Translations under genes and position numbers: made by a program | Source: Lysobacteraceae bacterium PS02340 | GTDB taxonomy: Bacteria; Pseudomonadota; Gammaproteobacteria; Xanthomonadales; Xanthomonadaceae | Assembly: GCA_029959605.1 (NCBI GenBank) | Contig: JASCOC010000005.1 | Coordinates: 62,001-126,000 of the forward strand | Direction: 5' to 3' | DNA length: 64,000 nucleotides | Shown: positions 1 through 64,000 of the stretch, one piece after another | Numbering within the stretch: position 1 is the first letter of the stretch | How the letters are laid out: each line of letters starts with the position of its first letter | The notes under the pieces: generated by a model | What the model saw: only the letters and a program-made list of their open reading frames with translations | What the model was told of the DNA's origin: nothing | Database searches by the model: none

Positions 1-1
1 C

Positions 2-1054
2 GACCACGTGACCGCGACCCATCCCGCGCGCAGCGACCGTCTCGCGGCGATCGGCGATGGCTGGATGGAAGCCTGCAGCCAGGCGGGCCGCGCCGACTGC
101 CAGGGCGGCACCGGCACGGGCACGCCGCCGCCGCAGACGACGCCGTCTCCGCGCAGTGCGTCCGTGCGACTGCCGACGCCGTCCGCGCAGACCATTCCGT
201 TCAAGTACGGGCGTTTCGTCGTGGACGAAACCGGACGCCTCGATCCCGGCCTGCTCAAGGGCCTCGATACCGCGCTCTACGATCTCGCGCAGACACAGGG
301 CATCGAACTGGCGCTACTGGTCGTCGACGACCTGCATGGCATGACCGCGCGGGACTACGCATGGGCGATGCTGCGGCAATTGCGGATCGGCAAGCTGGAT
401 CTCGGCAATGGCGGCGTGTTCGTCGTCGCGCCCGGCCAGGGCACCTCTGCGGTGGCATTCGCGCCGGGCATCGCCAAGCAGCTGGAGTTCGCCGATCCGG
501 TGAAACAGTTTGATCGCTGGATCGACGAATCGTGGCAGCGCGACTGCCAGGATGCGGACGGGTGTGGCATCTCCAGCCGGAGCCTGCTCGGCATCGTCGA
601 GTCGCAGGTGCGTTCGCTGACCAGCAGCGGCGTGCAGTTCCAGATCCGCTTCCAGTCGATCCAGGAGGTGCTGGACTTCTCCGCCGCGCGGTTGGCCGAA
701 CGTCGCGCAGGCCGCGAGTGGGACGACGAGCGCGACCAGGCGCTGGGATCGCTGACCCGCTTCACGGCCACCGTCACCGATCTGACACCCGAACCCGAGC
801 AGCTCAAGGTCAACGAGAACGTGGTGCGCGACGGCCGCTGGCGGGCCGTCGTGGTCCGTACCGAGGACGGCAAGGACACCACGCTGTACCTGCAGCCGCA
901 GACCGAACAGCTGATGCCGGGTGGACGGCTGGAGGTCGGCAAGCGCTACAGCTTCGTCGGCGAGCTGATGTCGACCGGCGCCTTCCACACCGACCAGGGC
1001 GTCCTGCAGGGCAACGTGCAGCTCTGGCTTTTCAGTTACGACCCGCTCGACTGA
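2..1054 (+). CDS. TPM-domain protein, 5' end outside window
   Basis: The frame is open to the left edge of the window, and the first in-frame start (GTG at 8) gives a polar N terminus with no signal peptide, so the real start is probably upstream. Residues about 68-200 counted from that GTG look like a TPM domain (YgcG/psb32/MOLO-1 family): FVVDETGRLD, then a repeated VVDD core and a GNGGVFVVAPG stretch. TPM proteins are usually exported or membrane-tethered and sit in the periplasm; some members act on photosystem repair or as phosphatases, but no role can be assigned here. The C-terminal 120 residues form a separate region, probably an OB-like beta domain, with no motif I recognise. Domain call fairly safe, function unknown. 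Confidence 0.7.
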   Translation, partial: DHVTATHPARSDRLAAIGDGWMEACSQAGRADCQGGTGTGTPPPQTTPSPRSASVRLPTPSAQTIPFKYGRFVVDETGRLDPGLLKGLDTALYDLAQTQGIELALLVVDDLHGMTARDYAWAMLRQLRIGKLDLGNGGVFVVAPGQGTSAVAFAPGIAKQLEFADPVKQFDRWIDESWQRDCQDADGCGISSRSLLGIVESQVRSLTSSGVQFQIRFQSIQEVLDFSAARLAERRAGREWDDERDQALGSLTRFTATVTDLTPEPEQLKVNENVVRDGRWRAVVVRTEDGKDTTLYLQPQTEQLMPGGRLEVGKRYSFVGELMSTGAFHTDQGVLQGNVQLWLFSYDPLD

Positions 1055-1147
1055 GCACGATGGCCGTTCGCGGATGCCGCGTCCACGTCGGCATCCGCGA
1101 GGCGCGCGCATACTGCGCGTTCAATCTCCGACACAGGGAAATCCGTC

Positions 1148-1444
1148 ATGACACGTCTCCGAATCGCGCTGCTCGCCGCCTCCCTGGCCGGGCTGACCGC
1201 CTGCGCGACGACTGGCGGTTCCGGCCTGCCCGACGGCGTGCCTGCCGATGCCGAGCAGGTGACCCGCACCGAGTCCAACGGCGACCAGATCACCGAGTAC
1301 CGCATCGCCGGCCAGCTGCGCGCGGTGCAGGTCGTGCCCTCGCGCGGTCCGGCGTATTTCCTCTACGACCGCGACGGCGACGGCAGCATCGACGGCGACC
1401 GCGACGACGTACCGCAGACCTATTTCAAGCTGTTCGGCTGGTAA
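1148..1444 (+). CDS. small DUF2782-type lipoprotein
   Basis: A 98-residue protein with a lipoprotein signal: hydrophobic stretch ending in LAGLTAC, so Cys about residue 19 would be lipidated. The remainder matches the DUF2782 pattern as I know it: an ITEYRIAGQL segment, then GPAYFLYDRDGDG, ending in an aromatic-rich FKLFGW. In gammaproteobacteria such genes commonly sit next to polA and have no established function. The start is supported by AGGGAA about 8 nt upstream of the ATG. It lies 93 nt after the TPM gene, and the next gene begins 4 nt after its stop, so it is probably co-transcribed with the oxidoreductase. Confidence 0.75.
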   Translation: MTRLRIALLAASLAGLTACATTGGSGLPDGVPADAEQVTRTESNGDQITEYRIAGQLRAVQVVPSRGPAYFLYDRDGDGSIDGDRDDVPQTYFKLFGW

Positions 1445-1448
1445 GTCC

Positions 1449-2492
1449 GTGGGCGAGGTGTTGCGCGTCGCGCTGGTCGGCTATGGCCTCGCGGGTCGCG
1501 TGTTCCATGCGCCGCTGATCCAGGCGACGCCCGGACTGGCGCTGCACACCGCGGTGTCCAGCGACGCAGGCAAGGTCCTCGCGGACTTTCCCGATTTGCG
1601 CGTCGTCGCGGATCCGCAGACTGCGTTCGATGATCCTGCAATCGATCTCGTCGTCATCGCTTCGCCCAACGCGACACATGCGCCGCTGGCGATCGCGGCG
1701 CTGCAGGCCGGCAAGCATGTCGTCGTCGACAAACCGTTCGCGATCGATCTGCGCGAAGCGCTGGAGGTCGCCGCGGCAGCACGCGCGAGCAGCCGACTGC
1801 TCGGCGTGTTCCACAACCGTCGCTGGGATGCCGATTTCCTCGCGCTGCGTACGCTGGTCGAGGCCGGCACGCTGGGCGACATTGCCGAAGTCCATTCGCA
1901 TTTCGATCGATTCCGCCCGACCGTGCCCGATCGCTGGCGCGAACGCGCGTGTCCGGGCGCGGGGCTGTGGCTGGATCTCGGCCCGCATCTGGTCGATCAG
2001 GCCCTGCAGCTGTTCGGCGTGCCGGATGCGGTGCAGGCCGACATCGCGATCCAGCGCACTGGCGCCGTGGTCGACGACTACTTCCATGTGGTGCTGCGCT
2101 ATCCGCGACTGCGCGTGATCCTGCATGCGGGCGCGCTGGTGCCTGGCGCCAGCCTGCGGTTCGCGGTGCACGGCAGCGGAGGGAGCTGGTTCAAGCATGG
2201 ACTCGATCCGCAGGAAGCCGCGTTGCGTGCAGGCGGCGTACCGGGCGCGGAGGGCTGGGGCGTCGATCCAGCGCCCGGGCAACTACTGCGCGTGGACGCG
2301 GACGGCACGCTGCCTGACGCGCCATCGCCGACACCCGCGGGTGATTACCGCGCGTTCTATGCCGGCATACGCGATGCGATTTGCGAAAGTGCGCCGCCGC
2401 CGGTCACTCTCGACGAAGCACTCGATGTCATGCGCGCATTGCAGGCGGGCATCGACAGCGCGGCGAACGGGCATGTGGTGGCACTGACGTAG
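1449..2492 (+). CDS. Gfo/Idh/MocA family NAD(P)-dependent oxidoreductase
   Basis: The 347-residue product has an N-terminal Rossmann fold (ALVGYGLAGRVFHAPL, residues about 6-21) and the family's VVIASPNATHAPLA and GKHVVVDKPFA segments, whose EKP/DKP lysine is a catalytic residue in the family. The C-terminal half is the usual alpha/beta substrate domain. The FHAPLI and DRFRP features place it near the YdgJ-type branch. These enzymes are cytoplasmic and oxidise or reduce sugars, inositols or related alcohols; the substrate cannot be read from the sequence. The start is a GTG 4 nt after the previous stop. The gene converges on the S46 peptidase gene with a hairpin between them. Confidence 0.85.
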   Translation: MGEVLRVALVGYGLAGRVFHAPLIQATPGLALHTAVSSDAGKVLADFPDLRVVADPQTAFDDPAIDLVVIASPNATHAPLAIAALQAGKHVVVDKPFAIDLREALEVAAAARASSRLLGVFHNRRWDADFLALRTLVEAGTLGDIAEVHSHFDRFRPTVPDRWRERACPGAGLWLDLGPHLVDQALQLFGVPDAVQADIAIQRTGAVVDDYFHVVLRYPRLRVILHAGALVPGASLRFAVHGSGGSWFKHGLDPQEAALRAGGVPGAEGWGVDPAPGQLLRVDADGTLPDAPSPTPAGDYRAFYAGIRDAICESAPPPVTLDEALDVMRALQAGIDSAANGHVVALT

Positions 2493-2504
2493 ACACATAT
2501 GCGA

Positions 2505-2530
2505 ACGGCGCCCCGAATCCGGGACGCCGT
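2505..2530. terminator. hairpin between convergent genes
   Basis: ACGGCG (2505-2510) pairs with CGCCGT (2525-2530), and inside it CCCG pairs with CGGG around a short loop. It lies between the stop codons of two convergent genes and could terminate both. No long T run follows on either strand, so it is only terminator-like. Confidence 0.4.
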
Positions 2531-2556
2531 CCGTGTGACGCACGTGCAGAACGCGA

Positions 2557-4644
2557 TCAGTTCTGCAGCAGCTCACCCACCAGCGCATCGGCGCCGTAGA
2601 CCGACTTCAGCGATTCGATGATCGCCGCGCTGTGCACCGACACCGTGCGGTTGAGCTTGGGGTCGTACCAGAAGCTGCCGCCCAGCGAGTGGATGTTGCC
2701 GTCGAACGCGAGGCCGATGACCTGGGCGTCGCGGTTGATCACCGGGCTGCCGGAGTTGCCGCCGATGATGTCGTTGGTACTGACGAAGTTGAAACGCGTG
2801 TCCTGAGCGATGCGGCCTTGCGCGTCCAGCCAGCGCTTCGGCAACGCATACGGCTCGGCGCCGGTGTTGCGCGCGAACACGCCGCCCATCGTCGTGAACG
2901 GTTCGATCGCCTTGCCGTTCTCCTCCCAGCCGGCGACATCGCCGTAGGACAGGCGCAGGGTGAACGTCGCGTCCGGATACACCGTGGTGCCGAGCTTGTC
3001 GAAGCGCACCTTGGCGATCTGCGTGGCGGCGCGCGATTCGATCGACGCGACCTCCGACTCCTGCCGCTGCCGCACCGCACGTGCCGGTGCATCCACTGCG
3101 CGGGCCAGACGGATGAAGGGATCGTCCGAGGCTTCGATCGCCGCGGCGCCGCCGTTCCACAGGCGCTCGCGCTCGGCGACGTCGGCGAGCTTCGAGCCTT
3201 CGACGAGTGCCTTGGCGACCTGCGCGGGCGACTGCGTGCCCAGCACGGACTTCACCAGCGGATCGTCGGTGCCCAGCAGCTCGCGGAACTTGGTCAGCGA
3301 CCAGGTCAGCTTGGCGATCTCGAACTCGGAATACACCGGCGCCTTGCTCAGCAGGGTCTGGCGCAGACGGCCCTGGCCGGCGTCCTGGAATTCCGGCAGA
3401 CGTGCGTCGTTGGCCTTCGCACGCTCGGTGCCGCCGCGCACCAGCGTGCGGGCGATGCCGAACAGGCGCGAGTCGAAACCGCGGCCCTGCTCGAGCAGCA
3501 TGTAGGGCACGGCGAGCTGACGTGCGACGACCTGCGCTGCTTCCACCTCGTTCCACGGCGCGGCGTCCACACCGTCGCGCAGACGCGCTTCCTCGGCGCG
3601 CTTGCCGGCGAACACCTGCGGGTCGAGCAGCGCCTGCAACTGGCCGCGGAACACCTTATAGCTGTTGTCGGTGAACGTGAGGTCCGACTGCGCCTGACGC
3701 GCGGCTTCCTCGTCGCTGCGGCCGTACTGGCCCAGCATCGCGCGGCGTTCGGCCAGCCAAAGCAGGTTGTTGATCAGGCTGACGTCGCGCACGGTTTCCA
3801 GCTGCGCGACGGTGAGCTGGCGCTGGGTGCGTCCCGGGTGGCCGGTGACCATCACCAGTTCGCCCGGCTCGGCGCCCTCGGGCTTGAGCGTGAAGTGGTG
3901 CTCGACGTTCGCCGGCTTGCCGTCCTCGTAGGCGCGCAGCAGCGCAGCGTCGAGGTTGTAGCGCGGGAAATTGAAATTGTCGGGATCGCCGCCGAAGAAG
4001 CCGACCGAGTACTCGGGTGTGAACACCAGGCGCACGTCGGAGTAGCGGTGGTAGCGATACAGATGCTGCTGGCCGCCGTTGTAGAGCTCGACCACATCGC
4101 AGCGCGTCTTCGCCTCGTCGTCGCCGACGCACTCCGATTCGATGCGGCTCTTCTCGGCGTTGCGCGCGTCCACGTAGGCCTGGCCCTGCTTGCCTTCGGC
4201 CGCGCTGGCCAACCGCCCGCTGACATCCGTGATCGCGCGCAGCACATTGAGTTCTTCGGCCGGGCACTGCAGTTCCTCGCCGCGCGCATCGGCGACGAAA
4301 CCGTCGTTCTGCAGATCGCGCTGCGGCGAGGACAGGCCCTGCACACAGCCGACGACGCAATGCGCGTTCGTCAGCACGAGGCCATCAGGGGACACGAACG
4401 AACCCGAACAGCCACCGGCCAGGCGCACCGAAGACTGCATCGCGTGGTCCACCCACGCCTGGTCCGGCGCGAACTGGTACTGCGACTGCAGCTGCGCCTT
4501 GGGCAGGTTGTCGAGTGTCCACATGCCTTCGGCGGCGAATGCGGCGGGCGCCCCTGCGAGGGCGAACAGCCCGCCGACCGTCGCGGCGAAGCGCGTGCGT
4601 GTCCGGGGGCGGAATGGGGCGGGCGTGGAAGCGGCGGACGCCAT
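2557..4644 (-). CDS. S46 family exported dipeptidyl peptidase (DPP7-like)
   Basis: The product is 695 residues from the ATG at 4644, chosen because GGAGA lies just upstream and a signal peptide follows (cleavage near AFAAEG, residue about 38). S46 peptidases remove dipeptides from peptide N termini in the periplasm. The catalytic His is in LTNAHC (His95), the Asp in the FPRYNLD segment, and the Ser in GGNSGSP (Ser about 631). Eighteen residues after that Ser is a Gly (AFDGN). Family members with Gly at this position (DPP7) prefer hydrophobic P1 residues, whereas DPP11 has Arg and prefers acidic P1. The Gly reading is by eye against remembered sequences. Transcribed alone, convergent with the oxidoreductase. 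Confidence 0.9.
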   Translation of the reverse strand: MASAASTPAPFRPRTRTRFAATVGGLFALAGAPAAFAAEGMWTLDNLPKAQLQSQYQFAPDQAWVDHAMQSSVRLAGGCSGSFVSPDGLVLTNAHCVVGCVQGLSSPQRDLQNDGFVADARGEELQCPAEELNVLRAITDVSGRLASAAEGKQGQAYVDARNAEKSRIESECVGDDEAKTRCDVVELYNGGQQHLYRYHRYSDVRLVFTPEYSVGFFGGDPDNFNFPRYNLDAALLRAYEDGKPANVEHHFTLKPEGAEPGELVMVTGHPGRTQRQLTVAQLETVRDVSLINNLLWLAERRAMLGQYGRSDEEAARQAQSDLTFTDNSYKVFRGQLQALLDPQVFAGKRAEEARLRDGVDAAPWNEVEAAQVVARQLAVPYMLLEQGRGFDSRLFGIARTLVRGGTERAKANDARLPEFQDAGQGRLRQTLLSKAPVYSEFEIAKLTWSLTKFRELLGTDDPLVKSVLGTQSPAQVAKALVEGSKLADVAERERLWNGGAAAIEASDDPFIRLARAVDAPARAVRQRQESEVASIESRAATQIAKVRFDKLGTTVYPDATFTLRLSYGDVAGWEENGKAIEPFTTMGGVFARNTGAEPYALPKRWLDAQGRIAQDTRFNFVSTNDIIGGNSGSPVINRDAQVIGLAFDGNIHSLGGSFWYDPKLNRTVSVHSAAIIESLKSVYGADALVGELLQN

Positions 4645-4824
4645 GGAATCTCCAGTCGAAGCGGCCGCGTCGCGGCCGAAGGCCGCCCAGCGTACGCGCA
4701 CGTGTCCCCGCGGGCGTGGCCGGAAGGTCATGGTCGGACATGCCGGTTTGGTCTACACGCCGCATTCACGTACGATCGGTGCGCGCGCGACACATGGAGG
4801 GCTGTCGCCAGTCCGAGGAGCCCG

Positions 4825-5070
4825 ATGCACCACCCCGACCGCCGCAAACCCGATCATCCGGACGCCGCCGCGCTCCGCGCCGGGCTCACGCCTGCGCAGA
4901 CCAGCGCGATCGCGACACTCGAACAGTTCGGCTGGACCCTGCGCTTCGTGCGCCGTCCGCTGTTCCGCGACCCGGTGCCGGTGCTGTTCGAGAAGAACGG
5001 CAGCCGCTGGATCGTCGTCGATGGCGACGGCACGCTCGACGAAAGCCAGAGCTTCGAAATCCGCGACTGA
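4825..5070 (+). CDS. conserved hypothetical protein, 81 residues
   Basis: A small cytoplasmic protein with a strong ribosome site (GAGGAG, 4 nt before the ATG). It has a recognisable layout: LTPAQTSAIATLEQFGW, then LRFVRRPLF with a VPVLFEKNG strand and a C-terminal acidic tail. I recall similar short proteins in xanthomonads and pseudomonads, all of unknown function. No signal peptide, membrane segment or metal motif is visible. It is divergent from the S46 peptidase, with about 180 nt between the two starts. Confidence 0.65.
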   Translation: MHHPDRRKPDHPDAAALRAGLTPAQTSAIATLEQFGWTLRFVRRPLFRDPVPVLFEKNGSRWIVVDGDGTLDESQSFEIRD

Positions 5071-5168
5071 CGCCCGACGGCCGACGCCGCCGGCTGTTCA
5101 GCTGAATGCGCATGACCGTCACGACCGGCCCGCTAGCATCCGGCCGTCTTCCACGACAGGAGCGGCCG

Positions 5169-5348
5169 ATGTCTTCGTTTTCCATCTACCTCGTGGGCAT
5201 GGCCGTGCTGATCGGCGGACTTGCCTACGGCGCCCACCTCGCCGGCCTTGCGCCGCAATGGATCGCCGTCGGCGTCATCGTGCTGCTGGGCCTGGGCATC
5301 GTGAAGGCGGTCTCGCGCACGCGGCGCCTGGATCCGCCGTCGGCCTGA
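5169..5348 (+). CDS. small membrane protein, 59 residues
   Basis: The start is the ATG at 5169, preceded by AGGAG with a 6-nt spacer; a longer in-frame reading from 5106 has no such site. The product is nearly all hydrophobic, with two predicted transmembrane helices (residues about 4-26 and 30-46) and a short basic tail (SRTRRLD), so the C terminus should be cytoplasmic. No function can be assigned. It lies about 100 nt after the 81-residue gene and converges on uvrD, from which a repeat element separates it. Confidence 0.6.
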   Translation: MSSFSIYLVGMAVLIGGLAYGAHLAGLAPQWIAVGVIVLLGLGIVKAVSRTRRLDPPSA

Positions 5349-5367
5349 TCGAAAAGCGGTTGCGTTG

Positions 5368-5509
5368 GAACCTGTTCACGAACTGTCGCGAGCGCAGCCG
5401 GATGGCGCGTGGCGGAGCGCAGAAAGCGCAGTGTACGTGCTGGTACATGAGCACTTCGAGCACCGCACGCGCGTCATCCGGCAAGCGCAGCAAGATCGTG
5501 GACAGGTTC
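5368..5509. repeat. short element with 12-bp terminal inverted repeats
   Basis: GAACCTGTTCAC (5368-5379) recurs in inverted form as GTGGACAGGTTC (5498-5509) with one mismatch. Inside is a small dyad, TGTAC/GTACA (5432-5447). The 142-bp unit has no convincing reading frame and ends directly against the uvrD stop codon. The layout suggests a MITE- or REP-like mobile repeat between convergent genes. Only one copy is seen here, so repetitiveness is inferred. Confidence 0.5.
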
Positions 5510-7687
5510 TCAGGCCGGTTGCAGGTTCGCGTACGCCAGCACCAGCCACTTGCTGCCGGCATCGTCGAAATTGACCTGCACGCGTGCATGCGCGCCGTCG
5601 CCTTCGATGTCGGTGACGGTGCCGCTGCCGAACTTCACGTGGGTGACGTTCTGGCCCAGACGCACGCCCACCGACGGTGCAAGGCTGGCGTGACCGAAGT
5701 CGCGCTGGCGCTGCGGGAACGAGGCGCGCGTGGGCTGCGCCTTCGGCCGCACTTCGTGCAGCAGCACCGGCGGGATCTCGCGCAGGAAGCGTGACGGCAC
5801 GCCGAACATGTCCTGGCCGTGCAGACGCCGCGCTTCAGCGTAGGTCAGCACCAGTTTCTGCCGCGCGCGGGTGATGCCCACATAGGCGAGCCGGCGCTCT
5901 TCCTCCAGGCGCCCGCTTTCCTCGGCGGTGCGCGCGCTCGGGAACAGGCCTTCTTCCAGACCGACCAGGAACACCAGCGGGAATTCGAGGCCTTTAGCGC
6001 TGTGCAGCGTCATCAGCTGCACGCCGTCCTCGCCGGCCTGGGCCTGGCTTTCGCCGGCTTCCAGCGAGGCGTAGGCGAGGAACGCGACCATCTCGGTCAG
6101 CTGCGCGCTCTCCTCGTCGTCGCCGCGCACGAAGCGCGAGGCCACCGACACCAGTTCGTCGAGATTCTCGACCCGCGAATCGGCGCTGCCCTTGGATTCG
6201 TTGGCGTAGTGCACGCGGAGGTTCGAGCGCGCCAGCACGTGGTCGATCTTGTCCTTCAACGACAGTTCGGCCAGCTCGACCGACAGCTGGTCGATCAGCT
6301 GCGCGAACCCGGCCAGCGCGTTGCGCGCGCGGCCGGCGAGCACATTGCCCTGCGCGCTGCGGATCGCCGATTCCCACAACGGAATGCCCTGCGCGCGCGC
6401 CTGCTGACGCACCTCGTCGAGCGTGCGCTCGCCGATGCCGCGCGGCGGCGTGTTGACCGCACGCTCGAACGCCGCGTCGTCGTCGCGGTTGGCGACCAGA
6501 CGCAGATAGGCCAGCGTGTCCTTGATCTCGGCGCGTTCGAAGAAGCGCACGCCGCCGTAGACGCGGTACGGCACCTGTTCGGCGACGAGTTGTTCTTCCA
6601 TCGCGCGCGACTGCGCGTTGCTGCGGTAGAGGATCGCAATGTCGCCGTGCGAACCGCCATCGCGCACCCATTGCAGCGCGCGTTCGACCACGTAACGCGC
6701 CTCGTCGATCTCGTTGTAGGCCGCGTACAGATCGATCGGATCGCCTTCGCCGCTGTCGGTCCACAGCTGCTTGCCGAGGCGCTCGGGGTTGTGCGCGATC
6801 ACCGCGTTGGCGGCGCCGAGAATGTTGGCGCTCGAGCGGTAGTTCTGTTCGAGACGGATCGTCTCCGCGCCCGGGTAGTCGCGCAGGAAGCGCTGCACGT
6901 TCTCGACCTGGGCGCCGCGCCAGCCGTAGATCGCCTGGTCGTCGTCGCCGACCACGAACACCTTGCCGGTGTCGCCGGCGAGCACGCGCACGAAGGCGTA
7001 CTGGATCGCGTTGGTGTCCTGGAATTCGTCGACCAGCAGATGGCCGAAGCGCTGCCGGTAATGCGCGAGCAGCGCCGACGTGTCGCGCAGCAGTTCGTGC
7101 GCGCGCAGCAGGATCTCGGCGAAGTCCACCAGGCCTGCGCGGTCGCAGCGTTCCTGGTAGAGCGCATAGGCCTTGCGCATGACGTCCGACCATTCGTCGG
7201 CGCCGTCCTGAATGTGCTGCGGGCGGCGGCCTTCGTCCTTCTGCGCGTTGATCCACCAGGCGATCTGCCGCGGCGGAAAGCGCGCATCGTCGAGTTCGAG
7301 CTGCTGCACGACGCGCTTGACCAGACGCAGCTGGTCGTCGCTGTCGAGGATCTGGAAGCTCTCGGGCAGCTTCGCGTCCTGCCAGTGCAGGCGCAGCAGG
7401 CGATGGGCCAGGCCGTGGAAGGTGCCGATCCACATGCCACGTGCGCCGCTGCGCAGCTGCGCATCGACGCGGTGGCGCATCTCGGCCGCGGCCTTGTTGG
7501 TGAAGGTGACGGCGAAGATCCCGTGCGCGGGCACGCCGACGACCTCGTTCAGCCACGCGATCCGGTGGGTGAGCACGCGGGTCTTGCCGCTGCCGGCGCC
7601 GGCGAGGACGAGATAGTGGGCATCGGGCGCGGAGACAGCCTGACGCTGGGCGGCATTGAGGCCGTCGATAAGGTGTGACACATCCAT
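5510..7687 (-). CDS. uvrD: DNA helicase II, UvrD/Rep superfamily 1
   Basis: A 725-residue SF1A helicase that unwinds DNA 3'-5' in nucleotide excision and mismatch repair. Visible motifs: the LNAAQRQAV Q-motif, Walker A GAGSGKT (residues 30-36), motif II VDEFQDTN, the GDDDQAIYGWRGA motif III, EQNYRSS motif IV, TLHSAKGLEFP motif V, and YVGITRAR motif VI. The C-terminal tail ends in a Tudor-like segment (VTHVKFGSGTV) typical of UvrD and PcrA and absent from Rep. Length is normal for UvrD. The ATG at 7687 is the natural start (MDVSHLIDGLN). No gene overlaps it on either side. Confidence 0.95.
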   Translation of the reverse strand: MDVSHLIDGLNAAQRQAVSAPDAHYLVLAGAGSGKTRVLTHRIAWLNEVVGVPAHGIFAVTFTNKAAAEMRHRVDAQLRSGARGMWIGTFHGLAHRLLRLHWQDAKLPESFQILDSDDQLRLVKRVVQQLELDDARFPPRQIAWWINAQKDEGRRPQHIQDGADEWSDVMRKAYALYQERCDRAGLVDFAEILLRAHELLRDTSALLAHYRQRFGHLLVDEFQDTNAIQYAFVRVLAGDTGKVFVVGDDDQAIYGWRGAQVENVQRFLRDYPGAETIRLEQNYRSSANILGAANAVIAHNPERLGKQLWTDSGEGDPIDLYAAYNEIDEARYVVERALQWVRDGGSHGDIAILYRSNAQSRAMEEQLVAEQVPYRVYGGVRFFERAEIKDTLAYLRLVANRDDDAAFERAVNTPPRGIGERTLDEVRQQARAQGIPLWESAIRSAQGNVLAGRARNALAGFAQLIDQLSVELAELSLKDKIDHVLARSNLRVHYANESKGSADSRVENLDELVSVASRFVRGDDEESAQLTEMVAFLAYASLEAGESQAQAGEDGVQLMTLHSAKGLEFPLVFLVGLEEGLFPSARTAEESGRLEEERRLAYVGITRARQKLVLTYAEARRLHGQDMFGVPSRFLREIPPVLLHEVRPKAQPTRASFPQRQRDFGHASLAPSVGVRLGQNVTHVKFGSGTVTDIEGDGAHARVQVNFDDAGSKWLVLAYANLQPA

Positions 7688-7729
7688 CGCCGCATTCTAC
7701 GCGGTCGCCGTCGCCGGCCCTGCGACGGC

Positions 7730-10700
7730 TCAGGCGCCGCCCGGGCGATCCAGCAGCGCCAGCACGTCCTCGAACGGCGCGGGGCGGGCGAACAGATAGC
7801 CCTGCAGTTCCTCGCAGCCGTGCGCGGCCAGCCAGTTCCACTGCACGTCGGTTTCCACGCCCTCGGCCGTCGTGCACAGGCCCAGCCGCTGCGCCATGCG
7901 GATGATCGCGTCGCAGATCGCCTCGTCGTCGGGATCGCGGCCGAGATCCTGCACGAAGGAACGGTCCAGCTTCACCCGGTGCAGCGGCAGGCGCTTGAGG
8001 TAGGCGAGGCTGGAATAGCCGGTGCCGAAATCGTCGATCGCGATGCACACGCCGGCGTCGCGCAGCGTCGCCATGTCGCGGATCACGTTGTCCGGGCTGG
8101 CCATGACCACGCTCTCGGTGAGCTCGAGTTCGAGGATGCCGGCCGGCAGCTCGAAGTCGCGCAGCACCGACAGCACGTCGTCGACCAGTCCCTGCTGGAA
8201 CTGCGCGGCCGATACGTTGACCGCGATCCGCAGATGGCCCCAGCCGTGCGCGACGAGGATCCGGTGATGGCGCGCGGCCTCGCGCAGCACCCAGCGGCCG
8301 ATCGGCACGATCAGCCCGCTGTCCTCGCAGACCGCGATGAACGCATCGGGCGTCAGCAGGCCGCGTTCGGGGTGCTGCCAGCGCAGCAGCGCTTCCATGC
8401 CCACCGGCCGGCGCTGCTGGTCGAACTGCAGCTGGAACGCGAGCGCGAACTGCCCCGTCTGCACGGCGTCGCGCAATTGCGACACCAGCGCGAGGCGTTC
8501 GCTGGCCTGGGTGCCGAATTCGTCCCGATACGCCACCACGCAGTTCCGGCCCTGCTGCTTGGCCTGGTACATCGCCTGGTCGGCATGGCGCAGCAGCAAT
8601 GCGGGATCGTCGCCGTCGCCCGGGTGGCGGCAGTAGCCGATGCTGGGCGTGATCTGCAGCGACGCGTCGCCGATCTCCATCGGCTGCGACAGGCCGCGAA
8701 CACACGTTCGGTCGCGCGGGCGACCGCGTCGCGATCGACGGCGTTCATCACCAGCACGAACTCGTCGCCGCCGAAGCGGCCGACCGTATCGCCCGGCTGC
8801 AGCGCCGCACGCAGGCGACGGCCCACGGTACGCAGCACCTCGTCACCGCTGGCGTGGCCGAGGCTGTCGTTGATCAGCTTGAAATCGTCGAGATCCACGA
8901 ACACCAGTCCGACACAGCCGCTGCCGGCGTCGGCGCGGGCCACCGCCTCGGCCAGACATTCCATCACCAGCTCGCGGTTCGGCAGGCCGGTGAGTTCGTC
9001 GTGGGTGGCGCGATGCGCGAGCGTGTCTTCCGCGCGGCGCCGTTCGGTGATGTCGTTGAGGATGCCGACGAAATGGGTAAGCGCGCCGTCCTGGTCGCGC
9101 ACCGGCGCCATGCGCAGTTCGTTCCAGAACGGCGAGCCGTCGCGCCGGTAGTTGCGCAGCTGCACGCGGACCTCGTGCGCCTGCGCGATGGCATCGCGGA
9201 TCGCGGGCAGCGCCGGCTGGTCGCGTTCGGTGCCCTGCAGGAAGCGGCAGTTGCGGCCGATGCTGTCCTCGGCCGAATACCCGGTGATGCGCGAAAACGC
9301 CGGATTCACGTACACGATCGGCTGATCGTCCGCGCAGGCATCGGCAATGATGATGCCGTTCTCGGTGGCTTCCACCGCGCGCCGCAGCAGGCGCAGGTCG
9401 GCCTCGTCGCGGCGACGGCGGGTGACGTCGAGCATGCCGCCCACCGCGCGCACCGGCTGGCCGCCGGCATCGCGCAGGATCATGCCGCGGTCCTCGACCG
9501 AGGCGTAGTCGCCGTTCTCGCAGCGCAGGCGGTACTGCGCGTGCCATTCGGTCGCGCCGCTCGCCAGTGCGGCGTCCAGGTCGCGCCCGACGCGCGCCTC
9601 GTCGTCGGGATGCAGCAGCGCCGACCACTGGTCGATCGTTGCCGCATGCGTGCGCCAGTCCCAGCCGTACTGTGCGGTGAAGCCTTCGTTCCACCACAGG
9701 CGGCCGGTGGCGATGTCCCAGTCCCAGATTGCATCGCTGGTCGCCCGCGCGACCATCTGGAAGCGCGCGTCGCTGCGCTCGCGTTCGGCCTCGACGCGCT
9801 CGCGGTCGCTGGTGTCGAGCACCAGCACCAGCCGCGCGGGACGGCCGAGGAACTGCAGGCTGCTCGAGTACACCGTCACCGCGAAGGTGCTGCCGTCGCG
9901 GCGCCGGTGGCGGAAGCGGCGGCCGATGTGCGGCGCGGGTTCGCGGGCGACCTCGCGGCGGATGGCATCGCCGTCCATGTCGACGACGATCGCGTCGGCC
10001 GTCAGCGCGAGGAACTGCTCGAGCGCATACCCGTACTCGGCGATGGCCGCCGCGTTGACGGCGAGCATCTGCAGGGTGTCGCGATCGTAGACCAGCGACG
10101 GCAGCGGATGATGTTCGTAGAGGTAGCGGTACTGCGCCTCGACGTCGCGCATGCGCGCGGTGAGATCGGTGATCGCCCCGGCCGAGCGCGCGATGTCGGC
10201 GCTCAATGCGCGTTCGCGACGTGCGCCGACCACCAGCATGCGCAGGCCGAACAGCCACGCCAGCAACAACAGGCCGGCGCCGGTCGCGAGTGCGATGACG
10301 AACGTCCACCAGCCTGCAAGCAGATCGTCGCGCCCCACGCCGACGGTGGCGATCAGCGGATACCGCGACAGGGCGTGGTAGCCGATCAGGCGCCGCGTGC
10401 CGTCGAGATCGCTGCGCCCTTCCAGCAGTCCGGCCTCACGCAGATTGACGCCCTGGGTGAACAGGATCGACTGGCGGACATCGGTGCCGACGAAGGCATC
10501 CGCCGGGTCCGAGCGGGTGACGATCCGGCCGTTGCGATGCACGAAGGTCGCGGTGCCGCTACGCCCGAGATCGAGTTCGCGCAGCAACGCATGCAGCGGC
10601 CGCGCCCGCAGGTGGCCGAGCAGCCAGCGCGGCGAGCCGTCGGGCGCGTCGGAGACGGCCAGCGCGAGCGGCAGGACCCACCCCGCACCGTCGCTGGCCG

Positions 10701-11136
10701 GCAGCGGTTCGCCCGCCTGCAGCCGCGCGCCGTCGGGGCCGGCTGGCGTCGCGAATCCGGGCCGGACATCGACCAGGGCGAGATCCTGCAGGTCCGGATG
10801 ACGCGACAGCACGCCCTGCACCGTCGCATCGACCCGCGCATCCGTCGTGTCGGGCCCGCGCTGCCGGATCGCGTCCAGATCCGCGCCGATGCCGGTGAAG
10901 GCCCGATCGAGATTGCCGAGGGTCAGTTCGAGATTGCGCGCGAGCCCGGCCGACATGTCGCGCACGTAGCGCTCGCCGGCCTCGTGGCGTACGCGCAGAT
11001 CGTTCCAGGCCACGACCGAGGCCGCCGCGCAGACGCTGGCGACCAGCAGCCCGCCGATCAGCAGCGCACGGTTGCGCCGGCGACGCGCGGGCGCGCCGTT
11101 GGATCGGTCTCCATCGCTGTCCCACTGGTCCTGCAT
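7730..11136 (-). pseudogene. membrane PAS-GGDEF-EAL protein split by a single frameshift
   Basis: Read from 11136 (or GTG 11160) this encodes two transmembrane helices flanking a periplasmic sensor region, a run of PAS domains, and a GGDEF domain with intact FGGDEF. About 75 residues after that motif the frame is lost near 8692, after ATERVFAAC. The rest of the GGDEF domain and a full EAL domain continue in another frame, beginning LSQPMEIGDASLQ. The EAL part keeps MEALLRW, ELTES and DDFGTGYSS. One extra C in the GGCC run (coding strand) would restore a single c-di-GMP turnover protein of about 1,130 residues. This is either a real recent inactivation or a sequencing error. The EAL half could be expressed from its own ATG at 8680, but has no good ribosome site. 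Confidence 0.8.
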
Positions 11137-11203
11137 CGCAGCCCGACGTCCCCCTGTCACGGCGTCATCGATGCTGCCACAGATGGCCGCGCCCGCGCGG
11201 CGC

Positions 11204-11854
11204 TCAGTGCACGACGTGTTCGCGCTTGGCGGTGCTGTTGGTCATCAGCCGGTCGGTGTAGGCGATGCCGATCGCCGAGAGGATGAAACCGCCGTGGATG
11301 ATCGTCTGCCACATCACACCGGCCTGGGTGACCTTGGTGCAGACCGGCGCGGCCAGCGACAGGCCCGCGGCGAGCGCCTGCGCGTGGGCGGTGGCGGCGG
11401 TGATGAAGTCGGCCGAACCGCAGACCGGCAGGCCCACGTCGCCGGCGGCGATGAAGGTCTTGAGCAGGTGGATCGACGAGATGCCGATGATCGCCATCGC
11501 CAGCTTGACCTTGAGCACGCTCGCATTGACGTGGCTCAGCCATTCCGGCTGGTCGGGGTGGTTCTGCAGGCCCAGGCGCGAAACGAAGGTCTCGTAGCCG
11601 CCGACGATCACCATCACCAGCAGGTTCGAAATCATCACCACGTCGATCAGCCCCAGCACCAGCAGCATGATCCCCTGCTCGGTCAGGGTGTTGGCGTCGG
11701 TCACCAGATGGGTCAGTTCCTTGAGGAACAGGAACACATAGACGCACTGCGCGACGATCAGGCCCAGATACAGCGGAAGCTGCAGCCAACGCGATCCGAA
11801 GATGACGTAGGTGAGCGGGTTCATGCGCGTCGGCGCGGCGGGCTGGATCGACAT
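11204..11854 (-). CDS. YqhA/UPF0114 family inner-membrane protein
   Basis: A 216-residue membrane protein with four predicted helices. Family features are the early RWLQLPLYLGLIVAQ segment, the LGLIDVVMISNLLVMVIVGGYE block (residues about 66-87) and a KVKLAMAIIGISSIHLLKTF block. UPF0114 proteins are widespread inner-membrane proteins of uncertain function. The start at 11854 matches the ORF, but a second Met at residue 11 (11824) may be used; neither has a strong ribosome site. It lies in the same direction as the GH92 gene but 366 nt away, so is probably transcribed separately. Confidence 0.85.
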   Translation of the reverse strand: MSIQPAAPTRMNPLTYVIFGSRWLQLPLYLGLIVAQCVYVFLFLKELTHLVTDANTLTEQGIMLLVLGLIDVVMISNLLVMVIVGGYETFVSRLGLQNHPDQPEWLSHVNASVLKVKLAMAIIGISSIHLLKTFIAAGDVGLPVCGSADFITAATAHAQALAAGLSLAAPVCTKVTQAGVMWQTIIHGGFILSAIGIAYTDRLMTNSTAKREHVVH

Positions 11855-12220
11855 GGCGGGCGTGTGGCCGGGGGTGGGGTGCGCGGAGCGTAGCGAGGGC
11901 CCGTGACTTTGCCAATCGCCGGGTCTGGCGGTTCGCGCAGGCCGTCGAACGCCGTCATGGCGGGCTTTTCCGAGAATGCTGCAGCGCAGCGCTCCGGCGT
12001 GGCGCCGGGGTCACGAACCCGCTCGGCGCGGGCGGCGAATGGCGCACGCCTCGTCCGAGATTGACAGCGTTGTCATGCGCTGGGTACAACGCATCCCGCG
12101 GTGCCGTCCGGCAGCGCGTCCGGATCTGGGAGGGTCGGGAATGTCGTCGACGCGCCTGGCGCGAACGGCGGACGCGGCCTATGCCGCGCCGCCCGCTCAC
12201 CAGTGGACCGTCACCCGCGC
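11855..12220. other. 366-nt gap between the GH92 stop and the yqhA-like start
   Basis: No convincing gene lies here. The stretch should contain the promoter of the yqhA-like gene. It also contains a rightward promoter-operator (12061-12090), followed by a purine-rich ribosome-like site (GGGAGGG, 12128-12134) and an ATG at 12141. That ATG opens a 68-codon frame running antisense into the GH92 3' end, with no recognisable protein similarity. A small dyad CCGGCG/CGCCGG is at 11994-12008. Confidence 0.5.
12061..12090 (+). promoter_or_regulatory. orphan LacI-type operator overlapping a sigma70-like promoter
   Basis: TGACAGCGTTGTCA at 12062-12075 is the exact reverse complement of TGACAACGCTGTCA found before the TonB receptor and beside the second lacI. 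A perfect TTGACA -35 (12061-12066) and TACAAC at 12085-12090 (18-nt spacer) make a repressible rightward promoter. No recognisable gene lies downstream. Operator identity is strong; promoter use is inferred. Confidence 0.6.
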
Positions 12221-14581
12221 TCAGCGCGCGGCGGTGGCCGGCGTCATCGAATACGGCGCCTCGGCCCCTGCGCCCGGCCAGGCCTGCGACGGCTCGGCCT
12301 GCATCGTGAACCGCAGTTCGCCGCCGGCGAGGATCTCGGCGTGACGCAGGAACGCGCGCTGCAGCGGCTTGCCGTCGAGCGTGACGCTGCCGATGTAGCC
12401 GTGGCCCTGTGCGAGTCCGTCGGCGACGACGGTGAACTGCCTGCCGTTCGGCAGCTTCAGCGTGGCACGCGGCAGGAACGGCCGGCCGATCACGTACTCG
12501 CCGCTGCCCGGCGCGACCGGATAGAAGCCCAGCGCGGTGAACAGATACCAGGCCGACATCTGGCCGAGGTCGTCATTGCCAGCCAGGCCATCGGGGCGGT
12601 CGGCGTACTGCGTGTCCATGATCGTCTTCAGCCGCGCCTGCGTGCGCCAGGGCTGGCCGGCGTAGGCGTAGAGATACGCGACGTGATGGCTGGGTTCGTT
12701 GCCGTGGGCGTACCAGCCGATCAGACCGGTGATGTCTTCCATGTGCTCGAAGATCGACGGATCGACCTCGGCCTCGAAGGCCGCATCGAGCCTGCCGAGC
12801 AGCGCGTCGGCGCCGCCGTGCGCGGCGGCCAGGCCGGCGACGTCGTGCGGCACGTACCACGAGTACTGCCAGGCGTTGCCTTCGGTGTAGTCGGTGCCGT
12901 AGCCGCTGGCGGTCGGATCGAACGGCGTGCGGAAACTGCCGTCGCGGTTCTTCGCGCGCATGAAGCCGGTGCCGGGATCGAAGGCGTTGCGCCAGTTCGC
13001 GGCGCGCGTATCGAAGCGGCGCGCGATGTCGGTGCGGCCCATCGCCTGCGCCATGCGCGCGATCGTCCAGTCGCCATAGGCGTATTCGAGCGTCTTCGAC
13101 GCGGCCTCGCCCTCCTCGTCGATCGGCACCCAGCCCAGTTCCATGTACTGGCGCAGGCCGTCGTAGGGGCCGTAGGACGCGCTGGCGACCATCGCGTCGA
13201 GCGCGGCGTCGGCATCGAAACCGCGGATGCCCTTGAGATACGCGTCGGCGATCACCGGCACCGCGTGGTAACCGATCATCGTCCACGTCTCCTGCCCGTG
13301 GAACGACCACACCGGCAGAATCCCGTAGGGGCTGTGGCGCCGGTGCGCGAGCAGCGAGTCGACGAAGTCGGCGTTGCGTTTTTCGGGCTGCACGATCGTC
13401 AGCAGCGGATGCAGCGCGCGATAGGTGTCCCACAGCGAGAACGTCGAGTAGTGGGTGAAGCCGTCGGCCGTGTGCACGGCCTGGTCCGGCCCGCGATAGC
13501 GGCCGTCGACATCCATGAAAAGCGTGGGGCCGAGCAGCGTGTGATACAGCGCGGTATAGGCGCTGCGGCGGTCGGGCTCGGGCGCGTCGATATCGAGCAC
13601 CGACAGCGCTTCGGTCCACTCGGCCTTCGCCGCGCTGCGCACGCGGTCGAAATCGAAGTCCGGCACTTCGGCGTCGAGATTGGCGATCGCGCCGGCTTCG
13701 TCGACCGACGAGATCGCGACCTTGACCACGAGCGGCGCGTCGAGCTTGCCGAAGTCGAAGGTGCCGACCAGTTGCCGGCCTTCGATCTGCGCGCGTTCGC
13801 CGGGGCTGCGATCGCCCGGCGGCGCGAAGCCCTTGTAGGCGATGTCGGTCTCGGTGTTGTGGAAGGCGTGTCCGGTCAGCGGACGCGAGAAACGCATCGC
13901 GAAGTACAGCTGCCGGCCCGGCGCCCAGCCGCGGGTCACGCGGAAGCCGGTGATCGTACCGTCGGGCATCTGCCGCAGACGCGACCACAGGATCTTGCCG
14001 GGGTAGTCGTACATCGACGTGCGCAGGTCGAGCAGCACGCGCGCATCGGTGTCCTCCGGGAAGGTGTAACGGTGCACGCCGGCGCGCGCGCTTGCGGTGA
14101 GTTCGGCGCGCACTTTGGAGTCGTCGAGAGTGACGGCGTAGTAACCGGGCTGGGCGATCTCGTCGTCGTGGCGGAAGCGCGAGGCGTAACCGCTGCCGGG
14201 CACTTCGGGATCACCGCGTTCGAGTTTTTCGGGGCCGGTCACCGGCATCAGCAGCACGTCACCGAGATCGGAATGGCCGGTGCCGGAGAAGTGCGTGTGC
14301 GAGAAGCCGACGATGCTGGTGTCGTCGTAGCGATAGCCGGCCGCCCAGTCGTAGGCCTGCGCGCGCGGCTGGATGCGCGTGTCCGGGCTCAGCTGGACCA
14401 TGCCGAAGGGCACCGTCGCACCGGGATAGGTATGGCCCTCGCCGCCGGTGCCGATGAAGGGATCGACCGACGCATAGGCCTGCTCGCCCACGTCGCGCGC
14501 GTCCGCCAGCGCCGTGCCCGCGCCCAGCAGCGCGCCCATCGCGAATACCGCCTGTGCCATCGCCGCTCCCAGCTTCGCCAT
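12221..14581 (-). CDS. GH92 family exported alpha-mannosidase
   Basis: The product is 786 residues with a signal peptide (cleavage near LADARD, residue about 27; a second Met at residue 8 could be the start). GH92 enzymes are calcium-dependent exo-alpha-mannosidases acting on mannan or N-glycan side chains. Family features: the N-terminal VDPFIGTGGEGHTYPGA and VPFGMVQLSPDT strands, the GFSHTHFSGTGHSD segment, a WSFHGQETWTMIGYH region, where the general acid Glu is expected, and the C-terminal NDDLGQMSAWY motif carrying the catalytic Asp pair, followed by LGFYPVAPGSGEYVIG. Linkage specificity (alpha-1,2 or other) cannot be told. It is divergent from the lacI-permease operon, and both promoters share a 135-bp region with two operator-like dyads. 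Confidence 0.93.
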   Translation of the reverse strand: MAKLGAAMAQAVFAMGALLGAGTALADARDVGEQAYASVDPFIGTGGEGHTYPGATVPFGMVQLSPDTRIQPRAQAYDWAAGYRYDDTSIVGFSHTHFSGTGHSDLGDVLLMPVTGPEKLERGDPEVPGSGYASRFRHDDEIAQPGYYAVTLDDSKVRAELTASARAGVHRYTFPEDTDARVLLDLRTSMYDYPGKILWSRLRQMPDGTITGFRVTRGWAPGRQLYFAMRFSRPLTGHAFHNTETDIAYKGFAPPGDRSPGERAQIEGRQLVGTFDFGKLDAPLVVKVAISSVDEAGAIANLDAEVPDFDFDRVRSAAKAEWTEALSVLDIDAPEPDRRSAYTALYHTLLGPTLFMDVDGRYRGPDQAVHTADGFTHYSTFSLWDTYRALHPLLTIVQPEKRNADFVDSLLAHRRHSPYGILPVWSFHGQETWTMIGYHAVPVIADAYLKGIRGFDADAALDAMVASASYGPYDGLRQYMELGWVPIDEEGEAASKTLEYAYGDWTIARMAQAMGRTDIARRFDTRAANWRNAFDPGTGFMRAKNRDGSFRTPFDPTASGYGTDYTEGNAWQYSWYVPHDVAGLAAAHGGADALLGRLDAAFEAEVDPSIFEHMEDITGLIGWYAHGNEPSHHVAYLYAYAGQPWRTQARLKTIMDTQYADRPDGLAGNDDLGQMSAWYLFTALGFYPVAPGSGEYVIGRPFLPRATLKLPNGRQFTVVADGLAQGHGYIGSVTLDGKPLQRAFLRHAEILAGGELRFTMQAEPSQAWPGAGAEAPYSMTPATAAR

Positions 14582-14592
14582 CGCGCCCTCGA

Positions 14593-14606
14593 TTGGATCG
14601 GTTCAA
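14593..14606. promoter_or_regulatory. imperfect operator copy next to the GH92 start
   Basis: TTGGATCGGTTCAA shares its right half, CGGTTCAA, with the stronger dyad at 14694-14707. The two centres are 101 bp apart in the divergent region. It lies 12 bp upstream of the GH92 start and is likely a second site for the adjacent LacI protein. Confidence 0.5.
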
Positions 14607-14693
14607 TGGCCGCGAACCTAGCACTGGCGCTCAGGCCGCGCATGTTGCGCCGCAGGATGCCGTGGACCGCTGCAATGGTCACCATGCGCGCGT

Positions 14694-14707
14694 CTGAACC
14701 GGTTCAA
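14694..14707. promoter_or_regulatory. operator of the mannoside-locus LacI regulator
   Basis: The core TGAACCGGTTCA (14695-14706) is a perfect 12-bp palindrome with a central CpG, the usual form of a LacI-family site. It ends 10 bp before the lacI ATG, so binding would block lacI transcription or initiation. This fits autoregulation plus control of the divergent GH92 gene. Confidence 0.65.
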
Positions 14708-14716
14708 ATTTCTGGC

Positions 14717-15796
14717 ATGTCTCCGATCCGACGCGTGACTCTGGCCGACATCGCGGCCGCCTGCGGGCTGTCCAAGGCGACGGTCTCGATGGTGTTGCGC
14801 GACAACCCGCAGGTGCATCCCGACACCCGCGCGCGGGTCCGCACCGAGCTGGAGCGCCAGGGCTACGTCTATCACCGCGGCGCGGCCAGCCTGCGCCACG
14901 GGGGCGCGTCGAATGCGGTGGCGCTGGTCGTCAACGATCTGGCGAATCCGTTCTTCGCCGAGTTCGCCGCGGGCGTCGATGCGGCGCTGGCCGAAGCCGG
15001 TCATGTGCTGCTGCTCGGCAGCACCGGCGAGTCGGTCGAGCGCCAGCAGGCCGTGTTGGCCTCGCTGGTCGAACACGCGCCGGCAGCGCTGATCCTCTCG
15101 CCCGCCGAACACAGCAGCGCCGCGCGCCTGCGGAAAGTCTGCGGGCCGCGGCTGCCGGTGCTGCTGTTCAACCGCACGCTCGACGACGGCGGCACCGGCG
15201 ACTGGGACTATCTGGCCCTCGACAACCGCGCCGGTGCGCGTCTGGCGACGGAGCACCTGCTCGCGCAGGGCCATCGCGCGATCGCGTTCTTCGGCGGCCA
15301 TCGCGAGTCGAGTTCCTGCGGCGAGCGTCGCGCCGGCTATCGCGAAGCGCTGGCCGATGCGGGCATCGCGCCCGATCCCGCGTGGTTGATCGAATGCGCG
15401 CCCACGCGCCTCGAAGCCGCGCGGCAGACGCCGGCGCTGTTCGCGCGCGATCCCGCACCGACCGCGGCGGTCTGCTACAACGACGCCGTCGCGCTGGGCC
15501 TGATCGCCGGCCTCGCAAGCTGCGGCCGCCGCGCCGGCCACGACTTCGCCGTGACCGGTTTCGACGACATCGCCGAAGCCGCCTTCGCCTCGCCGCCGCT
15601 GACCACCATCGCCACCGATCCGCGCGCCCGTGGCCTGCAGGCTGCGCGACTCGTGCTTGCGCGATTGCGCGGCGCGCTGCCCCACGCGTCCCACACGACC
15701 ATCGCCCCCGTTGCGCTGCAGATCCGTGCCAGCACGGCCGCCGCGCCCGACTCCGCATTCCCATCGCCCGCCCGGGCCCGAGGTAGCGCCGCATGA
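14717..15796 (+). CDS. LacI-family regulator of the mannoside locus
   Basis: A 359-residue repressor. The ATG at 14717 was chosen because the DNA-binding domain begins directly after it: VTLADIAAACGLSKATVSMVL is the helix-turn-helix and DTRARVRTELERQGY leads to the hinge. The periplasmic-binding-protein-like effector domain covers residues about 65-335 (VALVVNDLANPFFAEFAAGVD, then CGERRAGYREAL and VTGFDDIAEA). It should respond to mannose or a mannoside, inferred from the neighbours only. Its stop overlaps the permease start by 4 nt, so regulator and transporter are one transcript. The frame stays open far upstream, antisense to GH92, but that extension is not coding. Confidence 0.9.
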   Translation: MSPIRRVTLADIAAACGLSKATVSMVLRDNPQVHPDTRARVRTELERQGYVYHRGAASLRHGGASNAVALVVNDLANPFFAEFAAGVDAALAEAGHVLLLGSTGESVERQQAVLASLVEHAPAALILSPAEHSSAARLRKVCGPRLPVLLFNRTLDDGGTGDWDYLALDNRAGARLATEHLLAQGHRAIAFFGGHRESSSCGERRAGYREALADAGIAPDPAWLIECAPTRLEAARQTPALFARDPAPTAAVCYNDAVALGLIAGLASCGRRAGHDFAVTGFDDIAEAAFASPPLTTIATDPRARGLQAARLVLARLRGALPHASHTTIAPVALQIRASTAAAPDSAFPSPARARGSAA

Positions 15797-17103
15797 ATCC
15801 GTCCAGCCGCACGATGTCCAATCCCGCTGCGATCGCAGTGGTCAGCCTGATCTTCTTCACCTGGGGCGGCCTGACCAGTCTCAACGACGTGCTGATCCCG
15901 CATCTCAAAGCCGTGTTCTCGATGAACTACACGCAGACGATGCTGATCCAGTTCACGTTCTTCGGTGCGTATTTCCTGATGTCGATGCCGGCCGGCGCCG
16001 TCGTCGCGCGCGTGGGCTACAAGGCGGGCATCGTCATCGGTCTGGTGATCGCCGCGATCGGTGCGGCGCTGTTCTATCCGGCCGCGCGACTGCCGTCGTA
16101 TCCGGTGTTCCTGACCGCGCTGTTCGTGCTGGCCAGCGGCATCACGTTGCTGCAGGTCGCGGCCAATCCGTACATCAGCCTGCTCGGCCGGCCGGAGACC
16201 TCGCACAGCCGCCTCAATCTGGCGCAGGCGCTGAACTCGCTGGGCACGACGGTGTTTCCGCTGCTGATCGGTCCGCTGATCCTGGTCGGCGCGGTGCTCG
16301 GTGCCGACGAGATCGCGGCGATGGGCGCGGCCGAACAGATCGCCTACCGCGCGGCCGAAGCACGCTCGGTCGAAATGCCGTATCTGCTGCTCGCCGGCGG
16401 CCTGTTGCTGATGGCGGTGTTCGTGCTGCTGATGCGCATTCCGTCGCTGCGCGAATCCACCGAGGCCAGCCCGGCCGTGCACCACACCTATCTCGAAGCG
16501 CTGCGCACCCCGCATCTGCGCTGGGGCGTGCTGGGCATCTTCTGCTACGTCGGCGCGGAGGTCGCGATCGGCAGCTTCCTGATCAACTACATGGCCGAGC
16601 CGGAGATCGGTGGACTGACCGAAGCGCGCGCCTCGCAGTTCCTCGCGTTCTACTGGGGCGGTGCGATGGTCGGCCGCTTCCTCGGCGCGGCGCTGATGAC
16701 CTTCATCGACGCGCGCAAGCTGCTCGGTTTCGCCGCCGGCATGGTCTGCCTGCTTCTGGTGGTCACGATGAGCACGACCGGTCACGTGGCGATGTGGAGC
16801 GCGCTGGCGATCGGCCTGTTCAACTCGATCATGTTCCCGACCATCTTCACCACCGCGATCGAGCGTCTCGGCACGCTGACCAGCAAGGCGTCTAGCCTGC
16901 TGGTGATGGCGATCGTCGGCGGCGCGCTGATCCCGCTCGCGCAGGGCGCGCTGGCCGACAACATCGGCATCCAGCATGCGTTCGTCGTGCCGCTGGTGTG
17001 CTACGTCTACATCATCTGGTACGGCCTGCGCGGCTCGCGCCTGAGTGGCGCCGCGCTGACCACGGCCGATGTGCCGGCGCCGCGTCCGGGTGCGATGCAT
17101 TGA
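15793..17103 (+). CDS. FHS-family MFS sugar permease (FucP/GluP type)
   Basis: A 436-residue inner-membrane protein with about 12 helices, belonging to the fucose/galactose/glucose:H+ symporter branch of the major facilitator superfamily. Diagnostic stretches are FFTWGGLTSLNDVLIPHLK near the N terminus, QVAANPYISLLGRPETSHSR and the following LNLAQALNSLGT. In this operon it is the likely carrier that takes mannose released in the periplasm into the cytoplasm; the sugar is inferred from the isomerase and kinase downstream. It starts inside the lacI stop codon (ATGA overlap). Confidence 0.9.
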   Translation: MNPSSRTMSNPAAIAVVSLIFFTWGGLTSLNDVLIPHLKAVFSMNYTQTMLIQFTFFGAYFLMSMPAGAVVARVGYKAGIVIGLVIAAIGAALFYPAARLPSYPVFLTALFVLASGITLLQVAANPYISLLGRPETSHSRLNLAQALNSLGTTVFPLLIGPLILVGAVLGADEIAAMGAAEQIAYRAAEARSVEMPYLLLAGGLLLMAVFVLLMRIPSLRESTEASPAVHHTYLEALRTPHLRWGVLGIFCYVGAEVAIGSFLINYMAEPEIGGLTEARASQFLAFYWGGAMVGRFLGAALMTFIDARKLLGFAAGMVCLLLVVTMSTTGHVAMWSALAIGLFNSIMFPTIFTTAIERLGTLTSKASSLLVMAIVGGALIPLAQGALADNIGIQHAFVVPLVCYVYIIWYGLRGSRLSGAALTTADVPAPRPGAMH

Positions 17104-17105
17104 GG

Positions 17106-18101
17106 GTGCAGGCAACGACTGCAGCCACGCGCGACTTCGTCGCCTGCTTCGGCGAGGCGCTGATCGATTTCCGCGCCGAGCACGGCCGCGACGGCACGCG
17201 CCGCTTCGTCGAACAGCCCGGCGGCGCGCCGGCCAACGTCGCCGTCGGCGTGGCGGCGCTCGGCGGTCGTGCGCGTTTCATCGGCATGCTCGCCCGGGAC
17301 ATGTTCGGCGACGCGCTGCATGCCGCGCTCGCCACGCGCGGCGTCGATGTCTCGCAGGTACGACGTACCGGCGAGGCGCCGACCGCACTGGCCTTCGTCG
17401 CCCTGGCCGCGGACGGCGAACGCAGTTTCAGTTTCTACCGGCCGCCGGCTGCGGATCTGCTGTTTCAGGACGGCGATTTCGTCGAACACGCCTTCGATGA
17501 CGTCGCCGTGCTGCACGTGTGCTCGAACAGCATGACCGCGCCCGCGATCGCGGCCACCACGCTGCAGGCGATGGCGCGCGCCGCGCACGCCGGCGCACTG
17601 GTGAGTCTGGATCTCAATCTGCGCCCCGCGCTGTGGCCGCGCGACGTCGATCCCGCGCCGACCCTGTGGCAGGCGCTTGCGGCGGCGCGGCTGATCAAGC
17701 TCAGCGCCGAGGAGTTCGCATTCCTGACCGGCAACGGCGATCTCGCCGGCACGATCGCGCGCCTGTTTGCCGGTGACGCCGCGGTGGTGCTGGTCACCGA
17801 CGGCGCCGCCCCGATGCGCTGGTGGACGCGCACGCGCGCCGGCACGGCCGACACCTTCGCCGTCGAGACGATCGACACCACCGCCGCCGGCGATGCCTGC
17901 GTCGCCGGCCTGCTGCAGCGCCTGGTCGCACGCGGCATCGATGCCGACGGACTCGTGGCCGCATTCGAGGACGACGCGGCGCGCGAGGATCTGCTGCGCC
18001 ATGCGGCGGCCGCCGGTGCACTCGCGACCACACGCCATGGCGCGTTCGACGCGATGCCCGACGCGGCTGCCGTGCGCGCCCTGCTGGAGACCGCACGATG
18101 A
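17106..18101 (+). CDS. PfkB-family sugar kinase, probable fructokinase
   Basis: The product is about 331 residues. The start is either GTG at 17106 or TTG at 17100, because the permease stops at 17103 and the conserved core (FVACFGEALIDF) begins just after. PfkB motif 1 is GGAPANVAVGVAALGG (residues about 38-53). Motif 2 is DTTAAGDACVAG near the C terminus, with the catalytic Asp in GDAC; the usual GAGD reads AAGD here. It would phosphorylate fructose with ATP, completing mannose to fructose to fructose 6-phosphate with the isomerase encoded next. Substrate is inferred from that neighbour; another hexose or a ketosugar acid is possible. Its last codons overlap the next ATG by 4 nt. Confidence 0.85.
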   Translation: MQATTAATRDFVACFGEALIDFRAEHGRDGTRRFVEQPGGAPANVAVGVAALGGRARFIGMLARDMFGDALHAALATRGVDVSQVRRTGEAPTALAFVALAADGERSFSFYRPPAADLLFQDGDFVEHAFDDVAVLHVCSNSMTAPAIAATTLQAMARAAHAGALVSLDLNLRPALWPRDVDPAPTLWQALAAARLIKLSAEEFAFLTGNGDLAGTIARLFAGDAAVVLVTDGAAPMRWWTRTRAGTADTFAVETIDTTAAGDACVAGLLQRLVARGIDADGLVAAFEDDAAREDLLRHAAAAGALATTRHGAFDAMPDAAAVRALLETAR

Positions 18102-19396
18102 GCCTGCCCGCCGCGCCACTGCCCGACTTCACCGCACAGGCCACATTGCGCGCGCACATCGCCGACACGATGGCGTTCTATCACCCGCGCGCGATCGATC
18201 CCGACGGCGGCTTCTTCCACTATTTCCGCGACGACGGCAGCGTCTACGACCGCGGTCATCGCCACCTCGTCAGCAGCACGCGCTTCGTCTACGACTACGC
18301 GATGGCCGCGGTCGAGTTCGCCGACTCGCGTCATGCCGACGACTGGCGCGCTGGCGCAATGCACGGGCTGCGCTTCCTGCGCGAGGCGCATCGCGATGCC
18401 GAGCGTGGCGGCTATGTCTGGACATTGCAGGATGGTGCGGTCGAGGACGACACCCGCCACAGCTACGGCATGGCCTTCGTGCTGCTCGCCTGCGCCAGCG
18501 CGCGCAAGGCCGGACTGCCGACGCAGGCGTGGATGGACGAGACCTGGGATTTGCTCGAACGCCACGCCTGGGACGCGGATGCGGGCCTGTACCGCGACGA
18601 GGCCGATGCGCAGTGGCGCTACAGCGGCTATCGCGGCCAGAACGCGAACATGCATCTGTGCGAAGCGCTGATCGCTGCACACGAGGCCGGCGGCGACGCG
18701 CGCTATCTGCAACGCGCGCTGCAGCTTGCCGATCACATGACGCGCCGCCAGGCGGCGCTGTCGGGCGACCTGGTCTGGGAGCACTGGCACGCGGACTGGT
18801 CGGTCGACTGGGACTACCACCGGGACGATCCCAGGCACCTGTTCCGGCCTTGGGGCTTCCAGCCCGGCCACCAGATCGAATGGGCGAAGCTGCTGCTGTC
18901 GCTGCGCGCGCATCTGGGCGATGCCGCGCCGGCGTGGTTGCTGCCGACCGCGCGCCATCTCTACGACGCCGCGCTCGCGCACGGCTGGGACGCCGAGCAC
19001 GGCGGCATCGTCTACGGCTTCGCGCCCGAATCGCTGCGCGAGGCGTCGCCCGCGCGCGGCGCGGCGCCGCCGGACCTCGCACAGGTGCCGATGTTCTGGT
19101 GCGACGACGACAAGTATTTCTGGGTGCAGGCCGAAGCGATCGCCGCGGCCTGGCGGCTGTTCGACGCGACCGGCGAGGCGCGCTATCGCGACGACTACCT
19201 GCGTCTGTGGGACTACGCGTGGCGGCACTTCGTCGACCACACCCACGGCGCGTGGTTCCGCATCCTCGACCGCCGCAACCGCAAGTACGACGACCTCAAG
19301 AGCCCCGCGGGCAAGACCGATTACCACACGATGGGCGCCTGCCACGACGTGCTCGCGGTGATGCGCGGCGCACACACCCGGAGCATCGACGCATGA
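18098..19396 (+). CDS. AGE-family mannose isomerase
   Basis: A 432-residue protein of the N-acylglucosamine 2-epimerase fold, an (alpha/alpha)6 barrel. Features matching mannose isomerases and YihS-type enzymes rather than GlcNAc epimerase are the early STRFVYDYAMA segment, GQNANMHLCEAL, the GHQIEWAKLLLSL motif (residues about 257-269) and the late WFRILDRRNRK block. It would interconvert mannose and fructose in the cytoplasm, letting the cell skip mannose kinase and mannose 6-phosphate isomerase. The ATG at 18098 overlaps the kinase stop by 4 nt, and its own stop overlaps the GH47 start by 4 nt, so translation is coupled through the operon. Confidence 0.88.
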   Translation: MSLPAAPLPDFTAQATLRAHIADTMAFYHPRAIDPDGGFFHYFRDDGSVYDRGHRHLVSSTRFVYDYAMAAVEFADSRHADDWRAGAMHGLRFLREAHRDAERGGYVWTLQDGAVEDDTRHSYGMAFVLLACASARKAGLPTQAWMDETWDLLERHAWDADAGLYRDEADAQWRYSGYRGQNANMHLCEALIAAHEAGGDARYLQRALQLADHMTRRQAALSGDLVWEHWHADWSVDWDYHRDDPRHLFRPWGFQPGHQIEWAKLLLSLRAHLGDAAPAWLLPTARHLYDAALAHGWDAEHGGIVYGFAPESLREASPARGAAPPDLAQVPMFWCDDDKYFWVQAEAIAAAWRLFDATGEARYRDDYLRLWDYAWRHFVDHTHGAWFRILDRRNRKYDDLKSPAGKTDYHTMGACHDVLAVMRGAHTRSIDA

Positions 19397-20847
19397 GCCT
19401 TCCGCGATTCCGGTTCCACCGGCGCGCCCCCGCCATCGCACTCGCCGCCTGCGCCGCGCTGCTCGCCGGCTGCGCATCGACGGCGCCGGCTGCGCGCACC
19501 GCCACCACCCACACCGTCGTGCACGTCGCGCCGGACGCGCAACGCCGCCTCGATGCCTACGGCGCGGACGCGGTGATGGCCGAACGCGTCAAGGCCGAGT
19601 TCCTGCACGGCTGGCGTGGCTACCGCCAGTACGCCTGGGGGCGCGATGCCCTCAAGCCGCTGTCGAACACCGGCAGCGACTGGTACGGCGAATCGCTGCT
19701 GATGACGCCGGTCGACGCGCTCGACACGCTGCTGGTCATGGGCCTGACCGACGAGGCCGACGCCGCGCGCGAGCTGATCGCGACGCAGCTCTCGTTCGAC
19801 AGGGATCTCGACGTCAAGCATTTCGAGATCGTGATCCGCCTGCTCGGTGGCCTGCTGTCGGGTTACCAGATGACCGGCGACGCGCGTCTGCTCGCGCTGG
19901 CCGACGATCTCGGCACGCGGCTGCTGCCGGCATTCGATTCGCCGACCGGCCTGCCCTATGTCACCGTCAACCTGCGCACCGGCGCGACCGGCGGCACCGA
20001 GAGCAACCCCGCCGAGTCCGGCACGCTGCTGCTCGAATACGGCACGCTCGCGCGGCTGACCGGCAAGCAGGTGTACTGGGACAAGGCCTGGCGCGCGCTC
20101 GAAGCGACCTACGCGATGCGCTCGCCGATCGGTCTGGTCGGCGAACGCTTCGACGTCGAGACCGGCCAGTGGACGCAGACCCGCACCCACGTCGGCGCGC
20201 GCATCGACTCCTATTACGAATATTTGTGGAAGTGCTGGCAGCTGTTCGCCGAACCGCGCTGCAGGACCATGTGGGACACCCACGTCGCCGCGCTCAATAC
20301 GCATGTGGCCGACGAGGTCGACGGTGCGCTGTGGTACGGCCACGTCGACATGACGAGCGGTGCGCGCATCGCCCCGCGCTTCGGCGCGCTGGATGCGTTC
20401 TTCCCGGGCCTGCTCGCGGTCTCCGGTGATCTCGACCGCGCCGCCCGCCTGCAGCGCTCGGCGTTCTCGATGTGGCAGGCGCACGGCATTGAACCGGAAG
20501 TCTGGGATTACCGCGCCCGAAAGGTCGTCTCGCCCGGCTACCCGCTGCGGCCGGAGATCGTCGAATCCGCCTGGTACCTGTATCGCCTGACCGGCGACGA
20601 CGCCTGGCGCGACATGGGCCGCGCGATGTTCGACGACTTCGTCCGCCATACGCGCACCGACAGCGGCTTCGCCGCACTGGCGAACGTGGTGACCAAGGAG
20701 AAGAAGGACGACATGGAGAGCTTCGTGCTCGCCGAGACCTTCAAGTACTTTTATCTGCTCTATGCCGACCCGGCGACGCTGGATCCGGCGACGACAGTGC
20801 TGACCACGGAAGCGCATCCGCTCCAGCCCGTCGCGGCGCAGCGCTGA
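19393..20847 (+). CDS. GH47 class I alpha-mannosidase lipoprotein
   Basis: The product is 484 residues with a lipobox (LLAGC, Cys about 29), so it should be anchored to a membrane facing the periplasm or cell surface. GH47 enzymes hydrolyse terminal alpha-1,2-mannose with inversion and need calcium. Visible family motifs: KHFEIVIRLLGGLLSGY (general acid Glu), VGARIDSYYEYLWK (catalytic Asp), YPLRPEIVESAWYLYR (catalytic base Glu) and ESFVLAETFKYFYLLY, which carries the calcium-binding Thr. GH47 is chiefly eukaryotic, so a bacterial lipoprotein copy is uncommon though not new. It is the last gene of the lacI operon and probably works with GH92 on high-mannose glycans or mannan. Confidence 0.9.
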   Translation: MSLPRFRFHRRAPAIALAACAALLAGCASTAPAARTATTHTVVHVAPDAQRRLDAYGADAVMAERVKAEFLHGWRGYRQYAWGRDALKPLSNTGSDWYGESLLMTPVDALDTLLVMGLTDEADAARELIATQLSFDRDLDVKHFEIVIRLLGGLLSGYQMTGDARLLALADDLGTRLLPAFDSPTGLPYVTVNLRTGATGGTESNPAESGTLLLEYGTLARLTGKQVYWDKAWRALEATYAMRSPIGLVGERFDVETGQWTQTRTHVGARIDSYYEYLWKCWQLFAEPRCRTMWDTHVAALNTHVADEVDGALWYGHVDMTSGARIAPRFGALDAFFPGLLAVSGDLDRAARLQRSAFSMWQAHGIEPEVWDYRARKVVSPGYPLRPEIVESAWYLYRLTGDDAWRDMGRAMFDDFVRHTRTDSGFAALANVVTKEKKDDMESFVLAETFKYFYLLYADPATLDPATTVLTTEAHPLQPVAAQR

Positions 20848-20931
20848 TGTCGCAGTCGGCTGCTGCGTCGCAGCACGAATTCCCTGTTTCGACCCGTTAC
20901 GAATGCGTTTTCGCCCCATCGACCCATGCCC

Positions 20932-20949
20932 GTTGACAACGCTGTCAAC
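20932..20949. promoter_or_regulatory. LacI-type operator before the TonB receptor gene
   Basis: GTTGACAAC and GCTGTCAAC form an 18-bp dyad with one mismatch around a central CpG. It contains TGACAACGCTGTCA and overlaps TTGACA (20933-20938), which with TCCAAT (20956-20961, 17-nt spacer) makes a plausible promoter. Binding would exclude RNA polymerase. The second LacI (28985-30010) is the likely binder because its own promoter carries the same site. Confidence 0.65.
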
Positions 20950-21045
20950 CTGACATCCAATCCGCGCTGAAATACACCGCCCGCATTCCCCCGGACGCGC
21001 GGGTACACAACCGAACTGCATGCGAATCCTTGGGAGGGGAGATCC

Positions 21046-24000
21046 ATGAAGCGATTGCACGCCGCGCCGAAGAAGCGGCTTCTCACGTCTGCGTTGTTGT
21101 TCGCGCTCGCGCCACCGCTGGCGGCGCAGGTCGCCGAGCCGGCCACCGACGGTCCCGACGCCACCACGCTCGATGCGGTCACCGTGACCGGTATCCGCGG
21201 CAGTCTCGAATCGTCGATGAACCTCAAGCGCGATGCCCGCGGCATCGTCGACGGCATCATCGCCGAGGACATCGGCAAGTTCCCCGACACCAACCTCGCC
21301 GAATCGCTGCAGCGCATCTCCGGCGTGTCGATCGACCGCAGCGCGATCGGTGAAGGCTCGCGGGTGACGGTGCGCGGCGTCGGCCCCGACTTCAATCTGG
21401 TGCTGCTCAACGGCCGCCAGATGCCGGCGTCGAGCAACGGCGACGGCAGCACCGTGTCCAACTCGCGCGCGTACGACTTCGCCAACATCGCCTCGGAAGC
21501 CATTTCCGCGGTCGAGGTCTACAAGAGCGGCCGTGCGGAAACCCCGACCGGCGGCATCGGCGCGACGATCAACATCAAGACCGCACGTCCGCTCGACAAC
21601 CCGGGCTTCCGGGCCAATGTCGGCATCAAGGGCGTGCACGACACCTCGCTCGACAACCTGCCCGACCAGTTCAAGGGCAGCTCGGTCACGCCGGAAGTCT
21701 CGGGCATCTTCAGCACCACCAGCGCCGATGGCCGCTTCGGCATCGCGGTGACCGGCAGCTACCAGGAACGCGATCTGGGCTACAACCAGGTCTCGGTGCC
21801 GGGCGGCTGGCGCGGCTTCCGCGGCGACGAGCAGAACTGGGGCACGATCCCGCAGCCCGGCACGCCGGGTTCGGAGAACATCGTCAACCGGCCCGGTCCG
21901 GACGATGTCTACTCGGTGCCGCAGAACCTCAACTACTCAGTCACCGGCGTGCAGCGTCAGCGCACCAACGGCCAGGTCGTCCTGCAGTGGGCGCCGACCG
22001 ACAGCATCACCACGACGCTCGATTACACGTACTCCGAGAACAAGATCCAGCAGCAGCGCAACGACATGTCGGTGTGGTTCAACTACGGCCCGTCGTCGTC
22101 GTCGTGGACCGATGGCCCGGTCGCCGCGCCGCTGCTCTACACCGAAATTCTGCCCTTCACCTGCGCGCCTGATTCGGGCGTCTGCCGCGGCGCCGATCTG
22201 GCGATGGGCGGCGCGGACATCGCCAACCGGAACGAGAACAAGTCGCTCGGCTTCAACGTCGAGTGGGAAGCGACCGACAATCTCGGATTCGAGCTCGACG
22301 TGCACAAGTCGACCGCGGAGACGAGCCCGGACAGCCCCTACGGTTCCGGCGGCACGCTCGGTACGGCGGCCTTCATCCGCGGCAACACCACCGCCGATTT
22401 CAGCGGCGACTTTCCGATCCTGACCGTGCAGTACCCGCCGGGTTACACCGGCCCACGCGCGTCCGACATGCTAGTCACCGGCTCGGTGTTCCACCGCAGC
22501 TACATGAAATCTGAGATCGAACAGGTACAGGCCCGCGGTCACTTCAAGTTCGGCGACTACTCGCGCCTCGACTTCGGCGTGGCGGCGACGGAAGCCAACA
22601 ACCGCACCGCCTACGGCAACGTGCAGCGCGACAACACCTGGGGCGGCGCGGAAGGCAGCGCCGAGGACTATCCGGACAACATCTGGATCCCCGGCAACAT
22701 GGGCGACTACTTCGACGCGTTTCCGGGCAGCGGCAACCCGGCGTTCACCGACGGCTTCTTCATGTTCGACTTCAAGACCGTGCGCGATCTCGCGGCGCAG
22801 TTCGCCGGCGACGAAGCGCTGTATCTCGCGCCTGCGACCTACAACACCGATCGCCGCGTCACCGAGAAGTCGAAGAGCGCCTACATCCAGGTGAGTTCGA
22901 CCTGGGACATCGGCATCCAGTTGAACGCCGCCGCCGGCGTGCGCTACGAGAAGACCGACGTCACCTCGTCGGCGCTCGTGCCGGTCGCCACCGCGCTGCT
23001 GTGGGAATCCAACAACGAGATCGGCATCCAGCGTGACGGCTCCGACTTCACCACGCTTTACGGCGACTACGCGCACTGGCTGCCCAGCATCGACCTCAGC
23101 GCCGAGCTGACCGACAGCCTGATCCTGCGCAGCAGCTACAGCCGCACGATCGGTCGACCGGGCTGGGGCGACATCCAGGGCGGACAGACGCTCAACGAAC
23201 CGGTGCGCATCGACGGCGGCACCGGCCAGCAGGGCAACCCGGGACTGGAGCCACTCAAGGCCGACAACTTCGACCTGTCGCTGGAGTGGTACTACGCCGA
23301 GGCCAGCTATCTGTCGTTCGGCTATTTCCAGAAGAACATCGACAACTACATCGGCACGACGATCATCCAGGCCACGCCGTTCGATCTGACGACGCCGATC
23401 GGCGGCGCGTACTGGAACGCGGCGGTCGCCAATGCCTGCCCGACGACCGATCTGACCTGTATCCGCAATTACATCTTCACCAACTTCAACGGCCAGCCGG
23501 GCGTGGTCCGCGGTCCGAACGACGCAGGCGGCAATGCGACGGGCACGATCACCGGCCAGCCGGGCGATCCGATCGCGAACTTCCGCATCACCACGCCGGC
23601 CAATACCGGCTCGTCGAAGCTCGACGGTGTCGAACTCAATCTGCAGCACGTGTTCGGCAACAGCGGCTTCGGTCTAGCGGCGAACTACACCTACGTCGAC
23701 AGTCCCGACCTGAACTACGACAACTACAACCTCGGCGGCCAGTTCGCGCTGGTGGGCCTGAGCGACTCGGCCAATCTGGTGGCGTTCTACGACAAGGGGT
23801 CGTGGCAGGCGCGTGCGGCCTACAACTGGCGCGACAAGTTCCTGTCCAGCGGCTTCGACAGCGAACGTCCCAACCCGGTGTACGTCGAGGAATACGGCCA
23901 GCTCGACGTCAGCGTGGGCTACAAGGTCTCCGACAACCTCACCCTGCAGGCCGAGGCGATCAACGTGACCGACGAGACCCAGCGCACGCACGGACGCAAC

Positions 24001-24069
24001 GCACGCCAGCTGCTGTACGGCACCCAGACCGGTCCGCGCTACATGTTCGGCGTCAGGTACACGTTCTGA
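21046..24069 (+). CDS. TonB-dependent outer-membrane receptor
   Basis: A 1,007-residue receptor with a signal peptide (cleavage after PPLAAQ, residue about 28). TLDAVTVTGIRGSLESS precedes the plug domain, which contains GKFPDTNLAESLQRISGV, RVTVRGVGPDFNLVLLNGR and the VEVYKSG segment. The rest is a large beta-barrel ending in RYMFGVRYTF with a terminal Phe, as outer-membrane proteins have. The wording of the plug matches the carbohydrate-uptake (CAP/Caulobacter-Xanthomonas) type of receptor. GGGAGGGGAGA precedes the ATG. The operator upstream and the GH3 gene with the same operator suggest an oligosaccharide substrate, perhaps a beta-glucan. The following genes are read the same way. Confidence 0.93.
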   Translation: MKRLHAAPKKRLLTSALLFALAPPLAAQVAEPATDGPDATTLDAVTVTGIRGSLESSMNLKRDARGIVDGIIAEDIGKFPDTNLAESLQRISGVSIDRSAIGEGSRVTVRGVGPDFNLVLLNGRQMPASSNGDGSTVSNSRAYDFANIASEAISAVEVYKSGRAETPTGGIGATINIKTARPLDNPGFRANVGIKGVHDTSLDNLPDQFKGSSVTPEVSGIFSTTSADGRFGIAVTGSYQERDLGYNQVSVPGGWRGFRGDEQNWGTIPQPGTPGSENIVNRPGPDDVYSVPQNLNYSVTGVQRQRTNGQVVLQWAPTDSITTTLDYTYSENKIQQQRNDMSVWFNYGPSSSSWTDGPVAAPLLYTEILPFTCAPDSGVCRGADLAMGGADIANRNENKSLGFNVEWEATDNLGFELDVHKSTAETSPDSPYGSGGTLGTAAFIRGNTTADFSGDFPILTVQYPPGYTGPRASDMLVTGSVFHRSYMKSEIEQVQARGHFKFGDYSRLDFGVAATEANNRTAYGNVQRDNTWGGAEGSAEDYPDNIWIPGNMGDYFDAFPGSGNPAFTDGFFMFDFKTVRDLAAQFAGDEALYLAPATYNTDRRVTEKSKSAYIQVSSTWDIGIQLNAAAGVRYEKTDVTSSALVPVATALLWESNNEIGIQRDGSDFTTLYGDYAHWLPSIDLSAELTDSLILRSSYSRTIGRPGWGDIQGGQTLNEPVRIDGGTGQQGNPGLEPLKADNFDLSLEWYYAEASYLSFGYFQKNIDNYIGTTIIQATPFDLTTPIGGAYWNAAVANACPTTDLTCIRNYIFTNFNGQPGVVRGPNDAGGNATGTITGQPGDPIANFRITTPANTGSSKLDGVELNLQHVFGNSGFGLAANYTYVDSPDLNYDNYNLGGQFALVGLSDSANLVAFYDKGSWQARAAYNWRDKFLSSGFDSERPNPVYVEEYGQLDVSVGYKVSDNLTLQAEAINVTDETQRTHGRNARQLLYGTQTGPRYMFGVRYTF

Positions 24070-24086
24070 TTCCGGTGGCCGCCCAT

Positions 24087-24111
24087 GCGCCGCGGCTTCG
24101 TGCCGCGGCGC
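24087..24111 (+). terminator. perfect 10-bp hairpin after the receptor gene
   Basis: GCGCCGCGGC and GCCGCGGCGC pair perfectly around the loop TTCGT, 17 nt after the receptor stop and just before the halogenase start. A T-rich tail is missing (TGTCTGTCC follows), so it could be a partial terminator or a 3' stabiliser that lowers downstream expression relative to the receptor. Confidence 0.5.
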
Positions 24112-24130
24112 TGTCTGTCCACGGCGCCCG

Positions 24131-25720
24131 TTGCGATCCGCGGGCCGCCTGCACGGGCTCGCCAGGTTGAGCCGCCCGCTGCGTCACGTCGTCATCCTCG
24201 GCGGCGGTTCCGCCGGCTGGCTGACCGCGGCCTTGCTGGCAGCCGATCACGACAGCGCATCGCCCACCGGCCTGCGCGTGACCCTGATCGAATCGCCGGA
24301 CGTGCCGACCATCGGCGTCGGCGAAGGCACCTGGCCGACGATGCGCGACACGCTGCGCCGCGTGGGCGTGTCGGAAACCGACTTCGTGCGCGCCTGCGAT
24401 GCGACCTTCAAGCAGGGCTCGAAGTTCGTGCGTTGGACCCACGATCGCGCCGACGATCACTACCACCATCCCTTCGTGCTGCCGCAGGGCTATCACGACG
24501 CGGATCTCGTCGCCGGCTGGATGCGGCAGGGCGACGTGCCCTTCGACCGGCTGGTGAGTTTCCAGCCGCAGCTGTGCGATGCCGGCCGCGCACCCAAGCA
24601 GTTCGGTACGCCCGAATACGCCGCGGTCGCCAACTACGCCTACCACCTGGATGCGGCGAAGCTGGGCCTGTTCCTGCGCGCGCACTGCACGCAGCGCCTG
24701 GGCGTGCGGCTGGTGTCGGATCATGTGGAGGGCGTGGACGTGCACGAGAACGGCGACATCGCCGCACTGCACACCCGCGCGCACGGCGCGATCGACGGCG
24801 ATCTGTTCGTCGACTGCACCGGCCTGCGTGGGCTGCTGATCGGCCAGCACTACGGCGTCGAAAAGACCGCCTGCGGCGACGTGCTGTTCAACGACCGCGC
24901 ACTGGCGCTGCAGGTGCGTTATCCGAATGCCGACACCCCGATCGCCTGCCAGACCATCTCCACCGCGCAGGCCAACGGCTGGATCTGGGACATCGGCCTG
25001 TCGGCGCGACGCGGCGTCGGCCACGTGTATTCCAGCGCGCACACCGATGCCGAAGCCGTCGAGGCCGCGCTGCAGCGCTACATCGCCGACACCGGCGGCG
25101 CGGACTGCGAGGTCATCGCCCGCCAGTCGCTGTCGTTCGAGCCCGGCTACCGGCGCCGCAGTTGGCACAGCAACTGCGTGGCGATCGGCCTGTCGAGCGG
25201 CTTCGTCGAACCGCTGGAAGCGTCGTCGCTGGTGCTGGTCGAACTGGCCGCGACGATGCTTAGCGATCAGCTGCCGGCCACGCGCGAGACGATGGACACC
25301 GTTGCGGCACGCTTCAACGACACGTTCGCCTATCGCTGGGAACGCGTCGTCGAATTCCTGAAGCTGCACTACGTGCTGTCGCACCGCGACGACAGCGCGT
25401 ACTGGCGCGACCATCGCGATGCTGCGCGCATGCCGGCGCGCCTGACCGAGCTGCTGGCGCTGTGGCGCCACCAGGCGCCGTCGCGCTACGACCTGCCGCG
25501 TGTGGACGAGGTGTTTCCCTCGGCCAGCTGGCAGTACATTCTCTACGGCATGGGATTCCGGCCGAACACGCGCGCCACCACACGTCGCGCGTCCGATGCG
25601 GGACGCGCGGAAGCGGCGTTCCGCGAAGCGTCCGATCTCGCGCGCAAAATGATTCCGGCGCTGCCCAGCCACCGCGAACTGATCGACCACATCCACACCC
25701 GGGGCCTGTCCCCCGTCTAG
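24131..25720 (+). CDS. flavin-dependent halogenase-like protein, receptor-linked
   Basis: The 529-residue product belongs to the tryptophan halogenase family (PF04820), which uses FADH2 and O2 to make hypohalous acid. The FAD site GGGSAGW is at residues about 24-30, GVGEGTWPT follows, and the catalytic Lys aligns with Lys94 (FKQG). The WxWxIP signature is present as WIWDIG (284-289) with the Pro changed to Gly. The usual FxEPLES segment reads FVEPLEAS (358-365): the Glu is kept and the Ser is Ala. Start uncertain: TTG at 24131 or TTG at 24167, no clear ribosome site. It opens a four-gene run behind the TonB receptor. The substrate is unknown; some related enzymes brominate indole in vitro. 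Confidence 0.82.
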   Translation: MRSAGRLHGLARLSRPLRHVVILGGGSAGWLTAALLAADHDSASPTGLRVTLIESPDVPTIGVGEGTWPTMRDTLRRVGVSETDFVRACDATFKQGSKFVRWTHDRADDHYHHPFVLPQGYHDADLVAGWMRQGDVPFDRLVSFQPQLCDAGRAPKQFGTPEYAAVANYAYHLDAAKLGLFLRAHCTQRLGVRLVSDHVEGVDVHENGDIAALHTRAHGAIDGDLFVDCTGLRGLLIGQHYGVEKTACGDVLFNDRALALQVRYPNADTPIACQTISTAQANGWIWDIGLSARRGVGHVYSSAHTDAEAVEAALQRYIADTGGADCEVIARQSLSFEPGYRRRSWHSNCVAIGLSSGFVEPLEASSLVLVELAATMLSDQLPATRETMDTVAARFNDTFAYRWERVVEFLKLHYVLSHRDDSAYWRDHRDAARMPARLTELLALWRHQAPSRYDLPRVDEVFPSASWQYILYGMGFRPNTRATTRRASDAGRAEAAFREASDLARKMIPALPSHRELIDHIHTRGLSPV

Positions 25721-25729
25721 GCGAGCGTG

Positions 25730-26437
25730 ATGTCCAGGACCGTGCAACTCAACAACGTCGACCACAAGGATCTGCGCGTCGACACCGGCCATGGCGCCGC
25801 GCTCGGCGACGCCGTGATGTGGGCGATCACGTTTCCCGCCGAGTTCCGCAATGTGCAGGCGAACTATCCGATCGTGTTCGGCAAGTCCGCCGACGGCGAG
25901 TTCCAGCCGCTGGCGCTGTTCGGCTTCACCGATGGACAGAACCTGTTCCTCGACGGCGAGCGCTGGGACGCGACCTACATTCCGCTGACCATCGAGCGCC
26001 AGCCGTTCCTGATCGGCCGGTCCGCCCACGAGATGCTGGTGCACATCGATCTCGATCATCCGCGCGTCGGCAGCGCGCGCGGCGAAGCGCTGTTCCTGCC
26101 GCACGGCGGCACCAGCGACTATCTCGAACGCGCGAGCTCGATGCTCAACACCATCCACCAGGGCTTGCAGACCAATGCGCCGTTCGTGGCCGCGCTGCTG
26201 CAGCACCAGCTGCTCGAACCCTTCGTGCTCGACATCCGCCTCGACGACGGCTCGGACAACCGGCTGTCGGGCTACTACACGATCGACGAGGACCGGCTGC
26301 GCCAGCTCGATGGCGAGGCCTTCGCATCGCTGGGCCGCGCCGGCCATCTGGAGCCGATCTATATGATGCTGGCGTCGGTCGCCCGCTTCCGCGACCTGAT
26401 CGACCGGGTGAACCGTGCCGGCGCTGCAGGTCGATAA
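25730..26437 (+). CDS. SapC family protein
   Basis: A 235-residue protein resembling the SapC family (PF07277), first named from a Campylobacter S-layer locus but of unknown biochemical role. Visible features are the N-terminal beta strands, FPAEFRNVQANYPIVFGK, LFGFTDGQNLFLDGERWDATYIPLTIERQPFLIG read as separate blocks, and a C-terminal HLEPIYMMLASV. No signal peptide is seen, so it is probably cytoplasmic. A GTG one codon upstream (25727) is an alternative start. In xanthomonads and caulobacters such genes recur between receptor-linked halogenase and cupin-like genes, as here. The next gene overlaps it by 23 nt. Confidence 0.82.
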   Translation: MSRTVQLNNVDHKDLRVDTGHGAALGDAVMWAITFPAEFRNVQANYPIVFGKSADGEFQPLALFGFTDGQNLFLDGERWDATYIPLTIERQPFLIGRSAHEMLVHIDLDHPRVGSARGEALFLPHGGTSDYLERASSMLNTIHQGLQTNAPFVAALLQHQLLEPFVLDIRLDDGSDNRLSGYYTIDEDRLRQLDGEAFASLGRAGHLEPIYMMLASVARFRDLIDRVNRAGAAGR

Positions 26438-27443
26438 GCGCATTCCCGAGATCGCCGGGGTCGATCCCCGTGCGATTCCGGAGGCCGTGCTGCGTTCGGA
26501 GACCCCGCTGGTGCTGCGCGGCCTGCTGGCCGACTGGCCGGTGGTGCAGGCGGCGCAGCAATCGCCCGATGCGGTGGCGCAATACCTGCACCGCTTCGAA
26601 CGCGCCGACGGGCCGCCCGTAGTCGCGACCGTCGGGCCGCCGGAGATCGACGGCCGCTTCTTCTACGACGACACGTTGCAGGGCTTCAACTTCCGCCGCG
26701 AAAACGTGCCGCTCGGCGTCGCGCTGAAGACGCTGCTCAAGTACGCGGCCGATCCGGCGGCGCCGGCGATCTACGTCGGCTCGACGACCATCGACACCTG
26801 GCTGCCGGGCTTCCGCGCCGAGAACGACCTGCCGCTGGGCGGGCGCGATGCGCTGGCCAGCATCTGGATCGGCAACCGCACCCGCATCGCCGCGCATCAG
26901 GACCTGCCCGACAACCTCGCCTGCGTGGTCGCCGGCACGCGGCGCGCGACGCTGTTTCCGCCGCAGCAGCTCGAGAACCTCTACATCGGACCGCTCGACT
27001 TCACCCCGGCCGGCCAGGCGGTGAGCCTGGTCGATTTCGCCGATGTCGATCACGCCCGCTTCCCGCGTTTCGCGCAAGCCCAGGCGCAGGCGCAGTGCGC
27101 CGACCTCGCGCCGGGCGATGCACTGTTCATTCCGAGCATGTGGTGGCACCACATGGAAGCGCAGACGCCGTTCAACGTGCTGGTCAACTACTGGTGGCGG
27201 CAGGCGCCCGCGTGGGCGAACACGCCGATGGACACGCTGATGCTCGCGATCATGAGCATCCGTGATCTGCCGCCCGCCGAGCGCGCGATCTGGGGCGACG
27301 TCTTCCGTCATTACGTCTTCGACTACGACGAGGACACCGTCGCCGGCCACGTGCCCGCGCCGGCCCGACGCAGCCTGGCACCGCTCGACGAAACACGCGC
27401 ACGCGAGATCCGCGCGCGTCTGCTCAAACGCCTGAACCGCTGA
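26415..27443 (+). CDS. cupin_8/JmjC-like Fe(II), 2-oxoglutarate oxygenase family protein
   Basis: A 342-residue protein of the cupin_8 (JmjC-like) type. The iron-binding facial triad looks intact: His161 and Asp163 (AAHQDLPDN) and a distal His in SMWWHHMEA (His245 or 246). PLVLRGLLADWPVV near the N terminus and the FIPSMWWH core are typical of the family, whose members hydroxylate protein or small-molecule targets. A curious QAQAQAQ stretch lies at about 221-227. The start is a GTG inside the SapC gene, implying coupled translation. Its constant company (receptor, halogenases, SapC) suggests a joint task, possibly a modification; this is inference. Confidence 0.82.
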   Translation: MPALQVDKRIPEIAGVDPRAIPEAVLRSETPLVLRGLLADWPVVQAAQQSPDAVAQYLHRFERADGPPVVATVGPPEIDGRFFYDDTLQGFNFRRENVPLGVALKTLLKYAADPAAPAIYVGSTTIDTWLPGFRAENDLPLGGRDALASIWIGNRTRIAAHQDLPDNLACVVAGTRRATLFPPQQLENLYIGPLDFTPAGQAVSLVDFADVDHARFPRFAQAQAQAQCADLAPGDALFIPSMWWHHMEAQTPFNVLVNYWWRQAPAWANTPMDTLMLAIMSIRDLPPAERAIWGDVFRHYVFDYDEDTVAGHVPAPARRSLAPLDETRAREIRARLLKRLNR

Positions 27444-27457
27444 GGATCGCACCCGTC

Positions 27458-28969
27458 ATGCACACCCATTCCGACATCGCCGGGCGTCCGGTCAAGCGCG
27501 TGGTCATCGCCGGCGGCGGCACCGCCGGCTGGATGGCCGCCGCTGCGATCTCGCGCACGCTCGGCAAGGTGCTCGACATCACCCTGATCGAATCGGAGGA
27601 GATCGGCACCGTCGGCGTCGGCGAGGCCACGATCCCGACCCTGATGACCTTCCATCGCCTGCTCGACATCAAGGAGCAGGATTTCATGGCCGCCACCCAG
27701 GGCACGATCAAGCTGGGCATCAGCTTCGAGAACTGGCTGGACCAGGGCGTCGACTACATCCATTCCTTCGGCCTGACCGGCACCGACCACTGGACGGCGG
27801 GCTTCCAGCATTTCTGGATGAAGGGCCGCGAGCGCGGCCTCGCCGGTGATTACGGCGACTACTGCGTCGAGCTCAAGGCCGCCGAACAGGGCCGTTTCGC
27901 GCATCTGCCCAAGCGCCGCCTCAACTACGCCTACCACATGGACGCGAGCCTCTACGCGCGCTTCCTGCGGACCTTCAGCGAAAGCAACGGCGCGAAGCGG
28001 GTCGAAGGCAAGATCACCGAAGTGAAGACCGACGACGCGTCGGGGTTCATCACCTCGCTGGTGCTCGCGAACGGCGACGAGATCGAGGGCGACTTCTTCA
28101 TCGACTGCACGGGCTTCCGCGCCCTGCTGATCGAAAAAGCGCTCGGCGTCGGCTTCACCGACTGGTCGCACTGGCTGTTCAACGACAGTGCGCTGGCGAC
28201 GCAGACCACGGCCGTCCGCGACGCAGTGCCCTATACGCGCGCGATCGCCGACACGGCCGGCTGGCAGTGGCGGATTCCGCTGCAGCACCGCGTGGGCAAC
28301 GGGATCGTCTATTCGAGCCGCTACATGGACGACGACGAAGCGAAAGCACGCTTCCTGTCGAGCATCGAAGGCGAGGTCATCAAGGATCCGTGGCCGGTGC
28401 GCTTCCGCCCCGGCCAGCGCGAGCAGTGCTGGCACAAGAACTGCGTGGCGCTGGGACTGGCGGGCAGCTTCATCGAGCCGTTGGAATCGACCACGATCCA
28501 CCTGATCCAGCGCGGCATCATCCACCTGATGCAGACCTTCCCGCGCGTGGTCGCGCAGCCGGACATCGACCAGTACAACGCACGCCTGTCGGAAGAGATC
28601 CAGCACACGCGCGACTTCGTGATCCTGCATTTCCATCTCAACAACCGCACCGACACGCAGTACTGGATCGACTACCGCGAGATGACGATCCCCGCGACGC
28701 TGAAACACCGCATCGATCTGTTCCGCGAAACCGGGCGCGTCTTCCACGTGCCGACCGAGCTGTTCGCGGAGAACTCGTGGATCCAGGTGATGATGGGCCA
28801 GGGCATCTACCCGAAGCATTTCCACCCGTCTGCGGATCTGATGGGCGACGCCGAGCTGTCGCATTTCCTCGGCCAGATCAGCACCGACGTCGAGCGCACG
28901 GTGCGCCAGCTGCCGACGCACATGGATTACATGCGCAGTTACGCGCCCGGTGGTGCGCCGCCCGTCTGA
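27458..28969 (+). CDS. flavin-dependent (tryptophan-type) halogenase
   Basis: The 503-residue product is the second halogenase of this locus and the more canonical one. GGGTAGW (19-25) binds FAD, GVGEATIPTL follows, the catalytic Lys is Lys85 (GTIKLG), and the signature is complete: WQWRIP at 269-274. FIEPLEST (338-345) keeps the Glu and Ser that position the Lys in characterised enzymes. The Gly that normally follows is Thr, a change to note near the chloride/flavin region. It starts 14 nt after the cupin gene and is convergent with lacI, with only 15 nt between stops. It should need a separate flavin reductase; none is in the window. Confidence 0.9.
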   Translation: MHTHSDIAGRPVKRVVIAGGGTAGWMAAAAISRTLGKVLDITLIESEEIGTVGVGEATIPTLMTFHRLLDIKEQDFMAATQGTIKLGISFENWLDQGVDYIHSFGLTGTDHWTAGFQHFWMKGRERGLAGDYGDYCVELKAAEQGRFAHLPKRRLNYAYHMDASLYARFLRTFSESNGAKRVEGKITEVKTDDASGFITSLVLANGDEIEGDFFIDCTGFRALLIEKALGVGFTDWSHWLFNDSALATQTTAVRDAVPYTRAIADTAGWQWRIPLQHRVGNGIVYSSRYMDDDEAKARFLSSIEGEVIKDPWPVRFRPGQREQCWHKNCVALGLAGSFIEPLESTTIHLIQRGIIHLMQTFPRVVAQPDIDQYNARLSEEIQHTRDFVILHFHLNNRTDTQYWIDYREMTIPATLKHRIDLFRETGRVFHVPTELFAENSWIQVMMGQGIYPKHFHPSADLMGDAELSHFLGQISTDVERTVRQLPTHMDYMRSYAPGGAPPV

Positions 28970-28984
28970 GACGGCGGGATCGGG

Positions 28985-30010
28985 TCAGGCGCGCACGGGT
29001 CCGGTCGACTTGCGCACCTGCAGCGCGTACGGCAGTTCCAGCGTTTCGCCGGCGCTGCTGTCGCGGATCGCCTTGAGCAGTTCGAGACCGGCCAGTCGAC
29101 CCATCTCGCGGCTGGGCTGACGCACGGTGGTCAGCGAGGGATAGATATGGCGCGCGATCGGCATGTCGTCGAACCCGCAGACCGACACGTCCTTCGGCAC
29201 CGACAGGCCGCGCTCGCAGATCGCGCAGATCGCGCCCGCCGCCATGTCGTCGTTGGCGGCGAAGACCGCGGTCGGCGGATCCGGCAGATCGAGCAGGGTG
29301 TTGGTCGCGTCGAAACCGGATTCGTAGAAGAACTTGCCGGCGACGACCAGCGCGGCGTCGTAGGCGAGTCCCGCCTGCTTGAGACCGTCGCGATAGCCGG
29401 CCAGGCGCCAGCGGCTGGCACCGTGCGCGGGATGCCCTTTGATGTGGGCGATGCGGCGATGGCCGAGACCGGCCAGATGCAGCACGACATCGCGCGCAGC
29501 ACTGCGTTCGTCGACGACGGCGCCGATGCGCCGGTTCTGTTCCTGCGCCGACACGCTGGCGAACGGAATGCCCATCTCGTCGAGCCGCGCGAGCAGCTTC
29601 GCGTCGTCGGTGATCGGCGGTGTCAGCACTACGCCGTCGAGCTGCGACTGCACGATCATCGACTCGACCTTGGCGACGATGTCCTTGGCGGTGTAGTCGA
29701 CCGGCGCGAGCATCAGGTTGTAATGCTGCGACTGGCAGGCATCGAGTACGCCGAGCTCGACCTCCATGAGGTAGTTGCTCGACGGATTGTCGTAGAGCAT
29801 CGCGACGAGATACGAGCGGCGCCCGGCGAGCAGCCGCGCCGAGGCCAGCGGCCGGTACTGCAGCTTCTCGACCGCGGCCTCCACGGCCACGCGCGTGCGC
29901 TCGGAGACGTTCGGCTCGTTGTTGAGCACGCGCGACACCGTCTTCATCGACACGCCCGCCGCTTCCGCGACATCCTCGATCCGCACACGCATGCTGTTCA
30001 ATCCGGCCAT
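28985..30010 (-). CDS. LacI-family regulator of the receptor/GH3 locus
   Basis: A 341-residue repressor starting at ATG 30010 (Met at 29992 is the alternative, immediately before the DNA-binding domain). The helix-turn-helix is [21 protein letters not shown], followed by the hinge region [14 protein letters not shown] and an effector-binding domain ([29 protein letters not shown]). The recognition helix (SMKT) differs from that of the other LacI here (SKAT), which fits their different operators. The gene is divergent from the GH3 gene, with TGACAACGCTGTCA in between, so autoregulation and control of the receptor operon are likely. The inducer is unknown; the GH3 gene hints at a beta-gluco-oligosaccharide. 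Confidence 0.9.
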
Positions 30011-30128
30011 CGTCTTCCCGGTGGCGCATTCTGCCAGAGCCCGCAGTGCAGCACGTGCGGTGCCGTACGCGTCGATGACGCCCTGCAGCAAGCTTCGGCG
30101 GGCGTGCGCCGGTATGCTGACGCCCGCC

Positions 30129-30142
30129 TGACAACGCTGTCA
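30129..30142. promoter_or_regulatory. LacI-type operator between lacI and the GH3 gene
   Basis: TGACAACGCTGTCA is identical to the core before the TonB receptor. It is followed by two further CGCTGTCAT/CGCTGCCGT half-site-like repeats up to about 30160. Placed in the 212-bp divergent region, it can repress both lacI and the GH3 gene. Confidence 0.65.
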
Positions 30143-30222
30143 TCGCTGTCATCGCTGCCGTGCAGCATGGCGGCCGTCCCCACCGCGGCTCCGGTCGCAC
30201 CCTCCTGATCCGGAGCCCTTCG

Positions 30223-32817
<2,595 letters not shown>

Positions 32818-32839
32818 GCGCAGCACGCTTCGGTTCTGG

Positions 32840-32862
32840 CCTCTCTCCCCCAGGGAGAGAGG
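32840..32862. terminator. hairpin after the GH3 gene
   Basis: CCTCTCTCCC and GGGAGAGAGG pair perfectly around CCA, 23 nt after the GH3 stop, with TTGAGGTGAGGGC following. This sequence type is a widespread interspersed hairpin in xanthomonads and pseudomonads, so it may be both a terminator and a copy of a dispersed repeat. Confidence 0.5.
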
Positions 32863-33033
32863 TTGAGGTGAGGGCCGACGCCCGCAGAACAACGGATCGA
32901 CGCCGCCCCTACAGGCGGCGTCGTCATTTCCGCACCCCAAGCCCCACCACCGCAACGCAGCGTGCGCTCCGTATCCACGCCGCCCTACGGACACGCGCCT
33001 AGACTCGCTGCACCTGTCTGCGGAGCGTCCCCC

Positions 33034-33729
33034 ATGATCGATTTCCACTACTGGCCTACTCCCAACGGCCACAAGGTCACGCTGTTCCTCGAAGAAGCCG
33101 GCCTCGACTACACGATCCACCCGGTCAACATCGGCAAGGGCGACCAGTTCAAGCCCGAGTACCTCGCGTTCTCGCCGAACAACAAGATGCCGGCGATCGT
33201 CGACCACGCGCCCGCCGACGGCGGTGCGCCGCAGACCGTGTTCGAATCCGGCGCGATCCTGCTGTATCTGGCGGAGAAGTCCGGCCAGTTCCTGTCGACC
33301 GATCCGCGCGTGCGCATCGAGACACTTGAATGGCTGTTCTGGCAGATGGCCGGCCTCGGACCGATGACCGGCCAGTACGGCCACTTCAATGTCTATGCGC
33401 CGGAGAAGATTCCTTACGCGATCGACCGCTACACCAACGAGGCCAATCGCCTGCTGCAGGTGCTCGACACGCACCTGAAGGATCGCGATTTCGTCGCCGG
33501 CGATGCATATTCGATCGCCGACATGGCGACGTATCCGTGGATCGGCGTCTACGACAAGGCGCCGATCGACATGACGCCCTACCCCGAGGTCCAGCGCTGG
33601 CACGCCGCCATCAAGGCACGCCCGGCCACGGCGCGCGCATATGCGAAAGCCAAGGACGTGAATCCCGACGCCGGCAAGACGATGAGCGACGAGGAGAAGA
33701 AGCTGCTGTTCGGGCAGGGGCGTCGCTGA
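33034..33729 (+). CDS. glutathione S-transferase, YfcG/nu-class type
   Basis: A 231-residue cytoplasmic enzyme. The thioredoxin-like N domain has YWPTPNGHKVTLFLEEAGLDY (split between strand and helix), NNKMPAIVDH (cis-Pro loop) and FESGAILLYLAEK (glutathione gamma-Glu binding). The helical C domain has WQMAGLGPMTGQYGHF and YSIADMATYPW. These blocks are characteristic of the nu class represented by YfcG and YghU, which have disulfide reductase activity using glutathione. The start ATG has CGGAGCG upstream and the in-frame extension before it looks non-coding. TAGACT at 33000-33005 could be its -10 element. Confidence 0.9.
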   Translation: MIDFHYWPTPNGHKVTLFLEEAGLDYTIHPVNIGKGDQFKPEYLAFSPNNKMPAIVDHAPADGGAPQTVFESGAILLYLAEKSGQFLSTDPRVRIETLEWLFWQMAGLGPMTGQYGHFNVYAPEKIPYAIDRYTNEANRLLQVLDTHLKDRDFVAGDAYSIADMATYPWIGVYDKAPIDMTPYPEVQRWHAAIKARPATARAYAKAKDVNPDAGKTMSDEEKKLLFGQGRR

Positions 33730-33758
33730 GACAACGCTGATCAAACCTGCATTTGCTC

Positions 33759-36258
<2,500 letters not shown>

Positions 36259-36281
36259 CCGCACCCGCCGGACGCCCGCGC

Positions 36282-36785
36282 ATGTCCACGCTGCCGCCCC
36301 CGTTGCCGCCACGTCCCGCACAAGCGCCCGCGCCGCCGCGCGGCTGGTGGCAGCGCAACTGGAAGTGGGCATTGCCGGTCGTCGTGGTCACCTTCGTCGC
36401 ACTGGTGGCGGCGTTCGTCGCGATCATGCTGTTCGCGATCCGCGGTTCGATGATGCGCTCGGACGTCTACGTCGACGCACTGGCACGCGCCCGCGCGCAT
36501 CCCGAGCTCGTCGCGACGATCGGCACGCCGATCACGCCCGGCTTCATGCCGATGGGCTCGGTCAGCACCTCGACCGACGACGGCGGCTCGGGCCGCGCGG
36601 ACCTGGTGATCGGCATCGAAGGCCCGCGCGGTGCGGGTCACCTGGTCGCGAGCGCAGAGCGTCGACTCGGTGCGTGGACCTGGGAATCGCTGCTGTACAT
36701 GCCAGGCGACAACGATCCCGGGCAGATCATCACCATCGCCGAGGCGGACACGCCGGTCGAACATCACGCATTGCCGGCGCCGTGA
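36282..36785 (+). CDS. Coa1-like membrane protein
   Basis: A 167-residue protein: a Pro-rich cytoplasmic N terminus (PPPLPPRPAQ), then W-rich RGWWQRNWKWALP, one transmembrane helix (about 28-52) and a periplasmic domain of about 110 residues. That domain resembles the Coa1 family linked to cytochrome oxidase assembly: a helix with SDVYVDALARARAHPEL, LGTPI-like IGTPITPG, then two beta blocks. Many bacterial Coa1 homologues have this layout, and no enzymatic motif is present. It starts 23 nt after the S9 peptidase stop, so is probably co-transcribed. Function in this organism unknown. Confidence 0.7.
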   Translation: MSTLPPPLPPRPAQAPAPPRGWWQRNWKWALPVVVVTFVALVAAFVAIMLFAIRGSMMRSDVYVDALARARAHPELVATIGTPITPGFMPMGSVSTSTDDGGSGRADLVIGIEGPRGAGHLVASAERRLGAWTWESLLYMPGDNDPGQIITIAEADTPVEHHALPAP

Positions 36786-36853
36786 CCTCCGGCCATTGCC
36801 GGCACGCACGCGAGCGCCTACGGTCGGCGTTCGTCCTTGCCGCTGGTGCTGCC

Positions 36854-38650
36854 ATGAAACCGCTCGTCCTCGCGATCGCCCTGTCCCTCGCCGCGCCGCT
36901 CACGGCCCTCGCCCACACCGATGACGCCAAGGCCGCCGTGACCGCGTCGCAGACCGCATCGCCGGCCTGGGTCACGCGCAGCAACGCGCTCGCGCAGATC
37001 CTGATCGACGCCCAGGCGCCGTTCCAGCCCGAATCCGCCGGCTTCTTCGGCGTGCCGGGCTACGACGACCAGGTCGCCGACTTCGGGCCCGACAACGCCG
37101 CCCGCTATCGCACGGCCATGGCCGGTGCACGCGCGAAGCTGCAGACCCAGCTCGAACTCGAGCGCGACGCCAACGTGCGTCAGGATCTGCAGATCCTGCT
37201 CAAGAGCATCGACGAGAGCGTCGAGGGCAGCACGCTCAACGAGCGTTATCTGCTGCCGTGGACCGACGCGCCGCAGCTGGTCTTCGGCGGCATCAACGGG
37301 CTGCTGTCGGCGCAGACGCCTCCCGAGCGCCGTGCGCACGCACTCGAGCGCCTGCAGCGTTATGCCGGGCTCGCGGAAGGCAGCACGCCGATCACCACAC
37401 TCGCCCGCCAGCGTTACGAAGAACGCCTGTCGAATCCCGAGCTGCTGCAGCCGACCCGACTGGAAGTGCAGCGTGCACTCGACAGCGCCGACACCTACAT
37501 CGCCGGCATCCGCAAGCTGTTCGAGGAATACAAGATCGAAGGCGCCGAGCCCGCGCTCGACGCGATCGCGAAGGAGATCACGGCCTACGCCGACTGGACC
37601 CGCACCACCGTGCTGCCGAAGGCGCGCGAAGACACGCGCCTGCCGCCGGAACTCTATGCGTTCGGGCTCAAGCAGTACGGCACCGATGTCGATCCGCAGC
37701 TGCTGATGCAGCGCGCGCAACTGGCCTTCATGGAGATCCGCGCGCAGATGCAGCAGCTCGCGCCGCTGGTCGCCAAGGACAAGGGCATCGACGCGACCGA
37801 CTACCGTGAGGTGATCGCCGCACTCAAGCGCGACACGATTCCCAACGCGCGTCTGGAAGCGAGCTATCGCGAAGTGATCGATGCGATCGATCCGATCATC
37901 GAGCGCGAGAACATCGTCGACGTGCCGCAGCGCGAGATGCAGATGCGTCTGGGCTCGGACGCCGAATCGGCCGCGCAGCCGGCGCCGCATTTCCGCCCGG
38001 CGCCGCTGGTCGGCAACACCGGCCAGCAGGGCACGTTCGTGCTGCCGGTCGGCAATCCCGGCGGCACCGGCGACGACGCGGCCTACGACGACTTCAACTT
38101 CGACGCCGTGCGCTGGACGCTGTCGGCGCACGAAGGCCGTCCCGGCCACGAGCTGCAGTTCACCGCGATGGTCGAGCGCGGCGTGTCGCTGGCGCGTTCG
38201 ATGTTCGCGTTCAATTCGGTCAACGTCGAAGGCTGGGCGCTGTACGCCGAAGCCGAACTGGTGCCCTACGAACCGCTCGACGGCCAGCTGATCGCGCTGC
38301 AGTTCCGCCTGCTGCGCGCCGCCCGCGCGATGCTCGACCCGATGCTCAACCTCGGCACGATCGACCGCGAACGCGCCGGCCGCGTGCTGACCGAAGAGGT
38401 GATGCTGTCGCCGGCGATGGCGCGCCAGGAACTGGACCGCTACACGTTCAACGCGCCGGGCCAGGCGACGAGCTACTTCTACGGCTACACCCGCATCCTC
38501 GAACTGCGCATGCGCACCGAGCTGGCGCTGGGCGAGAAGTTCGACCGCCGCGCGTTCAACAACTTCCTGCTCGACCAGGGCCTGCTGCCGCCCGACCAGT
38601 TGGCCGAGGCGGTGGAGACGGTGTTCATCCCGGCGCAGCAGCGCCGTTGA
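36854..38650 (+). CDS. DUF885 family exported metallopeptidase-like protein
   Basis: The product is 598 residues with a signal peptide (cleavage near LTALAH). It matches the DUF885 family, which shares the helical fold of M2/M3-type zinc peptidases. The zinc motif HEGRPGH is at residues 426-432, with a downstream Glu expected in the NVEGWALYAEAEL segment. Other family blocks are FGVPGYDDQVADFGPD at the N terminus and TEEVMLSPAMARQELDRY toward the C terminus. It is likely a periplasmic peptidase; the substrate is unknown. It follows the Coa1-like gene by 68 nt and may belong to the same transcript. Confidence 0.85.
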   Translation: MKPLVLAIALSLAAPLTALAHTDDAKAAVTASQTASPAWVTRSNALAQILIDAQAPFQPESAGFFGVPGYDDQVADFGPDNAARYRTAMAGARAKLQTQLELERDANVRQDLQILLKSIDESVEGSTLNERYLLPWTDAPQLVFGGINGLLSAQTPPERRAHALERLQRYAGLAEGSTPITTLARQRYEERLSNPELLQPTRLEVQRALDSADTYIAGIRKLFEEYKIEGAEPALDAIAKEITAYADWTRTTVLPKAREDTRLPPELYAFGLKQYGTDVDPQLLMQRAQLAFMEIRAQMQQLAPLVAKDKGIDATDYREVIAALKRDTIPNARLEASYREVIDAIDPIIERENIVDVPQREMQMRLGSDAESAAQPAPHFRPAPLVGNTGQQGTFVLPVGNPGGTGDDAAYDDFNFDAVRWTLSAHEGRPGHELQFTAMVERGVSLARSMFAFNSVNVEGWALYAEAELVPYEPLDGQLIALQFRLLRAARAMLDPMLNLGTIDRERAGRVLTEEVMLSPAMARQELDRYTFNAPGQATSYFYGYTRILELRMRTELALGEKFDRRAFNNFLLDQGLLPPDQLAEAVETVFIPAQQRR

Positions 38651-38658
38651 TCGCGCCT

Positions 38659-38688
38659 GTGCGCCCTGCCCGGCCGGGTGGGGCGCAC
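38659..38688. terminator. bidirectional hairpin between convergent genes
   Basis: GTGCGCCC (38659-38666) pairs perfectly with GGGCGCAC (38681-38688), and CCCGG/CCGGG can pair inside the loop. It lies between the convergent DUF885 and YdcF-like genes. There is no T tail. Confidence 0.45.
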
Positions 38689-38707
38689 GCCGGCGCACCG
38701 TCGATGC

Positions 38708-39412
38708 TCAGCTGATGCGCTCGATCAGCCGTCGATGCCCGATCAGCCGCGCCCAGCGCACGCCGATATCGAGCCAGCAGACATAGGCCGCTTCGCCGGC
38801 GATGCGCCACAGCATGCCGGGGCGCCACGACAGCGTGGGTTCGGCCGCGCACAGTTCCCAGTGCAGGCCCAGTCCGCGTGCGAACAGGGCGCAGCGCGCG
38901 AGGTGATAGCGGCTGCTGAGCAGGGTGACCCGGCGCGTGGGCGCGTCGGGATCGACGGCCGCCGCGGCCAGCAGGCTGCGCGCGTTGCGCAGGTTCTGCA
39001 GCGTGTCGCGCGAGGCGTCTTCGAGCACCAGCGGGGCGTCGTCGGGCACGCCCAGCGCATGCAGCGCATCGCGCGCCAGGGCGGCCTCGGTGGGCGCGCC
39101 CATCGGACCGCCCCCGAGCAGCAGCACGCGGCCGGGCGCATGCGAACTCCACAACGTCGCCGCGCGCGACAGCCGCGCCTGGAAATCCGCATCCAGCCGG
39201 CCCTGCGGCGAGTGCTTGCCGAACACCAGCACGCACTCGCCCCTGACCGGCACGCAGGGCGCGTTGCGCGCGACCCGCAGCACGTGCACCAGGTAGCCCA
39301 CGTAGACCAGCCCGAAACTCAGCACGCAAGCCACCGCAGCGACCGCGAGCGTATGCAGCGCGTCGCGGTCGGACAGGCGTTTCAAACGGTGCAGCAGGCG
39401 GGTACGGGCCAT
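38708..39412 (-). CDS. YdcF/DUF218 family membrane protein
   Basis: A 234-residue protein with one N-terminal transmembrane helix (about 22-46) and a DUF218 domain: VLVFGKHSPQGRLDADFQARLSRA read as strand then helix, a GRVLLLGGG strand, EDASRDTLQNLRNA (the conserved acidic/Asn helix) and TLLSSRYHLARC. DUF218 proteins include SanA and YdcF and are linked to envelope integrity; YdcF binds S-adenosylmethionine. It is divergent from the pigment ketosynthase, with about 105 nt between starts, so whether it serves the pigment cluster is uncertain. Confidence 0.85.
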   Translation of the reverse strand: MARTRLLHRLKRLSDRDALHTLAVAAVACVLSFGLVYVGYLVHVLRVARNAPCVPVRGECVLVFGKHSPQGRLDADFQARLSRAATLWSSHAPGRVLLLGGGPMGAPTEAALARDALHALGVPDDAPLVLEDASRDTLQNLRNARSLLAAAAVDPDAPTRRVTLLSSRYHLARCALFARGLGLHWELCAAEPTLSWRPGMLWRIAGEAAYVCWLDIGVRWARLIGHRRLIERIS

Positions 39413-39481
39413 CGTGAAGCGGTGGTGTCGACGCTCTGGAACTGGGGCTGACCCGGGAGTCTAGCCTCACGATGCTGTGGC

Positions 39482-39487
39482 TATACT
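39482..39487 (+). promoter_or_regulatory. possible -10 element for the pigment operon
   Basis: TATACT lies 31 nt before the ketosynthase GTG, in the short divergent region with the YdcF-like gene. No good -35 match is seen 17 nt upstream, so this is a weak prediction. Confidence 0.3.
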
Positions 39488-39518
39488 CGGCCGCCTGATT
39501 GTCCCCCGGATCCGTTGC

Positions 39519-40745
39519 GTGACTGAACCGCTGTCCCCGTCGCCGATGCCGGCACTCGCCATCCGCGCGTTCACCGCGACCACCGCCCTCGGACGCGGCA
39601 CCGCCGCTCAGGCCACGGCGTTGCGTGAACGACGCGGTGGCCTGCGCCGCAATGATTTCGGCCCGACCCCGCTGCCGACCTGGATCGGCCGCGTCGAGGG
39701 CGTGGAAGACGCGCCGCTGCCGTCCGCACTGTCGCGCTGGGAATGCCGCAACAATCGCCTCGCCTGGCTGGCGCTGCAGCACGACGGCGTGCTCACCGCC
39801 CTCGACACGATGGTCGCGAAGTACGGTGCGGACCGCGTTGCGCTGGTCGTCGGCACGTCCACGTCGAGCATCGGCGCGAGCGAGGAGGCCTATGCGCGCG
39901 CGGATGCCGACGCCGACGGCGTCCGGCATTTTCCCGACGATCTCGCCCGCCCGATCGTGCACACCCCGCATTCGCTGGGCGATTTCCTGCAGCACGCCAC
40001 GGGCCTGCGCGGCCCCTGCATCACCGTCGCCACCGCCTGCTCGTCGAGCGCGAAGGTGTTCGCCCAGGCGGCGCGCATGATCGAAGCCGGTCTCGTCGAT
40101 GCGGCCCTGGTCGGCGGCGTCGACACCCTGTGCGGCAGCGTTTTGTTCGGCTTCAACGCGCTCGGCCTGGTGTCGACCGAGCGGTGCCGTCCATTCGACG
40201 CGACGCGCGACGGCCTGTCGCTCGGCGAGGCCGGCGGATTCGCCGTGCTCGAGCGCGCTGCCACCGGCGATACCGGCCTGCAGTTGCGCGGTTACGGCGA
40301 ATCCAGCGATGCGCACCACATGTCGGCGCCGCATCCCGAGGGCCTCGGCGCGACGCTGGCGATGCGCGGCGCGCTGGATCGCGCCGGTGTCGAACCGGCG
40401 GACGTCGGCTATCTGAACCTGCATGGCACATCGACGCCGGCCAACGATTCGGTCGAAGCGCGCGCGGTCGATGCGCTGTTCCCGGCCACGCTGCACGCCA
40501 GTTCGACCAAAGGCTGGACCGGCCACACGCTCGGCGCGGCGGGCATCGTCGAATCGGTGTTCGCCCTGCTCGCGCTGGAGAACGGCCTGCTGCCGGGGAT
40601 TCTCGACAGCGCGGTGCGCGATCCCGCGTGCGGTCCGCAGATCCGCTTCGACAACGCGGAAGCGGACATCCGCTACGCGATGAACAATTCCTTCGGCTTC
40701 GGCGGCAACAACTGCTCGCTGGTGTTCGGCAAGGTGGCCGCATGA
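39519..40745 (+). CDS. beta-ketoacyl-ACP synthase of the aryl-polyene cluster
   Basis: A 408-residue FabF-like ketosynthase. The thiolase-fold triad is intact: Cys174 (TACSSS), His302 (LHGTSTPAND) and His336 (GWTGHTLGAAG), with Lys331 nearby. It would elongate the polyene chain by decarboxylative condensation with malonyl-ACP. Start: GTG 39519 has GGA upstream; ATG 39546 (MPALAIRAF) is the alternative. The very distant stop-free extension to 39477 is unlikely. It heads the rightward arm of the pigment cluster, and its stop overlaps the next start by 4 nt. The role rests on family and on the neighbouring chain-length-factor-like gene. Confidence 0.9.
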   Translation: MTEPLSPSPMPALAIRAFTATTALGRGTAAQATALRERRGGLRRNDFGPTPLPTWIGRVEGVEDAPLPSALSRWECRNNRLAWLALQHDGVLTALDTMVAKYGADRVALVVGTSTSSIGASEEAYARADADADGVRHFPDDLARPIVHTPHSLGDFLQHATGLRGPCITVATACSSSAKVFAQAARMIEAGLVDAALVGGVDTLCGSVLFGFNALGLVSTERCRPFDATRDGLSLGEAGGFAVLERAATGDTGLQLRGYGESSDAHHMSAPHPEGLGATLAMRGALDRAGVEPADVGYLNLHGTSTPANDSVEARAVDALFPATLHASSTKGWTGHTLGAAGIVESVFALLALENGLLPGILDSAVRDPACGPQIRFDNAEADIRYAMNNSFGFGGNNCSLVFGKVAA

Positions 40746-41563
40746 GCACGTCGGACATGTCGAGCGCGCTGACCGCGACGATCGCCGGCATCGGCTTCTG
40801 GACCGATGGTCTGCCGGACTGGGATGCCGCACGTGCGTTCGCACGCGACGGTACGCGCCCCGACGATGCGCCTGCGCGGCCCTCGCCGCAGCTGCTGGCG
40901 CCAAACGAACGCCGGCGCGCGCCGGGCTCGGTCGCGGTGGCGCTCGAAGTCGCGATGGCCGCGTGCCGCGATGCCGGCATCGCACCGGAGACGCTGCCGT
41001 CGGTGTTCGCCTCGACGCACGGCGATCTGGGCATCACCGATTACATGTGCGACACGCTGGCGACCGATCCCACTGCGATCTCGCCGACGAAGTTCCACAA
41101 CTCCGTGCACAACGCCGCTGCGGGTTACTGGACCATCGGCGCGGGCTGCACGGAAGCGACAACTGCACTCAGCGCCTACGACGCCACGTTCGCCCAAGGT
41201 CTGCTGGAAGCGATGATGCAGCTCGCCACCGGCACCCCGGCGGTGCTGCTGGTCGCCTACGACACCGCCTCGGCGGGTCTGCTGGGCACGGTGACACACA
41301 GCGAAGGCCTGCTCGGCGCTGCGCTGGTGCTGATGCGTGACGGCACGGGTCCCCGCATCCGCGCGAGCCTGCGCGACGGCGCCGATCTCGAATCACCCGG
41401 CCCGCTCGGCACGCACGGCGAACGCAATGCGATGGCGCAGATGCTGCCACTGTTCGACGCGCTCGCCACTGGTGGATCGCGCGCCGTGCTGCGCGCCGGT
41501 CCGCACCGCTCTCTGTCGCTCGAGATCGACGACACCACGCAGCCGGAGCCGGCGCATGGCTGA
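40742..41563 (+). CDS. ketosynthase partner, chain-length-factor-like (ketoacyl-synt_2)
   Basis: A 273-residue protein resembling the short beta-ketoacyl synthase N-terminal type (PF13723) found as ApeC-like subunits in aryl-polyene clusters. It lacks the usual Cys-His-His set: where the nucleophile would be, the chain reads GAGCTEATTALSAYD, and the C-terminal half of a full synthase is missing. Such proteins pair with the active ketosynthase encoded immediately upstream and may set chain length. Translation is coupled both ways: a 4-nt overlap with the ketosynthase and an 8-nt overlap with the glycosyltransferase gene. Subunit role is inferred from known clusters. Confidence 0.8.
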   Translation: MSTSDMSSALTATIAGIGFWTDGLPDWDAARAFARDGTRPDDAPARPSPQLLAPNERRRAPGSVAVALEVAMAACRDAGIAPETLPSVFASTHGDLGITDYMCDTLATDPTAISPTKFHNSVHNAAAGYWTIGAGCTEATTALSAYDATFAQGLLEAMMQLATGTPAVLLVAYDTASAGLLGTVTHSEGLLGAALVLMRDGTGPRIRASLRDGADLESPGPLGTHGERNAMAQMLPLFDALATGGSRAVLRAGPHRSLSLEIDDTTQPEPAHG

Positions 41564-42383
41564 GCACGCGCACCTGCATCGCGGCAATGTCGCGGTGGTG
41601 ATTCCGGCACTCAACGAAGCGCTGCGCATCGACGAGGTCGTCAGCGAAGCGCTGGCGTACAGCGAGCACGTGATCGTCGTCGACGACGGCTCCGACGACG
41701 CCACGCCCGACATCGTCGCCGCGCTGCCGGTCACGCTGCTGCGCCACCCGCGACGCATGGGCAAGGGGCAGGCCCTGCGCGACGGGTTCGCCGAAGCGCG
41801 ACGCCGCGGCTTCGCCGCGGTGGTCACGATGGACGGCGACGGCCAGCATCGCGCGAGCGACATCCCGCGCATGATCGAAGCCGCGAACCACCACCCGAAC
41901 TGCATCGTCAACGGCGCGCGCTTGAAGAAGCGCGGCACCCAGCCCTGGTACCGGCGGATCGGCAACGACTTCGGCGACTGGGGCATCGCCTGGGCCTGCG
42001 GCTTCCGCATGGTCGACACGCAGAGCGGGCAGCGGCTGTATCCGGCCTCGGTGCTCGCGCTCGACGACATTCCCGGCGAAGGCTTCGTGTTCGAAGCGCA
42101 GGTCCTGATCAGTGCCGCGCGCCGGCTCGGCTGCGGTGTGGTGTCGGTGCCGGTGGAGACGCGATACCACTGCGCGGATTCCGACGAACAGTTCCGCAAG
42201 AGCCATTTCCGCCTCTACCGCGACCTGAAACTGATCACCCTGCACGTGCTCGGGCAGGTGCTGACGCGTGGCGATCTGCTGCGCACCTGGCGGGCCAAGC
42301 GTGCGAATCCGCCGGTGATCTTCGATCCCGGCGCGACGCCCGACGCGATGCTCGCTTCCGAACCCATGCAAGGCGCCGGCTGA
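41556..42383 (+). CDS. family 2 glycosyltransferase
   Basis: A 275-residue GT-A fold enzyme. VVIPALNEALRI (residues about 14-25), VVDDGSDDATPDI (nucleotide binding), GKGQALRDGF and the metal-binding TMDGDGQH (Asp93/Asp95) are all visible. It has no obvious transmembrane segment, so it is cytoplasmic or peripheral, in the manner of dolichol-phosphate-mannose-synthase-like enzymes. In xanthomonadin-type clusters a glycosyltransferase of this sort probably attaches a sugar to the polyene or its lipid carrier; the donor and acceptor are unknown. It overlaps the genes on both sides, so belongs firmly to the rightward operon. Confidence 0.88.
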   Translation: MAEHAHLHRGNVAVVIPALNEALRIDEVVSEALAYSEHVIVVDDGSDDATPDIVAALPVTLLRHPRRMGKGQALRDGFAEARRRGFAAVVTMDGDGQHRASDIPRMIEAANHHPNCIVNGARLKKRGTQPWYRRIGNDFGDWGIAWACGFRMVDTQSGQRLYPASVLALDDIPGEGFVFEAQVLISAARRLGCGVVSVPVETRYHCADSDEQFRKSHFRLYRDLKLITLHVLGQVLTRGDLLRTWRAKRANPPVIFDPGATPDAMLASEPMQGAG

Positions 42384-44008
42384 TGCAGACCACGACCCGT
42401 ACCGATGTCGCGATTCTCGGCGGCGGGCTCGCCGGGCTCACCCTCGCATTGCAGTTGCGCCAGCGCGACCCCGACTGCGCGGTCACCGTCATCGAACGCC
42501 GCGCGCATCCGGTGCGCGAAGCCGCGCACAAGGTCGGCGAGTCCACGGTCGAGATCGGTGCGCATTACCTGGCCAAGGTGCTGGGCCTGGAAGCGCATCT
42601 GGAAAGCGAACAGATCCGCAAGTTCGGCTTCCGCTTCTTCTTCTCCGAAGGCAGCCACGCGATCGACCAGTGCACCGAGCTCGGCGTGAGCCGGTTGCTG
42701 CCGACACCGTCGTGGCAGATCGACCGCGGCCGGTTCGAGAACTTCCTCGGCGAACGCGCGCGCGCACTCGGCGTGCAGTTCGAAGACGCCGCCGTGGTGC
42801 GCGAACTGACGATGGCCGGCGACGGCGCCGACGATCACGTCGTCGCGTTCGAGCGCGACGGCGCGATGCACACCTTGCACAGCCGCTGGCTGATCGATGC
42901 CAGCGGCCGCGCAGGTCTGCTCAAGCGCAAGCTCGATCTCGCCCAGCCCAACGACCACGACGCCAATGCGGTGTGGTGGCGCGTGGACGGCACCATCGAT
43001 CCCAATGCGTGGTCGCAGGACGCGGGCTGGCTGCAGCGCTGCGATCCACCGGACCGCTGGCGCTCGACCAACCACATGTGCGGCCCGGGCTACTGGTTCT
43101 GGCTGATTCCGCTGGCCTCGGGGTCGCATTCGCTGGGCATCGTCTGCGACGCGAAGATGCATCCGCTCGAGACGATGAACACCCACGCGAAAGCGATGGA
43201 CTGGCTGCGCACGCATCAGCCGCAGGTCGCCGCCACGCTCGACCGCAGCGAGCACACGCTGCAGGATTTCCTGTTCCTGCGGCACTTCTCCTACGGCTGC
43301 AAGCAGGTGTTCTCGCGCGAGCGCTGGGCGCTGACCGGCGAGGCCGGGCTGTTCCTCGATCCGTTCTATTCGCCGGGCACCGACTTCATCGCGATCGGCA
43401 ACACCTACATCTGTGACCTGATCGGCAAGGACCGCGCGGGCACCGATTTCCGGCCCTACGTCGCGCTGTACCAGCAGCTCTATTTCTCGTTCTACGAGAA
43501 CACGCTGACGCTCTACCAGGACCAGTACCCGCTGTTCGGCGACGAGCAGGTCATGCCGGTCAAGGTGATCTGGGATTACACGTATTACTGGTCGCTGCTG
43601 ACGCCGCTCTTCTTCGCCGACCGCCTGACCAGCATGGCGGTGCTCGGCCGCCTGCGTCCTGCGTTCACCGAAGCAAGCGCGCTCAATCTCGCCCTGCAGC
43701 AGCTGTTGCGCGAATGGGGTCGCCGCAACGGCGACGGCGCCGCGTCCGGCGCGCGTCTGCTCGACCAGTCCGAGATCGGCTGGTTCCGCGCGATGAACGC
43801 CGCGCTCGACGACGTACTCGACGACGACGCGTTGGTCGCGCGCATCGAGGACAACGTGGCACGCATGCGCTGGCTGGCGGCCGAGATCCTGCAGCACGCA
43901 CGCAGCGCACATGCGGATATCGACGACTTCGGCCTGACCACGCTGCTCGGCGACGCACCGGCCACGCCGGCATCGCTGGCCACGCTCTGGTACGCCGACG
44001 CGGCCTGA
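42383..44008 (+). CDS. flavin-dependent halogenase-type protein of the pigment cluster, copy 1
   Basis: The 541-residue product starts with the FAD fold ILGGGLAGL (11-19) and HKVGEST (49-55). The position of the halogenase catalytic Lys is occupied (Lys80, IRKFGF). The WxWxIP signature reads WFWLIP (238-243), and FLDPFYSPG matches the FxxPxxSxG pattern that separates halogenases from monooxygenases. Xanthomonadins are brominated aryl polyenes, so ring bromination is the most likely task. A C-terminal region of about 150 residues beyond the core is helical. The ATG shares its A with the preceding stop. About two thirds of its residues appear to match the following gene, so the pair is a tandem duplication. 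Confidence 0.85.
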   Translation: MQTTTRTDVAILGGGLAGLTLALQLRQRDPDCAVTVIERRAHPVREAAHKVGESTVEIGAHYLAKVLGLEAHLESEQIRKFGFRFFFSEGSHAIDQCTELGVSRLLPTPSWQIDRGRFENFLGERARALGVQFEDAAVVRELTMAGDGADDHVVAFERDGAMHTLHSRWLIDASGRAGLLKRKLDLAQPNDHDANAVWWRVDGTIDPNAWSQDAGWLQRCDPPDRWRSTNHMCGPGYWFWLIPLASGSHSLGIVCDAKMHPLETMNTHAKAMDWLRTHQPQVAATLDRSEHTLQDFLFLRHFSYGCKQVFSRERWALTGEAGLFLDPFYSPGTDFIAIGNTYICDLIGKDRAGTDFRPYVALYQQLYFSFYENTLTLYQDQYPLFGDEQVMPVKVIWDYTYYWSLLTPLFFADRLTSMAVLGRLRPAFTEASALNLALQQLLREWGRRNGDGAASGARLLDQSEIGWFRAMNAALDDVLDDDALVARIEDNVARMRWLAAEILQHARSAHADIDDFGLTTLLGDAPATPASLATLWYADAA

Positions 44009-44054
44009 GCGGGCTCATCGAACACATTCCATCCGCACGAGGCACCGTCACCGC

Positions 44055-45716
44055 ATGAATCCAGGCACTGCGCACACTTCCGGCGGCGATGCCCGCGCCG
44101 ATGTCGTCATCCTCGGCGGTGGCCTCGCCGGGCTCACGCTCGCCCTGCAGCTGCGCCAGCGCGAGCCCACGCTGTCGGTGACGGTGATCGAACGTCGCGC
44201 GCATCCGGTCCGCGAAGCAGCGCACAAGGTCGGCGAATCGACGGTCGAGATCGGCGCGCATTACTTCGCCGACGTGCTGGGGCTGCGCGACCATCTGGAA
44301 GCCGAGCAGGTGCGCAAGTACGGCCTGCGTTATTTCTTCACCGATCGCGAATACGACGTGCAGGCCTGCAGCGAGATGGGCGTCAGCAAGCTGCTGCCCA
44401 CCCCGTCGTGGCAGCTCGACCGGGGTCGTTTCGAGAACTTCCTCGGCGACCGCGCACGCGAGATGGGCGTGGATTTCCGCGACGAGGCGGTCGTGCGCAC
44501 GCTGGACCTGTCCGAGACCGATGCGCCGCATTCGGTCGCCTTCGATCACGCCGGCGAGCGCCGGACGCTGGAAGCGCGCTGGGTCGTCGACGCCTCGGGC
44601 CGCGCCGGCCTGATCAAGCGCAAGCTCGGTCTGGCGATGGCCAACGACCACGACTGCAATGCGGTGTGGTGGCGCATCGACGGCCAGTCGGATCTCGACC
44701 AGTGGTCCGACGATCCGCAGTGGCGCGACCGCTTCACGCCGGCGCGCCGGGTGAACTCGACCAACCACATGTGCGGCCCGGGCTACTGGTTCTGGCTGAT
44801 CCCGCTGGCCTCGGGCTCACATTCGCTGGGCATCGTCTGCGACGCGAAGATGCATCCGCTCGAGACCATGAATACCTTCGACAAGGCGATGGACTGGCTG
44901 CGCACGCACCAGCCGCGCGTGCACGAAGCGCTCGACAAGCCCGAGTACACGCTGCAGGACTTCCTGTTCCTGCGCCACTTCTCGCACGGCTGCAAGCAGG
45001 TGTATTCCAGGCACCGCTGGGCGCTGACTGGCGAGGCCGGCCTGTTCCTCGATCCGTTCTATTCGCCGGGCAGCGACTTCATCGCGATCAGCAACACCTA
45101 CGTCTGCGAACTGATCGGCAAGGACCGCGCGGGCGAAGACATCGCGCCGTATGCCGACATCTACCAGCAGCTGTACTTCTCGTTCTACGAGAACACGCTG
45201 ACGCTCTACCAAGACCAGTACCCGATCTTCGGCCACCCGCAGGTCATGCCGATCAAGGTGCTGTGGGATTACGTGTACTACTGGGCGCTGCTGGCACCGC
45301 TGTTCTTCAGCCGCCGCCAGGCCGATCTGTCGATCCTCGCCAGGCTCAAGCCGGCGTTCGCCGAGGGCCGTGCACTGAATCTGGCGATGCAGGCGCTGAT
45401 GCGCGAATGGGGCACGCGCGATGCGACCCCGGATCTGCGCGAAGCACGCGCCTACGACCAGTACGAGGTCGCGTGGTGCCGCGAAATGAACGGTGGGCTG
45501 ACCGACGAGCTCGACGACGCCGCCTATCTCGCCCGCACCCAGCGTTCGATGGCCGCGATGCGCCAGCTGGCGTCGGAAGTGCTCGCGCTCGCGCGCGCCG
45601 CGATTCCGGACATCGGTGACCACGGCCTCGATGCGTTGCTGGCGAAACACGAGGGCAGCGCACAGGCCCCGATGCTGCCGGCGCACTGGTTCGCGCCCGT
45701 TGCCGAAGCTGCCTGA
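44055..45716 (+). CDS. flavin-dependent halogenase-type protein of the pigment cluster, copy 2
   Basis: A 553-residue paralogue of the preceding protein, co-linear over its whole length including the C-terminal helical region. ILGGGLAGL (19-27), HKVGEST, Lys88 (VRKYGL) at the catalytic Lys position, WFWLIP (245-250) and FLDPFYSPG are all kept, so both copies look active. The N terminus is about eight residues longer. Differences cluster in the region just after the Lys and in the C-terminal third, where substrate contacts may lie. It sits 46 nt after copy 1 without a terminator. Two retained copies may act on different ring positions or intermediates; that is inference. Confidence 0.85.
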   Translation: MNPGTAHTSGGDARADVVILGGGLAGLTLALQLRQREPTLSVTVIERRAHPVREAAHKVGESTVEIGAHYFADVLGLRDHLEAEQVRKYGLRYFFTDREYDVQACSEMGVSKLLPTPSWQLDRGRFENFLGDRAREMGVDFRDEAVVRTLDLSETDAPHSVAFDHAGERRTLEARWVVDASGRAGLIKRKLGLAMANDHDCNAVWWRIDGQSDLDQWSDDPQWRDRFTPARRVNSTNHMCGPGYWFWLIPLASGSHSLGIVCDAKMHPLETMNTFDKAMDWLRTHQPRVHEALDKPEYTLQDFLFLRHFSHGCKQVYSRHRWALTGEAGLFLDPFYSPGSDFIAISNTYVCELIGKDRAGEDIAPYADIYQQLYFSFYENTLTLYQDQYPIFGHPQVMPIKVLWDYVYYWALLAPLFFSRRQADLSILARLKPAFAEGRALNLAMQALMREWGTRDATPDLREARAYDQYEVAWCREMNGGLTDELDDAAYLARTQRSMAAMRQLASEVLALARAAIPDIGDHGLDALLAKHEGSAQAPMLPAHWFAPVAEAA

Positions 45717-45781
45717 GCCGTCGATGATTGCGGCTGCGCGGGCGGGATGGCCGCATTGAACACCCGGGGACCTGCGCGGCG

Positions 45782-47032
45782 ATGACGACCCTCCTGCTGC
45801 TCCAGCTGGCCGTGATCCTCGTGGCCGCACGCGCCTGCGGCTGGGTGCTGAAGTACTTCGGACAGCCGCCGGTGATCGGCGAAATGACCGCCGGCCTGCT
45901 GCTCGGGCCGGTGGTGTTCGGCGCGATGCTGCCGGACGTGCACGCCGCACTGTTTCCGGCCGCATCGCTGCCGCCGCTGTCGGCGCTGGCGACCGTGGGC
46001 CTGGTGCTCTTCATGTTCATCATCGGCGCCGAACTGCGTTCGGTCGAAGGCACGCGCGCGCAGGTTCGCGCCGCGAGTCTGGTCGGCGTGCTCGGCATCT
46101 CGCTGCCGCTGGCGCTGGGCCTGGCGATCTCCCCGTGGCTGTATCCGCGTTTCGCACCCGAGGGACTGGGCTTCTGGCCGTTCGCGCTGTTCATCGCCGC
46201 GGCGATGTCGGTGACCGCGTTCCCGGTGCTCGCGCGCATCCTCAAGGATCGCAACCTCACCCAGACCCGCGCCGGCCGCCTCGCGCTGAGCGCGGCGATC
46301 ATCGACGACGGCTTCGTCTGGATCTTCCTCGCACTGGTGCTGACCATCGGCGGCGCGCATCGCGGCCCGGGTGTCGGCACGGTCGCCGCGGGCGCGGTGG
46401 TGCTGGTCGCGGTCGCGTTCCTGGTGCTCAAGCCGCTGTACGCGTGGATCCTGAGACGCGGCTGCGACGCCGACGGCGCGCCGACTCGCGGCACGCTGGT
46501 GGCGATCCTGATCGGTCTGGTCTGTTGCGCGGCGTTCGCCGAGGCCATCAGCCTGCACGCGGTGTTCGGCGCGTTCGTCTTCGGCGTCTGCCTGCCGCGC
46601 GACAACCGCCTGCTGCATCACCTGGCCAAGGCGTTCGAACCGGTGTCGATGCTGCTGCTGATGCCGATCGTGTTCGCGCTCGCCGGTCTCAACACCACGT
46701 CCGAAGCCTTCGTCGGCGCGGGGCTCGGCGCGTTCGGCCTGATCCTGCTGGTGGCGATCGCCGGCAAGATGATCGGCGGCACGCTGGGCGCGCGGCTGTC
46801 GGGCTACGACTGGCGCGACAGCCTGTCGGTGGGCTCGCTGATCAACGCGCGTGGCCTGATGGAACTGGTGGTGCTGAAGATCGGCCTCGACGCCGGCCTG
46901 ATCGGGCAGGAACTGTTCACCCTGATGTTCGGCATGACCTTGGTCACGACGGTCATGACCTCGCCGCTGCTGTCGCTGTGGAACCGGCGCACCGCGGACG
47001 CCGACGCGCTCGACCACACGCGCGCGCACTGA
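45782..47032 (+). CDS. cation/proton antiporter, CPA2 family
   Basis: The product is 416 residues from ATG 45782, with about 12 transmembrane helices. Family blocks are the first two helices ending in PPVIGEMTAGLLLGP, SVTAFPVLARILKDR (helix 4-5 region), SAAIIDDGFVWIF with the acidic pair expected to bind the cation, and LINARGLMELVVL near the end. There is no KTN/RCK regulatory domain, so the protein is shorter than KefB. It would exchange Na+ or K+ for H+ in the inner membrane. It lies 65 nt after the halogenase pair on the same strand; a link to pigment function is possible but unproven. Confidence 0.88.
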   Translation: MTTLLLLQLAVILVAARACGWVLKYFGQPPVIGEMTAGLLLGPVVFGAMLPDVHAALFPAASLPPLSALATVGLVLFMFIIGAELRSVEGTRAQVRAASLVGVLGISLPLALGLAISPWLYPRFAPEGLGFWPFALFIAAAMSVTAFPVLARILKDRNLTQTRAGRLALSAAIIDDGFVWIFLALVLTIGGAHRGPGVGTVAAGAVVLVAVAFLVLKPLYAWILRRGCDADGAPTRGTLVAILIGLVCCAAFAEAISLHAVFGAFVFGVCLPRDNRLLHHLAKAFEPVSMLLLMPIVFALAGLNTTSEAFVGAGLGAFGLILLVAIAGKMIGGTLGARLSGYDWRDSLSVGSLINARGLMELVVLKIGLDAGLIGQELFTLMFGMTLVTTVMTSPLLSLWNRRTADADALDHTRAH

Positions 47033-47073
47033 ACGCGTCATCGCGCCGCGCATCGCGGATGCCACATACGAAA

Positions 47074-47099
47074 ACGCCGGCCGCTTCCGCGGCAGGCGT
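47074..47099 (-). terminator. rho-independent terminator of the leftward pigment arm
   Basis: ACGCCGGCCGC and GCGGCAGGCGT pair with one mismatch around TTCC. On the minus strand the stem is followed by TTTTCG, and it lies 20 nt beyond the last leftward gene. It may also end the antiporter transcript from the other side. Confidence 0.6.
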
Positions 47100-47119
47100 C
47101 GTCTACGGCATCGCCTGAC

Positions 47120-47602
47120 TCAGCGTGCCGGCGGCACCGCCGGCGCAGGCGCGGGCATGGAGTCGGCCGGCGGCGGATTCGCCACCCAGATCGCAACGCC
47201 GCTGGCGTACTTCTGCTGCGGGCTGATGTCGACGCCCACGCCGGCAGACGAGAACGAACGGCCACCGCCGCGTCCGACGCCGCCGCCCACGCTGACGCCG
47301 CCACTGCGGTAACCGTCGGCCGTGCCCTGGAACAACACACCGTTGGCACCGAGCTTGGCGGCTTCGTTGCGCAGTTTCTGCAGCACTGAGTCGACCTTGT
47401 TCTGCTCGCCGTAGGTCAGCGCGCCACTGCTGGTGTTGAGGATCGCGATCTCCTCGTACTGGCCCGGCGGCGGACCGTGATAGATGCGCACCTGCGACGG
47501 ATCGATCGGCGCACGCGGCGTGCCGGTCAACACATGGGAACTGGCGCAGCCGGCGAGCAGGCCGACGCCGAGCAACAACGGAAGCAGACGGGAGACGCGC
47601 AT
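47120..47602 (-). CDS. small lipoprotein of unknown function
   Basis: The product is 160 residues from ATG 47602 (GAGG upstream). The lipobox is LLAGC (Cys 19). A folded part follows: VRIYHGPPPGQYEEIAIL, then a helix rich in charged residues (KVDSVLQKLRNEAAKLG) and ANGVLFQG. The pattern (YEEIA, then a helix of paired leucines, then GANGV) resembles heavy-metal-binding/YbjQ- or DUF4156-like small domains, but I cannot name the family. A glycine-rich stretch of about 25 residues (GGVSVGGGVGRGGG) and a Pro/Ala tail make up the rest. It is the last gene of the leftward run. Confidence 0.65.
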   Translation of the reverse strand: MRVSRLLPLLLGVGLLAGCASSHVLTGTPRAPIDPSQVRIYHGPPPGQYEEIAILNTSSGALTYGEQNKVDSVLQKLRNEAAKLGANGVLFQGTADGYRSGGVSVGGGVGRGGGRSFSSAGVGVDISPQQKYASGVAIWVANPPPADSMPAPAPAVPPAR

Positions 47603-47732
47603 CGGGGAATCCTCGTGGCGGGTGCAGGAATGATGCGACTGCCGGCGTGAATCCGGATTCATGGCGCTGAAGGGCAACTGGACGCGCAACGCGGGTGGTG
47701 AATCCTTACTCCGGGCACGCCCGAAGCAGGCG

Positions 47733-48227
47733 TCAGCCGCCCTGCCCGATCCGCGCGCCGTCCACAGGATTCCGCAGCCAGCGCTTGATGTGCCAGGTCA
47801 GCGCGCGGAAGTTCGAATTCATCTGGAAACAGCCGCTGGTCAGCCCGCCGCCCCGGCCCTGCATGACGCCGTTGAAACCGGAGACGCGCGTGCCGTCCTG
47901 GTACAGTGCGCCGCGCACGCGCAGGGTCTGGGTGTGTTCGATGAACCAGTTGCCGCCCCAGATCGCATCGACGATCTCGACCTTCAGCACCCGGCCGTGC
48001 ATGTCCGCCAGCGGCGCCTGCGCCGGCTCGGCGACCTTGCGCAGTTCCCGGATCAGCGCGGTGTTGAAGTTGCCGGCGACGTCGCAGTTGTCGAGGATCT
48101 CGGCATCGATGTCGGCGCCGTCGACGACGGTCACCGGCACCTGCAGCCGGATCCTGTCGGCCGCCGATGCATCGCTGCTGACGGAGGCGCCTGCAACGAG
48201 CAGACAGATCAGGACGAACACGCGCAT
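47733..48227 (-). CDS. exported protein of unknown function, 164 residues
   Basis: The start at 48227 is set by AAGGAG 7 nt upstream and by a clear signal peptide (cleavage near DASAAD, residue about 23). The mature protein has two cysteines (DNCDVAG and TSGCFQM) that could form a disulfide, and conserved-looking aromatic segments WGGNWFIEHTQTLRVRG and ALTWHIKRWL. I do not recognise the family. It lies 31 nt after the FabG-like gene on the same strand, inside the leftward pigment arm, so a periplasmic role in pigment handling is possible. Nothing in the sequence proves it. Confidence 0.65.
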   Translation of the reverse strand: MRVFVLICLLVAGASVSSDASAADRIRLQVPVTVVDGADIDAEILDNCDVAGNFNTALIRELRKVAEPAQAPLADMHGRVLKVEIVDAIWGGNWFIEHTQTLRVRGALYQDGTRVSGFNGVMQGRGGGLTSGCFQMNSNFRALTWHIKRWLRNPVDGARIGQGG

Positions 48228-48258
48228 GAGGAACTCCTTGTCTTCAGACGCGGCAGGC

Positions 48259-49005
48259 TCAGCCCATGCCGCCGTTGATGCCGATGACCTGGCCGTTGAT
48301 GTAGCCGGCCGGCTCCGAACACAGGAACGCGACCAGCGCCGCGACTTCATCCGGCGTGCCCGCGCGCGCGGCCGGGACGATCTGCTTGATCATGTCATCC
48401 GGGAACGCGTCCTGCGCCATGCTGCCGGCGATCACGCCGGGCGCGACCACGTTGACGCTGATGCCACGGCTCGCCATCTCGCGCGCCAGCGATTTCGACG
48501 CGCCGTGCAGCGCGGCCTTCGCCGCCGCGTAGTTGGTCTGCCCGCGATTGCCGGTCACCGCGGCGACCGACGACACGCTGACGATGCGGCCCCAGCGCTT
48601 GCGCGCCATCGGCAGCAGCAGCGGCTGGGTCACGTGGAAGAAACCATGCAGCGACACGTCGATGACGCGTGTCCACTGCGTCTCCGACATGCCGGCCATC
48701 GGCGCGTCGTCGTGGATGCCGGCGTTGTTGACGATCACCTGGATCGGCCCGGCTTCGAGCAGCCCGTCGAGCGCGCGTCGCGTGACCGCACCGTCGGCGA
48801 CATCGAACGCGATCGCCTCGGCACTGCCGCCTGCGGCGACGATTTCGGCGACGACGGATTCCGCGCGCGCGAGATTGCCGTTGGCATGGACGATCACATG
48901 CAGGCCATCGGTCGCGAGACGAGAACAGATCGCGCCGCCGATGTCGCCGCTGCCGCCGGTGACGAGCGCGCGCCGCGCAGGGGGGGTGGATGCGGAATTG
49001 GTCAT
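48259..49005 (-). CDS. 3-oxoacyl-ACP reductase, FabG-like SDR
   Basis: A 248-residue short-chain dehydrogenase. TGGSGDIG (16-23) binds NADP(H), NNAG (93-96) stabilises the core, and the catalytic set is Ser145/146, Tyr159 and Lys163 (YAAAK). The C terminus GYINGQVIGINGGMG is typical of FabG. In this cluster it would reduce the beta-keto group after each condensation, before the hotdog dehydratases remove water, leaving the conjugated double bond. It lies 75 nt downstream of the dehydratase gene with no terminator between. It is distinct from the housekeeping fabG, which normally neighbours fabD and acpP. Confidence 0.9.
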   Translation of the reverse strand: MTNSASTPPARRALVTGGSGDIGGAICSRLATDGLHVIVHANGNLARAESVVAEIVAAGGSAEAIAFDVADGAVTRRALDGLLEAGPIQVIVNNAGIHDDAPMAGMSETQWTRVIDVSLHGFFHVTQPLLLPMARKRWGRIVSVSSVAAVTGNRGQTNYAAAKAALHGASKSLAREMASRGISVNVVAPGVIAGSMAQDAFPDDMIKQIVPAARAGTPDEVAALVAFLCSEPAGYINGQVIGINGGMG

Positions 49006-49080
49006 GCGGCGATTGTAGCGGGCGGCCTGCGACGGTCGATTCGTATGCGATTCGATGCACGCACGCCGGAGACCTTCAGC

Positions 49081-49530
49081 TCACGCGGCGTCCTGGGCCG
49101 GCCCGAGCATCACCGCCGCGCGCCCTTCGACGAGCAGCACACCGTCGCACTGGATGCGGAACGCGTACTGCTGGCTGTCGCCGGCTTCGACGAGGACTTC
49201 GGCGAGGCATTCGAGATCGCCGTCGAGATCGTCGATGCGCGCGGCATGCAGCTGCACGCTGCGCAATGCGACCAGCATGCCGGGGCGCACCGGCGCGCCG
49301 CTCTCGCGTGCACGCAGGCCACCGTGCACCGCCATCGCCTGCGCGCCGTATTCGCACAGGTGCAGCGCGCGCAGTTGGTCGTCGCTGCGCAGCGGGTTCG
49401 CCGGATCGCGATGGCTGGCGCTGCGCAGGGTCACGCTGGCGTCGTCCCATGCGGTGACGGCATCCCACAGGCACATCGCGCCCTGATGCGGAATCATCGA
49501 CAGGATCGTGTCGCGATCGACCTGGCTCAT
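49081..49530 (-). CDS. hotdog-fold 3-hydroxyacyl-ACP dehydratase, ApeP-like
   Basis: A 149-residue protein that begins with SMIPHQGAMCLWDAV (His15), the start typical of the FabA/FabZ-like dehydratases in aryl-polyene clusters. LHLCEYGAQAMAVHGG forms the central hotdog helix, and RPGMLVALRSVQLHA the next strand. Together with the second, shorter hotdog protein at 53552 it would dehydrate the beta-hydroxyacyl intermediates, leaving the double bonds unreduced because no enoyl reductase is encoded nearby. It overlaps the exporter gene by 4 nt. Assignment rests on the PHQGAM motif and on context. Confidence 0.82.
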   Translation of the reverse strand: MSQVDRDTILSMIPHQGAMCLWDAVTAWDDASVTLRSASHRDPANPLRSDDQLRALHLCEYGAQAMAVHGGLRARESGAPVRPGMLVALRSVQLHAARIDDLDGDLECLAEVLVEAGDSQQYAFRIQCDGVLLVEGRAAVMLGPAQDAA

Positions 49531-51950
49531 GCCACTGGCTCCGGTTCGGCGCGTGCCGCGATGATCGCCGCGCGCTGGCGCGCGACCAGCAGCGACAGCA
49601 CGAAGTTGAAGACCACGCCGAGCGCGACCGTACTGCCGATCGCACGCAGCACCGGAATCGACGACAGCGCGAGCAGGCTGAAGACCAGCAGCGTCATCAG
49701 GCTGCAGACGAGGATCGCGTGCAGGGTGCGGATCTGGTCATGGCGATCGTCGCCGGCATGTTCGAAGAACAGCGCGTAATCGAGACCGAGACCGGCGGCG
49801 AGGATCAGCGCGACGAGATGGAACAGGGTGAGCTCGACGCCCACCAGTCGCAGTACCGCGACGACCACCAGCAAGGTCAGCAGGGTCGGCAGCAGCACGC
49901 GCCAGACGCGGCGCGGGCTGCGCAGCGCGATCCATACCGTGGCGACCAGCAGCACCAGCGCAACCGCCAACGCTGCGAGCACGCGGCCGCGGTATTCGAC
50001 GACCAGCGATTCGGACGCGTTCTTCATGTCCAGCAGGCGCACGTCGACGCCGGGCGCACTGGCCTGCGACGCGAGCGCGATGACGTCGGCCGGATCGTCG
50101 AGGCCGCTGAGCGAGACCAGCGCGGTCGAACGGTCCTCGTGTTCCAGCAGCAGACCGGACACCGCCGTCGCCAGCGGCGAGCCTTCGAGATCGGCGCGCG
50201 TCAGCGGCGCGGCGGCCTTTGCGCGCGCGACGTCTTCGACGAAGGGTTCGAATGCGTCGTCGTTGAACGCGGAATCCGTCAATGCGTCGGCGAGCATCGC
50301 GCGCAACGCAGCGCTGTCGGGCAGCGCGGCCTGGCGCGCGCGTTGCGTGTCGGCACCCGGCAGATAACGCGCGGCCATGTCGTAGCCGTCGAGATGGCCG
50401 TCGGCGACCAGCGCATCGAGCGCGGGCTGCAGCGCGGCGGTGGCGCCGAGCGCGGCGTCGCTGTCGGCGGCCTGCGCGACCAGCACATAGCGCACGTCGG
50501 GCGCACCGAGCTCGGCGCGCAGTTCGGTGTCGCGCTGCATCGACTCGGGATCGACCGGCGTCAGCTTCGACAGATCGTTCTGCCAGAACGCGCCGGGACT
50601 GAAGGCGATCGCGGCAACGGCGGCGAGCGCCAGCACGGCCAGCGACCACTTCGGCCGCGGCAGCGCTTCGATCCGGTGCCACAGGCGCTGCAGACGCGGA
50701 GACTCGGCGAGATCCGGCGGCGAGGGATCGACCAGACCCGGCAGCAGATAGCGCGTGGTCAGCGCGGCGACACCCAGCGCGAAAATCGTGAACACCGCGA
50801 GCTGGCGCAGGCCGTCGACGCCGGAGAACAGGAAGGTCGCATACGCGATGCAGGTCGCGACGACGCCGGTCGACAGCGCCGGCCACAGCCCGCGCACGTT
50901 CTTCCAAGGCGACAGGCCGGCGCGCTGGTGGCTGAAGAAGTGGATCGGATAATCCTGCACCACGCCGATCAGGGTGAAGCCGAACGCGATCGTGATGCCG
51001 TGCACGCCGCCGGGAAACAGCAGCGCCACCGCCGTGAGACCGGCGATGCCAGCACTCGCGAGCGGCAGCACGCCGAGCAGCGGCATCTTCCAGCTGCGGT
51101 AGGCCACGAGCAGCAACAGGATCAGGCCGATCGTGTCGACCATGCCGATGCGCTGCGCCTCGGCCTGCGTGCGCCCGCCGATGTCGACCGAGAACGCGCC
51201 AGGGCCGACGACTTCCAGCGTCGCAGCGCCCTCGCCCGCCTGCTGCGCGAAGGTGTCGCGGATGGTGCCGACGGCGTCGAGCTGGCCGGTCGGATCGAAG
51301 CCCGCCGCGCGCGTCTCCACCAGCAGCAATGCCTGCGTGCCGGCCTGGTCGAACCACACGTCGTGCAGCCGCTGCGGCGCACCGGCCGGCTGCCAGGCTT
51401 CGGCGAGTGCGAGCACCTCCAGCGTGGGATCGGACGGAATCAGCGGTTCCACCATGCCGGCGGCCGGCGAGCCGAGATCCTGCAGCCGTGCGTCGAGTGC
51501 ATCGCGCAGGGTGTCGGCATCGAGCGGCGCGGCGTCGAACGACGACGTCAGCAGATAGCGGTAGGGCAGCAGATCCTGCGGAAACGCGTCGAGTCCGGCT
51601 TCGCCGCCGTTGGTGACCAGGGTGTAGCGCGGATCGCCCGCGAGGGCGTCGTGCAGGGCGCGCGAGCGTTCGGCGAGTACTTCGGGTGTGTCGCCGGAGA
51701 TCGCCAGCATCAGCAGGCGCGACCCGGGCCCGTCGCCGAGTTCCTCCATCAGCAGCCGCTGCTCGGGCGTGCGGGCATCCGGCAGGAAGCGGCGCAGGTC
51801 GCCGCTGAATTCCAGTTTCGCCGACGCCATCCAGCCCAGCGCGAGCAGGGCCAGCAACCACGCGACGGCCAGCGTCAGCCGCAGGCCGGGACGCTGCAGC
51901 AGGGTCTCGCGGAATCCCGGGCGCCCGCTCAACGCGGGACGTCGTGGCAC
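49527..51950 (-). CDS. MMPL/RND-type exporter of the pigment cluster
   Basis: The product is 807 residues and about 12 transmembrane helices in two repeats. Each repeat has one helix, a large periplasmic loop and a five-helix block. The first block has GMVDTIGLILLLLVAYRSW and FGFTLIGVVQDYPIHFFSH; the second has LILAAGLGLDYALFFEH. The paired acidic and aromatic residues in those helices resemble the proton-relay region of MMPL proteins. In xanthomonadin and aryl-polyene clusters such a protein is thought to move the lipid-linked pigment toward the outer membrane. The start is GTG 51950, or TTG at 51934 overlapping the lolA-like stop. Confidence 0.88.
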   Translation of the reverse strand: MPRRPALSGRPGFRETLLQRPGLRLTLAVAWLLALLALGWMASAKLEFSGDLRRFLPDARTPEQRLLMEELGDGPGSRLLMLAISGDTPEVLAERSRALHDALAGDPRYTLVTNGGEAGLDAFPQDLLPYRYLLTSSFDAAPLDADTLRDALDARLQDLGSPAAGMVEPLIPSDPTLEVLALAEAWQPAGAPQRLHDVWFDQAGTQALLLVETRAAGFDPTGQLDAVGTIRDTFAQQAGEGAATLEVVGPGAFSVDIGGRTQAEAQRIGMVDTIGLILLLLVAYRSWKMPLLGVLPLASAGIAGLTAVALLFPGGVHGITIAFGFTLIGVVQDYPIHFFSHQRAGLSPWKNVRGLWPALSTGVVATCIAYATFLFSGVDGLRQLAVFTIFALGVAALTTRYLLPGLVDPSPPDLAESPRLQRLWHRIEALPRPKWSLAVLALAAVAAIAFSPGAFWQNDLSKLTPVDPESMQRDTELRAELGAPDVRYVLVAQAADSDAALGATAALQPALDALVADGHLDGYDMAARYLPGADTQRARQAALPDSAALRAMLADALTDSAFNDDAFEPFVEDVARAKAAAPLTRADLEGSPLATAVSGLLLEHEDRSTALVSLSGLDDPADVIALASQASAPGVDVRLLDMKNASESLVVEYRGRVLAALAVALVLLVATVWIALRSPRRVWRVLLPTLLTLLVVVAVLRLVGVELTLFHLVALILAAGLGLDYALFFEHAGDDRHDQIRTLHAILVCSLMTLLVFSLLALSSIPVLRAIGSTVALGVVFNFVLSLLVARQRAAIIAARAEPEPVA

Positions 51951-52657
51951 AGCCGCTGCGCGGCTTCGAGCGAATCCACGGCGGCCGCGGCGGTGGCGGC
52001 GCTGCCGAGCAGGGTCGGCTGCGCATCGCCCTGCTTCGGTCGCGTTTCGATGCAGCGCAGTTCGGCGTCGCGGCCGCGCAGCACGATGCCGATGACCCGG
52101 CCGGCGACGCGCGGATCGCGCGGGGTCAGCGTCAGCGTCCAGTCGGCCGGCACGCCGTCGGCTTCGAGCGCGTAGACCGTTTCCAGCGCCTTGCGGTCAC
52201 CGGCCAGCAGCGCACCGAAGCTGCCCTGCAGCGCGGCAAGTTCGGGCACGCGCGACAGCGAGAACGTGCGCGGGTTGCGGCCTTCGCGCGCGATGGTCGC
52301 CTCACCGGCGCGGATCGTCGTGGTCTCGGCGTAGGGCACGCGGACCTCGCGCACCAGCGTGTCGACATCGGGGCGGCGGTACTCGCCCGACAGCAGCAGC
52401 GGGCGCTTGAGCATCGAGGACGTGCGCAGTTCGACGAACGGCGTCGCCGTGGCGCCGTGCTGGGTCAGGCGCTGCAGGATCCAGTCGGCATCGACGCTGC
52501 GGCCGGTCGCGGTGACCGGCGCGGGCACGCGATCGCGCGACTGGTTCGCGCGCGGCGCTTCAGCGGTCTGCGCCGCCGCCCACATCGGCGCTGCGAGCAG
52601 CGTCGCCAGCAGCAGGCAGAGCGCCGGCCGCGGGCGGAAGTTCGTCGCGCATGTCAT
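51929..52657 (-). CDS. LolA-like outer-membrane carrier protein
   Basis: The product is 242 residues. ATG 52657 was chosen because ACAGG stands 6-10 nt upstream and a signal peptide follows (LCLLLATLLAAPMWAAAQ). The mature part has the LolA-type half-barrel pattern: FVELRTSSMLKRPLLLSGEYRRP broken into strands, VRVPYAETTTIRAGEATI, and WTLTLTPRDP. Proteins of this sort carry lipids across the periplasm; in aryl-polyene clusters they accompany the MMPL exporter. The gene begins inside the 3' end of the HtrB-like acyltransferase gene (98-nt overlap in another frame), an unusually long overlap, and its stop overlaps the exporter start. Confidence 0.82.
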   Translation of the reverse strand: MTCATNFRPRPALCLLLATLLAAPMWAAAQTAEAPRANQSRDRVPAPVTATGRSVDADWILQRLTQHGATATPFVELRTSSMLKRPLLLSGEYRRPDVDTLVREVRVPYAETTTIRAGEATIAREGRNPRTFSLSRVPELAALQGSFGALLAGDRKALETVYALEADGVPADWTLTLTPRDPRVAGRVIGIVLRGRDAELRCIETRPKQGDAQPTLLGSAATAAAAVDSLEAAQRLCHDVPR

Positions 52658-53555
52658 CGGCGCCTGTCCAGAAGTCATAGAAATTGAACCAGTTGTAGGG
52701 AGCGCTGCGTGCGTGATGTTCCAGCCGCGCGGCGTAACGGTGGATGAGCGCGGCCACGCCGGCCTGGCGTTCGCGGCGCGGCAGGTCGATGCCGTCGCTG
52801 AAGGGCTCGAACACCAGGTCGTAGCGGTTGCCGCCACGGTACAGGCCGAAGGCCAGCATCACCGGCGCCTTGAGCACCGAAGCCAGCAGCCACGGCGCGA
52901 CCGGGAACTGCGCCGGCGCGCCGAGGAACGGCACCGGTATCGTCGCCCCGCCTTCCTGGCTGCGATCGACCAGCAACGCGACCATCGCGCCCTGCGCCAG
53001 GCCTTCCTGGATCGCCAGCGCGACCGCCGGGCCGCTTTCGCCGGCGTCGATCACCGTGGCCGCGACCGCAGGATTCAGCGCTTCGAGCAGTTCGGTCATC
53101 GCCTGGCCGTGCGCGCGATCGAGCACCACGCGGATCTTGTACTCGGGCCGCTGGGTCGCGAGCACGCGCAGCACTTCGAAACTGCCCAGGTGCGAGCCGA
53201 ACAGCAGCACGCCGCGCCCGGCATCGAGATGCCCGTGCAGCACGTCGAGCCCCTGCGCGTGCACGTCGAAGCGGCGGGTGTTCTCGCTGAGCAGGAACAG
53301 CCGGTCGAGAATCGTCGCGGCGAAGGTGCGGAAATGCCGCGCGACCTCGACCAGCGTGGCCGGCCGGCCGAACATGCGCGCCAGATAGCGCCGCGAATCG
53401 CGACGCTCGGGACCGCGGCGGAGCATGAAATACAGCGCGATCGGATGCAGCAGCGCGCGCGCCGGGGTGCGTCCGAAGTTCGATGCGAACACCAGCAACG
53501 TGCGCAGCGCGAACCGCCCGCCGCCCTCGCGGCGCGCCTTCCACGCGCTGCTCAT
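52560..53555 (-). CDS. HtrB/LpxL-like acyltransferase of the pigment cluster
   Basis: A 331-residue member of the lysophospholipid/lipid A acyltransferase family. The catalytic HX4E motif is His122-Glu127 (FGSHLGSFE). LDRAHGQAMTELL and a VALLVDRSQEGG block (with Asp/Arg for substrate binding) follow. PYNWFNFYDFW marks the usual end of the fold, and the last 35 residues are an Ala/Gly-rich tail overlapping the lolA-like gene. Unlike LpxL there is no strong N-terminal transmembrane helix. It probably acylates the pigment carrier or transfers the polyene to a lipid; direction and acceptor are unknown. It overlaps the hotdog gene by 4 nt. Confidence 0.87.
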   Translation of the reverse strand: MSSAWKARREGGGRFALRTLLVFASNFGRTPARALLHPIALYFMLRRGPERRDSRRYLARMFGRPATLVEVARHFRTFAATILDRLFLLSENTRRFDVHAQGLDVLHGHLDAGRGVLLFGSHLGSFEVLRVLATQRPEYKIRVVLDRAHGQAMTELLEALNPAVAATVIDAGESGPAVALAIQEGLAQGAMVALLVDRSQEGGATIPVPFLGAPAQFPVAPWLLASVLKAPVMLAFGLYRGGNRYDLVFEPFSDGIDLPRRERQAGVAALIHRYAARLEHHARSAPYNWFNFYDFWTGADDMRDELPPAAGALPAAGDAARSADVGGGADR

Positions 53556-53866
53556 GCCTGCGCGGGGCCGTCGGCGACGACTTCACCACTGGCGAGCAGC
53601 ATGCCCGCACGCTCGACCCGGAAGCGCCAGCGCGCGACGCCGTCGCGGCTGGCATCCTCGAGCGCGATTTCGGCCTGCTCGTCCGGCAGCAGCGGCTGCA
53701 CGAACTTGACCTGCGGCAACCGCAACGCGCCGAGCGGGCCATGCGCGGCTTCGATCGCCGCGACCACGCGATCGAGAATCACCACGCCCGGCACCAGCGG
53801 CTGGCCCGGGAAGTGCCCCGGCAGGCAGGGATGCGCGGCTTCGATGACGAACGTGTGCGGCGCCAT
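53552..53866 (-). CDS. short FabZ-like hotdog dehydratase, ApeI-like
   Basis: A 104-residue single-hotdog protein with the FabA/FabZ active-site loop CLPGHFPGQPLVPGV (His18). FabZ proteins are longer (about 140-150 residues); this one lacks much of the C-terminal part, which is usual for the ApeI-like dehydratases of aryl-polyene clusters. It would dehydrate the 3-hydroxyacyl-ACP, perhaps with the ApeP-like partner at 49081. It sits 3 nt after the PlsC-like gene and overlaps the HtrB-like gene by 4 nt, in the middle of the leftward operon. Confidence 0.85.
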   Translation of the reverse strand: MAPHTFVIEAAHPCLPGHFPGQPLVPGVVILDRVVAAIEAAHGPLGALRLPQVKFVQPLLPDEQAEIALEDASRDGVARWRFRVERAGMLLASGEVVADGPAQA

Positions 53867-53869
53867 CGC

Positions 53870-54640
53870 TCAGCGCCTGCCGAGCATCGCGGCCACGGCG
53901 TCCTGCGCTTCGCGGGCGACCGCCTGGCGGCCTGTGGCGCCGACCCGGCCCTCGACAGGGATCGGCGTGCCGACAGTGGCGCGCATCGGGCCGCGGCAGG
54001 TGCGGAAGAACCCGGTCGGCGGCAACACCTTGCCGGTGCCGTGCAGCGCGATTGGCAGCACCTCAACACCGGCATCGATCGCGGCCTGGAACGAGCCCGA
54101 CTTGAATTCGCCCATGCGGCCATCGCGCGAACGCGTGCCCTCGGGAAACAGGCACAGCGACTGGCCCGCCCCCAGCAGCCCGGCGATCTGGCGCCGCAGC
54201 AGCGGCCCGGCGCGGCGGTCTTCGCGGCTGATGAAGAGCATGCCCGTCGCACGCGCATAGCTGCACAGGAACGGCACGCGGCACATTTCCTGTTTCAGCA
54301 GGAAACGCAGCGGGACCGGCACGGCCATGAACAGCACGCAGATGTCGAGCAGGGATTCGTGGTTGGCCACCACCAGATACGGACGGTTCCAGTCGATCGC
54401 ATCCGCGCCTTCGACCGTCAGCCCACCGGCCGGTCCCACCAGACCGGGTGCCCAGTGCGTACGCGCCATGTCCAGCGCCAGCTCGGGCTGGCCGGTCAGC
54501 GCCTGGCGGAGCAGCGACACGCTGATCCAGCCCGCTGTCCATAGCAGGGTGTACAGGCACTCCAGGACGTTGATCGCGCGCGCATATACGGCGGCGAACG
54601 CCGCGGCCCCGGGTGCGGCACGGGTCTGTCGGTATTCCAT
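53870..54640 (-). CDS. PlsC-like 1-acyl-glycerol-phosphate acyltransferase
   Basis: The product is 256 residues with one N-terminal hydrophobic helix (about 24-45). The acyltransferase motifs are intact: NHESLLD (His94, Asp99), then ISREDRR, FPEGTRS (165-171) and VLPIALHGTGKVLPP. It would transfer an acyl or aryl-polyene chain from ACP to a glycerol-phosphate-like acceptor. It is thus a candidate for making the aryl-polyene lipid, as suggested for XanD-like enzymes in Xanthomonas. The start at ATG 54640 is preferred; GTG 54673 gives 11 more residues. Only 64 nt separate it from the membrane-protein gene upstream. Confidence 0.88.
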   Translation of the reverse strand: MEYRQTRAAPGAAAFAAVYARAINVLECLYTLLWTAGWISVSLLRQALTGQPELALDMARTHWAPGLVGPAGGLTVEGADAIDWNRPYLVVANHESLLDICVLFMAVPVPLRFLLKQEMCRVPFLCSYARATGMLFISREDRRAGPLLRRQIAGLLGAGQSLCLFPEGTRSRDGRMGEFKSGSFQAAIDAGVEVLPIALHGTGKVLPPTGFFRTCRGPMRATVGTPIPVEGRVGATGRQAVAREAQDAVAAMLGRR

Positions 54641-54704
54641 GAGCGGATAGGATATCCCGTGTGGCCGCTGCACATCGCGCTCGATGCGTTCAGCAAATGC
54701 CGTG

Positions 54705-55391
54705 TCAACGCAGCAGATCGCGCCAGAACATCGGGCCCAGACCCGCCAGTTTGCGCAGGAAATCGAAGAATCCGCTGTAGCGACCCGGGAAGCGCCGTTT
54801 GCGGAATGCGAACTCGATGACGAAGAAACCGCCGATCACGCTGTAGTTCAGCAGGTTCGCCCACAGCGACCACTGCTCCTGGGTGATCGGCAGCGGCGAC
54901 GCCACGCCGACGCTTTCCAGCAGGCCCGCGGGGCTCGCGATCAGCGCGAGCAGCAGGTTCGCGCCGGCCATCAGCAGCAGCACACCGGCCCAGGCGGCGG
55001 TCAGCGTGCGCGTGTAGCGGCGCAGATCCGGCCCCAGCGCCTCGGGACCGTCGCCGCCCTCGATGCCCAGCACGATGCGGGTGATCAGCGGCACCGATCC
55101 GGCGCGCAGCGTGCGTGCGAACAGCCAGGCGATCGCGACCACGAACACCACCGGCACCAGCAGCAGCGGCAGCGCGGCATGCCCGGCGGCGTACAGCGCC
55201 CACGCGCCCCAAACCAGCAGCGGTGTGGCGATGAACGCCCACGGGCGCCGGGCCAGCAGCGGCTCGATGACCACCATCGCGATCAGCAGCGCCAGCGCGC
55301 CCAGCGCGAGGCCGTCGTGGTGCCAGCGGCTGGCGAGATGCGCCAGGGCCGTGTAACCGAGCCCCAGCAGCAATTGCAGCAGCAGGATCAA
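54705..55391 (-). CDS. COG4648-like integral membrane protein
   Basis: The product is 228 residues. The start is read as TTG 55391, overlapping the ACP stop as TTGA; the frame is open further upstream but only as a shadow of the ACP gene. It has five or six transmembrane helices: QLLLGLGYTALAHLASR, ALGALALLIAMVVI, PLLVWGAWALYAAG, PLLLVPVVFVVAIAWLFA, then LLLMAGANLLLALIA and a last helix before AFRKRRFPGRYSGFFDF. The C terminus is basic and aromatic. Proteins like this lie next to the ACP in many aryl-polyene clusters; their biochemical role is not established. Confidence 0.75.
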   Translation of the reverse strand: MILLLQLLLGLGYTALAHLASRWHHDGLALGALALLIAMVVIEPLLARRPWAFIATPLLVWGAWALYAAGHAALPLLLVPVVFVVAIAWLFARTLRAGSVPLITRIVLGIEGGDGPEALGPDLRRYTRTLTAAWAGVLLLMAGANLLLALIASPAGLLESVGVASPLPITQEQWSLWANLLNYSVIGGFFVIEFAFRKRRFPGRYSGFFDFLRKLAGLGPMFWRDLLR

Positions 55392-55657
55392 GTGGTGCGG
55401 TGCTGCTCGATGTGCGCCGACAGCGCGCGCAGCGAGGCGAAGATCTGCCGGTTCTCGTCGTTGTCCGAACGCAGCTGGAAGCCGTAGCGCTTGCTTACGG
55501 CCAGCGCGAGTTCCAGCGCGTCGATCGAATCCAGCCCCAGGCCTGCATTGAACAGCGGCGCCTCGGGATCGATATCGGCCGCCTGCACGTCCTCCAGGTT
55601 CAGGCTCTCGACCAGCAGGTCGGCGAGCGCGCGTTCGGCTTCGGTTTGGGCGGACAT
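55388..55657 (-). CDS. acyl carrier protein of the pigment cluster
   Basis: An 89-residue acyl carrier protein. The phosphopantetheine site is Ser44 in GLDSIDALEL, preceded by LFNAGL. The helices before and after match the four-helix ACP bundle. It would carry the hydroxybenzoyl starter and growing polyene. Aryl-polyene clusters often have two such proteins; only this one is visible. It is the first gene of the leftward arm, 126 nt from the divergent flavin oxidoreductase gene, so the promoters of the two arms must lie in that gap. Confidence 0.9.
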   Translation of the reverse strand: MSAQTEAERALADLLVESLNLEDVQAADIDPEAPLFNAGLGLDSIDALELALAVSKRYGFQLRSDNDENRQIFASLRALSAHIEQHRTT

Positions 55658-55745
55658 CGGGGCTTCCGTGGAATGACAGGGCTGCCACGATCCGGCATCG
55701 GACCCGCGCGCGCAAGCACTCCGGGCCGTCGTGGAGGCTTCCCGT

Positions 55746-55751
55746 TATGAT
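55746..55751 (+). promoter_or_regulatory. possible -10 element for the halogenase/xanB2 arm
   Basis: TATGAT lies 32 nt before the ATG at 55784 in the divergent region with the ACP gene. No clear -35 element is seen, so the call is weak. Confidence 0.3.
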
Positions 55752-55783
55752 GCGCGACTGCCCGCACCACCCCCAGATCCAGA

Positions 55784-57148
55784 ATGAGCCCGATCGCGAC
55801 CGCCGTTGCCACTTCCGAGTCCGCCCGGCTCGACGTCGACGTGCTGGTCATCGGCGGCGGCCCGGCGGGCACCACCGCGGCCACGACGCTCGCGCGGCGC
55901 GGCTGGAAGGTGCTGCTGCTGGAGAAGGACGTGCACCCGCGCTTCCACATCGGCGAATCGCTGCTGCCGATGAACCTGCCGATCCTCGAACGCCTCGGCG
56001 TGCTGGAGCAGGTGCGCGCGATGGGCACGCTCAAGCTCGGTGCCGATTTCCCGGTGCACGATGCCGAGGACACCACCCACGTGTTCCGCTTCGATCGCGC
56101 GCTCGATCCGAAGTTCGGCTACGCCTTCCAGGTGCGCCGCTCCGAGTTCGACGCGATGCTGTTCGACAACGCACGCGCCAACGGCGTCGACGCGCGCATG
56201 CGGGTCAAGGTCGAATCGCTGGTCCACGATGCCGACGGACGTCCGACCGGCGCGGTCGCGCGCGATGCCGAAGGCGGCCGGCTCGATGTGGCGATGCGCT
56301 ACCTCGTCGACGCCAGCGGCCGCGACACGTTCCTGGGCAGCAAGCTCAAGCTCAAGCGCAAGAGCGCGAAGCACCAGTCGGCGGCGATCTTCAGCCATTT
56401 CCGCGGCGTGCAGCGCCGGGACGGCGACGACGCCGGCAACATCACCGTCGACCGCTTCGAATACGGCTGGTACTGGCTGATTCCGCTCGGCGACGACGTC
56501 ATGAGCGTCGGCGCGGTGTGTTTCCCCGAATATCTCAAGCAGCGCCAGGGTCTCGACAACGAGGCGTTCCTGATGCGCACGCTGCTGCGCACGCCATCGG
56601 TCGCCTCGCGTATGGCTGGCGCCGAACGCGTCGCCCCGGTGCACGCCACCGGCAACTATTCCTATGCGTGTACGCGCATGACCGGACCGGGCTGGGTGAT
56701 GGCGGGCGACGCCTATGCGTTCATCGATCCGGTGTTCTCGTCGGGCGTCTACCTGGGCATGAACAGCGCCGAGCACGCGGCCGACGTCGTCGACGGCGCC
56801 TTGCGCGATCCGTCGTCCGAGCGCGCACTGCAACGCGCGATGGAACGACGCCTGCGCCGTGGCCTGCGCCATTTCAGCTGGTTCATCCACCGCTTCACCA
56901 CGCCGGTGATGCAACGCCTGTTCGCCGCGCCGCGCAACGACTGGCAGCTCGAACAGGCGGTGATCTCGATGCTCGCCGGCGATGTGTTCGACAATCCCGC
57001 GGTGTTGCGCCGCCTGCGTCTGTTCCGACTGGTCTATGCGGTGAACGCGATCGCGATCGCACCCGCCGCGCTGCGCGGCTGGTTCGCGCGCCGCCGCCAG
57101 GTCCGCGAACAGTTCCGCGGCGACACCCTGCACGAGGGCAATCCATGA
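55784..57148 (+). CDS. flavin-dependent halogenase-type oxidoreductase next to xanB2
   Basis: A 454-residue FAD protein. VIGGGPAGTTAA (22-33) is the dinucleotide fold and FHIGESLLP the second FAD contact. The catalytic Lys position is filled (Lys84, GTLKLG), the signature reads WYWLIP (229-234), and FIDPVFSSGV matches the halogenase FxxPxxSxG pattern of CmlS-like enzymes. It is only distantly related to the tandem pair at 42-45 kb. It may halogenate the ACP-bound hydroxybenzoyl starter; a role as an FAD monooxygenase is the alternative. It overlaps xanB2 by 4 nt, so halogenation and starter synthesis are translationally coupled. Confidence 0.85.
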   Translation: MSPIATAVATSESARLDVDVLVIGGGPAGTTAATTLARRGWKVLLLEKDVHPRFHIGESLLPMNLPILERLGVLEQVRAMGTLKLGADFPVHDAEDTTHVFRFDRALDPKFGYAFQVRRSEFDAMLFDNARANGVDARMRVKVESLVHDADGRPTGAVARDAEGGRLDVAMRYLVDASGRDTFLGSKLKLKRKSAKHQSAAIFSHFRGVQRRDGDDAGNITVDRFEYGWYWLIPLGDDVMSVGAVCFPEYLKQRQGLDNEAFLMRTLLRTPSVASRMAGAERVAPVHATGNYSYACTRMTGPGWVMAGDAYAFIDPVFSSGVYLGMNSAEHAADVVDGALRDPSSERALQRAMERRLRRGLRHFSWFIHRFTTPVMQRLFAAPRNDWQLEQAVISMLAGDVFDNPAVLRRLRLFRLVYAVNAIAIAPAALRGWFARRRQVREQFRGDTLHEGNP

Positions 57149-58176
57149 GCCGAGCGGTACCGCTGCACCCCGAATCGCTGCCGCGCCTGCGCGTGGATTA
57201 CGTCGCCGGCACCGCGCCGGCCGACCTGCTCGCGCAGTCCGATGTGCTCGCCGTGCTCGGCTTCGGCGACGCCGTGCCCGCGATCGACGACCCGCGCTGG
57301 CTGCGCGTGCCGCTGCAGCCCTATGGCGCGGCGCCGCTGGAAGTCTGGCGTGGCCGCGCGCCGGTGCACGCGGGCCGCGACGGCGAGATCGCGTGGTCGA
57401 CCGACGGCCATCTGATGTTCGGCGCGATCGAAGTCGACGAGCCCGAAGGCCACACCGGCGCGGGCGATCACAGCGGTATCCTGCTGGCCGCCGAACACGC
57501 CTACCGCGAACTGACCCGCTTCATCGGCAAGAGCGAGTTTCCGCACCTGCTGCGGATCTGGAACTACCTCGACGCGATCACCCACGGCGACGGCGACACC
57601 GAGCGCTACCGCCAGTTCTGCGTGGGTCGCGCACGCGGCCTCGGCAGCTTCGATACTTCCCAGCTGCCTGCCGCGACCGCAATCGGCCGCTGTGACGACG
57701 CGCGCACGATCCAGGTCTACTGGCTGGCCGCGCGCGTGCCCGGCATTCCGGTCGAGAATCCGCGTCAGGTCAGCGCCTACCGGTACCCGCGCCAGTACGG
57801 CCCGCAGGCACCGAGCTTCGCCCGCGCGATGCTGCCGCCGGCCGGCAGCGCGATTCCGCTGATGCTCTCGGGCACGGCCAGCGTCGTCGGCCATGCCTCG
57901 CAGCACGAAGGCGAACTGCTGGCCCAGCTCGACGAGACCTTCGCGAATTTCGACGCGCTGATCGCCTCGGCGCGCACGCACCGCCCCGAACTGCCGGCCG
58001 CCTTCGGCCCGGGTTCGCGCCTGAAGGTCTACGTGCGCGACGCCGCCGATCTGCCCGCCGTGGCCGAAGCCTTCGACGCGCGTTTCGGCGACCGCCTACC
58101 ACGCGTGGTACTGCACGCGGCGATCTGCCGTCGCGAACTGGCGCTGGAAATTGACGGCGTGCACGACATCGGCTGA
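57145..58176 (+). CDS. xanB2: chorismatase / 3(4)-hydroxybenzoate synthase, XanB2-like
   Basis: A 343-residue protein of the FkbO/Hyg5/XanB2 chorismatase family, often annotated as a pteridine-dependent dioxygenase-like protein. Family blocks: GKSEFPHLLRIWNYLDAI and RYRQFCVGRARGL (residues about 131-174), VSAYRYPRQYGPQAPSFARA (about 209-228, with the Arg and Tyr that contact chorismate) and LMLSGTASVVGHAS (about 242-255). XanB2 in Xanthomonas converts chorismate to 3- and 4-hydroxybenzoate, the xanthomonadin starter and a ubiquinone precursor. Whether this copy makes one or both cannot be read from the sequence. It overlaps the halogenase-type gene by 4 nt. Confidence 0.9.
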   Translation: MSRAVPLHPESLPRLRVDYVAGTAPADLLAQSDVLAVLGFGDAVPAIDDPRWLRVPLQPYGAAPLEVWRGRAPVHAGRDGEIAWSTDGHLMFGAIEVDEPEGHTGAGDHSGILLAAEHAYRELTRFIGKSEFPHLLRIWNYLDAITHGDGDTERYRQFCVGRARGLGSFDTSQLPAATAIGRCDDARTIQVYWLAARVPGIPVENPRQVSAYRYPRQYGPQAPSFARAMLPPAGSAIPLMLSGTASVVGHASQHEGELLAQLDETFANFDALIASARTHRPELPAAFGPGSRLKVYVRDAADLPAVAEAFDARFGDRLPRVVLHAAICRRELALEIDGVHDIG

Positions 58177-58185
58177 TCGCACTGC

Positions 58186-59343
<1,158 letters not shown>

Positions 59344-59384
59344 GACCGGCCCGCGCACTGCGCGCTACGTCTCGAGACAACGAC

Positions 59385-59409
59385 GAACGCCCGGGATTGC
59401 CAGGCGTTC
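59385..59409 (+). terminator. hairpin after hemB
   Basis: GAACGCC (59385-59391) pairs with GGCGTTC (59403-59409), followed by TGCTTTCC. It lies 41 nt after the hemB stop. The T tract is short, so efficiency is uncertain. Confidence 0.5.
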
Positions 59410-59498
59410 TGCTTTCCAGCCGCACACGGGTGCGCGACGTCTGCATCGTCGCCGCGCGTATCGCGACTGCGTCAATCCGGCTTGACGTCACCAAAGAA

Positions 59499-59522
59499 AA
59501 CGCCCGGGCAAGCCCGGGCGTT
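59499..59522 (-). terminator. rho-independent terminator of the subtilase gene
   Basis: AACGCCCGGGC pairs perfectly with GCCCGGGCGTT. On the minus strand the stem is followed by TTTTCTTT, and it begins 24 nt beyond the subtilase stop. This is the clearest intrinsic terminator in the window. Confidence 0.8.
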
Positions 59523-59545
59523 CTCGTCACACTTGAACCGATCGA

Positions 59546-62500
59546 TCAGTTGACCGTCAGCACCACCGGAGCGGCGGCCTTCGGCGTCGCCGGATCATTG
59601 CTGCTCACGCACAGGTGGCCGACATGGCGACCCGCGCCCAGACCGGCCGCGTTGACCGCCAGCCGGTTGGCCTGGCTCGCGCCTGCCTGCACCGTGCCCG
59701 AAGCCGGCGTGACCGCACCCAGCCACGGCGCGCCGCACAGGACTTCACCCTGCACGCGCATCGACAGGCCGTTGAGCACGACGCCCGTCGGATTCGCCGG
59801 ACGCGTCCAGGCGGTTGCCGAGGTCGGACTGTTGGCCTGCATGGTCAGGAACTGGCCGTCACCGGTGGCGGTGGCGAACCAAGCCCAGCTCGTCGCGAAT
59901 GGACCGCGTGCGTACGTGACCAGCCAGTAGCGGCCGGCCGGCAGCACGACGTTCTGGCCCGCAGCTGCGAGGTTCAGACCATAGTTGGTGCCCGAGACGC
60001 TGACACCGGCGCCGTTGAGGGCACTGGCGTACTGCCACACCGCCGCGCCCGGGGCGGACACCGGATTGCCAGCCGGCACGCCGTTGACGTCCGGGTAGAT
60101 CGCCCAGCCCAGGCTGGTCGTCGTCGACGTGCCGCCGACGGCGAAGCCTTCGTTGAACAGTGCGGTGATGCGGGTTTCGCTCTGCAGCACGAAGTCGTCG
60201 GCCGCGAACTGGCCAGCCGGCGAGCCGGCATCGGTGCGATGCACTGCCCGGTAGCCGTTGCCGATTGCGCCGCGGAGACGTTCATCGATCTTGAGCGCAC
60301 CGTTACCGGTGTTGGTCACTGTGTAGTTCAGCGGTGAACCGCCGGTGTTGCCGACCGAACCGACTGCCGTACCGCTGCGACCCGCCGCCAGTGCCAGCGT
60401 GATCGAATCCGGCAGCTTGACCACCGGCGCCTGGATCGCGATCGCGATCGGCAGCGTCAGCGGTGCGCGCTGCACACCCAGGATCGGGCCCGTCGACTCC
60501 AGACGCATTTCGCCGAAGCTGAAGGTGCCGTTGGCCGCCTGTGCACGGGAGTTGACGGTGATCCGCACCGATGCGGAACCACCGGCCGGTACCTTCAGCG
60601 TGGACGGCACGGCCGTCGCGTTGACGCCCGTGAAGCTGATGCGCCAGCTCGACGCGCTGCCGTGCGGATTGCGGAACGTGCGCACGAAGCTGCAGCTCTG
60701 GTAGCAGTTGCGGTTCGCCATGCTCGGCTGGTTGAGCGCCGAGACGTCACCACCCTGCGCCGGATCGGCCGCGAGGTAGTTCGCCTTGGTCTCGTTCATC
60801 ACCAGACCGGCATTGATCGCGCGATCCACCTGGATACGACCGCTGCCCTTGTCGAACGGCGTGCCCACCGTGACCTGGTCTTCCTTGAAGACTTCGGTCT
60901 TGGCGGTCAGCGCGAGCGCCGACTTGATCTCCGGCACCGTCCACGTCGGCCGCGCCTGGCGAATCAGGCCCGCGGCACCGGCCTGGTGCGGCGATGCCAT
61001 CGAGGTGCCGTTGTACAGATCGACCGCGTTCTCGAACCCGGTGATCGTGGTGCCCGCGATGACGGCGAGGATGCTCACGCCGGGCGCGGTGACGTCGGGC
61101 TTGACCAGATCGAACGTGCCCGCCGGACCGCGCGAGCTGAAGGCACCGAGTGCGTCGGCGGTATTCGGCAGCACCAGCGGCGGGTAGAGCACGCTGGCCG
61201 TCGCGGTCGGATTGGCCGCGACGAAGTCACGCAGCAGGTTCGCATCCGCCTGCGGCATGCCGAACACGGGGACCGTGGAACCCGTAGCGGTCGGGATGAT
61301 GCCGCCGGCCGCGTTGTTGGCGATCACCACGGCCACTGCACCCGCGTTGCGTGCGTTGTTGGCCTTGTCGATGAAGCCGCAGGTGCCGCGGCGGACCACC
61401 GCGATCGCGCCCTGGAACGCGTTCGCCGGGAAGGCTGCGCAACCGTCGTTCGCGGTGTCGATCGTCGCGCTGACCCGCACGGGCGTGGTGCCGGGAATCG
61501 AGGTGGTGAACGGCGTGCCAGTGTTGCCTTCCTCGATCAGGACCGGACGCAGCGGCTCGGGCACGGTGCCCGGACCGGTCACGTTGAGCGCGAGCGCGAA
61601 CGAACCGCGGCCGTGCTGTGCGGCGGCCGTCGACGACACCCACGGTTCCAGATGACCCATGGTGTTCGGGCCGGGACCGCTGTTGCCGGCCGAGGAGGCC
61701 ACGAAGATGCCGGCATCGACGGCGTTGAGGAACGCCAGCGACACCGCTTCGCTCCACGGTGCCGCGCCGCCGCCGATGGAATAGTTCAGCACGTCGATGA
61801 CGCCGTCCGCGATCGCCTGATTGACAGCGGCCACTGCGGAGTTGTTCGGGCACAGGCCACGCGCGGTCGAGATCTCGGTGTAGCAGATGTCGTAGGCGAC
61901 GATATTGCCGCGCGGTGCGACGCCGGAGATGCGGCGCGTATTGCCACGGAACAGCGCGTCACGGCGGTTGCCGGCGACGGTCGATGCCACGTGGCTGCCG
62001 TGGCCGTTCGTGTCACCGAAGCCCGGCTCTTCGCGGACATTGGCAACGCCGCACTGGTTGCCCGGCGCGCCGCAGACGAAGTTGTAACCACCGATCAGCT
62101 TGTCGTTACAGCGACCGGCGTCGACGCCGCCCGGCGCACAGGTGCCGAGATAATTGCCGGCACCCAGCGGATTGACGTGCTGGTAGCCGTCGATCGGATC
62201 GACTGCCGTGAACGACGGCGCGCCGAAGTTGATGCCCGAATCGAGGATGCCGTAGACGATGCCTTCGCCCTGGAACTGGCCGGTCGCGCCGGCCCACGTA
62301 CCGTCCCACACGGCTTCGGAGCCGATCAGTCTCGGACCGGTGTCGGTGTCGAGCACGTACTCGCGATAGGCCTCGACCAGCTGCACGTCGGGCAGCTGCT
62401 CGACGCGCGCGGCTTCGGCGGTGGTCAGCTCGACCACGACACCGTTGAGCGCGTGCTGCATGCGGTATTCGACGTCGATCGGACGGCCGACGCGCAGCGC

Positions 62501-62923
62501 CATGGCGCCGACGAGGTCGGACTGGCGACCCTGCAGATAGTTGACGTAATTGCGCGCGGTCGCGCTCTTCACGTCGAGGCGCGACTTGCCGCGCGCATCG
62601 GTGCGCCGGGCGGGCGCTGCGAGGCCGCTGATCTCGCCCTTGTAGCCGGCGAGCGCAGGCTCTTCGAAGACGACGATGTAGCGCTCCGGCGTGCCGGACG
62701 ACAGTGCGGCCGGCGCAGCGGGCGTGGCCGCGCGGCCCCCGGCAGCGGTCGCGACGCTCGCATCGGACGACGCAGCGCCGAACAGCGAACCGACGCTGGC
62801 CTTGGCGGAATCGACCGCGTTCCCGATGGCCGGGACACGGGACGGAAGTGCGGTACTCGCGACCGCGACGACGGCGAGGCCGAGCAGGGCAGACGCCACC
62901 CCGGCCTTTCGAATGCGTGACAT
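59546..62923 (-). CDS. large exported S8 (subtilisin-type) serine peptidase
   Basis: The product is 1,125 residues from ATG 62923; upstream in-frame starts exist, but this one begins the signal peptide (SALLGLAVVAVASTA). Residues about 80-190 are an I9-type propeptide (RYIVVFEEPALAGY). The catalytic domain has Asp228 (GILDSGINF), His308 (TNGHGSHVAST) and Ser641 (NGTSMASPH), with oxyanion Asn414. A PA domain is inserted at about 455-580, and extra cysteines lie after the Asp. After about residue 730 come a fibronectin-III-like domain, a beta-sandwich of the choice-of-anchor type (HRTDAGSPAGQFAADDF) and a C-terminal ASH/BACON-like segment ending in VVLTVN. It is an extracellular or surface protease for nutrient peptides. 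Confidence 0.92.
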   Translation of the reverse strand: MSRIRKAGVASALLGLAVVAVASTALPSRVPAIGNAVDSAKASVGSLFGAASSDASVATAAGGRAATPAAPAALSSGTPERYIVVFEEPALAGYKGEISGLAAPARRTDARGKSRLDVKSATARNYVNYLQGRQSDLVGAMALRVGRPIDVEYRMQHALNGVVVELTTAEAARVEQLPDVQLVEAYREYVLDTDTGPRLIGSEAVWDGTWAGATGQFQGEGIVYGILDSGINFGAPSFTAVDPIDGYQHVNPLGAGNYLGTCAPGGVDAGRCNDKLIGGYNFVCGAPGNQCGVANVREEPGFGDTNGHGSHVASTVAGNRRDALFRGNTRRISGVAPRGNIVAYDICYTEISTARGLCPNNSAVAAVNQAIADGVIDVLNYSIGGGAAPWSEAVSLAFLNAVDAGIFVASSAGNSGPGPNTMGHLEPWVSSTAAAQHGRGSFALALNVTGPGTVPEPLRPVLIEEGNTGTPFTTSIPGTTPVRVSATIDTANDGCAAFPANAFQGAIAVVRRGTCGFIDKANNARNAGAVAVVIANNAAGGIIPTATGSTVPVFGMPQADANLLRDFVAANPTATASVLYPPLVLPNTADALGAFSSRGPAGTFDLVKPDVTAPGVSILAVIAGTTITGFENAVDLYNGTSMASPHQAGAAGLIRQARPTWTVPEIKSALALTAKTEVFKEDQVTVGTPFDKGSGRIQVDRAINAGLVMNETKANYLAADPAQGGDVSALNQPSMANRNCYQSCSFVRTFRNPHGSASSWRISFTGVNATAVPSTLKVPAGGSASVRITVNSRAQAANGTFSFGEMRLESTGPILGVQRAPLTLPIAIAIQAPVVKLPDSITLALAAGRSGTAVGSVGNTGGSPLNYTVTNTGNGALKIDERLRGAIGNGYRAVHRTDAGSPAGQFAADDFVLQSETRITALFNEGFAVGGTSTTTSLGWAIYPDVNGVPAGNPVSAPGAAVWQYASALNGAGVSVSGTNYGLNLAAAGQNVVLPAGRYWLVTYARGPFATSWAWFATATGDGQFLTMQANSPTSATAWTRPANPTGVVLNGLSMRVQGEVLCGAPWLGAVTPASGTVQAGASQANRLAVNAAGLGAGRHVGHLCVSSNDPATPKAAAPVVLTVN

Positions 62924-63210
62924 GCGGATGTATCCCCTAGTGATGGAACCTGCCAGACCCAAACGACGATGCCGTCCGACTGCCGACTGCATCGACATCC
63001 TTCCCTCCGATGACAGGCGAGCCCCCTGCCGTGCCACGCCATCGGTTCTGTGACGTTGTATACAACTTTTCGACCCGCACAGCGCATGCCCCGGTCACTT
63101 TTTTTCCGTACCGGGGCGTCGGGTGGATACCCCGCTTCGTGACGCCGGCACCGCATCGCGCCGCTAGACTGCGCCGACGCCAGCCCGGCGTGTCGCATTC
63201 AGAGGCTTCC

Positions 63211-64000
63211 ATGTCGCCTGCCCGTCTCGCCGTGTTCGGTCACCCGGTCGCGCATTCACTGTCGCCCCGCATCCACGCCGCGTTCGGCGCCCAGACCGGG
63301 ATCACGATCACCTACGACGCCATCGATACGGCGCCCGAGGCGTTCGCGGATGCACTCGCGGCTTTCGCCGCCGCAGGTGGCACCGGCGCGAACGTCACGC
63401 TGCCGCTGAAGGAACTCGCGCACGGGCTGGCATCGACGCGCAGCGAGCGCGCGGCACGCGCGGGCGCGGTCAATACGCTGGTGCGGCAGGGTGAAACCTG
63501 GCATGGCGACAACACCGACGGCGCGGGCCTGGTCCGCGATCTCACCGAACGCCACGGGCTCGACCTGCGCGGGCGTCGGACCCTGCTGGTCGGCGCCGGC
63601 GGCGCGGCGCGCGGCGTGGCACCGGCACTGCTCGATGCGGGCATCAGCGAGCTCTACGTGGTCAACCGCACGGCGACCCGGACCGACGCGCTGGCCGATG
63701 CGCTCGGCGAACCGGGACGCGTGCATCCGCGCTATCTCGAACAGCTCGGCGAGCTGGGCGAGTTCGAACTGATCGTCAATGCGACCTCGGCCGGCCGCGG
63801 CGGCGCGATGCTCGCCTTGCCACGCTCGCTGGTCGGCATGCGCACCGCAGCCGTCGATCTCAGCTACGGCGAAGCCTCGGTGCCGTTCCTGGCCTGGGCG
63901 CGCGCGCACGGGTGTCGCGACACGATCGACGGGCTCGGCATGCTCGTCGAACAGGCCGCCGAAAGTTTCGCGCTGTGGCACGGCGTGCGCCCCGAGACCG
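63211..64000 (+). CDS. aroE: shikimate dehydrogenase, 3' end outside window
   Basis: The frame from ATG 63211 (AGAGG upstream) is open to the right edge, giving 263 codons; little is missing, as AroE is usually 270-290 residues. It reduces 3-dehydroshikimate to shikimate with [22 protein letters not shown] (9-25) binds shikimate, [10 protein letters not shown] carries the catalytic Lys (about 67), GAVNTLV and [12 protein letters not shown] follow, then [13 protein letters not shown] and VNRT of the NADP site (the Arg contacts the 2'-phosphate). INATSAG-like IVNATSAG and [14 protein letters not shown] complete the C domain. The pathway leads to chorismate, the substrate of the XanB2-like enzyme, though the genes are not in one operon. 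Confidence 0.93.

Follow-up and report, generated by a model that had tools for sequence, protein, structure and literature searches.

A receptor operon with two halogenases and an oxygenase

What do two PF04820 flavoproteins and an Fe(II)/2-oxoglutarate oxygenase act on when their genes stand directly behind that of a TonB-dependent receptor (TBDT)? The question is raised by a locus of Lysobacteraceae bacterium PS02340, studied here within a window of 64,000 nucleotides, the term denoting the whole stretch of DNA analysed. In agreement with the preliminary description, the ORF coordinates place five genes on the forward strand at 21046-28969, with successive spacings of 61, 6, -23 and 14 nt. 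The receptor (21046-24069), taken from the ORF list, is of the TIGR01782 type (662.6 bits against a cut-off of 310), has plug and barrel domains (PF07715, PF00593) and, judged by eye, a signal-peptide-like N-terminus. It is followed by the flavoprotein HAL1 (24131-25720, with an uncertain TTG start), a SapC family protein (25727-26437, with an ATG at 25730; PF07277, 231.3 bits), a Cupin_8 protein (26415-27443; PF13621, 224.6 bits) and the halogenase HAL2 (27458-28969). The two halogenases score 392.8 and 617.6 bits against the PF04820 cut-off of 21, are 32% identical to each other and, as had been described, stand on either side of SapC and a JmjC-like protein. Since the gaps of the module do not exceed 61 nt, the usual precursor-peptide gene would not fit. 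A flavin reductase gene was not found within the module.

Both halogenases retain their catalytic residues

The closest solved structure to HAL1 is 2pyx, and HAL2, assigned by family match, is 64% identical to Xcc4156 (PDB 6y1w), with which five module halogenases from Xanthomonas share 84-90% identity. In the alignments, the GxGxxG flavin site reads GGGxAGW in HAL1 (71-73 of 73 sequences per position, x being T, S or rarely others) and GGGTAGW in HAL2 (94-96 of 97 per position). Lys94 and Glu363 of HAL1 are each present in 73/73 sequences, and HAL2 keeps Lys85 in 96/97 (with one gap) and Glu343 in 97/97; we take these to be the equivalents of K79 and E346 in PrnA. A loss of the catalytic Lys of HAL2, suspected by eye, was overturned by the alignment. 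The proline of the WxWxIP motif is kept in 95/97 HAL2 sequences. In HAL1, WxWxI is found in 73/73, the proline being replaced by G in 58, by A in 12 and otherwise by other residues; HAL1 of the window reads WxWDIG. The same genome holds a further halogenase, which adjoins a receptor from another family.

The divergence of HAL1, mostly WxWDI[G/A] instead of WxWxIP, together with a weak likeness to QhpG, could be taken to mean that the flavoproteins do not halogenate in vivo and serve as flavin-dependent hydroxylases or as redox or oxygen sensors of outer-membrane biogenesis, acting for instance on SapC. We consider this unlikely, since both enzymes retain the catalytic Lys and Glu, and the X. 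campestris enzymes treated with Xcc4156 brominate in vitro (PMC7336383). HAL1 (42.5 bits) and HAL2 (21 bits) fall far below the cut-off of 240 of the QhpG model NF049967, and differ from QhpG in retaining the halogenase Lys and Glu.

The Cupin_8 oxygenase and SapC

The His-x-Asp...His iron site of the Cupin_8 protein, which had been described as intact, is invariant: H161, D163 and H245 are each found in 94/94 module cupins. R176, likewise present in 94/94, lies at the position of the FIH GYKR motif and, judging from the alignment, would be the basic residue for 2-oxoglutarate, which we take to be the role of Lys214 at the matching position of FIH. The protein aligns with FIH across the catalytic core (E 2e-17), over the HxD...H residues and a similar intervening stretch, and differs from it in being bacterial and in this Arg for Lys exchange. 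By family match it is a JmjC-type, FIH-like oxygenase, belonging in Pfam to PF13621 and weakly to JmjC_2; a search of NCBIfam gave no match.

SapC has a confident predicted fold, and a relative of this predicted fold was not detected in the PDB. A role of SapC as an iron oxygenase was rejected, as the H of its HxD-like stretch varies in the alignment. For SapC loci, 100 regions from at least 150 places were used, with genomes of the same class favoured; at the solo SapC loci (n=67) a constant partner was not found, and the most frequent neighbour family occurred in 11 of 67.

The module is conserved around TonB-dependent receptors

In three fully scored genomes, all 31 strong PF04820 matches (>300 bits, the count omitting weaker matches of 154 bits and less) have a TBDT within 5 kb; for 29 of them a TBDT of the TIGR01782 type lies within this distance, against 2.24 expected, so that the co-location exceeds chance. 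Cupin_8 matches in the same genomes lie within 6 kb of a TBDT in 8/8 cases. A wider scoring, with up to four halogenase candidates per genome, placed 30 of 34 listed positions near a TIGR01782 TBDT; because of this limit per genome, the full count was taken from the three genomes. The survey for a conserved association with TonB receptors, which the preliminary description had proposed, therefore gave a positive result, and the cluster is a conserved module, which accompanies receptors across many further taxa and also on plasmids. Its carriers include the environmental bacteria Shewanella sp. KT0246 and Alteromonas lipotrueiana.

The composition of the module varies around its constant member, the receptor. 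Among 148 TBDTs, 80 are accompanied by HAL, SapC and CUP8, 13 by HAL and SapC, 8 by HAL, 4 by HAL and CUP8, 4 by CUP8, 4 by SapC and CUP8, and 35 by none, so that six partner combinations are gained or lost around the receptor. Receptors that have few or no partners and lie close to a contig end were left out of this tally and of the HAL2 and CUP8 residue sets. The receptors used for the partnerless loci, for the Fisher tests, for the aromatics conserved with HAL2 and for the cupin-less comparison score at least 850 on a model built from module receptors, which favours module carriers. Four receptors (L153, L161, L159 and L244) have no partner despite enough flanking sequence, and in Stenotrophomonas the cupin alone is visible at 3 of 4 loci, one of these being cut by a contig end. 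The tally of DUF6445 among receptors is a lower bound, with a model built on one sequence. Relatives of the window receptor were the best 80 of at least 585. The receptor tree matches those of the partners, with a Mantel r of 0.77 for HAL1, 0.87 for HAL2, 0.82 for SapC and 0.72 for CUP8; such values would rise from co-inheritance alone.

In the neighbourhood survey, with neighbour families named from one representative per cluster, many modules have glycan-degradation genes and sugar-type operators alongside, which is consistent with the enzymes modifying an aromatic group of the imported ligand or glycan. However, the accompanying genes, a survey of which had also been suggested, vary: the module, complete or in part, is found with genes for beta-glucan, agar or chitooligosaccharides, and one plasmid-borne module has no adjoining glycan gene. 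To our knowledge, none of these three glycans bears an aromatic ring. The glycan decoration is disfavoured by this variation, and we regard this explanation as very improbable.

Alternatively, the substrate could be a diffusible aromatic compound (indole, Trp or a phenol derivative), made or imported with the sugar, whose halogenated product would be a signal or a defence compound that the receptor imports or secretes. The closeness of HAL2 to Xcc4156 fits this explanation, as does the in vitro halogenation of indole derivatives by BrvH and three X. campestris enzymes (PMC5945002, PMC7336383). Nevertheless, the recurrent neighbours that can be named are glycan enzymes, regulators and transporters rather than biosynthetic genes, some clusters being unscanned or lacking a Pfam match, and the partners are individually dispensable. 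The turnover of indole by BrvH is also low, and its authors doubt that indole is the native substrate (PMC5945002). We consider a diffusible substrate doubtful, though the most plausible of the alternatives.

A common operator links the receptor to a GH3 glycosidase

A LacI-type operator, TGACAACGCTGTCA, lies 5' of the receptor operon (20934-20947, forward strand), and the identical 14-mer recurs at 30129-30142 on the forward strand, between a lacI gene and a GH3 gene, and at 12062-12075. These three copies in the window compare with 0.04 expected; the whole genome has four exact copies and one with a single mismatch, against one in a reversed-pattern control. The LacI-family repressor (28985-30091, reverse strand, start uncertain) and the GH3 glycosidase with an Exop_C domain (30160-32817, forward strand) were assigned by family match, and the true start of the latter is probably downstream of the listed GTG. 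As the operator is common to the TBDT promoter and the LacI/GH3 pair, the receptor probably belongs to the GH3 regulon rather than to the upstream mannosidase cluster, and this repressor is probably the regulator of both the module and the GH3 gene. The mannosidase cluster was rejected as the regulon of the module, its promoter region having a different palindrome, CTGAACCGGTTCAA.

Xanthomonadins are brominated pigments, and a ketoacyl synthase, a glycosyltransferase and PF04820-like flavoproteins are encoded at 39.7-57 kb of the window. It could be supposed that the halogenases serve these genes, which lie at a distance of 11-28 kb and belong to an aryl-polyene (xanthomonadin-like) pigment, but the operator ties the module to LacI/GH3, the pigment region has flavoproteins of its own, and elsewhere the module accompanies receptors in many taxa and on plasmids. 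This makes a role in pigment synthesis extremely unlikely.

The receptor precursor as a possible substrate

We propose, with about an even chance of being right, that the enzymes of the operon modify their own receptor precursor in the cytoplasm. A sugar would free LacI, and receptor, enzymes and GH3 would be produced together. Before Sec export, the FIH-like enzyme would oxidise the unfolded receptor by hydroxylation of Asn, Asp or His, and the FADH2-dependent enzymes would halogenate or hydroxylate its aromatic side chains, with SapC as a putative accessory or adaptor protein. The modified receptor would then go into the outer membrane, presumably to the benefit of the cell. Of the three targets suggested beforehand (the receptor, its ligand or an aromatic group decorating the imported glycan), the receptor is favoured by co-occurrence, and the free combination of partners around one receptor suits separate modifiers better than an obligatory small-molecule pathway.

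The varying glycan context, the further halogenase of the genome beside a receptor from another family, the Mantel agreement, the kept catalytic Lys and Glu and the absence of a gap for a precursor peptide were counted for receptor modification. Counted against it were the partnerless receptors, the lack of a flavin reductase in the module, the lack of a residue that tracks the enzymes, and the small indoles on which relatives act (PMC5945002, PMC7336383).

Four forms of residue analysis did not reveal a receptor column that convincingly tracks the gain or loss of the enzymes. On the tree, residue changes in the best columns coincide with at most 5/13 HAL, 3/8 CUP8 and 3/11 SapC changes; nine of the 312 columns tested, D115 and D228 included, reach 3/8 CUP8 changes, and none is claimed. 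Plain Fisher tests gave small p values for Y297 (82/83 with HAL2 vs 11/24 without), W532 (83/83 vs 14/24) and D384 (90/90 with CUP8 vs 5/17 without), the enzyme-less receptors of this comparison coming largely from other clades. Five cupin-less receptors within the clade keep D384 (5/5), W532 (5/5) and N147 (4/5), with D602 and N484 kept in two and N332 in one, and the aromatics conserved alongside HAL2 mostly persist in 13 halogenase-less receptors. Two candidate sites were rejected: N767 is Asn/Asp in 92/92 receptors with CUP8 and 30/56 without, yet Asn in 9/13 receptors that lack CUP8 but have HAL and SapC, and Y634 seemed enriched but is present in 13/13 close relatives lacking a halogenase. 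A newly made receptor also stays in the cytoplasm only briefly, which speaks against the proposal.

Comparison with known systems

A precedent for a cytoplasmic modification of the receptor is QhpG, a flavoprotein with a channel resembling that of halogenases, which dihydroxylates a protein Trp in the cytoplasm before export (PMC7876137). BrvH (PDB 6frl) and Xcc4156 have been crystallised and assayed, with no native substrate found, and the brvH gene likewise adjoins a second halogenase gene; the papers deal with single enzymes and small substrates, and their main texts contain neither TonB nor SapC, nor, in the case of BrvH, cupin (PMC5945002, PMC7336383). A TBDT gene next to a 2-oxoglutarate oxygenase gene is also found in cciT/cciO, fiu/ybiX and piuA/piuC, and in Caulobacter both cciT and cciO are required for the same phenotype (PMC12004943). 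In those operons the receptor is one for iron and the oxygenase is of the PiuC type, whereas the window module has a glycan-type receptor, a JmjC-type cupin that is not of the PiuC type, SapC and halogenases. LodB is presumably to be grouped with QhpG as a flavoenzyme acting on protein Trp. The preliminary description had called the system undescribed; this holds for the module within the open PMC papers searched, where no description of it was found, and not for the halogenase relatives BrvH and Xcc4156, which have been studied.

More broadly, and with somewhat less confidence than for the operon itself, we suggest a dedicated maturation of outer-membrane nutrient receptors, in which unfolded TBDTs would be halogenated and hydroxylated by the halogenases, the FIH-like oxygenase and sometimes a DUF6445 oxygenase, with SapC as an adaptor. 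If true, this would be the first natural role for enzymes of the BrvH/Xcc4156 kind, and many bacteria of aquatic habitats or associated with plants would modify their receptors by halogenation and FIH-like hydroxylation. Glycan uptake and the recognition of the receptors by phages might then be affected. The genome context points the search for the halogenase substrate to the adjoining receptor and, whatever the substrate, the question can be tested thanks to the conserved module, the series of losses and the operators of sugar type.

Architecture of the operon

The five-gene cluster of receptor, halogenase, SapC, Cupin_8 and halogenase in the preliminary description was confirmed by open reading frames, family matches and short gaps or overlap between genes (61, 6, -23 and 14 nt). 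The module, at 21046-28969 on the + strand, encodes in order a TonB-dependent receptor (TBDT, TIGR01782), HAL1 (PF04820), SapC (PF07277), Cupin_8 (PF13621) and HAL2 (PF04820). By eye, an N-terminal stretch resembling a signal peptide is present on the receptor and absent from the four partners. HAL1 and HAL2 share 32% identity, and their closest solved structures are 2pyx (538 bits) and 6y1w, that of Xcc4156 (734 bits), respectively. Identity to Xcc4156 is 64% for the window HAL2 and 84-90% for the module halogenases from five Xanthomonas species. Across the loci, HAL1-type proteins retain the catalytic Lys and the catalytic Glu in 73/73 each, and HAL2-type proteins keep Lys in 96/97 (one gap) and Glu in 97/97. 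HAL2 carries WxWxIP, with P in 95/97, and HAL1 carries WxWxI in 73/73, the P position being G in 58 and A in 12. Cupin_8 matches factor inhibiting HIF (FIH) across the catalytic core, and its iron site, previously described as intact, holds throughout, since H161, D163 and H245, as well as R176, each occur in 94/94 module cupins. Because the catalytic residues are kept, HAL1, HAL2 and Cupin_8 look intact as enzymes, judged by their residues.

The native substrates of BrvH and three X. campestris halogenases are described as unknown and the X. campestris enzymes as exclusively brominating their test substrates (PMC7336383); brvH is reported to be adjoined by a second halogenase gene, and BrvH itself to turn over little indole and to have space for larger substrates (PMC5945002). 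A halogenase survey groups BrvH and the X. campestris enzymes as lacking a Trp-binding motif (PMC8269204). Among the open PMC papers searched, none was found that combines halogenase, SapC and TonB-dependent. Of the 11 such papers since 2008 with both halogenase and TonB-dependent, none takes the linkage of the two as its subject, judged by title and start of abstract, and passages of one of them, PMC11337851, do not address it.

Elsewhere in the window, 39743-47032 and 55784-57148 encode a ketoacyl synthase, a glycosyltransferase and three flavoproteins that match PF04820 weakly (52.8, 59.8 and 92.7 bits); together they resemble an aryl-polyene, xanthomonadin-like pigment region.

Association with receptors and conservation

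The survey of PF04820, PF07277 and PF13621 near TonB receptors suggested earlier bore out their co-occurrence. In three genomes every halogenase candidate was scored, and all 31 matches above 300 bits lie near a TBDT: 29 have one of TIGR01782 type within 5 kb (2.24 expected), and two have another TBDT within that distance. One of the latter, in the genome of the window (L141:8896-13541, G000:C66; 675 bits), adjoins an Oar-like receptor that carries PF25183 and CarboxypepD_reg domains; the linkage therefore reaches past TIGR01782 receptors. In the three genomes, every one of the 8 Cupin_8 hits has a TIGR01782 TBDT no more than 6 kb away, and SapC is in modules in 6/8 and solo in 2/8. Among the halogenase matches listed for 11 genomes with TIGR01782 matches, 30/34 lie within 5 kb of such a receptor, against 1.5 expected; two of the four exceptions have another TBDT within 5 kb, one (G234) lies 7.5 kb from a TBDT and one (G340) has none near on its contig. 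At three places (L168:10304-11767, G348:C33:331384-332631 and G186:C1:830424-831719), a divergent halogenase-like protein, with PF04820 scores of 65 and 154 bits, is flanked by two ordinary halogenases next to a receptor and is possibly a degenerate or repurposed copy.

SapC is present in 138/398 sampled Pseudomonadota genomes. Of at least 150 places, 100 SapC regions were fetched, giving 101 loci with the window, and TBDT and halogenase are both present in 31 of these (window included); the commonest families there are TBDT (31), halogenase (31), SapC (29, as clustered), Cupin_8 (19) and then GH3 (13). The best 80 of at least 585 receptor relatives, kept in named genomes, include Xanthomonas, Stenotrophomonas, Pseudoxanthomonas, Massilia, Roseateles, Sphingomonas, Sphingopyxis, Alteromonas, Shewanella, Microbulbifer and others, and the commonest plain order among these 80 is that of the window (34/80). 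Among 115 module-type receptors, 49 are accompanied by HAL1-SapC-Cupin_8-HAL2, 21 by SapC-Cupin_8-HAL2 (the arrangement, lacking HAL1, of the five Xanthomonas loci), five by SapC-Cupin_8 and five by Cupin_8 alone (three Stenotrophomonas, one Lysobacteraceae, one Roseateles; one stops at a contig edge). Nine show no partner: four have ample flank, four lie near contig ends and one is a tandem duplicate next to a module receptor. A wider-range set of 148 receptors, after removal of those with too little flank, comprised 80 with halogenase, SapC and Cupin_8 (six of these with DUF6445), 13 with halogenase and SapC, eight with halogenase, four each with halogenase and Cupin_8, Cupin_8, and SapC and Cupin_8, and 35 with none; SapC was never the sole partner among them.

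Glycan context and regulation

The preliminary description named the receptor, its ligand or an aromatic decoration of the imported glycan as enzyme target, and suggested a check of the accompanying glycoside hydrolases, whose families prove to vary. GH3 Exop_C (46 genes in 41/114 loci) and GH16 (42 genes in 36/114) occur near modules, as do GH1 and MFS_2, GH20 (six loci), which comes with an SIS protein and a BadF-type kinase, and, in three loci, agarase-type proteins. On annotated plasmids the whole module or part of it lies alongside GH16/GH3/LacI (Sphingobium), agarase and beta-galactosidase (Catenovulum) or GH95 and a divergent TBDT, and on one it has no adjoining glycan gene. The substrates of these loci are inferred from neighbouring genes. 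Since beta-glucan, agar and chitooligosaccharides carry no aromatic ring, glycan decoration is unlikely to be the shared target. The earlier proposal is supported in part, its glycan option being disfavoured and the receptor placed first. A sulfotransferase-domain (PF13469) protein (L055:4937-6505, with relatives in three more loci) adjoins chitooligosaccharide-type modules.

The palindrome TGACAACGCTGTCA occurs three times in the window (0.04 expected): upstream of the TBDT (20934-20947), between lacI (28985-30091, -) and GH3 (30160-32817), and at 12062-12075, which is about 200 nt from where a UPF0114 ORF (11204-11854, -) starts. Over the whole genome there are four perfect matches and one that carries a mismatch; a reversed-pattern control gave one. 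The mannose-glycan cluster at 12221-20847 (GH92, a LacI-like gene by eye, MFS, PfkB, GlcNAc-2-epimerase-like, GH47) has another palindrome, CTGAACCGGTTCAA at 14694, in its promoter region. Because the TBDT upstream region and the lacI/GH3 gap have TGACAACGCTGTCA in common, and the promoter region of the mannosidase cluster carries a different palindrome, the module probably belongs to the GH3/LacI regulon and not to that of the GH92/GH47 mannosidase cluster. A LacI-type CG-centred palindrome accompanies 64/115 module-type receptors (in at most 600 nt spanning the open-frame start), against 1/115 for a 600-nt stretch inside the gene; half-sites vary among loci (TGACAACGCTGTCA, TGTAAGCGCTTACA, TGGAAACGTTTCCA), in line with what different sugar repressors would require. 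A PAS-GGDEF-EAL protein at 7730-11160 (-) is broken between two frames, with GGDEF positions 1-105 falling in one ORF and 117-160 in the next, which suggests a frameshift, real or of sequencing.

SapC and DUF6445

SapC has no PDB sequence relative at E up to 1. Its AlphaFold2 model (mean pLDDT 95.9, 35-row alignment) matched nothing in the PDB by Foldseek at E up to 0.001, and VIA-align over the 1000 best Foldseek candidates gave no chain at Z >=2; such an unmatched model does not prove a new fold. Over 172 SapC sequences (106 module, 66 solo), the invariant polar columns are one His and one Glu, presumably His12 and Glu38, and 94/106 module sequences form one pure clade (support 0.995). Solo loci, which have neither halogenase nor receptor (e.g. 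L082, L103, L106), include PPIase and FAD-linked oxidase in small subsets, and no constant partner was found among solo-SapC neighbours. DUF6445 (PF20043), an extra gene of some relatives that is absent beside the window module, occurs in 9/31 SapC loci with TBDT and halogenase; it keeps HxD...H...R in 7/7, and its predicted fold is closest to 2-oxoglutarate oxygenases, at modest TM scores of mostly 0.3-0.5.

The receptor as the proposed shared target

Halogenase, SapC and Cupin_8 have been gained or lost in six combinations around the receptor. In the sets drawn from receptors (80, 115 and 148) its constancy follows from the design, but the whole-genome counts, which start from the enzymes, also end at receptors. 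The partner trees are congruent with that of the receptor (Mantel r 0.77 for HAL1, 0.87 for HAL2, 0.82 for SapC and 0.72 for Cupin_8; largest of 500 permutations 0.31), the values being inflated by species relatedness, and no module gap is large enough for the usual precursor-peptide gene. On these grounds, separate enzymes working on one shared protein, which would be the receptor, explain the patterns better than a pathway does. FIH-type enzymes hydroxylate proteins, and it is this chemistry, together with the shared-protein patterns, the QhpG precedent and an operon of iron receptors, that leads us to place receptor modification first, with about an even chance of its being correct. QhpG, a flavoenzyme of the same general kind as the halogenases, is reported to dihydroxylate a Trp in a protein in the cytoplasm before export (PMC7876137), a precedent for such modification of protein Trp. 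For iron receptors, a further study describes a receptor-oxygenase operon with undetermined chemistry (PMC12004943).

Against receptor modification count the receptors with no partner and the lack of a flavin reductase in the module. Residue tests named no modification site in the receptor: most of the aromatics conserved across the 83 HAL2-bearing receptors persist in 13 without halogenase, and Fisher tests of receptor columns against enzyme presence gave small p mainly where clades differ. Inside the clade, receptors lacking the cupin retain some cupin-linked positions but not others; in a tree test the best columns match 5/13 halogenase, 3/8 Cupin_8 and 3/11 SapC changes. The present analysis adds to the preliminary description by putting numbers on how widely the module is conserved, and by bringing in the series of losses, the shared operator, a second oxygenase, the SapC fold for which no match was found and the relation to Xcc4156.
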